DNA of 64,000 nt, from positions 14,932,814-14,996,813 of the forward strand of contig CM068828.1 of assembly GCA_028554795.2 (NCBI GenBank), given 5' to 3'. Positions within the stretch are counted from its first letter, which is position 1; every line of letters begins with the position of its first letter. The stretch comes from Sinohyriopsis cumingii. Lineage: Eukaryota; Mollusca; Bivalvia; Unionida; Unionidae. A model generated the notes under the pieces. It did not search any database. It was given only the letters and a program-made list of their open reading frames with translations, and was not told where the DNA came from. This document shows positions 1 to 64,000 of this stretch, in pieces. Made by a program: the position numbers and the translations under genes.

Positions 1-427
1 GTCCTGCCACTGGAGAAGTTCTCCTTGGGGACATGGTCTTTTTCTTCTTGGGGCTTCGTTGGACTTTTGTCTTGGGTATAACTTTGGGGGCATTAGGATC
101 CCATCTTAAGAGTGAGCGAATGATGACCCCTCCTAGAGTACCGCTGCCTCCAGGTTTCAAAATGATTTGTTTTTTGGTTTGAGTGTCGATGCGGGGATCG
201 GCCAGTTGGACCAAAGCGACTTTGTTTCGATCGAAAAAGCGTTTGGTTTGATGACGAATCTGAATGATTCCTTGGAGTAATTGACGTGCCGTCACCGTGA
301 ACCATCGTAAGACTTCTTTGAGACTAGCTTCTAAGACACGAGCTCGTGTTTGTGGATCTTTTTCTCGACTGATGCCATACAAGGCACGAATCAATTTGAC
401 GGGAAGATGCGACTGAAGGGACGTCAT
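1..427 (-). CDS. Conserved Polinton gene X, partial (3' end off window)
   Basis: An open frame runs from an ATG at 427 to the window edge without a stop, about 142 codons. The N-terminal 60 residues are hydrophobic/basic and possibly helical. Around residues 90-105 there is a glycine motif, KPGGSGTLGGVI, followed by a Lys/Pro/Ser-rich basic tail. The same protein, broken, is found in element B at 62293-63080, where the basic tail continues further, so the gene is conserved in this family. It lies just downstream of the ATPase on the same strand and has its own TATA box at 468-475. I do not recognise the family; a basic virion or core protein is possible from the composition, but that is inference. 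Confidence 0.6.
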   Translation of the reverse strand, partial: MTSLQSHLPVKLIRALYGISREKDPQTRARVLEASLKEVLRWFTVTARQLLQGIIQIRHQTKRFFDRNKVALVQLADPRIDTQTKKQIILKPGGSGTLGGVIIRSLLRWDPNAPKVIPKTKVQRSPKKKKTMSPRRTSPVAG

Positions 428-467
428 GTTCGCACTGAGAGTGAGACAGACGAAAAAGGGTCTGAGG

Positions 468-475
468 TTTTTATA
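468..475 (-). promoter_or_regulatory. TATA box for gene X
   Basis: TATAAAAA on the minus strand, about 40 bases before the ATG at 427 and directly beyond the ATPase stop at 483. The equivalent stretch in element B (63080-63120) has lost it. Confidence 0.5.
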
Positions 476-482
476 GATTTTT

Positions 483-1226
483 TTATGGGGAGCGAAATGA
501 AGTCGAGGACGGAGACGTGTACAGGACAGGCCCTCCGTCTTGGCACCAGTGGTGAAACAAGTGGGTACGAAATCGCAAATCCTCGGGATTCGTAGGTTTC
601 AAATCGACGAGTAAATAGGCGTGTGGAGTTTGAGTGGCATCGTCGTACGCATGAGTCAGCCAAGGCGTTCCTAACTGTTTGGCTAAGACTTGCACTTGCG
701 ATTTATCTCGAGGGCTTTTAAACAAGACCACGTAATGCGCATTGAGACTGATGGTGCGTTGGGCTTTACTTTGTTGAAACAAATTTTGGGTGATGTAAAC
801 GACACTGGCATTACGGTGATGCCCTTTGCGCGTGAACCACAGTTTAATTTCTTCTTCGTCTTCTCCTAACATGTCGTCGAAAATGACCAAATGGGTTAGA
901 CGGGAGTCAGAGACGATGCCATCGTCTTCTTTAGGAATGCCTTCCACAAACACGACGGAATCGCCTTGACTTTCTCCCAAGAGGCTGTACGCCGATTGCC
1001 ACTCTTTGTAACACCACACGATTCGTTGAGGGGGTCGATCGATCAAATGATGTTTATGTTCGATCAAACGTTTGACGAATTCGGTTTTGCCTGAACCGCT
1101 AGGTCCAGCAATGAGCATGTTAAAGGGATGGCGACGATACAAAGCCTCCCAACTGGCACGATCTAAGTGATCGTCGATGACTTTGACAGTAGAGGAAGAG
1201 GGAGCAGAGACAGCAGAGGTAGCCAT
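483..1226 (-). CDS. Polinton packaging ATPase (FtsK/HerA, A32-like)
   Basis: A genome-packaging ATPase of the kind that pumps DNA into virus capsids. A Walker A motif, GPSGSGKTE, sits at about residues 41-49 and a Walker B motif, THLVIFDDM, at about 111-119 (numbered from the ATG at 1226). The protein is 247 residues, a normal size for Polinton/adintovirus ATPases. An upstream in-frame ATG at 1265 would lie before the expected transcription start, given the TATA box at 1274-1281, so 1226 is preferred. It is transcribed in the same direction as PolB. Partial copies with clear nucleotide similarity occur in element B at 63120-64000. The frame is uninterrupted, so this gene may still be functional. 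Confidence 0.9.
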   Translation of the reverse strand: MATSAVSAPSSSTVKVIDDHLDRASWEALYRRHPFNMLIAGPSGSGKTEFVKRLIEHKHHLIDRPPQRIVWCYKEWQSAYSLLGESQGDSVVFVEGIPKEDDGIVSDSRLTHLVIFDDMLGEDEEEIKLWFTRKGHHRNASVVYITQNLFQQSKAQRTISLNAHYVVLFKSPRDKSQVQVLAKQLGTPWLTHAYDDATQTPHAYLLVDLKPTNPEDLRFRTHLFHHWCQDGGPVLYTSPSSTSFRSP

Positions 1227-1273
1227 GGTGTGAGAAATGTCACTTGTGACACGAAAAACAAACAAGACAAGAG

Positions 1274-1302
1274 TTTATATACTTTTTCAGAACACGTTTA
1301 TT
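1274..1302 (-). promoter_or_regulatory. ATPase TATA box and upstream poly(A) signal
   Basis: TATATAAA (minus) at 1274-1281 lies about 50 bases before the ATPase ATG at 1226. An AATAAA (minus) at 1297-1302 would end the transcript of the upstream PolB/small-ORF unit. Terminator and promoter are packed within 30 bases. Confidence 0.5.
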
Positions 1303-1455
1303 GAATGTTTTTTTCAAACATGAATACGAAAGACAAAAATACATAAAAGCCAAAGGCTTAAGTACAAGAATAAAAGGCACATGATAACCATGAACGTGGA
1401 ATAAACACAAGTGTCTGTGCAACATGTTTTGGGTAAAGTTCTAACCAGTTCTATA

Positions 1456-1656
1456 CTAGGGTAAGGTCACACAAGTGTCCTCCCGAAAGGGTCTTTCAGG
1501 CCTGTCCACGACAGTCCTGTCCTGGGTGACGGGTTCTTCTGGCACCGTCACTAACACAGGTTGAAAAGTAACGTTTTTCCTTGAATAACTCTCGTGCATA
1601 CTGGGCCACCTCTTGTGTCCAAGCTTCAAAACCCTGGTCTCGGTGATGTCCAACAT
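1456..1656 (-). CDS. Small hypothetical ORF between PolB and ATPase
   Basis: An open frame follows the PolB stop (1724) in another frame. Its first ATG is at 1656, giving 66 residues; the open frame reaches back to about 1719 without an ATG. The product is charged, with no recognisable domain, membrane segment or signal peptide. It shares the interval with an AATAAA signal at 1297-1302, so it may be translated from the PolB transcript, or it may be non-coding 3' sequence. No counterpart is visible in the window because element B is cut off before this point. Confidence 0.3.
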   Translation of the reverse strand: MLDITETRVLKLGHKRWPSMHESYSRKNVTFQPVLVTVPEEPVTQDRTVVDRPERPFREDTCVTLP

Positions 1657-1723
1657 TTGACTCCTAACCAATCTGGTTTCTTCTTCGTCAACGACATGGT
1701 AAGTTACTTCAATGAACAATGAA

Positions 1724-4700
1724 CTATCGATCTTGCCTAGGGTTCCTTTTTATATACAGACCAATACCGACGTGACCGTACGGTAAGGTGAAGTGATTGG
1801 GAAGTCGCACTCGCTTCTGGTATACAATTTGATAGACTTTTTCCAAGGGTCGACTGACGATGTGGTGAGTGGGTAAACGTACAATCTTGTTCGGTTGATA
1901 GGTGGTCACTTTAAAGTTTCCATCCTCTCCCGATTGCAAGGCTTCTTTCAATACCCCAAAGTTGACCACTCGACTGGTACGATGATTCAGAGTCAGTCCT
2001 TTCACTTTGCACGTCGTGTGCACTTCTCCTTGTTTGTCCCGGTATTCGTAGCCGTAATTTTTGGGACCACCACTGACGAAACTTAGAATCTTGTCGTCGG
2101 GATGCTCGTCTGTCCAGGCTCCTAAACGGTCTCCTTCGATGTCAGGGTGCTGTTGAATCGGGTGATGGATGTAAATGCAACTGTCCGTGTCAAAGTACAG
2201 GACGCGTTCTTCTAACAGTTCTAAAGCTTCGTACAATTTTAAGCGAGCATGAGCTGTCACGTAAGCCGCAATGATGACATTTCCAAAAGGGTCGTCTTGT
2301 ACAAAGTCCAGATCTTCTTCGTAATTGACCAAGATCAAATCCTCTCGAACGACGTCCACGTGTTTCATGTATTTGGTTTTGTCGTGAATCATCTGGAAGT
2401 AGCGGGAAGGTTCTGTCAAATATTCCGTCTTGGGTAAACACGGTCGTTGTGCCATTTTACCCCACAAGCAATTTAACATCACTTTGGCAAACGATCGCCT
2501 GCCTTCGTTTTTTTCGATGTGGTCTAAAGAGATGCCTTCTTGTACATAGTATTTCTCTTTGAATTGTATTTGGTCTTCGGGAGTGTGACACCAGGAAGGA
2601 TAGCCGCTGGCTTCTTGTTTCAGTTTCAAAAAGGCATCCACGTAGTCGGCGAAAATGCCTTTCTGAGTAGGGTCACCCTTGTGGTACTGTTGTGTCTTGG
2701 GAAAGTGGCAAATTTCGTACACTTCTAACAGTTGCTATCCCATGTCCAGAGCTTTGAACAATTCCACGCTGACCCAGGTTCCCGTCAAGGCACGTTCTTC
2801 CTGGCTGTGATGGCAAGGTTGGTCCTGGTTGCACGTTTCGGCACAAATACGGCACAAGGGAAACATCAGTTTGCCTTGACAATGGTGAGGTAAGACGGGA
2901 TGGTATAGGTTCGTGGGAGGCAAAACTTTACACTTGATCAAGCCTTCGTATTGTCGAATGTTTTTCAGGTCGATGTGTTCCGTCAACAATTGTGGGTGCC
3001 CTGTAGGAAAGCGACAATATTTGCACACGTAGGGATACAGCGAACACACGTCCAAGTATTTGATTTCTTCTCCTTTCTCTTCGTCGGCTTGGTACAGCAA
3101 ACAGGTGGCATTGGTCCTTCCTCCGTACAAACTATCCCTCGGGTTCAGCGGGTCCATGAACTGGTAACTTTCCACGAGGCGTTTAAACTCGGGATCGGTT
3201 TTCAAACGGTGATCGTACTCGTGTTTCCACATTTCCACCACTTGGTATCCTTGCTGTTCTAACTTTAGGCGTCGCTGACAAGTGTCCTGGTACAAGTCTT
3301 CCATGGTTCGTTGCAAAAACTGATTTTTAGTGTCACGGTCAGGGTAGCAGACGGGACATCCGTGAAATAAGCAACCGTTAAACTCGTACACGATCTTGGG
3401 GTTTTCTAAGTCCCAGCCATCGACCGAATACGTTCCGATGGTCTTTTCGCCTCCTCCGTTGCGGGCATGCTGAATCCATTTGTCTTCCTTGTCGCACAAG
3501 TAATGTAACCAACGTAGGGCTTTGACCGAGTATTGACGCTTGACATAGTGGGTCGTTTGAGGACTGATGACAGCCACGGTGTTTTCAGGCATGAATCGTT
3601 GGCGGTACACTAAGGAACACGCTTTGGCAATGGTGCAAGCTTCTTTCAAAGGATCGACCCCTCCGTGTTCCATGAACAGTTCTCGAAATTTTCCACAGCA
3701 ACGCCGTAAAATGTCCACGTCGGAACGACAATACTTTAACATTTCTTCCTGAAAGTCGAAAGGGTCAGAGGCATGAGCCTGGTACCAAGCGTAGAAAGCT
3801 TCTCGTTGTTCGGTACGCATGCTGTCGGGATCGTAATAGTGAGCCTCAGGCAAATGGGGTAGAACGGCATGTTGATTGGCTTCCGTATTGAAAAAGTGTG
3901 GAAAGTACCCTTTAGCCATTTCTGTCATTCCAAACGCTTTAGGCATTCGACTCAAAGGCATGGTCAAGTAACTCATCGAATCTTTAAACTGCACTTGTCC
4001 CACTTGCATGAAAATGATTTTGGCTCCGTTCAAAATCACTTTAGGACGTTCGGTGCCATGTTCCGTATAGTACCTCAAAAGAAACTGTCCATCGTATCCG
4101 GAGAAATTGTGAGCCATCACCGTGGCATGACGATGACAATCTCCGTAACGTTCGATGTCCTCTTGGCTCCACGTCTTGTCGATGGGATCTAAGACCCATT
4201 GGGCAAAATCGGCTAACGTGTTTCCGTCCCCCAAAGATTTTTTCACGTCCTCCAGGAATCTTGCTGCAGTGAGGGCAATGACTGAAGATAGGTTCTTGAA
4301 TGCACTTCTCGCACGCTCGATGAGCCACGCAGAAATTAGGAATGTGAATGCCGGTCTCTTGCATGCATTCGAAATCGAAAAAGATGAAATTGCCTTTCTT
4401 CTTGTGACCGTCCTCTTTCTCTGGTGGGGGTTGGTATTTTTACACGTAACATTCGTGTTCCAAGTCCACGATGTGGTGACAAATGTGACATTTTTTCTTT
4501 CCTCGACATACGTGTGCCTTGGCATTGTTGGTACGTATGCCTTGTCTACACGTAGGGCACAATCTCAGGAGTTGACAAGCACATTTCTTCTGTGAACCTT
4601 GTGTTTTCAAATGTTGTTGGTAACAGGTAGGGCTGACAAACGTGCGCAAACAAGTCGAACAAGGCACTGGTTCTTCGCTCAGGCAGGGTGGAGAGGCCAA

Positions 4701-5780
4701 ACATCCTGGGCATTTCCATCCACAATGCTTGTGTTGCTCTCGATTATTATAACCATAGTCACATTTCTCACAGTAATATCTGTATCCCAGGAATCCGGTG
4801 ATACTGGTAATGGTATCGAAATGGTCATCGTGATGATAAACATGAATGTATTTTCCGTCTTGGCCTCGAAACAACAGAGACCCGCGCATTTCTTGAGGGT
4901 GCACTTTCAAGGTGTAGCGTGGAGCTAGGGCATCTTGCAATTTTTGCATCTCAGGATTGTCACAGGGTGTGTCTTTGGACAGGCCAGCTTGTTGCAACAG
5001 GAGTTCTGCTTCGTTTCGTTGTTTGGCTCGATCGGATCGTTGAATAGTGTTCCAGGTTCTTTTCCATTCTGTCGTGTCGTTCTTGTTGGCATAGGTTCGT
5101 CCCACCACGATGGCACGGGCTAAACACATCTGGTCATGAGGATTGTGAATTTGGACAAGACTACGCTTAATGCTGCGAAGCTCGTTCACCAATAACATCT
5201 TTTTGCGTCCTGTCCCTTGAGGAAGAGAGACGTGGGCCATTTTCAGTGTGGCTTTACCATCGGTGATGTCAAACTGGTCATTAGATTGTTGTACGTGTTG
5301 AATCTTGTCCATGATTTTGGAAGGGGTTAGTTCTGCAGGTCTGCTAAACTCGATCCAAACAGGGGATTTCAAACCGTCGTGATCTATGGATAGTGTCAAG
5401 CGATCGTCTTCTTTGGGTTGACATTGTCGCTTGAGTGCGGTGAGCAAAGAATCCCACATCTCGGTGACAAACCCTTCTGCTTTCTCCAAGGGTACGTCGG
5501 CCTTGAAATCTTTAAACTTCACCGTGTAGGTGTAAGCCGTGGTTCTAAATTTTCTAGAGGAGCGCTTTTCCGTCTCTCGAATGGAATAGTATTTTTCAGG
5601 GTTGACTAAGGGTGACGAACTTGGTTTAGAGGTTTCAAATTCTGGTTCACTCATGTCCTCTTCAAAATCACTGGCATGAATTTGTGCCAAGATTTCAGCC
5701 CTGGTACGAGGCGATAGATCACGTTTCTGCCTCTTACTTTCTTCTTCTTCTTTCTTCTCGAATGAATGGGATCGTTTCAT
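1724..5780 (-). pseudogene. Protein-primed family-B DNA polymerase of Polinton A (broken)
   Basis: The Polinton replicative polymerase, about 1350 codons from the ATG at 5780. The N-terminal part (5780-4443) has a nuclear-localisation-like basic start and, near its end, several Cys/His pairs (4480-4780) typical of the Polinton PolB extension. Exonuclease motifs follow: FFDFE at about 4370, HNFSGYD at about 4100 and YCRSD at about 3725. Polymerase motif A (DVCSLYP) lies at about 3045, motif B (NCLWG) at about 2470 and motif C (YFDTDS) at about 2180. Three breaks are visible: an in-frame TAA at 4440-4442, a frameshift between about 4230 and 4275, and an in-frame TAG at 2735-2737. All catalytic motifs remain, which suggests recent inactivation. 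Its TATA box lies at 5827-5834, divergent from the zinc-knuckle gene. Confidence 0.92.
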
Positions 5781-5826
5781 CTTGAGTGCAAAACGTCAAA
5801 TGACTCAAGTTTAAACACCATAGACT

Positions 5827-5861
5827 AATTTATAGTCTTGGCAAACCAGCGTATATAAAAA
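5827..5861. promoter_or_regulatory. Bidirectional promoter, PolB / zinc-knuckle gene
   Basis: Two TATA boxes point apart. TATAAATT on the minus strand (5827-5834) serves the PolB ATG at 5780. TATATAAAAA on the plus strand (5852-5861) serves the ATG at 5916. The whole spacer is about 135 bases, a compact virus-like arrangement. Confidence 0.6.
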
Positions 5862-5915
5862 GGGTGTGTGTCTTGTCCTTTCACTATTCATTTCACTCTC
5901 AAGCCGAGCACAACG

Positions 5916-6338
5916 ATGGAAGAGACTACCCAGATGGAACGTTTCGTCAGAGCTTTGCGAGGGGTCATTAGAAAATTCTCTTCAGACCAGCCGACGGACT
6001 ACTTTCCTTCCTTTCGAGATAAAAGTCAAGATACTTGCTATATCTGTCAGAAGAAATGGCATTGGTCTTCAGAGTGTCCAGACCGTCAAAAAAGAACAAA
6101 AACAGGGACTAAAAGAGACAAAAGTCAAGATACCTGTTATTATTGTAAAGAAAAAGGACATTGGTCTCCAGATTGCCCAAAAAAGAAACAAGAGGAGTCA
6201 GAAGAAAAGAAGGATTCTTCAGAAGAAGAGAGGGATTCTTCAGAGGAAGAAGAGGAAGAAAGAAGACAATTCTATTTAAAAGAAGCAAGAAACAGGAGAA
6301 GAAAAGAAGAAGGGAAGAAAATGAGGAAAAAACGGTGA
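5916..6338 (+). CDS. Two-zinc-knuckle (CCHC) acidic protein
   Basis: An open frame of 140 residues from the ATG at 5916; an upstream in-frame ATG at 5868 sits only 7 bases after the TATA box and is unlikely to be in the mRNA. Two retroviral-type zinc knuckles with C-x2-C-x4-H-x4-C spacing are visible, CYICQKKWHWSSEC at about residues 41-54 and CYYCKEKGHWSPDC at about 74-87. Each is preceded by DKSQDTCY, so the second arose by tandem duplication of about 33 residues. The C-terminal third is Glu/Ser/Lys-rich and ends basic. Zinc knuckles bind single-stranded nucleic acid, so a nucleic-acid chaperone or RNA-binding role is inferred. It is the only plus-strand gene in this part of the element and is divergent from PolB. 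I do not know it as a standard Polinton gene. Confidence 0.7.
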   Translation: MEETTQMERFVRALRGVIRKFSSDQPTDYFPSFRDKSQDTCYICQKKWHWSSECPDRQKRTKTGTKRDKSQDTCYYCKEKGHWSPDCPKKKQEESEEKKDSSEEERDSSEEEEEERRQFYLKEARNRRRKEEGKKMRKKR

Positions 6339-6612
6339 AGAAATTCAAAAAACAGAGAGACTAAACAAGGAGAAAGAAGAAGTCAATGAACTTTTAATTA
6401 AAGTGTTCTGTGGTGAATTGTGAATTGGATTGTAAAAAAAGTGGATAAAAGAATACATGAATGATATAAGGTAAGTGTCTTTGAGTTTTGATTTTAAAAT
6501 AAGAAGCTACACTCACGCACTCATACACAGACACGTACTATAAGGGTAAAATGGGTGGGGGTTTATTTTTGAGTTATTGACAAATTGAAATTGTATTTCT
6601 TTTCGAGAAATG
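6339..6612. other. Intergenic 3' region between convergent genes
   Basis: AT-rich spacer between the zinc-knuckle stop and the histone-like stem-loop of the opposite gene. An ATTAAA near 6398 could serve as poly(A) signal for the plus-strand gene. Nothing else is seen. Confidence 0.4.
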
Positions 6613-6633
6613 TGGGTGGCCCTGAAAAGGGCC
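6613..6633 (-). terminator. Histone-type 3' stem-loop after the Q-rich gene
   Basis: On the minus strand the sequence reads GGCCCTTTTCAGGGCC followed by ACCCA. This is the consensus of the replication-dependent histone mRNA stem-loop bound by SLBP: a 6-bp stem, a 4-nt TTTC loop and the ACCCA cleavage context. It starts 25 bases after the stop codon at 6659, as in histone genes. A purine-rich stretch (CGAAAAGAAA) follows, in the place of the histone downstream element. The gene it follows is not a histone. Confidence 0.8.
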
Positions 6634-6658
6634 TTTTTATTTTGGTGTAGGGGTGAGT

Positions 6659-7219
6659 TTAACCAATCAACTTTAACTGCCTTAAGCCTTTGCCACGGCC
6701 AAGGCCTACTTCTGATGATTGGGTTGAAATCACTAAGGGTGGTACGACAGGCTTAGTCACAGGGTTGGCGTGTTTAGCTCGGGAAGGTCGTATTCTCTTC
6801 GGTCGTGATAAAGAAGTCTGATACATTTGTTTCAGACTTCTTAACTCCGCTAAAATGTCCAACAGTACCGTAGCCGTTTGATTTTCACCCTCTTGTTTCT
6901 TTGCTGCTACTTCTTCTTGCTGTTGTTGCTGTTGTTTTTTTCTTACCTCTTCTTGTTGCTGTTGCTGTTGCTGTAGGAGAAAAGCTTGTTCCGCTTCCTT
7001 TTGTCGTTGCATAAATTTCTCCAATTCTTCTTTCTGTCTCTGTCTAAAATTCTCCACTTGCGGTAATGAAGAAGGTAACGAAGGTTCCGGAACAAATTCT
7101 TGCGAGGTAAGAAAATCCACAAAATCCCAATGTACCTCTTCTGAAAGTAAGTCCGGGTTCCCTTGGGCAGTCTCCCCTGCTGGTGCACCCCAATGGATCG
7201 TTTTCTGAGTTTCCGTCAT
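6659..7219 (-). CDS. Q-rich coiled-coil protein with histone-like 3' end
   Basis: An intact 186-residue frame from the ATG at 7219 (A at -3). Residues of about 55-115 are Glu/Gln/Lys-rich and likely coiled coil, with two runs of seven glutamines. A helical leucine-rich patch follows (LLDILAELRSL), then a basic cluster (SRPKRIRPSRAKHA) resembling a nuclear-localisation signal. No known domain is recognised. It is divergent from the 7439-7672 ORF across a 219-bp promoter, and its transcript would end at the histone-type stem-loop at 6613-6633. That implies possible non-polyadenylated, S-phase-linked expression (inference). It lies between PolB/zinc knuckle and the element terminus. Confidence 0.7.
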   Translation of the reverse strand: MTETQKTIHWGAPAGETAQGNPDLLSEEVHWDFVDFLTSQEFVPEPSLPSSLPQVENFRQRQKEELEKFMQRQKEAEQAFLLQQQQQQQEEVRKKQQQQQQEEVAAKKQEGENQTATVLLDILAELRSLKQMYQTSLSRPKRIRPSRAKHANPVTKPVVPPLVISTQSSEVGLGRGKGLRQLKLIG

Positions 7220-7438
7220 GTTGAATCACTGTCGCATAGATTGACTGCACACAAGCGCTAACGAATCTATATAGACCACGTGACGTCACAGACTGCTTTC
7301 TTCGGATTGGATGCGAGCTGACTGAATTTTGTAACGCGTGTTCGGATTGGTGAATGAATTCAATCCGTTTCAATCCTTCCTGTACCTATAAATAATCGCA
7401 GTTCACTGCATTGATTCACTTGTTCTCGTCGCTTCAAG
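7220..7438. promoter_or_regulatory. Divergent promoter with TATA boxes, CCAAT boxes and CRE
   Basis: Minus-strand TATATAG at 7267-7273 serves the ATG at 7219. Plus-strand CTATAAATA at 7386-7394 serves the ATG at 7439. Between them are a palindromic CRE, TGACGTCA (7281-7288), overlapping CACGTG (7277-7282), and two copies of TTCGGATTGG (7301-7310 and 7341-7350), which read as CCAAT on the other strand. A divergent TATA/CCAAT arrangement is usual for histone gene pairs. Confidence 0.65.
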
Positions 7439-7672
7439 ATGTGGACCGATGTGCAATTTTCTACGCTTGTGTCTTCCATGATGTTCCGGACGGACATGCT
7501 CATGTATGTCCGATCCAAGTGGACCGTTGTCCACAGGACAAACACCAGCCTGTGGATACGTAGGATCTACGTTGAAAGACAAGGATGCCTGAAAAGAGTG
7601 CTGATTTACGGACCAATAGTGAGACGTAGCCTAAGGACAAGAAGAAGACCAATGCGGTACCCTTTATGTTAA
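7439..7672 (+). CDS. Small Arg-rich ORF with histone-like 3' stem-loop
   Basis: A 77-residue frame from an ATG in good context (A at -3), about 45 bases after a TATA box. About 14 of 77 residues are arginine, concentrated at the C-terminus (RRSLRTRRRPMR). No domain is recognised, and it is not a histone. A perfect 12-bp hairpin spans its stop codon, and a degenerate histone-type stem-loop begins 25 bases past the stop, mirroring the opposite gene. A small DNA-binding or packaging protein would fit the composition, but the frame is short and may be a remnant of a longer gene. Confidence 0.45.
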   Translation: MWTDVQFSTLVSSMMFRTDMLMYVRSKWTVVHRTNTSLWIRRIYVERQGCLKRVLIYGPIVRRSLRTRRRPMRYPLC

Positions 7673-7690
7673 TGAATACATTAACATAAA
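7663..7690. repeat. Perfect 12-bp hairpin over the stop codon
   Basis: TTTATGTTAATG and CATTAACATAAA are exact inverted copies separated by AATA. The arm includes the TAA stop (7670-7672) of the Arg-rich ORF and lies 6 bases before the histone-like stem-loop. Confidence 0.7.
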
Positions 7691-8014
7691 CCCAAATGCC
7701 CTTTTCAAGGCCAGCCATATTTCTCGAAAAGAGATAGCCTTTCCATTGCCTACCCCTTTTTAAAAAAAAATTTTTAAAAAAAATAATCCCATATTCAATT
7801 CCCCTTTGTCCCTAAACAACCCCCAAACTCTATTCCCCATGTTAAATTCCCCTTGTACGTATATCGGCCCACAATTTTTTCCCATGTTAATTCCCCTTGT
7901 ACGTATATTAACCCACGATTTTTCGCCATGTTAAATTTCCATTGTACGTATATTCGCCCAGGGGTCTCCGTAATGCTAATTTCCATTGTACGTATAGTGG
8001 CCCACTTAACTACT
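7690..8014 (-). repeat. Terminal repeat of element A (right end)
   Basis: Read inward from 8014 it begins AGTAGTTAAGTGGGCCACTA, matching the start of the terminal repeat at 50644. Inside are four to five irregular units around TGTACGTATAT and TTTCCATTGTACG (7845-8000), then an A/T tract (7760-7790) and the stem-loop module. Polinton TIRs typically start with AG. The flank outside is aaaaac; the left target duplication is off-window. Confidence 0.75.
7697..7712 (+). terminator. Degenerate histone-type stem-loop
   Basis: TGCCCTTTTCAAGGCC aligns with the histone stem-loop but has two mismatched stem positions; the TTTC loop is kept. It is followed by AGCCA in place of ACCCA and by a purine-rich CTCGAAAAGAG. 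The flanks match those at 6590-6640 and 51065-51120, so it is a decayed member of the same module. Confidence 0.55.
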
Positions 8015-8038
8015 AAAAACTGTCAGAGACAGACAAAG

Positions 8039-8075
<37 letters not shown>

Positions 8076-9125
8076 ATTTTTTAAATATAAATATGAATCG
8101 CGTCTCACAACCAAAGATAGTTTCTGGCAAAAAATGATAGATGTTACTTATTTCTTGTTAATGATTGAGGTGATGTATTCAGAGCAAGTACCTCAGATAG
8201 CAGTGACTTAATGAAAACAGCACTAGTTAAATGTATCTTTGACATGAGTTGAAAAGTTGATTATCTCCATTCATTAAAAATATTTAAGTGAAAGTATTCC
8301 ATGTCCGAATATATTAGCTGTTACTCCACATCTCGCTTCGTAAGATTGTAAGGAAGGTCCGAATATAAGACAAAGGTCAGGCTGGGGAAATGGTTATGGG
8401 TCAGTAAATCCACTGGTAGCATCATCGTCCATTTTTCTCTCCGACTATCTCAATATCTTACAATCAAAACGCCTCGTACCATATTAGCCATATGTTCATG
8501 CTCGTCAGTCGCTTTTTACATACCGATTTACCCTTTCAGGATGTGTCTTTTTATATTGTATTGAAGATTTGTTTCGATAGATGGTGGATTGGTGAATTTG
8601 CAATCAATCTCATGGACATAATAGACACGTTTAAGTGCAGATGTCCGTAATAATTACATAGGTCAAGAAGTGTGTATGTATGTACGGATGTATATATGTA
8701 TGGCCTAATAATGGAAAGCGAACGGCATGTGATAATTCTAACACCGGCAATGTAACTTAATTTATGACTGACCCCACACCAAAGAAGTAAACTCCACAAT
8801 AATCTAGTTTGTATACGAACTTTCTGGAGAGATCCAGTACGTCCAGTGTTTATCTGTGTAACTTTTGCTCTAACTGGATGCATGCAAGAAACTCAAAACT
8901 ATAGCGCCACCCATTTAATTGGGTAAAGGTGGAATGCCTGTTCCCCACCCCGTTTTTTGAAAATGAATCAGCAGATTCAAATGAGCCTGTCCGTCCGTCC
9001 GTCCCACTTTCCGCACAGTACTAATGCCCTTGACTTTACTGGGTTTTATTCTGCAATGATTTATATTGCTTGGCAGAAATCGATTAGCCAGAGGTCGAAT
9101 ATCAGTGTTCTAAGACATTGTTTAG

Positions 9126-9555
9126 CAGATTTATAGTTCTAATCGACAAACTCACTAACAGATTTCTAGTCCTGATTGACAAACTCACTAGCAGATTTAT
9201 AGTTCTAATCGACAAACTCACTAACAGATTTCTAGTCCTGATTGACAAACTCACTAACAGATTTATAGTCCTGATTGACAAACTCACTAGCAGATTTATT
9301 GTCCTGATTGACAAACTCACTAACAGATTTATTGTCCTGATTGACAAACTCACTAACAGATTTATTGTCCTGATTGACAAACTCACTAACAGATTTATAG
9401 TCCTGATTGACAAACTCACTAACAGATTTATAGTCCTGATTGACAAACTCACTAACAGATTTATAGTCCTGATTGACAAACTCACTAACAGATTTATAGT
9501 CCTGATTGACAAACTCACTAGCAGATTTATAGTCCTGATTGACAAATTCACTTGC
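9126..9555. repeat. 33-bp minisatellite, about 13 copies
   Basis: The unit is close to AGATTTATAGTCCTGATTGA plus CAAACTCACTAAC. Copies differ at a few positions (ATAG/CTAG/ATTG, AAC/AGC). Because 33 is a multiple of 3 and the unit lacks stops in some frames, both strands show 160-residue frames with an 11-residue repeat, which I treat as artefacts. Confidence 0.9.
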
Positions 9556-12420
9556 GCTTGTTTCTTCACAATAACTCCCTTAAATATCATTGGATTTTAA
9601 CCGAATTTGGTATGCTCGTTCATATTTATAACAGCAGTGGCTTCAAAATCTTTTTCTTTACGATTATGATGTCTTGGAAGCATTTGTATAAATGTTCGTA
9701 CTAGCCAGAGTATCTGCAAAGTTAAGACCCTTCCCCACCCACCCTACCCTATCCCACCCCACCCCACTCCCACCCTCTTCACTTAAAATCACAAAACATA
9801 TAATGAAAGTATTTACTGAAGAGAAAATAACTAAAAATAACATTTAAAAACTATTGATGGATTTCAAAGCATGCACAATTATATTCGCAATTTTCAAGAC
9901 ATAAATCAACAGAAATAAAAGTGACGGGACTGAGGCTGAATTATTTAATGCATTGCCGCTAGGTTGTACATCTTTCGCGAAACCGAAGCAACACTTGGAA
10001 CGTTTAATTTGGTCTAGAAAGTTTGGCTGCTCCGGAGGTGTGATTTGGTCTGGTCTGGTCTGGTCTGTAATATACAAAAATGAACATATATATGTACAAA
10101 AAGTGGTTAAATGGTCGAAAATAAATTACTTTTTAAAAGTGATCTGTAGCTGCTGAAGCATACGTGTGCTAAGGGGATTGGATACACTTTCTAAATATAC
10201 TAAGCATAAATAATGGCGTCAAACGAAACAAACATGCGCAAACAAACAGCAGGAAAGCGTTTTATACATAATTTAGTGTACTGTGTGAAAGGTTGATTTC
10301 ATAGGACGAGGTTAAGTGCCTTACCTTAAGACACATCGAGGCAGCCGACCCAGTTTGGCCTGTGCCTTTTTGAAACTGCTTATGATACTATATGTTTACA
10401 TGAAATATATATTATGTAATTTTAGCCAGTACCGTATATTGCCTCGATGAAGATCATTGCTTTTTCTGCTCCTCTAAAACACAACAATTATCGCATTTTA
10501 ATGTCTCAGGTAAGTCTGGCAAAGAATTTTTCTAACTTATGATTCAGGTAGCAGACCTTATATGATACAAGACAGGAATAAAGGGGGTACCACACTTGAA
10601 TGACATATTTTCAGTTAGATACCCGGACTTTACTCTTTACTAGTGCCTACTGTATACCAGAGAACAATTGTTGAAACTAGTGACCTCGATGCACTTCCAT
10701 TGGTAGTTCGTTCAAAGCTTGTCTATATGATTTTTAAATTGAGATGAACATATTTCAAGAAGCTACCATCTAACTTAGGTATAACATGTTCCACAAATGT
10801 ATGACTCCTGATCTGCTCCGAATAACACGGATTGAAAATGTATTTATTCTTTAACCCTTTACCTCAAAGCCTCTGATACTGTGCAGGCTTCCGTATAAAT
10901 GTGACAAAATCACAGAGTGCAATGTGTTATGAACAGAACATATGTAGGCTAAATGATTAAGGCAATGTAGTATGCTAAGTGCAACATAAATTTAACCATT
11001 TTACTTTATTTGTGCATATTTGTTCTCTATAGATAGGTTTAAAAGAAGAATCTGATTTTTATGACTGCATCATTTGTTTTAACCAAAGAATATTTTATAG
11101 TTTTTCTTTATAATTAATGCATCAAATCAGTGAAGCTGTGTGACTGTGTTAATGACCTTTCACAACCTCTGAATCTGCCGTTTCATTGTCTACGAATATG
11201 TCCCTAAACCATTCGAATTTGATAAATTGTCAAACTGGGTATTGCCTACACAGATATCAGAAGCCTTTAATGTCATAATCCTAATCAACAGAGCCCAGGA
11301 GAGTGCTGAACAAAGTCAGAGCGCCCCCACCCCCACCCCCACCTACCCCCATTTTGGAATATGGAGAATCTGATCCAGTTCTTTGAAATAGTACTATAAA
11401 TAGCAACCTCGCTATGTGACATCATTGCCATGTTGTCAATAACTATGACACTCGGAACTACCTCGGCTATTTCTCTCATACGATACAATTTATTGGTATA
11501 TTTGTCGACACAGTTATTTCCAGATAAGGAGCCAAACAACTGGTTCCCTGGATAATTCTTCGCACAAAAGTAGATCCAGTTTATTCGGATCAGCTCCTCT
11601 ATTTCTATTATTGTATTGGCAATTAGAATGACTGATAGGTTACGAATAAAAAAAAATAAAGTTCATTCATTCATGGCCTCTCTGTCAACCCTTGTTTCGT
11701 ACATAACCGAAGTGATCCGAATGACAGCTATCTGCACATATTCGAAGTTAGAACAGTAGGATGTATTCCGATAAATCCACCCCACAATGCTGTTTACGGT
11801 AGTCGTCGTAACGTGATTCTACGCGTCGAAATGCGATTCCACAGCAATTAGGTAGAGGTGTCCAGCAAAAGACAACTGCACCAATATATTTTACTCTAGT
11901 AATAAATGTTAAAGTCAATCAACGCTTTTAGTGTTGGAAAAAATGGAATTCTTACTACTCTGTTATGCGTGCTGATTTCACACGATGTCATCTTTACTTG
12001 ACCCAGTTTACCCCCGGGATGCCATGTTCAATCAAGACCAATAATTTCGAGTGCTTGATTTTCTTTTACTTTATGTTTTTGTTGAGGGAGGATATGACAG
12101 ATAAAGTGGAGAGCATTGAACAATGAGCAAATGCACATACATGTCATTTTCACTTTACATAAAATGCACGAAGATTTTATCTTTTAGAAGAATTTGTAAT
12201 TCGAAACCATGCAGCGATTGTTTTACGAACTCGTCAAGGCAATATTTGAAGGTTATCTTTTAGAACTTGTAATTATCCACAGCGTTGATGATATTGAAAC
12301 TATACATTTTTTACACTGAATAAATGTGTAAATGATTTTATAAAATCAGGAGGCATTTTATAAAAATGTCTAGTATGGTCCAAATTATGTAAAGTTTCCA
12401 TATCCCTTCACTCCAGCACG

Positions 12421-12778
<358 letters not shown>

Positions 12779-13385
12779 TTTATTTATATCACATACGTTA
12801 AAATTAACATGGATATTAAAGTGTTGGCATAAATCAAATTGTAAATCAAATAATGCGCAAATACAAACATCCTTGCAACTGTGTGCTGATCAATCTAGAT
12901 CAATGATGAATTTCCACTCACTGGTGAAGTATGAAAACAACGATAAAAAGTATTAACAATTTGCGTTTTCTAAATGAATTTAATATGATAAACAATATCG
13001 TTGCAATCCTTTCTGCTTTCCGTTCCCCCTACTATCTCATGCATTCATGTCTTAGGTACAAAATATGCCGAAAAATCTGGAATGCGAGAGAAAAATAATT
13101 TGGACTGGATGAAAATCTTGAAACTGAGCTTACACCAAGTAACCTACAAGAATATGGTTCGTCGTAACGGTGTATATACACTTTCCTTGGGATTTATCTA
13201 CAGTGTTTATATAATGAATGATACAAAGTTGCAATACACTGTCGACATTATACGGTACATTTTTTGGTTACAAGGCACACATACTGTAATGTATTTAATG
13301 TATATTGTTTTATTGTTTCTGAAACCAAATATAATGTTCTAAAAATCGATTATTATTTATTAAATATGAAAATGTCCAAAGGCAG

Positions 13386-13600
13386 CCTCTCTCTCTCTCT
13401 CTCTCTCTGGACCATCGTAGCAAGATACTGGCCAAAATCCTTGTTAATTCGAGCGTAGAGGATTTTAGCTTGGAATTTCGTTTGTGGCATACGACTATGT
13501 CTCTGGAGGTATGAATGATGGTAAAAGTTAAGGCAAACCGACCAGAGAGACAGACAGACAGACAGACAAACAGAGTGAGACAGAGAGAGAGAGAGAACAG
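13386..13600. repeat. CT, GACA and GA simple repeats
   Basis: (CT)n at about 13388-13408, then (GACA)n at 13550-13566 and (GA)n near 13578-13595, within otherwise unremarkable DNA. Confidence 0.85.
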
Positions 13601-14197
13601 TTTTATGGTTGGTAGTAATATTAATTAATGCAGAATAATGACTTAGATCAACTGTAAATATATTAAATATTTTAATTACCTATTCTTGATTCGTCTTTGC
13701 GTTTAGTTTCTACGCCACACTTATATCCATGCGCCGGTACGTGAATGGCTGATACTTAAGTGTTTATAATGCTCTACTTTCGTCATTAAAACCATCTTTC
13801 ATATTTACATCATAACTGTGTTTAATATTGATTTAATAAATGAGAAGAAAACCAGAAATACAATAAGGAAAACAATCAGCTTATCAATATGCAAAGGTGA
13901 TTGTGAATAGCCACAAAAGGCATAGAACTACCTTTGCAGCGGACACACTTGGCAGAGAATGTGAGGAGTTCATTCACTCGGTCGTTACACAGTTGCCTGT
14001 AGTAAATCTACCTCCGTTCAAAGGGCAAATATGTGTATTTGTATGTGGTATAAATAAAATATCTGTATAGTATGTACGCCGTATCAATGATCTACAACTA
14101 GTTGCATCAGTATTTCGTTAAAAAGAAACTGGGCAAGCCTCGTTTCCTTTTAATGAAAAATTTATACATCTCGCGGTATCTCATTGATATAGAGTAC

Positions 14198-14201
14198 ATG
14201 C

Positions 14202-14278
<77 letters not shown>

Positions 14279-14279
14279 T
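14198..14279. repeat. TA-GA-GACA compound microsatellite
   Basis: (TA)n passes into (GA)n at 14216 and into (GACA)n at about 14248-14278. Confidence 0.9.
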
Positions 14280-14518
14280 ATATGTATAGTATTACGCTGT
14301 ATCAATTTTATACCACGAGATGTACAGGTACAGATGATGACTTCGACAAGTGTCAACTGGACCTAGCCTGACGTCAAATTCATCACCTTTATCTGCCTTC
14401 AAAGTCATTACCTATAATTACTTTCTACCCAACCAAGCCTGCGTTTGGCCAATTTTTCCATCTGTGATTGACCTCTTGTCGACCAAACCTATGTCTGCCC
14501 AAATTCTTTCATGTAAAT

Positions 14519-14519
<1 letters not shown>

Positions 14520-14583
<64 letters not shown>
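14520..14583. repeat. (CT)n microsatellite
   Basis: A poly-C start followed by an uninterrupted CT run of about 55 bases. Confidence 0.95.
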
Positions 14584-14586
<3 letters not shown>

Positions 14587-15123
14587 GACCAAGTCTAAGC
14601 CTGGTCAAGTGATCACCTGACTCTTGATGAATCAAACCTGAGCATGGCCAAATTCATCACTTGGCATAAAATGGCCGAAGTCATCGCATGCAACTGATAG
14701 ATTGTCAGAGATATGATAAACCTGGTTTCATATTCCATTTCTGTGAAAATTAATTCTTCTGAATGTAGCGGCCTCTGTCCAGATTCTTCACCTAACACTT
14801 GACGAGGTATGAGAGATGCACGAAAGCAGGCTTCAGGGAATTATAGATTTGTTACTAGATCCGATAAAATGCTTCTAAATCCGATATACATTTTTTTGTT
14901 TCAAGTAAATATTGGATACAATGCACGACAATGTAAATATGACTGCAGTGAAATTTTATGATATTATTGTGCAACTGTGGTGATAGGTTTTATGTTAGTG
15001 TATTCAGTGCAGAGACGAAAGAGCACGAAATAAAAAATCAAACAGCCATTCATGTTTTTATTACTGTTTATTACATTCTCAAAAGCAAATACTTATTGTT
15101 GTGCACGCCATATTGTCAGAATC

Positions 15124-15368
15124 ATTAACAAAATGTACTTAAAGCTATTACAATCATTGTAACACACATTAACAAAATGTACTTAAAGCCATTACAATCA
15201 TTGTAACACACATTAACAAAATGTACTTAAAGCCATTACAATCATTGTAACACACATTAACAAAATGTACTTAAAGATATTACAATCATTGTAACACACA
15301 TTAACAAAATGTACTTAAAGCTATTACAATCATTGTAACACACATTAACAAAATCTACTTAAAGATCT
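15124..15368. repeat. 44-bp tandem repeat with internal palindrome
   Basis: Five to six copies of a 44-bp unit beginning ATTAACAAAATGTACTTAAA. Each unit contains TTACAATCATTGTAA, a 7-bp inverted repeat around one base, so the array is a string of regularly spaced small hairpins. Confidence 0.88.
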
Positions 15369-15802
15369 TACATTTATGAAAGCAGGCTAAAACTTTCCAG
15401 AAACATCACATGTATCGAAAGAGACAGAACGAGTCGCGCTGTGATTGTATATTTCATGTCACATATAAAAATAAATGAAAGTTTTTTTTGTGGATATTAT
15501 AATTGGTGCGTACCATGTTCTTTCCTCAACAAAATATGGTCCTGTAATATTACTATCGAGGTCATTGTTTTCTTCAGGTTACTTTGTTTAAGCAGCAGGA
15601 GGGGATTGACCGACCGCCCCCCCCAAAAAAAAAAAATGGCGGCCGACAATATTTTTTTTACCCATTAATAAACCCTACATTGTGGAATCAGACGCTAGTA
15701 TCAACAAGAAACAAGTAGATCTCGTCTTTTTTATATGCGTCGCGGGTTCCCCTAATTATAATAGCATCTGTCGCAAACGCTTGCAATATGTCTACCTCGT
15801 TT

Positions 15803-15870
15803 TTTGGGACTCGAACGCATGAAATCGTTTTCATTGTCTAACGCTCTTACCACAGCGTCCACTGTCTCAC
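15803..15870 (-). repeat. tRNA-like SINE head
   Basis: On the minus strand a degenerate A box (GCTGTGGTAAGAGCG) and a B box (GCGTTCGAGTCCC) have tRNA-like spacing. The acceptor arms do not pair well, so a SINE relic is more likely than a tRNA gene. Confidence 0.4.
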
Positions 15871-15887
15871 TTAAGAATAGATCGCTC

Positions 15888-15990
15888 CGGTGGCCTAGTG
15901 GTTAAAGTGTCCGCCTCGGAAGCGGGAGGTCATGGGTTCGAACCCAGGGCCAATCATACCAAAGATTTACAAAAATGGTACCGATCATCA
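15888..15990 (+). repeat. tRNA-derived SINE, family 1 (5' part)
   Basis: A box TGGCCTAGTGGTTA and B box GGTTCGAACCC flank a 7-nt anticodon-like loop closed by CCGC/GCGG. The acceptor ends do not pair, and the sequence continues into CATACCAAAGATTTACAAAA, which is also found in the copy at 40398-40646. It is therefore a SINE, not a tRNA gene. Confidence 0.7.
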
Positions 15991-16814
15991 TCTAACCCAT
16001 GTTGCTGCGATTTACAAGGGTTTTGTTAATACGACAGTTTCTGATGATCCCAGCTCTGCTCGCTTCGTAATTAACGAATATTGGATGGTTCTTAAATTCA
16101 TCAAGATCAATCTCTATTTCAGTTTGTTCCAATATTATATTTTTTCTTCTTCTAATGTAACATTATTTTTCAGCAGAGAAATACTTCTCTAGATAATCCT
16201 TTGCGTCTTTTATTTTGATGTCATCAGAAGCGTTTTTGTATTTCGTATTATCGCTTAAGCGCTCGATAGTTTCGTCTACAGCAAGAAACACATAACTGGG
16301 TCTTCTCCTTGACCCCCACCCCACACTTCAGATATGATTGTGGTCCACTACTGCCACGGAGAATATTGGCTATGTGATATCCACAGTATTCTCCACCAGC
16401 ATTCCTTCCACAAGGAATTACTGCTCCGATCACCAGCCATCGACCGCTGTTTTTTCTTTTTTGCCTGATGCATAATATATTATTGGATCAAGTCCAATTG
16501 ACGATAATACTTTTCCTATTTATATAGATGACTAATTCTACTGCTGCAGGAAGACTATTTTAGTGTAACCGGGACAAAACCTGCTTTCTTAAAGTCGACA
16601 ATTGCACACAAAAAATTACGGAATGAGATAAAAATCGTTATTAACCGCAAGTGAAATTAAGAGATTAACGAAAATAGAAATTATCATATGTGGTGATCAT
16701 GGACAGCCTCCGCCGTTTGTAGGTGAATCACCACACGAATAGTTGATCCACTCTGTTGGCCTCTGTGAAGAGATTTTTACGATCATCGATCACAGGATGA
16801 ACAACTACGACAAT

Positions 16815-17454
16815 TGAAATCGTTAATCAGATTACAAACTGACAAAATTCAATGTCAAATACTGCCTACCGTAATTTCAGAGACTCCTATGTCCGATTTC
16901 TGGAAATTATGGCACCTTATTGATCTAATAGTTGCAGCCAAGAAAACGTCCGTGATTCGTTTCAGCCTAAATTATTTGAGCTTCACAAGGAAAAATGTCC
17001 ATATCAGCAAGTCCCGCTATGTTATCGACAAACAGATACACGCCGACAAAATATACTTGTTGATATTCTGGTAGTAGACACCGGAGTTTTCCGCGTAAAA
17101 CAAAAACTCTTTCTTAATGATATCGTCGATGTTCCAGTAGAGGCAGTACAACAGGCGTTGTCAATAAACCCGTCGTGCTGGGCTCTGCTATATGCAATAA
17201 CAATCCATTCGTCTCAGGGCTTAACAATATCAGATACCAATATCTGGATTTTCGATGATCGCATAGAATGGTCAAATTTAGTTTATCTTGTTGTGTCAAG
17301 AGTAACAAAAATATCTCAGTTACACAGGGTTGTCTACATGTTGGAGCTGCCAACATCGTCACAAACAAGAACGGCGTCACTAGGAATTATCAACGTAGTA
17401 AAGAAAAAAAAAGCGGGTTGTGCGAGAGATGACAAACAATTACACCAGTTTTAA
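16815..17454 (+). pseudogene. Superfamily-1 (PIF1/UL5-like) helicase, C-terminal part
   Basis: The last 100 residues (about 17110-17454) are open and show helicase motif V (AITIHSSQGLTI) followed about 25 residues later by a motif-VI-like stretch (LVYLVVSRVTKISQL). Upstream coding is recognisable in pieces but switches frame near 17070 and earlier. The N-terminal Walker A part is not seen, so the gene is truncated or too decayed. It is convergent with the minus-strand genes of element C and probably served element replication (inference). Confidence 0.55.
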
Positions 17455-18233
17455 CTGTATTTGGAATTTGTCATGACACTGAACCAACGACAAAATAAGC
17501 ATTGCGCCTGCTATAACACAGTAATGTTCTGTGAATATTTTCCTCATGATGTATGATGTGGACAGAATCGATAGTAGTCTCGGTCACACACGCGAAAATG
17601 TATCTCTGACATGTTTTGAATGTAACAGACGTAGAAGAGCATTGTTCCTCAATGCGTGTACCTTGGTTAGCGTTTTTTTTTTTTTTTTTTTTTTTTTTGC
17701 TATCGCGTGTGGGAGCCCTCCACTCTGGTGTTAAATGTGTTTTCAGGATTTACCTGTAATTGTTCACGTACAAATCCACGTTGAGAGACTGTTGAATCTA
17801 ATCCATACATTAGTGGTTGCATAGTAGATCTTACCAAGCTGAAAGTTCTTGTTCTTTATTGAATTCAGCGTATGAATCAGTTTGACATCCGCGCTATGTC
17901 CTTGTTGTAAATCTAGATTTTTATACGCGACAGCATGAACATGACACGCTTGATCAATCGCCTTTGAGTTGTTTCGTCAAATCTAATGTAAAGGCGACCA
18001 ACGCCGAAAACAACATCGACGCTGATTCCAGCCACGGACGGTATCACGTGTATCGCCGATAATGTGCCGATTAACGTCGTTTGTTTCGGCGACCAATATT
18101 GTCGATGACGATGATTCGTCTGCGATATTTTTTTGTTTTGTCTTGTGCTCGTCTATGATTTCTTCCAACGATGCCTTCCACGCACATGCTTGATCATACC
18201 GAAATGATAGTATGCGATACCATATGTGCTATA
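17455..18233. other. Decayed interval of element C
   Basis: No intact gene. A poly-T run lies at 17669-17698. A short minus-strand frame at 17983-18168 is a possible coding relic with no recognisable motif. Confidence 0.35.
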
Positions 18234-18827
18234 TTAAGTTACCAATTGATGTGTTTTTGTGAAGAATTCCAAACACCACCAGTATGTTGTTGCGGTTAAA
18301 ACCTTATCTGCTGGTTCCAGTAAAAATGTTTCCTCGGTATTTTGATTTCCGGTTCCGGGAAACCTATTGGTGGAATAATGCCATGGAAATGTAGTGAATA
18401 TCCTAAATTTCACAGCGCTAAACACGCAGAGCCTGTACACCCGGGTGACCTCAGCGGCATGTTTGATGGAGTTGTTTTGTTGTGACCATGTTGCTGATCC
18501 AGACGATACCTTGTATACCGAGTTGATGAGCGGAGTTGTACGAATAACACTATCTTGAATCGGTTTTATTTTTTCAGCGATTTCATCGAGTCGCGTGAGA
18601 ATTTCAGTGTGACTAATATCGACGAAATTTGGAACCCCAAAGAATCCGCTGAAGATTATATTTATGGTACCTCGAAAATTCGTAAACATGGTTGTATGGT
18701 TACTATATTCAGCTCTGAATGTGGTCAGTCCATCATTGAATGCCGTTATCGAGGTTATCATCGCAATGTTGATGCTTTCCACGTATTTCTTCGTTGCAGC
18801 TTCATCGTTTGATTCTGGTTCTCTCAA
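18234..18827 (-). pseudogene. Element C unknown protein, helical N-terminal part
   Basis: An open frame of 197 codons. The first 120 residues look like a real protein: a charged start (SNDEAATKKYVESIN) then a long amphipathic, probably coiled-coil stretch, including THTEILTRLDEIAEKI-like spacing at 18540-18610. The rest looks like shifted or non-coding sequence. A related weaker segment lies at 18830-19000 (a repeated TTGATTCTGGTTCTCTC on the plus strand), suggesting a partial local duplication. Virus fibre-like or structural proteins can look like this, but I make no function claim. Confidence 0.35.
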
Positions 18828-19008
18828 ATTAGCTGTGATTTATCCGCTCATGTTGAGATCGCCAGTCATTTCATCACCGGCTTAGCAACGCATCTACTGC
18901 TCTTAGTTCCGATCGTAGTGCTGTTGTTGTCCACGTATTTTTGTTGCCACGTCATCGTCTGATTTTGGTTCTCTCTCAGTGATAATTGTATTTCTGCTCA
19001 TGTTGAGA

Positions 19009-19191
19009 TCACCATACATTATGTCTCCAATTTTTTCTAATATTTCCAGTAATCTTCGCGGCTATTGTTAAAAGTGATTCTTTCGAGTCTTTAATCTTAC
19101 CGGTTTTAGCAAAATTCACTAGGTTATCTTTGGTCGCACCAGGAACTCGCAGAATAATATAAATGGGATATTGCTCGTCTTTGACTGTCAT
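19009..19191 (-). pseudogene. Element C short coding relic
   Basis: A 60-codon open frame between the helical protein and the protease, with protein-like composition (YPIYIILRVPGATKDNL) but no recognisable domain. Flanking frames carry stops. Confidence 0.25.
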
Positions 19192-19336
19192 CGCTGATCC
19201 TGAAAAACAACAACTTTATTTGTGTCAACATCTGCTAGACGCAAAAGGTCAGTAAGTTCATCTAGTGTTGCATATTTGGCTAAATCAGTGTCACCCTGGG
19301 GCTATCCACGAGCAGATCTTCCGTAAATATCTACCA

Positions 19337-19740
19337 TTATAAACCATTAACCTGTTTCAAACGACGTGCGGTATGCTCATGCACAGCTTTATGAGGCGAC
19401 GCTGATAACCTTGACACGGTGTTAAGTACCGTAAGCACTTCTGGACCGCATATTGGTAGATCCCTTAATGTCTGAGTTGTTAATGATGAATACCACCAGA
19501 TTGGTATGTCACCGGCTAAGCCCCTATACCGTAAAAATTCCCTCGTTGGTATCAATCTATACGAATCAAAATAAACATCTCCACGTGGATCAACCTCGTA
19601 TGCAACCCATTGAGCACCACCACGAGAACTTGCATCGAGATTCAATATACCTGTTTCAACACGATTTGGTTTTGCGTATAATTGATCACGCACGAAAACA
19701 CCTCTGAAGTTTTTTATGTTTAATCGCGGAGCAGCATCAC
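19337..19740 (-). pseudogene. Adenain-like cysteine protease of element C (broken)
   Basis: The frame shows the layout of adenovirus/Polinton maturation proteases: GILNLDASSRGGAQW, then about 10 residues on VYFDSYRLIP, then a Gln followed eight residues later by CG in the position of the catalytic Cys. The residue in the catalytic His position is Gln (GAQW), so activity would be lost. The C-terminal CG-x2-C pattern is also altered (CGPEVL). The capsid gene lies immediately upstream on the same strand, as in many Polintons. Confidence 0.5.
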
Positions 19741-19875
19741 GTTAATCAAAATTGGATATTGGGAGTTTTAGTGAAATTTCTTCGGCAGTCTCTGACCTTG
19801 ACCATATCGCGTTCCTGGTAATCTTAGACCGCGTCCCTTTTTTGACATGTTTATACCCTGTCCTGTTGCGTATGT

Positions 19876-20118
19876 TCAGTGCCATACATTCAGCTGTTCA
19901 AACGGCATCAAGTTCCGCTGCTTTTCAACAGCTGGAGCAGCTGCTTCAATTAGCGTTTGTAACGCCGCTTGAAACGGAAATATACCGCCAATTCGTGTTG
20001 TGTCGCTGATTGCATTCGCAGAAAGATCAAGTCTCACACCAGTTCTTAATTTATTTGCGTCATTGTAGTGTTTGAGTTGACGTTCAGTCAATGATAAATT
20101 ATTTGGCTCTTGCAACAC
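19876..20118 (-). pseudogene. Element C hydrophobic core/minor-capsid-like protein
   Basis: An 80-codon piece with LTERQLKHYNDANKLRTGVR followed by a Gly/Ala/Leu-rich hydrophobic stretch (GGIFPFQAALQTLIEAAAPA). This pattern occurs in small proteins next to capsid genes of virus-like elements. It lies between protease and capsid pseudogenes on the same strand and its frame is interrupted on both sides. Confidence 0.35.
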
Positions 20119-20293
20119 CGCTGATTACAGAGTCAATTTTGCCCCAGTATTCTTCTTCGATGCGGATTGAAGTTTTTAATCTTACCAGGTGTCAGAGTAA
20201 CATTGACTTGATGATATGACAGTACAACATCATGAATGATCTAATTACATGTTCGGAAAACACTTACATGTTTGGAAAACATTTACGTGTTTT

Positions 20294-21706
20294 CTACGGG
20301 CTCATCAATGACTCACATTCGTCCATCAACACCTTCAAGCAGCATTGTTTTATCCCACAATATAACAGCGATTCCTCTTCTGTAACCACAGCTGGAGCAG
20401 GACCAACAGTAGCTCTCACATGTACGTCAGCGACTGACTGTCTGAATAAATCCAGATGTTCCAACGAGAAATAATAAATCGGATACAGCGTTAAGAAATC
20501 CCGCTGTGATATCTGAAGGCCGGAGTCGACATTCTGATCACGCCCCATAAATCTCATCAAGCTATTATACACCAGTGCAACATTATTTTGGTCAAGATTC
20601 AGTATTATGTCTTTGGATGGTTCTTGATATCCATTTATCCTCAGCGAAATTGTGGACACCGTTAATCTATCAAACGCCATTGGATTTACTGTCTGATCGT
20701 TATACTGGTGGCACGCTGAAATGCCACAAATATGTGTAGTGGTGCTGCAGTTCCCTGCTGTGATGCGATCTGCCATGAAAATGTTCCTGCTGTGCCTGAA
20801 GCTGTGTCTGTTGTCATTCTCAGCCACAACAGCGTTGAGTTGCCGCCGTCATTCATGAAGGACAATACTTGTTGTTCTTTATTCAACGACGGAGTCAACG
20901 TTGGCATCCATAATGCTAGTTTTGTTAGTGTTACTTTACCAGCACCACCTCAGCCAATCTCAGCATGCCAGATAGCATGGTCGTCTGTGGCTCCTCGAAC
21001 CATTGCAACTGTATGTTTTGCTCCGAAGATTACTTTTATAACATGTCTACAAAATCCGAAGATATATAACAGTAGTATCACACATGAAAATCCACCATCT
21101 GCGTTAACCTGAGATCGCCGTGCTGCAAATCCAAGGTTGAATTCTGGATTGACGCTCTGCAGTGTCGCAAAATCAGCGGCTGGTGAAGGTATCATTCCAG
21201 CTGGTTGTGGATCAACAGTGCTGACCAGTTCTAACTGTACCATGAAATGCTGCCTGCCTATCGTCGGGTTAGTCAGTAACGTCCTTCTCGAACATCATGG
21301 CTGGACCGGAGGACGTGAATAGTCATCGCTGTATCTTGTAAGACCGATAACAGTCGTAGCGACATCAACGTTATCGAGGCATGTTTCGATTTCTCTACCA
21401 TCAGCTATATATATGACACTTAAACAGTGAATAATACCGTTGTTAACGAATCCACATCGTTCATTTTCAGCATATGCGGTGTTATCATTTTTCACAAGTT
21501 TACCGTGAACTTCAATAAATGCCTAGACGGACGATAAATACATTAAATACATTGATGTATCTTAGACTTGTAATTCGGTTCGTCCACGTTGTTCTGGTGC
21601 TCGTGCTTCATAAGAATAATGCTGATAATCACGCACAGACTCATCCTTGAATACTGGTGCGTCCATGTCAAATATTAGATCAGATACACGCTTGACCATT
21701 TTTGTT
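20294..21706 (-). pseudogene. Probable double-jelly-roll major capsid protein, element C
   Basis: About 470 codons in several frames. Pieces in order are the N-terminal part (ATG near 21705; 21495-21300 with FVNNGIIHCL and TTVIGLTRYSDDY), a central part (21190-20950 with FNLGFAARRSQV and KVIFGAKHTV), then 20900-20690 (FMNDGGNSTLLW), then 20680-20400 (SLRINGYQEPS, DFLTLYPIYYFSLEHLD). The order and spacing look like one large beta-rich capsid protein. Stops or shifts occur near 21520-21540, 21290, 21000-20940 and 20700. The assignment is by motif resemblance to capsid genes of metazoan virus-like elements and needs a structure-level search. Confidence 0.45.
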
Positions 21707-22255
21707 ATAATTCGCTGTCGTCTAAAATGACGTTCTAACAGTGATCAGTATCGACAACTGTGACGAGCCAGACCACTGCCCGCTATTAGGTATACGGTTA
21801 TGTATTTTTCTATCTCAGGTGCGATTTTGTTTTGTCGGTGATGGCACTCCAGCTAATTATTTCAACCGCTCATTTGCTGCTTGATTTTTTACTTTGCTGA
21901 CATTTGTTGACATCACTTCGGAGTTCGGCAGTTTTACTGGAATGCTAGCGCTGGAATACTTCACATTCTGCTGTGGTTTTCATCGTACTAATCGTGAGAG
22001 TCGGTCTTTGACCTCAGAAAATGCTTTAACAGCAAGCTTACCAACAGTGTCAATATCCTTCGATGGCTTTCATACCTAATTGTTTTTTATAGCTTTTGGG
22101 GCCATCCTTTTAAAAAAAACCTTGAACAACTTCGCCGAGTCCATCTTGTAGATCATTTTATGACAGTTAATCGTGAATTTATCACCCTGACTCTTACAGG
22201 TATTCGTTGGGCATTGTGTATAATCATGTTATTTTGTTATCGCCGATTTAATTGA

Positions 22256-22504
22256 TCACCCACTGCAGTACTCGTCGGTAATTTCGTCCATCAATGCCCG
22301 ATAGACTCCACTGTCCATGACGCCACCGGTAAATAAACGCTGACAAATATCAGCTGCCTCGTTGATAATTTTGTGGGAATCGTTGCCGGCGCGTCTTCCA
22401 CCAATCAGAATTTCTAGTCGATCAACATTAGCGAGGATGGTATTGGGACAAAGTTTATCTTGAATCACCGGCGATTCAACTATCATATTACGACCGCGTT
22501 TCAA
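22256..22504 (-). pseudogene. Element C unknown protein fragment
   Basis: An 82-codon frame with VDRLEILIGGRRAGNDSHKI and a helical C-terminal part. It lies upstream of the capsid pseudogene on the same strand. Coding-like pieces continue to about 22700 and at 22800-23040, but in other frames. No function is recognised. Confidence 0.3.
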
Positions 22505-22969
22505 ACGATGTCGATCGCGAGGCCACTTTCAGTTGCTCCTTCAGGTGGTTCTTCTTCCTCTACACGAGGCGGTCTAAATTGTGATCTTTTGGGTAATAAT
22601 ATATCTACAAATAATGGCTTTTTAGCAGCTCCCTTCACTCGTTTCTGAAATTCTTCAAACAAAGGCTTATATTTCCCTGCGATTTGATTTTTTAATATAA
22701 TGTTTTAGAAACAAAAAAGAAACCCACTTTGATTATGGAACATCAGAGGTGATTGGATCTAATAGTTCACGACGAATTTGATATCCTACTGCATCAACCG
22801 CTACAGGGCCTTTTAAGAAGTATCATAAAACCTTCAGTGGTAAATTTGGAGTGGTTTTTGACTCATTCTGGTTTGGGTTCAACAAGATCCCTTATATCAC
22901 CAATCTCAGCACGGGCTTGTTCTATACCCTTTTTTGCTCGCTGTATTTCTTGTCGTAACTGTAGTTTAG

Positions 22970-23720
22970 CAGTAGCTATCCCAGGTGGAAGCTCTTTGCG
23001 AATCTTCTTGGCTTGTTTAGTTCTTTTTGCTATTTTTTTTCGGTTGAATTAGCTGTTTGTTCGGTTGATTTTTGTTTGTTTTAACAACGGAAGAAAGATC
23101 TTTAGTGTCCTTTGTGACTGGTTTAAATAACTGTTATGTAACCTCTCTAAATTCAACACGAGGATCTTGGCGTTGTTCTGCTGATGTTTTACAGAATCAC
23201 TGCCTGTAAAATACTTCTTAATTACATCAAGTCGTTGTCGAGCCGTTGGAGTTTCAATAGTATGCGCAGAATCACTCATTATTATTATTACAACAACGAT
23301 TTAATTACAGATTACTAAGTAGAAGATACACAAGAGTTTCTGTGTACCCGATAACCTCTATTGCTAGCTGTATTTCTTGCCGTAATTGTGGTTGAGCAGC
23401 AGCTATTCAGCTGGACGTTCATTTTTAGTTCTTTTGCTATTTCTTCGGTTGATTTAGTTGTTTTGTTCCAAAGAAAAGAAGGTCTTTAGAGGCTTTTTGA
23501 CTGTTTAAGAAACTGTTCTGCACTCTCTTTAAATTTCACATAAGCATTCTGGCGTTGCTGCAGCTGTTGCTTGACAGAATCACGAACTGGAAGATACTTA
23601 TTGTATCCAGTCGCTGTCGAGCTAATCTAGCCGTAGAAGATTCCATAGTAAGCGCAGAATCACTCATTATTATTATTATTACAATAACGATTTAATTACA
23701 GATTACTAAGTCAGAAGATA
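22970..23720 (-). repeat. Tandem duplication of an element C gene start
   Basis: About 22970-23340 and 23365-23720 are diverged direct copies. Both end, on the plus strand, in AATCACTCATTATTATTATT and then GATTTAATTACAGATTACTAAGT. The first copy holds a 76-codon minus-strand frame starting at 23279 (MSDSAHTIE). The second copy has the same start region at about 23667 but is disrupted. Confidence 0.6.
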
Positions 23721-23817
23721 TACAAGGGTTTACTGCATCACAGTAACGTAATGTAATTTTTTTTTCAAATACTATACATTACCTGATCTCAATTTGAATC
23801 ACAGATTGGACATTACT

Positions 23818-23833
23818 GCGGTCACGTGACCGC
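23818..23833. repeat. Perfect 16-bp palindrome with E-box
   Basis: GCGGTCACGTGACCGC is fully self-complementary and centred on CACGTG. It lies between the end of element C and a SINE fragment. Confidence 0.7.
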
Positions 23834-23857
23834 GCTAAAAATACCTATGCGCGTAAT

Positions 23858-23968
23858 AACTAGCTAACTAGTAGCTGCCTCGCTCGGCACTCAGCATTAG
23901 GAGGTTAGTGTTAGAACTGGTCGGCCTGGTGTAAGTATAATGCAACTGGGTGGGACATCATGCTACAT
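23858..23968 (+). repeat. SINE family 1, body fragment
   Basis: TAGCTGCCTCGCTCGGCACT and the following 80 bases match, in opposite orientation, the body of the SINE at 40398-40646. The tRNA-like head is missing here. Confidence 0.75.
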
Positions 23969-23977
23969 GTTTCCTCT

Positions 23978-24535
23978 AGACGACTATATTGTATAATAAC
24001 ACAGCTATCATAAGATACTATATTGTATAATAACACAGCCATCATAAGATACTATATTGTATAATAACACAGCCATCATAAAATAATATATTGTATAATA
24101 ACACAGCCATCATAAGATACTATATTGTATAATAACACTGCCATCATAAGAGACTATATTGTATAATAACACAGCCATCATAAGAGACTATATTGTATAT
24201 TAACACAGCCATCAGAAGAAACTATATTGTATAATAACACAGCCATCATAAGAGACTATATTGTATAATAATAACACAGCCATCATAAGATACTATATTG
24301 TATAATAACACAACCATCATAAGAGACTATGTTGTATAATAACACAGCCATCATAACAGACTATATTGTATATTAACACAGCCATCATAAGAGACTATAG
24401 TGTATAATAACACAGTCATCATAAGAGACTATAGTGTATAATAACACAGCCATCATAAGAGACTATATTGTATAATAACACAGCCATCATAAGATACTAT
24501 ATTGTATAATAACACAGCCATCATAAGATATACAT
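23978..24535. repeat. 34-bp tandem array, about 16 copies
   Basis: The unit is ACTATATTGTATAATAACAC plus AGCCATCATAAGAT with single-base variants. It begins directly at the 3' end of the SINE fragment, suggesting expansion from its flank. Confidence 0.9.
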
Positions 24536-25084
24536 TACATATCTTAAAAATGAAAATCTTGAAACACTAATGTGTCAACTTTGTAAGAACGAATCAATTA
24601 TTCCGCTCCAATTCTTACTTATTCCTGAGGCAAAAATCATCAACAAGCTCAACTGCTTTCATTGTCCGTCCTATTTTCATCTTTTTTCCTTCTTTTACAG
24701 CATCTGTAAACGCAGTATTCCACACATATTACGAAGCTGGCTACCACTAGACCTTAGAAAAGAGATTAGGCAGTAGAGCATTTGCATTAATGACATATTG
24801 ATGATGTTTTTATAGAAGATAAGCTATATTACGAACTGAATTAGTCGTTTCCATGATTTATCAATACATATATATTTCATAATTTTATAAGACCTTCACA
24901 ATCATCATGAAGGAAATTTACTTTTTGTTATGATAATTATTTATGACAAAAGGGATCAGACATTGGTATGTACATAACAATGTAATTTACTTGTGGATAA
25001 TTTTCTTTTTAACCGTATGTGTCGTATTTTATGCTAATAATTGTCACGATCATAAAAATCTGACAAATAATCTACCTATGCAAC
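24536..25084. other. AT-rich spacer between two arrays
   Basis: Nothing supportable as a gene. It should contain or precede the intron into which the receptor's last visible exon leads, but no exon with a fourth membrane segment was found here. Confidence 0.4.
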
Positions 25085-26400
25085 AGATGTATGAGTCAGT
25101 CTGAACATTAAACAATTTACCTGTACAACAGAGGTATAAGTCACTCAGAACATCAAACAATTTACGTGTACAACAAAATTAGAAGACGCACTACACATCA
25201 AACAGTGTACCTGTACAATAGTGGTAGAAGGCAATCTGCACATATAACAATTTACCTATACAATAGAGGTAGAAGGCACTGTGCACATATAACAATTTAC
25301 CTATACACCAGAGGCAGAACGCACTCAGCACATATAACAATTTACCTATACAACAGAGGTAGAAGGCACTGTGCACATATAACAATTTAACTATACAATA
25401 GAGGTAGAAAGCACTCTGCACATCAAAATACGTACCAGTACAACAAAGGTAGAAGACGCACTACACATTAAAGAATGTACCTATACAACAGAGGTAGAAG
25501 GCACTCTGCACATATAACAATGTACCTATACAACAGAGGTAGAAGGCACTCTGCATATAACAATGTACCTATACAACAGAGGTAGAAGGCACTCTGCATA
25601 TAACAATGTACCTATACAACAGAGGCAGAACGCACTCAGCACATATAACAATTTACCTATACAACAGAGGTAGAAGGCACTGTGCACATATAACAATTTA
25701 ACTATACAATAGAGGTAGAAAGCACTCTGCACATCAAAATACGTACCAGTACAACAAAGGTAGAAGACGCACTACACATTAAAGAATGTACCTATACAAC
25801 AGAGGTAGAAGGCACTCTGCATATAACAATGTACCTATACAACAGAGGCAGAACGCACTCAGCACATATAACAGTTTACCTATACAACAGAGGTAGAAGG
25901 CACTGTGCACATATAACAATTTAACTATACAATAGAGGTAGAAAGCACTCTGCACATCAAAATACGTACCAGTACAACAAAGGTAGAAGACGCACTACAC
26001 ATTAAAGAATGTACCTATACAACAGAGGTAGAAGGCACTCTGCATATAACAATGTACCTATACAACAGAGGTAGAAGGCACTCTGCACATATAACAATGT
26101 ACCTATACAACAGAGGTAGAAGGCACTCTGCATATAACAATGTACCTATACAACAGAGGTAGAAGGCACTCTGCACATATAACAATGTACCTATACAACA
26201 GAGGTAGAAGGCACTCTGCACATATAACAATGTACCTATACAACAGAGGTAGAAGGCACTCTGCATATAACAATGTACCTATACAACAGAGGTAGAAGGC
26301 ACTCTGCACATATAACAATGTACCTATACAACAGAGGTAGAAGGCACTCTGCACATATAACAGTTTACCTATACAACAGAGGTAGAAGGCACTCTGCACA
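25085..26400 (-). repeat. Exon-derived 45-bp minisatellite, 30 units
   Basis: Thirty tandem units of 45 bp, with a 43-bp variant lacking CA. On the minus strand each unit reads GTG CAG AGT GCC TTC TAC CTC TGT TGT ATA G then GTACAT or GTAAAT. The first part is identical to the 3' end of receptor exon 26369-26520 and the second to its 5' splice site and the start of the intron. The array begins seamlessly at that exon. A five-unit higher-order block recurs around 25306, 25619 and 25844. Confidence 0.9.
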
Positions 26401-26520
26401 TCGATAATCTTGATTGGCTTTGCACTAGTTTGTGTCTCTTGTCCATCACATTCGCTGGCTTTAGACCACCACTTCTTCTGCCAGACGAGCAGCAAACCAG
26501 ATTCATCAATTTGGATGATT
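26369..26520 (-). CDS. Receptor exon, end of S2 into M4; source of minisatellite
   Basis: Acceptor GCATGAAG, donor GTAAAC at 26368. Encodes IIQIDESGLLLVWQKKWW, then SECDGQ and IIDVQSAFYLCCIG, the start of M4. Its last 31 bases and the donor are repeated in the adjacent 30-unit array. Confidence 0.8.
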
Positions 26521-29500
26521 CTTCATGCAATAAAACACAGAGATAGCATTAAGAACCAAGTAACTAATGCAAAGCAAACGGAATCCAAATAAATACTAAC
26601 ACTGAGAAAAATCTTTATAACTTTCATAATGGCTGGAAATAGTTATAAGACCTATTAAAAGTAAAATCCAGTTTTAAAAATTGTGTTTGTACACTCTTTC
26701 TTGCTCTTTAACATCCAACATATGGTAAATTTTGTCAGAAAACGGAACATGTCATTTCGCTACATAACAATTTGCAATTGCATCACATTTTCTAACATTT
26801 TAAATTCTCTCTCTCTCTCTCTCTCTCTCTCCAATGTGTTGTTGAGGTTGTTAAATATGCAAAGTGGTATGTCGAATAAATATCAGAACTCGGCGTATTG
26901 AATAAACAATGGAATGTACATTTAAGGAACACTTAATGGGCAGACTCAAACGTAATAGATATTAATATAAATTGCACTTGATAATGTGTTCGTTGAAGGT
27001 TATTGTATATAAAATCATCTGTACTTTAGGGCTGGTTTTACGGAAGCAACTTTAAAATGTCTCCAGAAGTTAAAACTGTAACTTTTTTAAGCTTCTTACA
27101 AACCTATTGTACAAGAAATTTGCTATTTATATATTTAAAATATAACGGTCATTTTATTTGAGCTACCTTTTGTGGAAAGCTGGAAAGGAATGGGATACAA
27201 ACTTCAAACATTAAGTATGTTAAAACTTTGATTTGAAAAATCATCGCAAGTTAAACCCGTATGACTTTGATTAATCAGTAGAGTTACTTACTTGTCAGAA
27301 AACAACTTTGTATATGGTGAATTGTTCGGGAGACCAACTGCGTTTCGAATAGGATGGAAATCTTTGATTTTGGCCAGTTCACAGTTCTCTGCCACCATGG
27401 CGTCAATGCCAGACTTGTCCCCAATCCAGGCATAGTTCCCACCAATAACTTTAGCAATATGTACACTGAGAACTGGTGAGAGTACGCTCGGATCCGTTGA
27501 ATTGAATTCCACTAATCCGGCCTGTACTTTCTTAAATTCTGGATTCACAGAGTCCTGAAAAGAAAGCAAAGAAAATGCAGTACGTGTATACAGTGACGAA
27601 ATTTTTTCAGGGTGGATTGATTCTCGGACAGTATATACATACAATGACGACAATTATAGACTGGTTCTCTGGCAATATGTACATACAATGACAAAAATCG
27701 TGTGTTGTGTATATCTAATTTGCATGATTTGTTATTTTTTATTATTTTATTTTTAATATATGCAATAGATAAGTGTATTTTGGACTTGACCTTGTCCAAA
27801 AATCAAGTTCATTTTCTACCTGACCTGAATTGTTGATTTTTTTAAATTCTGTACACAACTAACACACAGCTAAAATATTCTTTATCCATATGGGTTAACT
27901 ATTGAGATTATTATTTTTGCCGGAGTCAAGGACGTTGAGCTTATCATGTTCTGTATTATAATTATTTCACCTAGTAAACATTAGGGACTTTCTCAAAGGT
28001 TATTGACAATTGGCTAACAGGTTGATATGTGTGTTTAATCCTAATTGTGACCTGAGGTCAGGTAAAGGACTATATAATCTTGTTTTTCTAGCAATTATTC
28101 ATTCGTACTTTAAGATCTTAGCAGAATCAGTTGTATTATTGTTATGTCCAGAGGTTCATTTGAGCTAGAATTTTATTTATTTAAATTATGTATTCACAGG
28201 AAATACAAAATGCTCATAAAATAGCATTCTTGGAAATAAAAACTTGAACTTTTAGTAAAATTTCAAATCAGGATATATTCGTGGAATGTATTATTGTAAT
28301 CCAACAAAAGACTGTTGGCACATCTCCACTACACAGGAAACCACAGGAACATCAACATTTCCATCTTTAGACTTAATTTGAGTGTATTCAAAATTTTAAT
28401 CATTAGGACATGTGTATGTAAGTCTATTATTATTTGGAAAATTTATTCGCAATACCGTAAGTTCCTTTTTAACATTTTCTCAGTTTATTATAGAGAAATA
28501 AATAATTTGTTGATAAAAGCTTTTTACACAAAGGTTGTTGCATTTCTATTACTTGTGTTATGACCATAGGGTCGTAGTACATGTCGTGATGGATTTATTC
28601 TCAGGCAGTATGCGCATACAATAAAGAGAGTCACATATTGATTCTCAATGAGTATGGACATACAATGATGAAAAGTATGTCACGAAGGATTGATTCTCAG
28701 GCAGTATATACACATAATGACGAAAAGCGTGTCGTGATGGATTCATTCTTATGCAATATGGGCATAGAATGAGGAAAATCGTAAATTGATTCTTAGGTGG
28801 TATGTGCACGAAACTCAAGTCTCGACGGATTGATTCTCAGTTAGCGTATGTATAGAATGAAGAAAATCATGTCATGATGGATTGATTCTCAGTTAGTGTA
28901 TGTATAGAATGAAGAAAATCATGTCTCGACGGATTGATTCTCAGTTAGTGTATGTATAGAATGAAGAAAATCATGTCTCGACGGATTGATTCTCAGTTAG
29001 TGTATGTATAGAAGGAAGAAAATCATGTCTCGACGGATTGATTCTCAGTTAGTGTAAGTATAGAATGAAGAAAATCATGTCTCGACGGATTGATTCTCAG
29101 TCAGTGTATGTATAGAATGAAGAAAGTCATGTCATGATGGATTCTTTCTTTATATACTTTGTCTACTGCGATTGAATTTCGCAATAAACCCCACGTGATA
29201 GAATAAACTACTGGTTTTGCACCAAACTTGCCAAATAATGTGACATAGCCCAGCCAATGGATAGTTACTGAATCCTCCTAGAAACATCGAACCCCATCAG
29301 CCAACACAAAATTAAGCCATAGGCGCCATTTAAGTCTTATTACTAAGATTATTATTAATAATTGTCAACATACACGTAAGCATTTGTAGAGTCAATGCAA
29401 TATTATGCTTTTAAGAGATTCGGCTAACGTAGGCAAAATTAATTAAAGATATCATGTACAGTTTACAGACATGAATAAAAATTATAATGAATAAAAATTA

Positions 29501-29611
29501 TAAAAATTAGATAAAATCATACCAGGAGTTACAAAAAATATAGATATACATAGTAACAGTCTCGTAATTCAACAACGTACGCTGTCTTGTTTCTGGCCAC
29601 TATGTGGAGAT

Positions 29612-29665
<54 letters not shown>

Positions 29666-32600
29666 TAAAAAGATATCCTAACCTTCAACAAAGTTGACCA
29701 TATGGAACCTCCAAGCGTCCCCCAGCGCCATTCTGCTTTGTGCTCCACCATCTCGGCTAGAGTTTCGAACGGCAGACGATACTTGGTCACAGTAAGAAAT
29801 GCTGTAAGGTTCCCAGAGTAGGTTCCCATGACAACGATGGCAAAGAAACCCCAGAAACTAAGGAATGTTCGGCTTGTCATTGTACATGGCACAATTATAC
29901 CTCCTGAGAATACAATTATGTGTGCATAAATGGACATAAAGACAGAAAATGAGAAATATTGATATATGCGAAAGATATTCCAATTTTATTCTTTATACAG
30001 CTCAATGGTTTGATATGAATCTCAAAGTTTAGCAAAGCGGTAAATCCAAGCATTGTTCCTCCTACCTGTCGTAAACTTTTCCACTAACCCCGCCACCCAT
30101 CCCAATAATGTTAAGTTCAGTATTAGTGTACTGTACAATAAATTGTTCTGGGAGTAGCATCTGATGATGTGAAGAGTTTACATTTACCCCATATTGTAAG
30201 AGACGTGTATTCATGACTCCTAAGAAGATTCTTTGCTTGATCCATCCGGTCAGATCTGTTTTAATGGGTATGTTGTTATTTTGAAGATGTATCTCCGGTT
30301 TCGTGGTCTGGACTGCAAATCCTATCCAATACGATACGAATGATTTGCTTAAGGTTTGGGTAGCTCGTAAGCCACTTTTCACTACACCAATCTTATATAT
30401 AAAAACAATAGTGGCAGGTGGGCAGTAGAAGTTAGTCAAATTTTCTGTTTGACCCATACATATTCTTTTCGTGTTGAGCAGATGTGAAATTTTTTTATTT
30501 TGAGGTTTTTGTGTGCAGTTGGATTTCTTGCACTAAGGAAATCCCAAAGCCATAATATATCGGTATATGGATTGGATTGTCTCTCTGTAAGAAACTTTGC
30601 GAAGCATGTGAAGCCTAACTGTATGTGGTATGATAAAATTAATGCAAGTGGGTCTCGCCGCTGGGAGCCTCAAAGCAAGACTGGCAGAAATTTATTCTTC
30701 GTTTGTTGAGAGAATGGGAGCGAGGGAATGGTATATTACCAAAGTTTCGAATGTTGATAAATCCTTTCAAACATTTGCATGATTGGTAGATTTATACTGC
30801 TTTGTTTTATCCCTAACACCTGATAGGATATTAAACACACGTTCATTGTTTGAAAGTGAGATATACAACGGTACTGCAAGTACGATCATTACATTGACAA
30901 CTATAATTTCATTAAAGTACTTCAGGTGTCCCTGTATATTTGAATTAAGGGTACATTCTCCTCAATATTGCCTGAAGCACCTTGCAAAATCAATACTTGA
31001 CGCAGAGCAAATATTTCACGTACGTGATTGTAGTTTTCTAGTAAGAGCAGATAGATTAGTTGTCATCAATGTGAAAAGGCACGCACCTTTTGAAAGTAAG
31101 GTACCATATAGATACCAGATCGCGTTTTTATACTTGTCTAGTCTCCCATCTCTGCTGCCTTGATGAAAGGTGGAATCCCGTTGATGCTCGTGTTTGATGT
31201 GATAAGGGTTATACTTTTCGAGGGTTCGGAGAACAAGTGCCATCACAGGGACAGATGTAATTATCCCCACAAGGACTTCCCATCGGAAGGGGTCAATAAG
31301 TGTGAGCCATTTGTTTCTATTAGGGTCTGGCTTTTTAAGAATCACCGACGTGTAGTCATAGTAGAAAGCGTATGTGAAGTCCATTACTTCTTCGCGTTGT
31401 TTCTGTGCGGCCAAGGGTGCAACAACCATATCCACCTCCTGTAATAATACGTTTTAAATTAAAGAGCATATAAATTTGCTACGAGCTCTCTGATTTTGAA
31501 TTTGTAAATTTCGATCTATTTGTAAATTAACGGATAGTGGTTTGCTTACATTTTTATTGGGTTGTTTGATAGAATTCTAAAATGAAAAATATGTCAAAAG
31601 AATGCCTTAGAAATATAATTACAAGATGTTCCTACTTTCTTTTTTAACACATAATTTATACGCATGACATTAGTGTCCTTCATTAAGTCCCTCTGTAGTG
31701 ATATTTAAATTCCGAATTCTAATTGACGAATGTGGCCTTGGCAAGATACACCGTGTTCCTTATATATACATTCATACATGATGAAGTGATTCGAGGAGGA
31801 AAAATATCATAGCTGAAAGATATATGCATGTGTGTAATGGGATGTTTTGAGGAGGAGAAGAGAGGGAGGTAGAAAGCAGGAAAAATAAAATCAATTTTGC
31901 AATCAAGACAGAGAGAATCGAAATAATTTTATTTACAAAATTTATGTTAGAAGATCAATGAAGTGTGGTCGATCAATCACTGGAAGGGCAAAAGGTTCCT
32001 GGCGATAAGTTGTCGAAAGGATAACAGACGGGAATAGAAGCCATTACAGCTTGAAGGTTCTGTGTTGGTATTTTCTTTGTCGAATGACACGAATTATGTT
32101 AAGCAGTAGAGCAGAAATTAAAATGTCTGCAAACTTGCCTCCCTCTGAAGCTGTCCAACTAACCCAGCCCAAGAGCCATTTCCATTGTCTTCTCCCCACT
32201 TGCCATCGGCTGGCTCGGTGATGACATAGCTAGAAAGAATTGCAGACATCAATATAAGTCAAAACTTAAGATGTCAAACAAATGTAATGTCTGATATCTC
32301 TTCATAATGGCACGCTATGTGCTATTGGATTCGAATAAGCAGTAGAAACGTGTCCAAAATTATATAGGCTGTGAAAGAAATCGATTTTGACCATAGGCGG
32401 AGGAGGTATGAAGAGATTTTGGTTATTTCTGATACAACATGTAAAAGTTAACTGTGCCTAATTTCACATGACAAATATAATACTAAATGTTTTGATGGGT
32501 GATTGTACGAGGTAATGGTTACGTTAAAAAGAAATTAATTCCTGTTTTACTCTTGATGTGGTAAACTCTGTATGTGTCGCCGTCAGATTATCTCGTTGGA

Positions 32601-35600
32601 CAATAGAGACTGATTTTAGTCAGATTGGTGGGGGGTGGGGGTACAGATAGACAGATTTTAATCGGAATTGTGTTTGTGGGGAAGAGTGAGTCGATTTAGT
32701 TACAGAGAGGATCAAATGCAATGTTATTTGCTAAGATAAGGAACTAGTTACGTAGAGGCTCAAATGCAACGTTATTTGCTAAGATAAGGAACTAGTTACA
32801 TAGAGGTTCAAATGCAACGTTACTTGCTAAGATAATGAATTTGTTACAGAGAGGTCCAAATGCAACGTTATTTGCTAAGATAAGGAACTAGTTACAGAGA
32901 TGTTCAAATGCAACGTTATTTGCTAAGATAAGGAATTTGTTACAGAGAGTCCCAAATGCAAAGTTATTTGCTAAGCAGCCCAGTAAATAATCAGAAAAGG
33001 GTCATAATTAACCGAACTGCTTTGTTCACAACTCCAAGTGATACTTTATTCAGACTATGTAGTTTCGATTGTTGTTTGTTTTGTTTGTTTGTTTGTTTGT
33101 TTTCATGGAAGATCTCAAATAAGTAGTCTCCTTTTATAATACATCCATAGCACATTTGGAGTGTTACCCAATGGACGATTTCTTTTCTCCACAACCGTTT
33201 AGTATATATTCTTTCCCGTCTTATGTCCAGAACTGTTTGTTAATTTATAAATATGGCCAAACCACTCTTTTCAACAAACAAAAAAATATGATCAAACATC
33301 TGTGAGCATGAACGACATTGTTTAGAATAACTTGAATTCAGTTGCTAGTGACATTATAAGTGTATTTAGAACTCATAGCAAATATTCCAAAGCAAAGGCT
33401 AACTTCGAATATGAAGGATTATAGCGATAGTTTAACATGTCACTTTTCCTTTCGTTTTACACATGGCGATCGACTGGAAGAATGTTTCATTTATACGTAT
33501 ATGATAAACATTGGATAATATTGATCGGGAATATTGTACCGAATTATCATTTATACGTCTATGACAAACATTGGATAATATTGATCAGGAATATTGTACC
33601 GAATAATCGGGGTTAATATACAACAAACGTAAGCGATGCAACTTTAAATAGTCGCTTATTCAATCGTAATCGACATCTTTCTTCAGTAAATCGTGCATTT
33701 TGTAATAAATGAACATTATTCCTTACGAGAAGTTGAGTCCGAAGGCCAGTTCATCTAGAAGATCCATACACAGGCCCTTGTACGTCACAGTTCCGTTGTT
33801 GATCTCCTTTATTACGAATTTTCCCCACTGGAAATATTTAATACAACAGTTGAAAATTTACATTTAAACATCTGACGACTATAAAGTTTGAAAATAGCAA
33901 GAACAAAATGACGTATCTTAAACCACACAATATATATGAAGATCCGATATGAAGACCATAAAAACGTTGGTAACAGAGCTATGTGTGTATACTGTGTGTG
34001 GGACTATAAAACACACGAATCAGTCCCCAGGAAAATTTAGTCTAATCATTACGATATTCTCCATTGATCCTTGTGTTACAAGGTAACCATTGGTCGTAAG
34101 GAATAATTTGTAAAACTTTATTTGTAGAAGAAATATCAAGAATAGTAAAGGTCTAATGCTAGATATGTATATCTCATTTGGAAGGTGTTTTAAATTTAAT
34201 ATGAATAAAAGGGTCTCATGCTACATCTTTGTTGAAAGTTTTATATTTAATATGAATGAAACGCAAATCAATTTTAGACTGAATCCTTATTGTCTAATGC
34301 TGAGACATTCTTATATAATATCCAGAGACGATGAACATAAATTTGTAATTACAAATATTATAAAACTTTAACAGAACCACTTTTGATTTAAATTATCGCT
34401 GAAATTGATTTGTTTTTCGAAATTTCAAAAAGGAAACATTTGCAGAAGTGATATGCTTTCAAAATATATACGTAAACTAACAAAGTACCTCCAGAGTAGA
34501 AACTACAAATTTCCTTTTGTTAAAACCATTCTTTGTGTTAGGAAAAATATTCGAAGTCACAACTACATCTCCTTCCAAATCTAGGTATCCAACAGTCGCA
34601 AAGTCACGCCCATTTTCCGTCCACAATAATGTTTTAATGTAAAACCTTGTACATCCATGTGGTGGGAGGAATCTTTGCGCTTCCTAGAATAGAATTAGCG
34701 TGGACTTAAACTGTAATCCCTTGTTCAAAATTATTCGTAAGCATGTCGTTAAAAACTATCACACAGTGAAATGGAGAGGGCAACCATCTTGTGTTTTGTT
34801 TTCTCCAAAATATTTCGTTATGTCATTTTCTAAGTTATAAAATGTACTTCGTGTACATTCACTGAAGAATTTCACACTATGTTTCAACTGTGTGTGTGTG
34901 TGTGTGTGGAAGAAGACTAGATATATCGGCATAGTTCCGACTGTACTCATGTGGTGGCGACTTAGATAAGTAAGGTATTAGGAGGCTAGGTATATATCGG
35001 CGCAGTTCCGATTGTACTCCTGTGGTGACTTGACTTAGATAAGTAAGGAGTTAGAAGACTTGCCTAGAAGTAGATAAAAAAATCTACATTTTCTAACTTC
35101 CGTATGGGATATGTAATTTTCCATTGTCACAGAAGTACATGCCTAAATCGTATTTAATAAATTTAATAAATAAACATTGGTAATTATACAATTGAATTGA
35201 TAATTATACAACTGAATTAGTATTTTTAACATAAACCAGTAGAAAACAGCAACAAAAGTTTCATCAGATGTAAAGTTAATGCATAAGTTTTAAGAAAACA
35301 TATACTAATGAAGAATATCAACGTTTGAGTGTATTTACTTAAATCAGGCCTTTTCATTAATTATTAGGTAATAATATGAGATTCCGTTTCCATTCCTACA
35401 TAGTACCCATACCTGAGTCAGGTAATTTATGGACACATTTCGCAAGTCATATGGTGCAGTGTTGTTTTGGTTCAAGTACTGCAGCATGTCCTGAAGTGTG
35501 CCATGGATATCCTGAATGAAAAATAATGACATGGTGTGCATCATTCATTACAAATTTTGCACGATATTGTATAGCAACCATACTACTATCATTATGATAC

Positions 35601-38600
35601 AACGTAACTCGCTTTTCATCCTTAACAAATGTTGTTGCCCAAGAGGCACGTACACTCGTTGTTCGATATTATTCGTGTACATGGTGAATTCGTTAGCAAT
35701 GTCTCTTTCCTAAAGCGTTATTGCACTTTAAGGTTTGTAGTGTGTGGGTGTTTTGGAGTTTCTTTTCTACTGTGTCCTACCAGTAACACTCTTTGCAAAA
35801 CATTTATTCAGTATCTTGGATCGGCACATGCGTTAGATCGAGCGACTTCCAACGTATGTGTTACAGCTTTGTCCAAAGATCTGAGTAACCCGCGAGGAAC
35901 GGGGAGTGTTCTAAATCCGTCCCCACGTGGACAGACAGCGAGAAGGACATTGTCGTCAGCTAAGTTTGATTGGATCGAATCAAAGCGACATCCAATTGGA
36001 ATTGAGATAGAGCGTGTGATAACAGTTTCGATCCGAAATAACGTCTAACTATCAACCGAGCATTTAGTCTCCCCTAGGAAGATTGCTGAGCAATATAGGG
36101 TTACTCCGAGGGAGCCAGTCGTAATTTGGTGGTAAAACTTAGGAGATTCTAAGGAAAGACAAAGCTTCGTAAAGGTCAGTAATTATTTGCTCAATTTTTG
36201 CAGAATATTATGGCACTGTAATTGTAATTATGTGTAGCATGTATACTTAATTACTAGGATCGTCTAGTACATAGAATTACCTTTGTAGTGTTTAGTTTAC
36301 ATGTGTATTTGAGAAATGAGTTTGAGTATTATGTAGAGAATTATGTAGATTGTTAGACTGTGGTCAGAAGTTTGTAGTCAGCTAGTGCATTTATTAACGT
36401 GATATGTTAGATTTTATACATGCTTGAATTGTGAATTCGGAAAATGGTTGAAGCGTGTAAGATTAGTTAATATGGATGTATGGGTATATCAGAGCATGGA
36501 TATTTGAATATTTGTGTCCTTTGTATGAGTTGTAATGTTAAGAAATGCGTCTGATTGTTGTGATGTTATTTAGTATATTGGGATTAGGAATATGTAATGA
36601 TGTGATGCAATTTATTGATGTATGTATGAGAAGTAAATGATACCGTGCTTTTATTACGACCTTGTTTTACCATACCAGGATATATGAGTAATTCGATGTG
36701 ACTGAAGGTATGACCGAAGAATTTAATAGCCCTTATCTGATGATCAGCTGGGTGTAGTGTGAGATGAGAGGGATTAGGAAAATGTTGTACCGTCCTTGTG
36801 TTTTCACAGGAAGCTTTTGGGGGGACAGAACTTCCGGTTCAGTTAAGTCCCGAGTCTCTAAGAGGGGTGACGGAAGTGAGACTAGCAGATCAGTCGGAGT
36901 CGACAAGTCTAGTCGGTGAAGAGAGTCGAGGAGGAGGAGGAAAAGGAGTCGAGGAGGAGAAAGTGGAGAAGGAGGAGGAAACGATGGAGAAGTAATTTGG
37001 AGAACGTCGGGAGGAAGAGAAGAAGCAATAAGAGAGAAGAAAATACACAGATGAGTAGAATACAAGCACAAGCTTTCTCACACTACTAAAAAATGATGCA
37101 ATAGGCTAGCGCAGGGTCGAGCGGAAGGAGAGTATTTGCGACATTTTAATCATTTGACTATTGAAGTGTCATTAAATTGTTATTCGTTGAATTTCCCCTT
37201 TTGTATATTCAATCATTTAACCGTCGGCATTGCTGACTGGGGGCTCAGAGCTTTACATCTATCTTTCACTAATTTAACTTCCAACCAATATCGATCCTGG
37301 ATGGGGCTTCTATAATAATTTGAATAAAATATTGGAAGCACCCCACCCCACACCTACCACAGTGACGGCATAACAACCAGACACACCACACACAGCTTGT
37401 CCTATTAAGCCTGTTAAAAATTTCTTGAGAAAGAAAAATCATTCGGCTTTTGTTAAATCCACTTTTTCTTATAATAATCTTTCAATTATAGTTTGCAAAG
37501 TTACCCAACAAATCATATATAACATTTATATGAACTTTATTGATATTACGTGTATAATACAGGGGTGTTGTTCATGCGACTCTTCTTCGGCAATTTCATC
37601 CATTTGACAATTTTTCTATATAAATATCAAAACTATACACAGTCATTAATAACAAACAAAATATCAGACTAAACATGAGCAAACAAGCAAGGTGAAGCGT
37701 CATTTACCTCGTATGACTTTCCCACAGCCACTGGTATCGCGATGACGGCAACATTGTCTAAATCTTCAGCTACATTCCTAAGTTCAGCGTACATATTCTC
37801 TGACTGTGCGTATACTGCTATCAACCATCGGGAAATTTTCCTCAACTCCGTCTTCTTGATTGTATCCCTCTTGTCAAATGTGTTTGCCTTCAGTCAGTAA
37901 AACTTAATTATTTATACATTTGCAATCTGGGTTAAGCGAATTGCCAGATACATACACAACAATACGATCCATTTATCAAATTTTAATGACATATGATGCA
38001 TTTTATAATGTTATTTTCAAGTATTGGGAAGAATGAATTTCGATGATATATGGCATGTTAGGCATTCATGGTTTTCGCATTTTGAATCAAGCAATATATT
38101 TCAAAGTGCTGCAATTCAAACTCCAATCAGCTAAAGCAAAATACATATCATTAATAGATAAGTATTCAAACCTAACTTTCGGCGTGTAAGGCATTTAAAT
38201 GTATTCTTAGGTCAGTTGGTAAATAAATATTAATATCGATGCTATTAGACTCGAGTTTTGTCGCGTTTTTAAAATTGTTTAAAAAGCAATAATAATTAAA
38301 CCGTTGGTAGCCAGTATACATAGTCATTCATGTGCTGTCATAGAAATGTTCGACCGGTGTTTAGTAGTAAACAAATAAAGGTATTTCTGTGTTTAAGTAC
38401 CTATACATCTGAGTCTCGTCATAACAATAAGCTGCATTGCGTCAATGCCAATAATATTAACATATGAAAATAATTGTTGGTTTTACAATATACATGTAGC
38501 AGATGATGAATCTGAGAATAGTTTACACAGATTTGGATGAGTATTGAAGCATGCACAGACCTGAAAGGGTGGTGGGTGTTTGTGGGGAATTTTAATGGTC

Positions 38601-41600
38601 AGAAGGGTGCTAAATAGAGTACGCTGTACCAGATTTTAACATTAGATATCTTGATCTTTGATTATGCTTAAATAATAAATATGAATGACCTTGTAAAGGT
38701 TAAAGATATTTTGATTTTTAATGTATGAATTATCATGTTATGGTGTTTTCACAGATTTGTCGATTTTGTGTCCGTATCACAATAAGATCGATAAATGAAT
38801 ATGTATTCAACCCGGTCTTTTGTCTCTACTACAGGCTGATAGTTGGTGTACACTGATTTGATATCAAGAATTACTCGTTATAGATAGTCATATAAGAATC
38901 TTTTTCACAAAATTAAGAGTAAGAAAAAGAATGATTTTTTTCACCATGTAAGGAAATTAAATACAACTTATTATGTCATCAAGATATTTTGATAATTAAA
39001 GAATATGAGTGATATTTTAAAACTTAAAGATTAATTGATATTTTCAGATCAGATAAGAATAACTGTGGGGGGTCTTATTCAGATATATTTTTGATCATAA
39101 AATAAATGGATGCAAAGGAGATAACATATGAAATTATTTGACAGTTCAAAGAAAGAGTATGTATGGGCCAAATAATGTTTAAATGATGAGACGCATGTGT
39201 ATGAAAATTTGAAAAAAATCTAACCGATTTTCAGCATGATTTGGCTGGTTCTTGTGGTGACTAAAACTTGATATTGAACATGGCAATGGATTTTGAAAAT
39301 TATCAAAACATAAATCACATAAATGCTCGGAAAAAGTGATTGCTATGATCGAAAGTTTAGTATTAGTAGGCATCTGGAGGGACTTAAATGAAAACAAAAC
39401 CAAAATTTACATGGCATAGAAAAATTCCTAGACAATAAGCTTGTTTCAATTTTTCTTGACTTTGAGTGATTTAAGTCGGATGTTTTAAGTATTGTATTGT
39501 GCCAGAATATAGAACCGATTATTCAAAAATAATTTTAGAAATGAAATTTGAAGATAATTTTTGAGGTAGATACTATTGGAAGTTGAATAACTCCTTATTA
39601 AACGATGATGAACATAATAAAGTTGTAAATTATACAATATATGAATTAAGGCAGACGCATAATTTGGAAACTGGTAAAACTGATTCCAGAGATATTAAAC
39701 CTGAGAACCTTGAGCTAAGTACATCCGATCAGTTATATTTGGAGACATTATTTTGCTTATCATCAGAAGCAACACAACAATATATGCTTCTCATAGGAAA
39801 AGAAAGTTGTGAAGAAAATACACGTCAAAAAATATTTTTAGAAAGTGAAATTTATTGGGCTTTCAATAGCATACGTAATGAAAAAATACAAGACTTAGAA
39901 AATAAAAAGAACGAGTGCAAACAATAAAAAAGGAAAATGCAATGGGTGGTGTTAAGATCAAAAACAAGATACAGTGATATGAGGGAAAAAATTCTTTAAT
40001 GTAGAAAATAGGATTTGTACTAATAAAATGTTTAAGTTGGCTGATGGATATGAATATACAGATTCAATAAAAAATTTTAGAACAAAAAAAAAGATACAAT
40101 AAGTTAAATGATGAGACTGTTGTTTCCCAAGAGAGAGGACTTGAATTTGACTCTGGCCTCAATAAATGTAAACTTGCTAATAGTATGTCACAAAGTCTAG
40201 AAAGTGAAATAACCTGTCACGAATTAGCAATGGTAATTAAATAAATTCACGATGACCGAAAATGGATTTCCGTAAAGATTTTTTTTAAAATTATTTTTGG
40301 AGGAAGTACGATATCTATCTTCAGATCAAAATAAGTTGTGTGATTTGGATATTTTAACGTTTTTCTTTAACAATTTTTCAGTCATATTGCTACGACGTCT
40401 GTAGTGTGACAGTTTATGGTGATGTCTAGCACTGGGACGTCATGCCGCAGACATGTATCATGATGTCCCACCCAGTCACATTATCCTGACACCAGGCCGA
40501 CCAGTCCTAACACTAACCTCTTAATGCTGAGCGCCAAGCGAGGTAGCTGTTAGTACCATTTTTGTAAATCTTTGGTATGACTCAGCCGGGGATCGAACCC
40601 ACGATCTTCCGCTTCCGAGGCGGACGCTCTAACCACTAGGCCACAAAATAAGTTGTTGATATGGATCAGGTTCATTATCAGTTCCTCTGGAACATGGTAT
40701 CATCCAAAACAAAACAAGAACAAATAATAGATGCTTTTTAAGGAACTGGAAAACCATATCATTATTCAAAGTAAGTTACAAAATGGTTTCAGGATTTTAA
40801 TGTAATTGGAAGAAAAAAGAGGATGGGATGTCTCAATGTAGTAAAATGACAAAATGGGTTAATTTCTGGTAAATATATTTGGGGAAATATTAGAATAATA
40901 CATATTGTATTTGAAACACGAAAGTAAGATATCCCTGGTCTTATTTTGCCCTGGTTTTTGAAAAGTTATTTGATACATGTTCCTGAAAATTTATAATAAA
41001 ACTTTAATATACTTTAATTTTGGGGCCTCGATACAAAAACGGATGAAACTATTTTATAAGAGGCTTAAGTCATGTATATAGAATACCCTCTCATTTTTAA
41101 GTACAACAAGGTTATAGTCAAGGAGATCTAATTTCTCCACCGATATTTATTTTGTTGTTGTTGTTATTTTGTTTAACGCCGTTTTCAGCACAAGATATGC
41201 TATACATGGCAGACAGTATATATAACTGGTTGAGGAAGAAGCCACCGACCCACGAGAAGCTACTGGCAAGCTTTCTCACGTGCGCACGTTAGCCGAGCCT
41301 AAGGCTCGAGCCCACGCAGACAGTGGTGAGGTGGCAGTGATCCGTAACGGTGAGCGCTGTACTGCACTCAGCTACTCAGGGCCCCATATAAGACATCGAT
41401 TTCTCTGAGGAACTTGGTGTGTTACAAAAATTGTTTTATGGTAATTTACACACAGACACACACATCGCATACATGACTGTATTTAACAATTTTACCCAAA
41501 ATGTAACGTTCAGGTTGTATGTATTTGTATGTGTCAGTTTGTATCAGGTTGTATATCTCCACATAATTAGTATACAGGGTTGCTTATATTGATCAATTCG

Positions 41601-44600
41601 ACACAACTCCTCTTGGATAGCCTTTTGTGCAGTGTGTTTGTCTATCTACATTTAGAAAACGATATTATCACACGAACAGGAGTAACTCCATACAACAAAT
41701 ATACCCACCTGATACAAAACCTCTCGTGTGCAGTGTAGTGGGCACATGACTATCATGTAGAGACCAGCATCTAAAATGACTGAATGGTAGACGTCATGTA
41801 TGAAGCTGTACATATCCATCATGTCAACATTCGCTACAATAAACAACACGTCTCTCTCAGAAAGCAGGTCCATTAGTTGGGACGACTCGGAAGCTGGAAA
41901 ATTGCATTTAGTAGCGCAATGAATGATGATACACAACACTCAATACCATTTAGAAAAACGAATAGATGTGGCCTTTCATATTAATTTCATTGCAAACTGC
42001 CATGTGACGTACCTAGAAGATCACGTTAAAGGCATATAAAAATATTGTTTTTATTCATAATATTCCAAGAATTTATACATAGTTAAAGACAGAATATAAT
42101 GAAAGCTGTGCTAAGGAAGGATAAGGGGGACGGGGTGGGTTAAAATGAACCCAATCTGAACCTCAGCAGGAAATGAGTTTTTGAACCTAAAACGGAGTTG
42201 GAAACTATGAAATATTAAGCATTTCCTGAAGGAGTTAACAACATTGTTTCTCGTGTCAACAAAGACATGAAATAGTGTAGATATGGCTTATTCAATAGTC
42301 AACGAGCAACTATTACTCTGGAAACTTGCTCCGCTTCGACGGATATTGTAACGTTCACTGATATGTCCTTTCAGTCTTTCAAATATTTGATCCTAGATAA
42401 ACCATGCGACCTGTGAAATCAAACAATTTATTTATTCATAATACTGCAGCAAGCAAATCCATATGTGTATATATGTTGGCTTGGCCAGTAATGGATGGCG
42501 TTATCTGGAATCAAACTGTTGCTATAACTAAATGGGTTCCATTTTAAATTCCATTTGCAGACATGTATATAGTTATTATATTTATGGGAATATTGAAATA
42601 CGACTTGAAGAATACATCGCTGAGCTGGGATTAAGTTAATGTCAATTTGGTTAGTCCAATTGATTTTTCTGTGTATGTTTGATTGTGCAAAATCCATTTC
42701 TTTCAACCCATTTATCGACGTGGAAACAATGGAATGCATTTATTTATGCGATATCATCCGGTATCAGCACACCAAAAACTGATCTTTATTTACTTCCACA
42801 ACCAAAAAAGTAGCAACAAAGACAATCAACTACTCTATCATTGCACATGAATAATGAGGCATTCAAGCGAAAGAATACTTCGTTTAAACTTTGAGGTCCA
42901 CTTGTTTATGTGTAATTTTATACTAACATATGAATGGACATTTCCATCAGTCCATTGCATGTTATATAATTTCATAGTAACATATGAATGAACATTCCCA
43001 TCAGTCGATTGCATGTTAAATATTTTGACACTTACTTGTCTGATTGTTGTGGAAAATGATGACATTTTTCAAGCGAAGAAGACGTGTCAGGTCGGCTACG
43101 GCAGTTGGCAAATCCAGCTTGACTGTATAAATCAATATGTTGACGTCTTTCTTGCCTTGACTCGACTTACAGTTTGTATCACAATTAGGATTATCAACGT
43201 CCATACCAGGCAAAATACTCATCTTATGAAGAAGACCAAACAAAATACTTCATTAGAGAATATAATTTGCTACTTTTCATTTTTCTTCCTATTCCTTCTT
43301 TTTCATCTTCTGCTTTTTCTTTTTAACTAAGTAATTTATTGAATCTATCGGATAACTTGCAGATCTTTAACTCAAGGATTACTCTCATGGCAATTGAGTA
43401 AATATACAATGTCTTTCTTGCAATTGTCGTTTTGTTTTTCTTCATCATATTTAATACAAGGTAACGGCTCTCCTGAACTTGTAACAGCATGTAAACAATT
43501 TCTATTGTGTGCATGCGACTGGATATAAACTACGAATCAGTCGTATGATTGCTATACTTTTTTATTCACATTGAGTGCAAACGTAGTGCACTTTCACATA
43601 AAGAATCGACAGTATCTCTTGTTACCTATATCTATATCATGTGTACTGTTTTATAATATAGTTTTTACTAGAATCATTTAGTTAATGACATTTTTAAATC
43701 TAAGATCCTATGAACGGCTTGTGTACTATAAGAAGACTGTGTGTATTGTACGTAGTATTATTTTCATTCATGAAATCAAGGTCGAAGTTACAAGTTCAAG
43801 CAAACATCATCACTTGGTCCAAATAAGCCTTGAGTGACATGAATGTAGGTCAAAATATCAAAATAAGATCACGTGATCCAGGGAGAAAAATAGAACTCTA
43901 GAGAGGTAAAACTTCCCTAGTTTGTGATTGGTAGATGCTAGAAGAATCTTGTTGGCTACAAAAATATCTCACAATAACAAATGATTCACTTTATGATAGG
44001 AATCATTTTATAGTAGCTTCGTATCTGGTTACTCCGTGCTGGATTAAATTATTTTCTTATATAATGGGATTTTTAAACAGCGCTCCTCGTTCTTTGAGTG
44101 GATATCAGCCTTGTAAGAGAGAGATCGAGATTCTCGATTGATTTATTTAAATTGATAACCATTCACTGAATTTCAGAGTTGGGAACATTTATTTTAAATA
44201 AAGTATACTGTATATTGGGGATTATTGTAAAGTTATTCAAAGACTTTAGGATTTTATAACAGTGACTCTTCTATAGTGTCAGCGCATAAGCACCACATAA
44301 ATTTTATTCGTAAAACTTTTGCAACATTTCCGGATTTCTTTGCAAATGATATAGTAATTTTATGAATTTATACCCTACTGTAAGATATTATTAATTCTTT
44401 CCCTTTGTGTTTTAGGTGGCGCTCTACAGTTTCGTACTTTACATATGATTTGATTTTAGAGGAAAACTATATCCCCGGTTTTCCGAACTGGTTATACTAC
44501 CTATTGAAAAAAAAGACATTAAATAGATATAGTTCAAAAAACCTTTCATTCCGTTTATTTTGGTGTATGACTGATGTGTGTAATATGGAGTATACAGCTT

Positions 44601-47600
44601 GGCCTTACTTTAGCACTAATATTAGTACCTTTACTCGTACCTCGTGGACAGGGTACTAACATGAGCATATACGTGTTAATGGAGCAAGCCGGGTGTGATT
44701 CACACCCGGCGCTCTTTTATCCTAAAATAACACTTTAAACATATTCCTTGCATATAATCCAATAAATTGAGTTGTCCTCTTATTTAATACCGGAAGTATC
44801 GAAAATCATTGTAGAAATAGTTGTAAAATCTCGTTTACCTTTTTTAGCCGATATTTTCGTTTAGATCGTCCGCCATATTATTTCAAATAATGATTACTTC
44901 CCTTCTCAGCCTCGTTTGTTTGTGTGCCATATAAGGACATTGACGCCTTATTTGGAAAGGTAAACAAATCGTAGTAAAAATTTGGCGCCGTTCGGGTCAG
45001 AAATTCTGCGCATTAAAAGTAAATACGGTTTATCGGCAACTTTGAAATTCCACCAAGAAGCGATTATTCGCACTTGATTGATACTAATATAGCGTAGAAT
45101 ATCCGAAATATGGTCTGGCAAGCCTTACGTAGAAAAGAGGTCACGACGAGAGTCTCGCGTTATCTGTTATGGCGGACAGGATACGGTTAGAGTAACCATG
45201 CCAATTTATTTTATCGTGTAAGGGCTTAATAAATTCAACATAAGCCAAACTTATTTCACAACATGATTATACTTATGTAGTTGATTTCTACACTGTTTGT
45301 TTTTCTCACTTTAGTGATGATTTTTGTTTGCTCCATTACATGATATGGGATCAGTTCGTAGCCTCAACCACAACAAATCAAGTTGAGGCTACGACATCGT
45401 AGCTAGGCCTTACTTCAGATGTGCAGTTTTCAAAAACTGCTAGCTCCTCTTTGTCATTTTCACTTCCTGGACTTCAATGGTAAATTGTGATAAAAAGCTG
45501 AAAACGTTGTTTTTTATATACATTTTATACATTTGGTAATTCATTCATTGTACTTTCAGAAGCTGGTTTTGTCTAGTCTGGCAAAATTCGTTTCCCTACT
45601 TGAATAACTGGCCACAGATGGTGTACTGAAGACTTATTCAGGCTGATTTATTTTTAAACACTGGAGCATTTATTTTAGTTAACATCATGTACAATTTCTA
45701 GAAGTACAAAATCCAAAGACATTTCAGCCACAATGCATGAAAGTAAGATAGAGATGTACCAACATTCTCTCAACTGTGCATGTTGCAAATGTAACCAACT
45801 TCACCTTACACTAGCCACTGTCGAAAAATTTCATATATCTGTAAATCACACACACACCCGCCCCGTGGAAATAAATTTATATTTTGATTTATAGAATATT
45901 TCTTGGTGTTACACTTTTATGTTACGTAGATTAATCTCATAGCAGCCAAACCATCACACCCTATAATCAGTTGTTAAAAGTTAGTTGCCAATGTTAATTA
46001 CCTTATAATTAATTGCCAATGTTAATTACCCTATAATCAGCTGTCAAGGTTAATTGCCAAGGTTATTGTAAATACAACCATAATATTCATACATTAGTTT
46101 CATTATTAAAATCTAGTGCAATACACTATATAAGGTTGTTTATATGCACTGCTTAAATTATCTAGTCTGCCTCTATCTTTCCTCACCCTGTCTGTATTTT
46201 GTGTGTGTTTTTTTCTTTCTTTTTTTTCTCCCTTTTTGAACTATGTTTTTGTACCATCATCTTAAAATATTTATCTGATATAGTTTTGCATTGGGTATTT
46301 AGAAAGTGCCTTCAATCAATATCGTCTTGTAGAGAAATATTTTGGGGCCTGATTTCTAGCTTTACTTAAGTAATCTATAATAATGAAATTTACAAAATAT
46401 AGAATCAATAACAAGACTTCATAAGAACAATGTTTTTGTTAGACCTTTAATGCTAATTTCTCCACGCCGCTCGATATATCGGTATATATTATGTTTTTTA
46501 AATAACACAAAACTGGTCGCAGTTTTGAAGATATAGAGCTATATACCTTGGCATCACTGTAAGATTGCCGAGTGGTCTAAAGCGCTCACAGATCATTGTC
46601 ATCTCACCTCTGTCTACGTGGGTTCGAGTCTCAGGTTCGGCCATTGTGGGCATGGGGGAATGCTTGCCAGTAGCTTCTCGTGGGTCGGTGGTTATTTCCG
46701 GAGTTTTCCCGGATTCTTCCTCAACATTGATACTGGTTGCCATGTAAAGCCTATCATGTGCTGAAAATGGCGTTAAACCCTCAACAACAACAACAACAAC
46801 AACACTGTAAGATTGCCTGAGTAGTTATCTTTAGGAGGAAACCCCTAGGCACAATTCCCCAGTAGACCACAGGTACAGACACCTAGTTAATTACCTTCGA
46901 CTGGAAGCTCCTAGGAACAAGTCCCCATGACACCACTGTCACTGACAGGTTTCGGAGAACTTGGTCTGCATACTCAATAGTATTGCCGTTGCGTAACAGA
47001 AGCATCAGCAGGTCCGGATCATCGTTGTCAAATTGACGTACTGAAATTCATTTTAAAACTTGTGATGCTAACTTATAACCGAATTGTGAATATAGTCAGT
47101 TTTAAAATATTCTCCTTGCCGAGTGTATTTCTTAACATCATTTTCCCAGGATATATGCATGAACATTCTGCCGATACACATATTGATTTTTCTTTCCTAT
47201 TCAAGGCAAAAGATATGCTATTCCTAAAACTAAAAAATTCAAGTGATTTTTTAATTTTTTACTGAAATATTTTTGCTCAGAAAGGTGCTGAAGGAAAGTT
47301 ACACCATCGGTAGATAGAAAGCCTTTCCTTAACAAAGGTTATTGCATAGTAGGAGGAGGAGGAGGATTAATAATAATAATAATAATAGTAATAATGGCTT
47401 TATTTAAAGACGGTGACACAATAAGCAATAGTTTAGTGCAGTGTGGTATAATCACCACCTATAGTTTGGGCCCTTCGATCGAAGATGACTCTCGCTCGTT
47501 AGATCGACTTTTCGGACATGAAGAATGGGGAAAGACGTGATACAAACATCAGCAGCCGATCGATACTGTTGTGCTATGAATGCAAGTTACATCTTCCCAC

Positions 47601-48500
47601 ACAACAATATTAGCTGAAGTATATATCTTGTCAGGAATGTTGAAGAATATTTTTCAGCAAGTAAATATTACCCTCCAGTTTGATGATAAGTCTTAAACAA
47701 ATGGTATTTTTGAAAACAGAAGACCGAATAACTTAATAAATCTGTAGCAGATACTAAGATTAAATTCAGAAAAGCAAACTTAAAAGCAAGTAAAATAAAA
47801 GAGTAATTCACTGGAAGAAATCATTTTCTTGTTGTCATTTTCACCATGACAAAGGAATATAAATCCGGTGTCTGTTATGCAAATACTGAACTTCTATCTC
47901 AGTTATAAATACCTGCTTGAATCAGTTGAAATGGATCATTGTAGTCGATAGAAATACAATGAACATCAATACGGAAGTTGCCTTCTTTATACTTTTCATT
48001 GAAGTGAGTGAACGACTGTCCGTGCTTCACAATTCCTAGTATAACAAAAATAAGAAACCAAGAACCATTTAGTTGGAGGATAAATAAACACCAATATTGA
48101 TACACTCATAATTCTTAGTTTGCAAAAATACAGTTCTCATAGCGTGTTAACAATTCTTTTCAGCAAACAGTTCTTGTGGATTTGAAAACGTATAGTGTCT
48201 AAAATAAAATTACTCTTGTGTTTTTTTTTTTAGTCTGACGAGCAACAATCAGGGTTAGTTGATGCACGGTGCAATGTCGTTTCATTTACATAATTAGCAT
48301 CTGTAAACAATTTGCTTAGAAAAATGCAGAAGGAAATGCACTTATTAAAATAAAGCAAATGGCTTAGATGACACATTACGGAGTCGTAAAGGTGAGATGG
48401 AAACTATAGCCATGACAACCGTCATTGTTTACAGGAAGAAAGGTGTCAGCATCATGACCATACCATTCTTGTGCATGAATGGGCCCGATCACATCAATGC
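26369..48500 (-). CDS. Ionotropic glutamate receptor / IR-family gene (13-14 exons, ends missing)
   Basis: A ligand-gated cation channel subunit of the iGluR/IR family, in the plasma membrane. Thirteen exons with canonical splice sites (one GC donor) join in phase without a stop, giving about 745 residues. In order: part of an extracellular amino-terminal domain (48035-35413), ligand-binding half S1 (34683-31350) with the ligand-contact arginine in APLAAQKQRE, membrane segment M1 (VGIITSVPVMALVLRTLEKY), pore loop (WYLYGTLLSK), M3 with TYSGNLTAFLTV, then S2 ending in WQKKWW. The TYSGNLTAFLTV form of the M3 motif is typical of protostome IR-like receptors, and the amino-terminal domain suggests an IR25a-like or kainate-like type. 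The first exons and the M4/C-terminal exon are not found. The last exon runs into a minisatellite. Confidence 0.85.
26807..26831. repeat. (CT)n microsatellite
   Basis: An uninterrupted CT run of about 25 bases in a receptor intron. Confidence 0.9.
27292..27554 (-). CDS. Receptor exon, S2
   Basis: Acceptor CTTTTCAG, donor GTAAGT. Encodes DSVNPEFKKVQAGLVEFNST through GLPNNSPYTKLFSDK. The S2 acidic ligand-contact position reads WIGDKSG, with Asp where many receptors have Glu. Confidence 0.85.
28570..29145. repeat. 52-bp intronic tandem repeat
   Basis: About 11 copies of a unit close to GTCTCGACGGATTGATTCTC plus AGTTAGTGTATGTATAGAATGAAGAAAATCAT, the last six nearly identical. Diverged relatives lie at 27590-27700, just upstream of exon 27292-27554. 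Confidence 0.85.
29612..29663. repeat. (GATA)n microsatellite
   Basis: About 13 GATA units, 20 bases from the donor of the M3 exon. Confidence 0.95.
29683..29903 (-). CDS. Receptor exon, M3
   Basis: Acceptor TTCTCAG, donor GTTAGG. Encodes GGIIVPCTMTSRTFLSFW and M3 with TYSGNLTAFLTV, then the WRWGTLGGSIWSTLLK start of S2. A GATA repeat sits directly in the donor-side intron. Confidence 0.88.
31087..31438 (-). CDS. Receptor exon, S1-M1-pore
   Basis: Acceptor ATTACAG, donor GTGCGT. Encodes EVDMVVAPLAAQKQREEVMD, the linker LIDPFRWE, membrane segment M1 and the pore WYLYGTLLSK. Confidence 0.88.
32139..32229 (-). CDS. Receptor exon, S1 (GC donor)
   Basis: Acceptor TTTCTAG. The donor is GCAAGT, a non-canonical GC splice site. 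Encodes YVITEPADGKWGEDNGNGSW then AGLVGQLQRE, continuing exactly into the next exon's EVDMVVAPL. Confidence 0.8.
32699..32980. repeat. 48-bp intronic tandem repeat
   Basis: Six copies of GTTACAGAGAGGTTCAAATG plus CAACGTTATTTGCTAAGATAAGGAACTA with small variants. Confidence 0.85.
33484..33604. repeat. 60-bp direct duplication
   Basis: Two adjacent near-identical copies of a segment starting TTCATTTATACGTATATGAT. Confidence 0.75.
33727..33827 (-). CDS. Receptor exon, S1 start
   Basis: Acceptor TTTCCAG, donor GTAAGG. Encodes WGKFVIKEINNGTVTYKGLC then MDLLDELAFGLNFS, the conserved G-x-C-x-D-L-L-x-x-L-A pattern of S1. Confidence 0.82.
34489..34683 (-). CDS. Receptor exon, linker into ligand-binding domain
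   Basis: Acceptor ATTCTAG, donor GTACTT. Encodes EAQRFLPPHGCTRFYIKTLL through KRKFVVSTLE, the lead-in to S1 (VVSTLE resembles the usual start of S1). Confidence 0.75.
34910..35056. repeat. About 70-bp direct duplication
   Basis: Two diverged copies of a unit with TATATCGGC, AGTTCCGA, TGTACTC and GACTTAGATAAGTAAGG. Confidence 0.7.
35413..35511 (-). CDS. Receptor exon
   Basis: Acceptor ATTCAG, donor GTATGG. Encodes DIHGTLQDMLQYLNQNN through SINYLTQ, with an N-glycosylation-like NVS. Confidence 0.72.
35731..37290. other. Intronic insertion of unknown type, possible LTR-like
   Basis: The stretch has a richer base composition than its surroundings, with a GA-rich block at 36850-37040. Near its right end (about 37238) TGGGGGCTC matches the first nine bases of a tRNA-Pro primer-binding site as used by some LTR elements, but the match stops there. 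No gag or pol is seen. This may be a solo LTR or an unrelated repeat. Confidence 0.2.
37708..37887 (-). CDS. Receptor exon, amino-terminal domain
   Basis: Acceptor CTGAAG, donor GTAAAT. Encodes ANTFDKRDTIKKTELRKISR through AVGKSYE; both ends are at codon boundaries and fit the neighbours. Confidence 0.75.
39540..41155 (+). pseudogene. Non-LTR retrotransposon (LINE) remnant
   Basis: A 114-codon helical, Glu/Lys-rich frame at 39583-39927 resembles the region before a LINE reverse transcriptase. At 40990-41150 broken reverse-transcriptase coding is recognisable (FGASIQKRMKLFYKRLKSC, then QGYSQGDLISPPIF-like sequence across a frameshift). A family-1 SINE lies inside at 40398-40646 and a family-2 SINE cuts off the 3' end. 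It sits in a receptor intron in opposite orientation to the gene. Confidence 0.5.
40398..40646 (-). repeat. tRNA-derived SINE, family 1 (most complete copy)
   Basis: On the minus strand: tRNA-like head with GGCCTAGTGGTTAGAGCG (A box) and GGTTCGATCCC (B box), then CATACCAAAGATTTACAAAA, then the conserved body TAGCTACCTCGCTTGGCGCT continuing to a tail with GTCCCAGTGCTAGACATCAC. Shares its head with 15888 and its body with 23858. Confidence 0.8.
41155..41392 (-). repeat. tRNA-derived SINE, family 2
   Basis: On the minus strand it ends in GGCGTTAAACAAAAT and a CAA-type tail, and matches the copies at 46563 and 55127 through the AGTAGCTTCTCGTGGGTCGG body. The tRNA-like head is diverged. Confidence 0.75.
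41709..41893 (-). CDS. Receptor exon, amino-terminal domain
   Basis: Acceptor TTTTCCAG, donor GTGGGT. Encodes SESSQLMDLLSERDVLFIVA through CTREVLYQ, a beta-alpha pattern typical of the periplasmic-binding-protein-like domain. Confidence 0.75.
43036..43165 (-). CDS. Receptor exon, amino-terminal domain
   Basis: Acceptor CTGTAAG (weak, so the 5' limit is less sure), donor GTAAGT. Encodes SSQGKKDVNILIYTVKLDLP through IIFHNNQ. Confidence 0.65.
44688..44710. repeat. Perfect 11-bp hairpin
   Basis: GCCGGGTGTGA, one base, then TCACACCCGGC. It is followed by GCTCTTTTATCC, giving it the look of a hairpin plus T-run. It lies in a receptor intron. Confidence 0.6.
45356..45394. repeat. 13-bp inverted repeat
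   Basis: TCGTAGCCTCAAC and GTTGAGGCTACGA are exact complements around a 13-base loop, in a receptor intron. Confidence 0.65.
46563..46803 (+). repeat. tRNA-derived SINE, family 2
   Basis: Head TGCCGAGTGGTCTAAAGCGC (A box, Leu/Ser-tRNA-like with an inserted variable arm) and GGTTCGAGTCTC (B box), body AGTAGCTTCTCGTGGGTCGG, and tail GGCGTTAAACCCTCAACAAC with a CAA repeat. It inserted 90 bases beyond a receptor exon. Confidence 0.85.
46895..47040 (-). CDS. Receptor exon, amino-terminal domain
   Basis: Acceptor ATTTCAG, donor GTAATT. Encodes RQFDNDDPDLLMLLLRNGN through SWGLVPRSFQSK and ends at a codon boundary. Confidence 0.75.
47913..48035 (-). CDS. Receptor exon, amino-terminal domain
   Basis: Acceptor ATACTAG, donor GTATTT. 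Encodes IVKHGQSFTHFNEKYKEGNF and on to FQLIQA; ends after the first base of a codon completed by the next exon. Confidence 0.75.
48420..48500 (-). CDS. Receptor candidate 5' exon
   Basis: One open frame (IDVIGPIHAQEWYGHDADTF) after a TAG acceptor. It joins the next exon in phase only if the weak donor GTTGTC at 48419 is used; the stronger GTAAAC would break phase. Confidence 0.3.
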
Positions 48501-48849
48501 CTACAAAATATTATTCAAACAGATGGAAAAAAGAGTGAGTTAAAATCATTTTAAGCAAGAGCTTACTATAGTTGCAGTCCTCTCAAAAACGTGACTAACG
48601 CAAGGTGTCATTAATACTAAATATCATGGAGTGAGAGAGAAAACATTATGCATATGTGAATGACTTGTGCAACAAGGCTGTATTATGCGAATTCAAACAT
48701 GTACCATATTCCTTATTCCAAGATCGAATTATGTGTGGAATAAGAGCTATGTATTATTCCATTACATGCTATTGTAATGTAACTTTATTTACTGGAATGG
48801 AGTTAAGTTCTGAATGATTGTTTTCATTTTCGGGAAAATGAATTAAATT

Positions 48850-50140
48850 TGTAAGGATCTATTAATATCTCCGGAGCAGCGAAGACTAGCGAAGTACAGC
48901 CAACTCTGGACAAGAATCGGCACAAGCACGGAATCATTAGCTCGGATAAGGAAAAGCTGATCGAAGACGTCGTAGGCAAAAGAAATCTGGAGAGTAGAAT
49001 ATGACGATGACAAAGTTCAACTATGCATATGCTGCAGAAGATCACACAATAAGAGATCAAACGAGAAATCTAATAATTTTGTCAGAGTAGATCAACTGCC
49101 AAAATCCCTAGAGAAATGTGGTTTCGGTTATAGCTTCTTCGCTGGAAGTAAGCGACTAGTTTCAATCTGGATATGGGCACAAATTGACACTAATGATAAA
49201 CCAGTACAGTTTAAAATTCAGAGTGGCGCCCAGTATAATGTCATTATTCAGATATGTCAGAAGGTCAGAATCAAGCAGACTAACAGCCGTACAAGTAAAT
49301 TTGTTTCATGTTCTGGACACGAAATACCTACATCCGGAAACGTGCAAGTAACTTTAGCCCTTCAAAACATACATGATGTGTTCAATTTGCATCCAGTAAG
49401 CTCCGATGTAATGCACAAATATGCCCAGAACTAAACCGCATTAAATCTGCGCGTAATGTTAGTACGAATCAAAGAACTGATTATACTGTAGGAACACATA
49501 GAGCAAAGATAATACTACAGTTATGTTATTCAAGCTACTTTAATGAAATTTGGGATAGTTATGGGCATCTGTTTCCATGATCAGGCCGTTTACCTAAAGA
49601 GAACGAGATCAAATTATATCAAAGCTATATCAACTGAATTCCTCCAAGAAAGATATCAAATTTTGTACAAGACAGTTGAACAAAATGCCAAGAGAATGAT
49701 GGAAGAAGGAATTGTCACAAAATGTAGGAAAGCTAATAATTCGAGTTAATCCCTTTATGGTGGTAGCAAAGAGGAGAATAGATTTAGCTCCAAGGAACCT
49801 AAAAAAATGTTCAATTCTAGGTAGCATTACTCTATGAAGACAGTATTTTACTGTCTAAAGAGGACAATCATGAACTGCTAGTGACTGTATATTTAAGTAA
49901 CGCGAAGCGGTACAAAACCCTTGATGAAAGATCTGAAATTTATCACATCAACAATAAATAGGAAAATACGTGTCTCACAGTGCTGAACACGCCCTTCCGA
50001 GGGTACACGTTCGGATGACTGCCATTTGAAACATGTTAAGGGACAAAATATTCAAGAAAACTTACTTCACGGCTGTTTGAAAATGTGCTAAAGTGCGAAG
50101 ACATTTTAAACGACCTTTTAAATATGAGACAGAAATCAGA
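48850..50140 (+). pseudogene. Gypsy-like LTR retrotransposon pol remnant
   Basis: Broken plus-strand coding in several frames. At 48850-49070 there is gag-end-like sequence with a degenerate CCHC (LCICCRRSH). At 49200-49400 the pattern FKIQSGAQYNVI resembles a retropepsin, with Ser where the catalytic Asp should be. At 49600-49800 the stretch before a reverse transcriptase is seen, with VNPFMVVAKRRIDL. At 49980-50100 NTPFRGYTFG and LPFE resemble reverse-transcriptase motifs. Stops and shifts throughout; no LTRs were recognised. Confidence 0.5.
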
Positions 50141-50643
50141 TAGAATATGATAAACATTGGGGCTACTTGTTAAAACATGAAGAACAAACGTTAATTTTCA
50201 ACAATACAAAATGTACAATATCGAAAAACAAACTGTTGACTGTGTATGGTGCATATTGCGAGCTAAAGAACCTGTCGTCAGTGACAGCAAGATTCGTCCA
50301 ATCTTTAACATCCCTGTACATGAAGAGGTAAGCTGTGCAGAGAGAAATAACTAAAGAATGTGCATCATCCAACCAGTACCTTGACCCCAATTGAATTACC
50401 TATTGAAACTTAATTGGTGAGATGGGTTAAACAGATGGCATACATTTCAATAAGATAGAAACATAACTATGGTAAATGTAATACAGGAATACATAATAGT
50501 CGACTTGACGTTCAAAGGTGATTTCAAGCCAGATAAGTGTTTAATCTGATCCGACAGATCATAGACGTTGTAGTGTAATGCAGGAATATTTTCTTCGGAA
50601 TAACGTATCACATGGACCGTGGAAAATCCTACCATGAGATAAC

Positions 50644-51120
50644 AGTAGTATAGTGGGATACTATACGGTCAATGGAAAATCCATTCAAAAAGGTCGTAGA
50701 GCGATATACGGACGAGATGTATACGGACAATGGAAATCTCAGTCAAAAACACCTTGGGGCAATATACGGACAATGGAAATTGAACATGGGGAATATTGGG
50801 ACTATATAAGGACAAAGGAAAGTGGAGTTGTTGTATAGGGACTCTAGCATTAGAACAGGTGAGGTGATGTCACGGTACTGGATATTGGTAACAATGTAGC
50901 AAGGGGCTGAGCTCAATTGGACCAAAGAGCGGGAAAAACCTAGAACGCTTGGCTTGGTGGGACTAGCGGGATATAAACATATAATTACATACAACATACA
51001 TACAGACATAGATGGATGAACATTAATCTATCACACAAAAGATATACAACCGACTGAAAAAATTAGACAAGAAAGCAAATCTTTTCGAGGCATATGTGTG
51101 GCCCTGAAAAGAGCCTTTGG
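50644..51120 (+). repeat. Terminal repeat of element B (left end)
   Basis: The outer 35 bases match the inverted terminus at 8014 at 29 positions. Inside are four irregular repeats of TATACGGACAATGGAAAT (50660-50825), as in element A, and then the histone-type stem-loop module at 51065-51120. The stretch 50850-51040 is unique to this copy. Confidence 0.78.
51100..51115 (-). terminator. Histone-type 3' stem-loop after the 51-kb gene
   Basis: Minus strand GGCTCTTTTCAGGGCC: a full 6-bp stem with one G-T pair and the TTTC loop, preceded by AACCCAAA and followed by ACACA and a CTCGAAAAGA purine stretch. It starts 19 bases after the TGA at 51135-51137. Confidence 0.75.
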
Positions 51121-51134
51121 GTTCTTCTTTTCTT

Positions 51135-51687
51135 TCATTTTCTCCACTTCTTCCACCATCTTCTCACTTTCTCTATTATTTCCTTCTTCTTTTCCTTCTC
51201 TGACATCCAGTCAGGATGTCCCATTGATCTAAACTTTTCCTGAACCTTGATCAAGTTTTCCTTCAGTCTCTCAAAGTCCTCTTTTCTCTTTCTGTTTTCT
51301 TTGTCCTTTCTGTTGTTTTGTTTTTTGTGTGTCCTTTCTCTTCTTTGCCCAGTTATCTTTTATCTTCTTCACCTCCTCTTTCAGTACCTTTCTCATCGTT
51401 TTTTCAGCTTTTATTAATTCGTCTAATCCCCACTTCACCACGCTGTCAAATTCTCTATTTGTTCTCAAAATTAAGCACCTGATTTTCATCACACCATCAA
51501 GTGCCTCCTTCAGTGTTCCAACTCTAACATACTTAGGTTGAATAAAGTCTCTGAATTTCTCCACTTCCTCCTCTATCATGCCTTTCACCGGATCTCTTGC
51601 TACTTTCAGACTGGTCACCAATTCTAGGCTACCTGGATACTTCCATTCATCTGCAAGTTCCAACCACCATCCAGTACCAACTGTCTT
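51135..51687 (-). pseudogene. Lys/Glu-rich helical protein with histone-like 3' end
   Basis: Open from about 51687 (no ATG; a TAA precedes it, so the start is lost or in another exon) to 51274, then it shifts frame near 51275 and continues to a TGA at 51135. The first 80 residues look globular (LADEWKYPGSLELVTSLKVA, EEEVEKFRDFIQPKYVRV). The rest is charged coiled coil ending in VRRWWKKWRK. I do not recognise the family. It is the outermost gene of element B, reads outward toward the terminus and ends at a histone-type stem-loop, like the 7439 ORF in element A, although the proteins are not visibly related. Confidence 0.5.
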
Positions 51688-52049
51688 TTAAATCGTTAAA
51701 TAAATTCATATCCCTATGTTAAAGATGGGGTAGCCGGACTGACTACCGCTATGCTGTTTATACTTGAGGCACTGACATGAAGGAAAACATCCCTCGCAAT
51801 AACTTCACATATTATCTACTATAAAACATAAACTTATGCGAACGCTTACAAACCCAAAGTATACTATCCACTAAACCAAAATCTACTATCCACACACGGG
51901 AAGAATAAGAAAACACACAATATCTACTATCCACACAAACATACGCGAATTTATACAAACACACACTCTACTATCCACACAAACGTGCGTGAACTAACAC
52001 AAACCGAAAATTTACTATCCACAAAAACGTACGTCCACTCATACAAACA

Positions 52050-52051
<2 letters not shown>

Positions 52052-52084
<33 letters not shown>
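52052..52084. repeat. (CA)n microsatellite
   Basis: About 16 CA units; the preceding 51880-52050 holds imprecise repeats of CTACTATCCACA spaced about 40-60 bases. Confidence 0.9.
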
Positions 52085-52086
<2 letters not shown>

Positions 52087-52173
52087 TAGGAAAGGAGTGA
52101 GTGTTTATAATCACACTACTCCACATTCACACAAATTTGCAACTTGCATAGTCTCTTTCCTAGAGATTTGGTT

Positions 52174-52189
52174 AGCCCTGAAATGGGCT
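52174..52189 (-). terminator. Second histone-type stem-loop of element B
   Basis: Minus strand AGCCCATTTCAGGGCT: a five-base-pair outer stem with one inner A-A mismatch and a TTTC loop, followed by AACCA and a CTAGGAAAGAG purine stretch. No clear gene precedes it. A TATA-like TATATAAAT at about 52345 lies only 170 bases upstream on the same strand, so the gene body may be deleted. Confidence 0.5.
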
Positions 52190-53090
52190 GTTTTTTGAAC
52201 TTCAGATGCATCTCTTAATGTGTGCAACTTCCAGTTCTGGCCCCACACATGCAACATCTACTGCAGTCCTGCTCCCAGTTCAGTCTTGCTCTTGGGAGCG
52301 CAGAGGCTGCTTGATTGGATTCAGCATCCCAATGGCCACACGCACTTATTTATATAGTTCATGTCTGGCAGTAGCAAGGGTATGTCGGACTGAGTTGAAG
52401 GAATGCGCCTTTTAGTTCCCCATTTTCCGAAAGCTAAATGGAGTCGTCTTGCCGTATTTGTAATTTGGAAAATCATTATTTGTGCTGTATTTAGGTTAGA
52501 GGTGACATAATGGATCTTCCTAGCCTATTTTGGGGTAATTTATTTAGTCAGTTAATATTTTGGGGTTCATACTCTAATCTAATCATACGTTTTTCCGCCT
52601 TATCGGGGGGAGGGGGAGCCTCATGCCTAGGTTTTGGCCATCTTATAATTCTAAATTTTGGGGTCATACTTCCTAATTATGTAAATTTGGGTACCACATT
52701 GTGTAGCTGGTCCTGATGGCTTTGGGCTTTTAGCCACTTTATAGATCTAAATTTTAGGTTCTTACGTTAAATTTAACAAGTTATTGGTAAAATCGCTGCC
52801 CAATTGTTCAGCGGGTCCTGATGACTGGAGTTTAAGCCACCTTATAATGTCTAAATTTATAGGCCAGTTTTGATTCTTCTATTTCAATGATCCATCATGC
52901 ATTAAGTTGGAAGAGAGAGCAGATAGGGATTGTTAGTATAAGTGTTGAGGGCAACATCACTTCCCCACCTGTTTCAATAATTGAAACTTGCAGTTGGGTG
53001 TTAGGGCTGATGAAGATGGTTACTTTGTAGGTGTATAGGGTGTGTATAGGGCTAGTCAATGAAATGGATTGTCACACCTGTCTAAATATG
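52190..53090. other. Unassigned part of element B
   Basis: GC-richer promoter-like sequence at 52300-52360 (two CCAAT-type motifs and TTTATATAG in plus orientation), then T-rich sequence with loose repeats of TAATTCTAAATTTTGGGG type at 52540-52880. No gene seen. Confidence 0.35.
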
Positions 53091-53099
53091 AGGGGAAGG

Positions 53100-55735
53100 G
53101 TTAGATCTTTCACGTTTTATCAATCTCCTTGAGGAAGATTAATATCATTAGTTTGGTTGGGGTTATGGTTATTTTGGTACAGTAATTCAGGGTAAGTACA
53201 TGAAAAGCCAATTGTTTTAGCGAGCTAGTTAGTTGTTTCCTTTGATCTCTATATCTCGGGCATATGTTGAAGATCTTCGTCGTCAGTGCAATTGGGAAAT
53301 TTTGCTCCATTTTCTCTATTAGCCAGAACATACTTCCTCATACTATATGCAAGTAAGGTTTTCCTGTGTTGATTCGGTTTATGATCCGTTGATGATGTTT
53401 GTTGTTTGTTGACGGTGCTTTGATCTTGCGAATTACTGTTTTATGAATCGAGTATAACGTGCGTCTTTTGGGGCATGTGTCCCATTCGATGTGCCATTTA
53501 GAGGCGATTTGTTTGGATATCATGCTGTATAATTTTGGGACGCTGAGTCTCTGACTAAATGGGATGTTGCATTTGTTAATTATGTCCTTTGTGGGATGGC
53601 TGGGGTTGTGTATGGAGATTCTGGCTGCATATCTTAGTATTAATTCCTCTCTTCTCAATGTTAAAGATGTTTCGATGTATGGATCTGAAGTTCTTCTTTG
53701 GAGGTGTTTTAAGTGTGCCTGTACATATACGCAACGCCTTAGCTTGGGTTATGTCGAGGTGTTTAGGAGTGATGGTTTGGCAGAGGCGTAGATCTGGCAT
53801 CCATAATCCAGCTTGGGCCTAATTAAGGCCCTGTAGAGTGTTACGAGTGTGTCTTGGTCTGCACCCCACTTTAGACCTTTAATGTTTTCAGGAGGTTTAG
53901 GTCTCCATTACATTTGCGTATTAGTTCAGTGATGTGATGTTTCCATGAGAGGTGCTGGTCGTAATACATACCTACAAATTAACTACTTTTTAAAATTTGA
54001 TGGGTCCGGCTTGTATGTGCAGGATTATGGGGTTCAATAGTGTACCCTTTATGGGGAGAGAATAAAATTCCAGTTCTTTTTCCTTTTGACAGTTTGAACC
54101 CCCATTTGTCAGCCCATTTCCCAATATTAGTTGGCTTGCAGTTCAGTAATTAACTGTTGGCTGCGTGGGTTGCCCGCTTTTCATATGACACTGCCGTCAG
54201 CAAATTACGATAGATCGATTTTAATGAGGTCGACAGAGCGTTCTAGATCATTGATCATGATATTAAATAGGGTCGGGCTGAATACACTTCCTTGGGGTGC
54301 CATTTTCTAATACGTAATCTTCTGAAAAATTGATCACCATTTCTAGTTCTAATATGTCTATCCTTTAAGAAGTTTTTGATCCATTTATGCATGTGGCCGT
54401 TGATTCCATAGTGGCTCAATTTGGCAATGAGACCATCAATCCAAACTAGATCAAATGCTTTCTCAAGGTCTAGAAAGATCGCTAAGAGATGTCGATCGCA
54501 TTTTTCGTTTAGCACTGAAATCTAGTTTAATGCGTGACTCAAGCCTTATTAGTATGTCCAGGGTAGATATTTTATTGCGGAAGCCACTTTGGTTTTTTGA
54601 GAGAAGATTGTTACTTTCCAGGTGATGTTTAAGTCTGTTATCATTGTCTCCATCACCTTACATATAGTGACGCTGAGAGAGATTGGTCTGTAGGATGATA
54701 GTTCTATTGGGTCTTTACCAGCTTTTTTGATCGGAATAACTATAGCCTGTTTCCATTTTTAGGTATATGTCCTGCCTGCCATGACTGATCAATCATGTCC
54801 AGTATGATATATTCAATAATGGGTGGAACATTTTTGTATATTTCATATTATAGATTGTCTTCTCCTGGAGAGGTGGATTTCTTGTTTCTGAAGGCAGATT
54901 TCCATTCCTGTAAGGTGAAAAGGTCGTTAGGAGGGAGATCCTGGTGTCTAGATCAGTAAAAAGATGTTGATAATTACTCTCCACTGTTGCTCTGTGTGCT
55001 TGGAATTGAGCATAATGGTTATTGTTCTTGCTCATTCCAGCGAAATATTTTGCTATATGTTCAGCTTTTGCTTTGTTGGTTGATGCACCCTTGATATTTG
55101 GGATAATGTTACTACTGTTGCCTCGGGGCCCCGAGTGGCCGAGTGGTCTAAAGCGTTCGCCGTTACGGATCACTGCCATCTCACCTCTGTCTGCGCCGGT
55201 TCGAGTCTCAGATTCAGCCAATGTAGATATGTGAGAAAGCATGCCAGTAGCTTCTCGTGGGTCGGTGGTTCTTTCCGGGGTTTTCCCGGGTTCTTCCTCC
55301 ACCATTAATACTGGCCGCCATATATGGCCTATCGTGTGCTGAAAAATGGCGTTAAACGCCACAACAACAACAACAACAACAACTACTGTTGCCTCGAATT
55401 GCTTTTATTTTGTTCCAGACCTGTATGGAATTGCATTTCAAAGCTGGAGCAATATTTTTACCAAGATGTTTCCTGTGCTCCTTTGATAATAGTGTTTGTT
55501 TGTTTCTCTTTGGTTTTATAGTCAGCGTAGTCTATTGATTGTCCTGTATGACGAAATTTATTGAGGGCTTTTTTTCCTTCTTGATTATATTCTTGCAGTT
55601 GTCATTCCCCCATGGAATGAATTGTTTTGTATTTGATCTGTTCTCAGTTCCAGTAATGGGTATTCTTTGAATGGCGGCTGCATTTATCGCTTCAAGGATA
55701 TTTTGGTTGTATCTGTCGATGTCGTTATCTCGTAA
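53100..55735 (-). pseudogene. LINE copy 1 (reverse transcriptase, broken)
   Basis: Minus strand. At 55600-55690 the linker after an endonuclease domain is seen (PWGNDNCKN). At 54250-54515 there is reverse-transcriptase core with FLDLEKAFDLVW, GLIAKLSHYGING and WIKNFLKDR. At 53500-53860 comes the post-RT region with LDYGCQIYASA. Many stops and shifts. A family-2 SINE interrupts it at 55127-55383. It is inserted into Polinton B. Confidence 0.7.
55127..55383 (+). repeat. tRNA-derived SINE, family 2 (best copy)
   Basis: Head GCCGAGTGGTCTAAAGCGTT and B box GGTTCGAGTCTC, body AGTAGCTTCTCGTGGGTCGG, and tail GGCGTTAAACGCCACAACAA with a CAA repeat. Close to the copy at 46563. Confidence 0.88.
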
Positions 55736-55739
55736 ATTG

Positions 55740-56900
55740 ACTATATTTAGTTCTTTGATTGATAAGTATGTTTGAGGAAATTTTCGCTTGATTTAGTATT
55801 ATTGGTGAGCATAGATGAAATGACGCTTAGCGAGTCACTTATTATTACTGCTTTATGTATCTGGTAATCTTTAATCCACCGGAGGGCTTCCAAGATGGCC
55901 CTGAATTCAGCTGTGTAGATATAGCAGTGGTCAGGTAGTCTGTTTCCCATTTTAATGTTCAATACCGGGATTGCTACTGCTGCTGCTGTTCTGGGGGCTC
56001 TGATATTTTGGACCCATCAGCGTATATTTTAACCAAATTAGGATATTTAGCCATAGTTTCCATTTTCATAATTGTTTTTAGCTTCAGCTTTTGTTCATTT
56101 TTGTTGCTGTGTTTTGTTATTAGTGTGTTAATTGATGGTTTTGTGTTAGTCCATGGCGATGTGTCACATTTATTAGTTATATCGGCCTGGTAATTAGCTA
56201 TTGGTAGTCGTCCAGTTAATTGGTGGATGTGTTTTCCTGCAGGGATGTTTGGTACTAATTTGTTACTGAATGATTTGTTGCATTTATTGATGGCTATACT
56301 GATGGGATGTCTATTAGGGTGGGTTGTTATTCTAGCTGAATATCTTAGTTGCAGTGGTAGTTCTCCAGTTAGAATTTGGAGCTCAGCTAGGGATACTGAC
56401 GGCAGAGTGCCGCTTTGGATAATTGACGCTTTTATTTGAATCGTATCTAATTTTTAAAGGTGTTGTTGTGGTGCCGAGTTATACATTTGACACCCGTAAT
56501 CCAATATTGACCTTATTAATGCTATGTATAGTGTTAATAGTGTTTCTTGATTGGATCCCCATGAGGTCCCTTAAAGGCTTTTCAGTAAGTTTAGGTCTTT
56601 ATCGCAGAAACTTACTACATTTTTTATGTGATGACCCCAATTAAACTATCTTGGATTTCACTGATTACTTTGCGACTTGCGGGGTTTCCTGATCTCCAAA
56701 GTCCACTGTCGTCAGCAAATTGAGACATTTCAATTCGGTTTGAAGTTAGGATTTGATCTAGGTCATTTATCATGACGTTAAAGAGTGTGGGTCTGAGTAC
56801 GTGCCCTTGCGGAGTAACGTTTTCTAGTGAGCATATTTCAGAGCAAGTGTCTCCAACTCTATATATTATTTTGCGGAGTAACGTTTTCTAGTGAGCATAT
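55740..56900 (-). pseudogene. LINE copy 2 (RT end and RNase H, broken)
   Basis: At 56680-56880 reverse-transcriptase coding with PTLFNVMINDLDQI and the catalytic FADD box. At 56400-56600 the post-RT region again. At 55747-55962 an RNase H domain with YTAEFRAILEALRWI and AVIISDSLSVISSM. Presence of RNase H places the family among I/Jockey-like LINEs. The RT 3' portion duplicates that of copy 1, so these are two head-to-tail fragments. Confidence 0.7.
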
Positions 56901-57117
56901 CGGACCGTTAAATCGTTTTCGATGAAGTTGAACATTTTGGAGACTGCTTCACGTTACATTGTCAAGCGCGGACGCGATAGAAAACACCCTACAATGTTTA
57001 GAGTCGGAACACTATCATTGTTGATTTGAGAGTGAGGGATAGAGAGAAGTAAAAGAGCGTGTATCATGATAAAAATTGAAAACAAACCACAGAAACATTA
57101 TTTTGCAGACACAACAT

Positions 57118-57130
57118 TTTATTCAAACAA
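57118..57130 (-). terminator. Poly(A) signal after the protease gene
   Basis: Minus strand GAATAAAATG about 145 bases beyond the protease stop. Confidence 0.4.
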
Positions 57131-57267
57131 CAAATAACCAACAATTAAGCATACAACTTTTTTATCCAAACAAACATTTTTCAAATAACAAACTATTTTT
57201 ATCAAGGTTGACAACGCTAGACTTCCACTGATGGAATTCATTGGGCCATTGATGGACACTATGTTTC

Positions 57268-57741
57268 CTAGCTAAAGACAAGAGATAGCCAGCCATAATG
57301 GTCACAAAACCATCGAGCTACTTTGTCATCGTCTCTAGAAGAGTGACGATCAAAATAAGTCACTAAATGTTCTAAAGAATATCCAAGACTACATTGATGA
57401 AGAAAATACACACAATATTGTCCACACACTATATAATATGTGCCTTGTAATTTCACATTATTGAATCGTGTCGTCTAAGCATTTCTTCTCATAAAGTCGA
57501 TGATGCCGTCTTCCAAAGGTGGCAATCCATACGAATCAAAATACCCCACACAACCATCACGAGGAAAGTAGACGGCTATCCAGTTGGTTCCTGGGAGATG
57601 ACTTTCGTCCGTGTTGATGACATATCGTTGATGGTCTTGAGGTTTGCGATGAGGCAGTCAATCCTTAGCACACATGACAGGATTCCAAGAAGCAATGTAC
57701 GAACTGTGGTTCAAAAGGTAATATAGTTCCCAGGTATCCAT
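57268..57741 (-). pseudogene. Polinton adenain-like cysteine protease (broken)
   Basis: Virion maturation protease of element B, about 157 codons from the ATG at 57741. Recognisable in order: PGTNWIAVYF, where the family has a catalytic His-Trp pair; GYFDSYGLPP; then a Gln seven residues before the catalytic Cys in YYIVCGQYCVYFL. Two in-frame stops are present, TGA at 57658-57660 and TAG at 57475-57477. The catalytic His position is Asn, so even the intact part would be inactive. It follows the capsid gene on the same strand. Confidence 0.75.
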
Positions 57742-57814
57742 TTTTTGTTTTCTTGGGTTTTTTTCACAGGTAATAAGTCAACATTTCAATCCGAAACGTT
57801 TGCTTGAAAATCTC

Positions 57815-58200
57815 TTATAAGTAACCGCTTCTTCGCTCCGTCTCTGCACTCTGAGACAATAGAGTTACGATGTGATGGATCTCTAGAGTCATCAATGGAG
57901 GAGAGGAATGTTCACGCAAGTCTTTATACCACTGATGAAACACGTCTTCTATCTCGATCAGACTCCAAGTTTCGCCCAGATACTCCTCCAATTTTTCTTC
58001 TTCACTCAAAATCAGACATTTATCGTTTTGTATTTGACTGGGATGGTAATTCCGTAATTTTATCCGCCAGTAATTTTAAATGCTGTTCATGTTCTGGCCA
58101 TCTTGACCTCCTCTTCGTCTTTGTCTTGGGGTATCCTCCCATTCCATTTCCATACATTCTCCAACATTAAAAGAGGGAGCACGGGCTTCCGTTGCATCTA
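57815..58200 (-). pseudogene. Small unknown gene of element B, broken
   Basis: Frame pieces at 57815-58009 (SEEEKLEEYLGETWSLIEIE) and about 58030-58195, in different frames, lie between protease and capsid. The first piece is acidic and helical. No domain recognised. Confidence 0.35.
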
Positions 58201-58203
58201 ATA

Positions 58204-59410
58204 CTATAGAATGACTTCTCTGAAACTGTTGATTTCAATCGTATTATCAAATTCGGCATACAGGATGACGTTCACCGTGTTGTTTACGGGCATCGACTTT
58301 ACAAACTGAAGTTCAACACAAATCTCGCCGAATATTATCGGGTGCAAATGTCCCTCGTCGCTGCTTTGGTCTGGAGTAAAATCAAAAGCCCACAAAGTGT
58401 AACCTTATGCATAATCTTCGTACGTAATGCTGTGACTGATGTTGGTTCCAAACTGTCCCGTCGCCTCGTACAGGGACAAGTACGATCTCTGAACAGGGAC
58501 AAGTACGGTTTTGATATCTCGACTGACTTCGATCTTGGACGCGTTGTAGTGCTGAAACTCAAAAGGATTTTCCTCGAAGGCTCCATTGGAGACTGTATTT
58601 TTGACGACACCAATGATCAAACATTTGGATAACTGTCCTTGGAATAGATGATCTTCGATCATCGATTGGTGTTCAGCGGGAATGGTGAATGTTTTCACTT
58701 CCACGCGTCGTATCGGAAACTTGGCGGTCGTTCTACTAAAATTGTGACTGATATCGTTTCCCACTTTAGGTAACACTTCCACGCGTCGCACGTGGAGCCT
58801 GGCTTCTCGGATGATGGCTTTGTAATAGACTGCATCACTTATCAAATGGAAAGCAGCACTGCTACGATTCAGTTTCAGCCGGACATCCACTTCGTGCAGC
58901 AAATACTTTTCTTGCAACCACATATCTAAATGCAAACGATCCATCAATTCTAAATTTTTGTTGGGTCCTTTGAATTTGTTTCGTGGGGCGTTGAATCCCA
59001 CATTGTGGGTGGGTTCTTTATCTGTAATCAAATCAGTATCGTTAAACTTGCCTACCGTGTCAGGTTTCTATACCACACAAGCATCCAGATGGGTGTTCTT
59101 GGCTTCTTTTCCGTACGTCAAGAGATTTTCCAGATACGCTCGGTAAGGGTAAGTGTCAATGCTGCTACTGACCAGTTTGTTATTCAAGTACAAATCCATT
59201 CCACTGAACAAGGAATGCATGAAATTTTTGACGGGGCTACTTTATCTTCGTCCTTTATATCGGGACCATTCGTCGATGTACTTTCACTTTCAAGTACAAG
59301 TAACTACTATTCAGATCAATGTAATCTTCGAGCTGTTATTTGATTTCAAACTCGGGGCCACCCAACGAAAGGCAGATTTCAACATCTTTCTTAAACCATG
59401 TCCTCCCTGT
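58204..59410 (-). pseudogene. Polinton major capsid protein (F54H12.2-like), broken
   Basis: The longest intact piece, 58405-59031, contains stretches typical of the Polinton capsid family annotated as F54H12.2-like: RRVEVKTFTIP, then LFQGQLSKCLIIGVV and NPFEFQHYNASKIEV. The C-terminal part lies at 58204-58395 (AFDFTPDQSSDEGH) and the N-terminal part at 59050-59400, where stops occur near 59060 and 59320. The double-jelly-roll role is known for the family. Roughly 400 codons remain, shorter than usual. It sits between protease and membrane-protein genes on the same strand. Confidence 0.7.
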
Positions 59411-59579
59411 TGAACGACTCCTGGGTACACTGGATACATGAATTACAACTCGTTAGAGAATTGTTTTCGAAAATGGAGTGAGGAAATTTTGTCGTGTAAC
59501 AACACAAAGTGCTATTGGAAAACACCTCCAAGCAACTGTCAATGGGTAGTGTTAAGTTAAATTGGTTGTTGCTGTTCAT
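59391..59579 (-). pseudogene. N-terminal piece of a second virion protein
   Basis: A 62-codon frame (ATG at 59579) beginning NSNNQFNLTLPIDSCLEVFS and breaking off at the start of the capsid pseudogene. Such starts occur in large structural proteins of Polintons, possibly the penton-type minor capsid, but the remainder is deleted here. The assignment is tentative. Confidence 0.3.
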
Positions 59580-59616
59580 AATTCCAGATTTCTGCTGTCC
59601 GAGGGGTCAGTGGAAG

Positions 59617-59895
59617 TCAGAGGAGTGTATTAAAGACGATTGATGTGATGACTGTTGTTGTTGGAGTGGTGACAGACGTTGGACGCAAGACTATTTTGTT
59701 CCCGTTTGAGGAGTATTTCAGGGAAGGATTGTGGAGAAGGTAACCGATGCAGCTGCTCAGTAAAATGGTCCAGAATTGCTTGTCTCCTTGTTGCAAACAC
59801 AAATTGGCAATGGCCGCACCGATGACACAATACACCACAAAGATGTGACAGAAAAAGACGATTTGCGTTTTAGATGTTGATTCTCCACACCACAT
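59617..59895 (-). CDS. Small Polinton membrane protein
   Basis: An intact frame of 92 residues from the ATG at 59895. A longer open frame begins at 59988 with GTG, but a TATA box at 59991-59999 puts the transcript start near 59965, so 59895 is preferred. A strong hydrophobic segment (IVFFCHIFVVYCVIGAAIAN) is followed by FWTILLSSCIGYLLHNP, a probable second membrane segment. Small proteins with this layout recur in metazoan Polintons next to the integrase and capsid genes; function unknown. It is one of the few unbroken genes of element B. Confidence 0.55.
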   Translation of the reverse strand: MWCGESTSKTQIVFFCHIFVVYCVIGAAIANLCLQQGDKQFWTILLSSCIGYLLHNPSLKYSSNGNKIVLRPTSVTTPTTTVITSIVFNTLL

Positions 59896-59984
59896 CCACA
59901 AGGGTTGCTTTTGAAGATATTGCAGAGAAGAACTGGGTGAAGGAGTGGTTACTGCGGTTGAGGCTGTGTTGAAGGGCAGGATGG

Positions 59985-61099
59985 TCACTTCTTTTTATAG
60001 TCGATGACTTGCGAAGCGTCGATCCAAGAATCAAAACTGGGAGGCTATCCTTTCCTACCCAATTTGACTTCTTTGACACGGGATTTTCTCACTTTACGGG
60101 TTCTTTGCTCGATAATGCTTTCGATGTCGTACACTTCATCTTCTTTTTTGGTCATGCAATGTAACTAGGGCAAGTAAAACGTTCCTTTTAACACTTCCCC
60201 GTTCTTGATTTCCAATTTATAGACGGCAGGTTGAACACCACGCACTCGACCAGTGTCACGAAACAATTCGATGCTCCAGTTGAGTAAGTAACCTTTGTCG
60301 AAAGTGCATTTGGTTTTGCCAAGGCGCACCCAATCTCTTGCTGTCAACACTCCACTTTTCTTGGGGATAGCCACCGTCGGGGACGTACCAAACAGGCGCT
60401 CAAACACAGTCACTTCATTGTCGGGAGTCACTTCTTGTGGGGCACATTCGATGCTCTGACTGTAAAATTGGTTGCAGGCTTGGACCAGGTGCGTTAAGAT
60501 GTCGATGTACTTGAGAGTGTGTTGATGCGTAAAATATTTCCACATTGCTTTCTTTCAAGGTGCGTTGAAAAGGTTCCACGATGCTGACTTTGGTTTCCGG
60601 ATTCTCGGTGTTGAAAAAATGAATGTCACGTTTCTTTAATTCTTTTAGAAAGCTTGGTTCAGAAATTCGGTGCCTTTGTCCGTTTGCCATCGAAGAGGGT
60701 GACGACAACCTTGTTTCAACACCAGTTTGAGGGCTCGCACTAAGTCACTTCTCGATTTGGGAAGTCAATGGTACGACCCAGGCAAATTTTCGAAAAGACG
60801 TCGATGACACAAAACAAATATTTGTAGACACGATTGTAAGTGGCCAAATGAGAGACATCGGCTAAATCGGCTTGCAATTGACGATCGATGTCGTCCACTC
60901 GGGTGCGACTTCTGGAACGTTTTCGTCAAATGAGTTTGTGTAAAGTGTACGTTACTTGTTCTTGTAACCATCGTTGCACTTGAGGTAAACGGAGACTTTT
61001 CAGTCGAGTTTTGGCAGTAGTACGATACAATTTCTGATCTCCTCCGTATCCTGCAGGATGAACAGGATTGTACTAAATGCTGGCTAACACCTTCTCCAT
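59985..61099 (-). pseudogene. Polinton integrase (rve) with chromodomain, broken
   Basis: A retroviral-type integrase of the Polinton class, which inserts the element into host DNA. From the ATG at 61099: an N-terminal region with YNPVHPAGYGG, catalytic core with QADLADVSH (first Asp), WQTDKGTEF (second Asp) and NPETKVSIVEPFQRTLKE (Glu), then the C-terminal domain (60165-60545), then a chromodomain with VYDIESIIEQR and PPSFDSWIDA at 60000-60150. Breaks include an in-frame TAG near 61074, TGA near 60930, a frameshift between 60550 and 60660, TAG near 60172 and TAG near 60050. All three catalytic residues are still encoded. The stop overlaps the TATA box of the membrane-protein gene. Confidence 0.85.
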
Positions 61100-61266
61100 T
61101 TTTTATTAATAGGTCACCCACTCTTCACTGATTCTACTCTTTGTTTCGTGTGGTATTTTCTTGACTTGTAACGCTTTGCGTGTTCAGCGAGCGATAGGTG
61201 TCGATGTGGAGGAGAATGTCTGAACAGGGGTAATCGGTTCTTGTTTCACTTCTCTCTTCACTTCTT

Positions 61267-61659
61267 TTATTTTTTTTCTTCTGACCAAGAAGGGGTGGCC
61301 ATCATCTTTTGAATCCATTCAGTTATGAATGTAGGTGGTGTTGGTAACTTACGAAACTTCTCTGGTGGTGTTGTTAACTTTGCGTATTTTTCTGGTGAAA
61401 TTTGAAACTCTTCTTCTCCTTTTTCTGTCTTGGTCACTGGGGGTAGTGGTGGTTGTGGACACTTCATCAGGGTCTTAAAATCTTTCAGAGTCGGCTGAGT
61501 TATTTCGTCTACAGCTTTCTGGTGAAAGAGTTGCAGTCGTTGCAAAAGCTCACCGTACCTTTGCGATTTTTCTGTTTCGAACAAATAGTTGTGATCTATT
61601 AACGATTGTAATTCGTGTTGTAACTGGGAAATCTGGGTAAAATGAGGATTGGGAGACAT
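61267..61659 (-). CDS. Coiled-coil Polinton protein, unknown
   Basis: An intact frame of 130 residues from an ATG at 61659. Residues 5-55 form a likely coiled coil (ISQLQHELQSLIDHNYLFET, then YGELLQRLQLFHQKAVDEI). Residues 60-120 are Pro/Thr-rich with two related PPEKFRKLPTPP-type segments. No catalytic motif. It lies just upstream of the integrase on the same strand. Element A would carry its copy left of the window. Confidence 0.5.
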   Translation of the reverse strand: MSPNPHFTQISQLQHELQSLIDHNYLFETEKSQRYGELLQRLQLFHQKAVDEITQPTLKDFKTLMKCPQPPLPPVTKTEKGEEEFQISPEKYAKLTTPPEKFRKLPTPPTFITEWIQKMMATPSWSEEKK

Positions 61660-61744
61660 GTGAGTCCCTTGTTCTTGCCAAGAGTCCTTTTTATCTTCTT
61701 GGTCCTTTTTATCTTGCTCCCATGAGTCCTCTCAGCATTGTTCC

Positions 61745-62155
61745 CAGTGCTCCTTTCAGCAAGGATCCTAACAATATGGGCTAAATTCCTCCACTTTGTA
61801 CCAACATATTTTTCTTTTGACAAATGGGCATTTTCTTTTGGACCATGTGGCGAAGAACGTGTCGATGCTTGGCTAATCATTCTTTTTGATGTGGAGATAA
61901 ACGTATCGTCCCTTTCAAGACATTGAGGCAACTTTCACACACAGTATGGACGACGTCTTTTGAGCCTATTTCAATGAGGTGTTTTCGCATGGGTGCAGGA
62001 GCTTTGGATTGGACAGACAACATATCCCAATGTTTAGCTAAACGAGGAGGAAGTCCTTTCCTTTCCTTTTCTTTCCTTTTTAGCCGGAGAGTGGTGTGCA
62101 CTTCTATTAGCGGACATCTTTGGGCGTTCAGGAGCACAAAAACACTAATCCCCAT
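61745..62155 (-). pseudogene. Small basic Polinton protein, broken
   Basis: The frame from 62155 contains PPRLAKHWDMLSVQS and VCESCLNVLKGTIRLSPHQK, then stops at 61877. Homologous coding continues in other frames to about 61745 and ends in a Gly/Leu-rich stretch. This small, basic, glycine-tailed type is common in Polintons and is thought to be a virion core component. A frameshift near 62060 separates the likely original ATG (62116). Confidence 0.45.
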
Positions 62156-62292
62156 CCTTTACTGCAGGTCTCTTTTATACTGGAATGCGTAGCCACTGAT
62201 TGTCTTTACTTCGTATCAACTTGATGACAGACATCACACGTAGTGGAGGGGTTCGCAAAGGACTAAATCGGGAATTTCTTTCTTGGACAAAT

Positions 62293-63080
62293 TCAGTAAA
62301 CTCTGTAACATGCCCGATCTCTCTTGGACTTTGATTTTGGGGAGGATACTTTGTGATCAGCTGCCACTGCAGCTAAAGAGGATGAGGGCGTCACCGCTGG
62401 GGAAGAAGATCTCGGAGATATGGCTTTCCATTGTTTCATAATATGAGGAAGAACGGGTGTCAAATTGGGTTTGGCAGGCAGCACCAACAACGGAGAAGTG
62501 GAAGAACCATAGCTGCAGGTCGTGGTTTGCGAATGTAAGGTTGTATACTTACTGAAGTGCCTCTCTTGCGGGTAGAAACTGTTTTCTGTGGGCTTTTCTT
62601 TTTCTGGGGACTTTTCGTTTTCTTTTTCTGTGGGTTTTCCTTTTTCTGGTGCTGTGACCTGGTCTTGACACCGTTTCTCTTTTTCATCTTTGGGTTCGTA
62701 TGGCTTTTTTGGGAGTGACTTTTTTCTGGGAGAACTTTTGGGGGCATTGTGATCCCATTTGAATAGGGAGCAAATGATGACACCTCCTAGAGAACCGCTA
62801 CCTCCAGGTTTCAAAATGATTTGCTTTTTGGTTTGAGTATCGATGCGGAAATCGGCCAGTTGCGTCAAGCTGCTTTGTTTCTGTCACAAACGCGTTTGGT
62901 TTGATGAGGAATGTGAATGATGCCTTCCAGTAATTGACGTGCTGTCACCATAAACCATTGTAAAACTTCTTTGAAAATGGCTTCTTAGACACGAACACAC
63001 ATTTGTGGATATTTTTCGCGACTGAAGCTGTACAAGGCACGAATAAATTTGACGGGAAGATGAGACTGAAGGAACGTCAT
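62293..63080 (-). pseudogene. Gene X of element B, broken
   Basis: Homologue of the partial gene at 1-427. The start (ATG at 63080, MTFLQSHLPVKFIRALYSFS) stops at 62985, and the middle is shifted. From 62868 the frame is open again, with the glycine motif ILKPGGSGSLGGVI and a long Lys/Pro/Glu-rich basic tail containing repeated EKxKPTEK-type segments. Function unknown. Confidence 0.6.
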
Positions 63081-63580
63081 GTTGACGCTGTGTGAGATAG
63101 ACCCAAAATGACTTTTTGTTAAGTCGACGACGGGGACGTGTACACGACAGCCCCCACCCCCACCCCCGTCTTGGCACCAGTAATGAAACAGATGCGTCCG
63201 AAATCGCAAATAATCGGGAGTAGTGGGTTTTAAATCCACGAGTATATAGGCGTTTGGGGTTTGAGTGGCATCGTCGTACGCATGAGTCAGCCAAGGGGTT
63301 CCTAACTGTTTGGCTAAGACTTGCACTTGCGATTTATCTTTATGACTTTTAAACAAGACCACGTAATGTGTATTGAGACTGATGGTCCGATGGGCTTTAC
63401 TTCGTTGAAACAAATTTTGGGCGATGTAAATGACACTGGCATTACGATGATGTCCTTTGCGCGTAAACCACAGTTTAATTTCTTCTTCGTCTTCTCTTAA
63501 TATGTCGTCGAAGATGCCCAGATGGGTTTGACTGGGGTCAGACAAGATCCCGTCGTCTTCGCCAGGAATGCCTTACACAA
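63081..63580 (-). pseudogene. ATPase C-terminal part, duplicated copy 1
   Basis: Matches the ATPase of element A from the Walker B region (IFDDILREDEEEIKLWF) to near the C-terminus. The stop is lost, and after a Gly run caused by a C-rich tract the frame reads on into the start of gene X in frame. It is truncated at 63580 in the middle of the protein, where the next copy begins. Confidence 0.75.
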
Positions 63581-64000
63581 ATGTTGACGCTGTGTGAGAC
63601 AGACCCAAAATGACTTTTTGTTAAGTCGACGACGGGGGCGTGTACACGACAGCACCCCCCCCCCCTCGTCTTGGCACCAGTAATGAAACAGATGCGTCCG
63701 AAATCACAAATAATCGGGAGTAGTGGGTTTTAAATCCACGAGTATATAGGCGTTTGGGGTTTGAGTGGCATCGTCGTACGCATGAGTCAGCCAAGGGGTC
63801 CTAACTGTTTGGCTAAGAGTTGCACTTGCGATTTATCTCGAGGGCTTTTAAACAAGACCACGTAATGTGTATTGAGACTGATGGTGCGATGGGCTTTACT
63901 TCGTTGAAACAAATTTTGGATGATGTAAATGACACTGGCATTACGATGATGTCCTTTGCGCGTAAACTACAGTTTAATTTCTTCTTCGTCTTCTAACATG
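63581..64000 (-). pseudogene. ATPase, duplicated copy 2 (runs off window)
   Basis: A direct repeat of the preceding segment, offset 502 bases, with few differences. Frame-breaking changes are a different C-run (63649-63665), a one-base loss near 63798 and a small deletion near 63993. The rest of the ATPase should lie beyond the window. Confidence 0.75.

Follow-up and report, generated by a model that had tools for sequence, protein, structure and literature searches.

To our knowledge, the histone-type RNA hairpin has been thought to be reserved, among animal genes, for those that encode histones. Histone mRNAs of a bivalve (Lucina) are reported to carry such a stem-loop near the stop codon (PMC6210712), and in a cnidarian it is the combination of hairpin and downstream element by which histone genes of S phase are distinguished (PMC5011920). 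The window analysed here, a single stretch of 64,000 nucleotides from Sinohyriopsis cumingii, contains hairpins that resemble these replication-dependent histone 3′ ends (Rfam RF00032) in hairpin sequence, in their AAA and ACCCA flanks, in their short distance from the stop codon, in the purine-rich element that follows them and in the shortness of the genes to which they belong. Unlike replication-dependent histone genes, however, the genes in question are part of a dispersed mobile element whose loci lack any core-histone match, and some of their hairpins have an A-U outer pair. The element itself is most similar to Polinton/Maverick (adintovirus-like) elements, with which it shares a viral family-B DNA polymerase, a packaging-type ATPase and terminal motifs common to both kinds of end. 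We propose, with a probability of roughly 0.85, that at least five genes of this Polinton group carry a complete replication-dependent histone mRNA 3′ signal, which would be used via host SLBP and U7 to yield S-phase-coupled mRNAs that end in no poly(A) tail.

The Q-rich stem-loop and its counterparts in the window

The initial annotation placed a consensus histone stem-loop at 6613..6633, 25 bases past the stop of a non-histone, Q-rich gene and followed by a purine-rich stretch. Direct reading of the window bears this out: the minus strand from 6636 to 6613 reads AAA-GGCCCTTTTCAGGGCC-ACCCA (full unit, AAAGGCCCTTTTCAGGGCCACCCA), and positions 6613-6633 are exactly the 21 nt that run from GGCC to ACCCA on that strand. 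In a cmscan search of the whole window this hairpin scored 41.2 bits against RF00032 (Histone3; E 9.6e-9, model span 6594-6638 (-)), the gathering score of the model being 34. The stop codon of the Q-rich ORF, TAA, occupies 6661-6659, and the count from stop to stem is indeed 25 bases, or 22 when the AAA flank is reckoned as part of the hairpin unit; the purine-rich stretch 3′ of the hairpin is CATTTCTCGAAAAGAAATA. Pfam assigns no histone to the Q-rich protein, in agreement with its earlier description as non-histone, nor to b77, g51 and their relatives. The C-terminus of the Q-rich protein (6659-6710 (-)), GLGRGKGLRQLK, resembles the GRGK start of histone H4/H2A tails, a likeness that is short and may be due to chance.

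A direct consensus scan of the window yields four hairpins in total, that of the Q-rich gene and three beyond the one first annotated, at 7694-7717 (+), 51118-51095 (-) and 52192-52169 (-) (Table 1). The same scan placed no hairpin at the ATPase, polymerase and zinc-knuckle genes of the window. By blastn, the hairpins at 6636, 7694 and 51118 match one another, and the one at 52192 matches the 6636 and 7694 copies; the 52192 (-) hairpin is absent from the Rfam list. For the g51 hairpin the RF00032 model spans 51076-51120 (-), and the stop that precedes it is that of the second g51 frame, which the C-terminus of the g51 homologues P0023-P0026 resembles. A structure model of g51 is helical (pLDDT 76.5) and gave no structural match at E 0.001 in a viral structure library; the model of b77 is poor (pLDDT 49.3).

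Polinton identity is supported by the sequence matches of the polymerase and the ATPase (Table 1) and by shared termini. Element A extends from beyond the window start to ~8014, with its genes in the order Pox_A32-type ATPase, family-B polymerase, zinc-knuckle ORF and Q-rich, then the divergent b77. Its end at 8014 and the end of element B at 50644 correspond in a 44-nt block around the hairpin (84%), in repeats near the terminus (73-79%) and in the last 35 nt (83%), which end in ACTACT. Within the 900 nt searched, a terminal motif ending in CTACT occurs at 3 of 23 b77-side loci, at 7 of 16 g51-side loci and at both element ends in the window, and beyond this motif the flanks are unrelated between copies. 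Pieced together from separate loci, the sequences fit an arrangement in which the b77-side and g51-side ends would belong to a single type of element, inverted with respect to each other. Hairpin-bearing genes stand at both of these ends, Q-rich and b77 at one and g51/g51-like, X2 and X1 at the other. To speak of "a Polinton gene" is thus an understatement, since a whole set of terminal genes is involved.

In P0020, a database protein of 112 aa, the start of the Q-rich protein is fused to part of the N-terminal region of the polymerase, which provides a further link between the Q-rich gene and the polymerase of the element. The ATPase region near the end of the window perhaps represents the rest of element B; it is partly duplicated, ~500 bp apart, over 63079-63961 (repeats D7, D11). 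A Pfam scan of three ORFs at 58.4-61.7 kb gave no integrase- or capsid-type match. Between the end genes of the second element and the genes at 58-64 kb, the sequence at 53200-56500 (-) looks by eye like what is left of a non-LTR retrotransposon, reverse transcriptase included. Minisatellite arrays with units of ~33-52 bp occupy 9057-9651, 15068-15419, 23891-24630, 25108-26447, 28618-29173 and 32645-33023, and an ORF at 31016-31435 (-) resembles, by eye, part of an ionotropic glutamate receptor, which points to an animal host.

Table 1. Genes, stem-loops, downstream elements and termini located in the window.
Positions	Strand	Feature	Basis
483..1265	-	Packaging-type ATPase, element A; no stem-loop found	Pox_A32 1.5e-7; consensus scan
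1724..5780	-	pPolB, element A, several ORFs; no stem-loop found	DNA_pol_B_2 4.8e-6 (1724-2722); consensus scan
5868..6338	+	Zinc-knuckle (CCHC) ORF, convergent with Q-rich; no stem-loop found	zf-CCHC 1.7e-10; consensus scan
6598..6607	-	Putative histone downstream element CTCGAAAAGA of Q-rich gene	AAAAGA starts 14 nt past stem
6613..6636	-	Histone-type stem-loop of Q-rich gene	AAA-GGCCCU-UUUC-AGGGCC-ACCCA; 24/24 consensus match
6659..7219	-	Q-rich gene, 186 aa, conserved, no assigned function	20 homologues, alignment
7439..7672	+	b77, small basic protein gene, 77 aa, divergent from Q-rich	2 database homologues, 75-77% identity; many genomic copies
7694..7717	+	Decayed stem-loop of b77	21/24 consensus, 4/6 pairs; RF00032 only 14.4 bits
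7723..7732	+	Putative downstream element CTCGAAAAGA of b77	Direct scan
7980..8014	+	Right terminus of element A (...CCCACTTAACTACT)	Homology to 50678-50644 end; motif ends other copies too
50644..50678	-	Terminus of element B (...CCCACTATACTACT)	Homology to element A end; other copies
51080..51089	-	Putative downstream element CTCGAAAAGA of g51	Direct scan
51095..51118	-	Stem-loop of g51, 16 nt past stop	RF00032 32.9 bits, E 1.3e-5, slightly under gathering score
51135..51663	-	g51 gene, broken by frame change; family ~190 aa	4 homologues P0023-P0026
52169..52192	-	X1/X2-type stem-loop, AGCCC/GGGCU outer pair, one stem mismatch	19/24 consensus, 5/6 pairs
62720..63961	-	ATPase region, second element	Repeats D7-D9, 63-90% to stretches at 66-831

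Gene families with the hairpin in the genome and in database relatives

A search of the assembly (2.9 Gb, 1138 contigs) with RF00032 reduced 589,472 first-look candidates to 75 that were scored, all 75 of which exceeded the cut-off and were scattered across many contigs; one of 14 control genomes gave a match, below the cut-off. We read 54 of the 75 matches (8 returned with the search, 40 fetched and 6 that were short and low-scoring), and every one of the 54 adjoins genes of the same Polinton group. No core-histone match was present at any of the 54 inspected loci, and H2A, H2B, H3 and H4 were without a match in 48 loci. Gene calls in the first 48 loci, from which the read-through parts of P0013 and P0022 were excluded, place the selected hairpin after b77 at 23 loci, after Q-rich at 9 and after a g51-side gene at 16. 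Seven of the g51-side loci are matched to g51 by tblastn. Of the remaining nine, seven carry, directly before the hairpin, an E/K-rich ORF whose C-terminus is similar. At the other two (L030 and L047) this C-terminal stretch is found only in broken frames, with X-type hairpins upstream. The six low-scoring matches follow b77 (3), g51/g51-like (2, one of them recognized from its C-terminus alone) and Q-rich (1).

Among gene ends that retain an intact C-terminal tag and 150 nt of downstream sequence, most of them at loci originally found via one such hairpin, the hairpin unit lies 12-57 nt past the stop in 103 of 103, distributed over five families. The distance is 16-22 nt for b77 (32/32 ends), 16-24 nt for Q-rich (32/32), 12-57 nt for g51/g51-like (13/13), 22-33 nt for X2 (15/15) and 23-36 nt for X1 (11/11). 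X2 and X1 lie upstream of g51 in tandem, and each has a hairpin of its own.

A further ORF of ~160 aa, X0, is located upstream of X1 at the same element end (L031:533-1012, L023:459-926, L050:4392-4871) and represents a natural negative control. None of its three ends has a hairpin, and there is no AATAAA within 200 nt in any of the three.

Since the loci were found through a hairpin, a gene that was not used for selection affords a fairer test. Among such non-ascertained copies, 23 of the 24 Q-rich genes and all 11 b77 genes are followed by the hairpin, in elements that may be young, having been picked for one good hairpin. All 11 of the b77 copies score at least 20/24 against the consensus, and in six of them the flank is AGCCA in place of ACCCA. 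Lack of stem-loop conservation in related elements had been named at the outset as a result that would count against the proposal; what we find is conservation in at least five gene families genome-wide and in two database relatives.

These relatives come from public sequence sets, where contigs of 523-2286 bases contain 20 homologues of Q-rich and two of b77. Two of these proteins, P0013 and P0022, continue beyond the usual stop, and the residues added there are compatible with the hairpin and the downstream element at 36 of 39 positions in each, with scores of 40.4 and 41.0 (next protein, 6.8). This read-through indicates that the signal follows both genes, Q-rich and b77, in relatives from other samples. 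In wider collections, the pattern GGYYCTTTTCAGRRCCAC occurs in three stretches of IMG/VR, none with a Rfam Histone3 match at E 1, and the pattern GGCYCTTTTCAGRGCCACHC in three bacterial stretches of GTDB contigs (257 billion bases); the matches in both sit in phage-like or bacterial contigs. The hairpin-plus-element pattern had 0 matches in IMG/VR, that collection likewise yielded no confirmed relative when scanned with the ATPase, polymerase or Q-rich alignment, and a search by way of the ATPase gave none in a phage collection.

Conservation of the unit and alternative explanations

Our analysis demonstrates the sequence, position, spacing and conservation of the unit, together with an A-U/G-C exchange at its outer pair. 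In the 48 loci, AAAAGA occurs within 24 nt past the hairpin in 109 of 114 cases, and in 103 of 114 its start falls precisely 14 nt from the stem, as against 1 of 114 for a control stretch further downstream. Among non-ascertained copies, leaving out the Q-rich copy of L033 (which has no hairpin), conservation of the 16-nt hairpin is 0.96 for Q-rich and 0.99 for b77, compared with 0.87 and 0.85 for the spacer before it and 0.69 and 0.64 beyond the downstream element; when the AAA and ACCCA flanks are included with the hairpin, the value is 0.94 for both genes. Pairing was assessed over 33 distinct rows, drawn from the four window copies and a single representative of each of the 30 distinct 24-mers rather than from all 114 hairpins. 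The outermost pair is A-U in 14 rows, G-C in 12, G-U in 1 and unpaired in 6, whereas 30 of the 33 rows have G-C as their second pair. The covariation score of 0.151 exceeds all 500 shuffles, with partners slid by +1 giving 0.147, and two of five covariation measures, the double-change pair count and the pair-type count, do not exceed shuffles. Because covariation is confined to one pair, it may reflect a single change between gene groups.

Several explanations other than use of the histone 3′ pathway have to be weighed. The first is that ordinary cleavage and polyadenylation dominates at these genes and that the hairpin, whether bound by SLBP or merely situated in the 3′ UTR, marks an alternative or backup end, which we consider unlikely. 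Polyadenylation of the Q-rich gene is possible, since an AATAAA at 6636-6641 (-) overlaps the 5′ flank of its hairpin, with a second at 6567, and 14 of the 32 Q-rich ends have the motif within 200 nt past the stop; human histone genes with an overlapping poly(A) signal and downstream element have also been described (PMC9756948). Over the same distance, however, only 3 of 32 b77, 1 of 13 g51, 2 of 15 X2 and 2 of 11 X1 ends have an AATAAA, and the fixed spacing at which the downstream element is kept likewise argues against this reading.

Also conceivable, though in our estimation improbable, is some other role for the hairpin at the DNA or RNA level, for example in transcription termination, in replication or packaging, or as a decoy for SLBP. 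Hairpins do occur near both kinds of element end, as such roles might predict, but the Q-rich hairpin lies 1.4 kb inside the terminus and is oriented inward. The conserved unpaired AAA, UUUC loop and ACCCA of the hairpins, and their strand-correct placement past each stop, fit SLBP-type signals instead. A histone 3′ end that was captured once, has since been copied passively with the elements and is now functionless would account for the multicopy, related nature of the elements and for the decayed copy at 7694, and the discovery of copies through the hairpin itself would favor such a picture. We nevertheless regard passive copying as highly improbable, as genes with no visible similarity to one another carry the hairpin at matching distances from the stop, non-ascertained copies preserve the hairpin and AAAAGA better than the sequence on either flank, and in the outer pair both partners change from one gene group to another. 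A chance inverted repeat, which the shortness of the motif might invite, has a negligible likelihood and is refuted by conservation in non-ascertained copies and at tagged gene ends, in line with the three matches found in each of two large virus and prokaryote collections and with a simulation in which none of 60 windows generated under a first-order Markov model attained a 19/24 match, versus four matches in the real window, loops being limited to the same five 4-mers in both.

Proposed mechanism and its implications

A histone-type hairpin on element genes would probably mean tail-less, S-phase-timed messages. By analogy with histone pre-mRNAs, host SLBP would bind the hairpin and the U7 snRNP would read the AAAAGA element, whereupon the pre-mRNA would be cut after ACCCA and left without poly(A). 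The resulting mRNAs would be made and remain stable mainly in S phase, a time at which host DNA synthesis would suit replication of the element. We compared the downstream elements with the 5′ end of human U7, and for two of them pairing did not surpass the random level: 1706 of 4000 random windows paired as well as the element of the 6636 hairpin and 1763 of 4000 as well as that of 51118, and pairing of the remaining two was modest (386 and 456 random windows as good). We do not count this weak result in favor of the proposal. A search of the genome with RF00066 gave no U7 match and is uninformative, the control genomes likewise having given none.

Judged by titles and abstracts among the matches listed, we found no account of histone-type mRNA ends in Polintons. 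In literature of the same scope, to which subscription journals and preprints could add, nothing was found that joins Polintons with histone mRNA, the histone stem-loop with a transposable element, or the histone stem-loop with terms for viruses, non-histone genes and SLBP.

It appears likely that a virus-like element has placed at least five non-histone genes under the host histone 3′ pathway. The transcripts would then be the first non-histone mRNAs of animals to end in this way, they would be tied to S phase, and they could compete for SLBP and U7.

If our proposal is correct, a mobile element with the signal on at least five genes breaks the rule that this type of mRNA end belongs to histones only, and reveals a way in which a DNA virus may couple its genes to host replication. 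Such transcripts would be missed by RNA libraries prepared by poly(A) selection. The hairpins of the element, including the A-U variant, constitute a natural non-histone set with which the requirements of SLBP and U7 can be probed.
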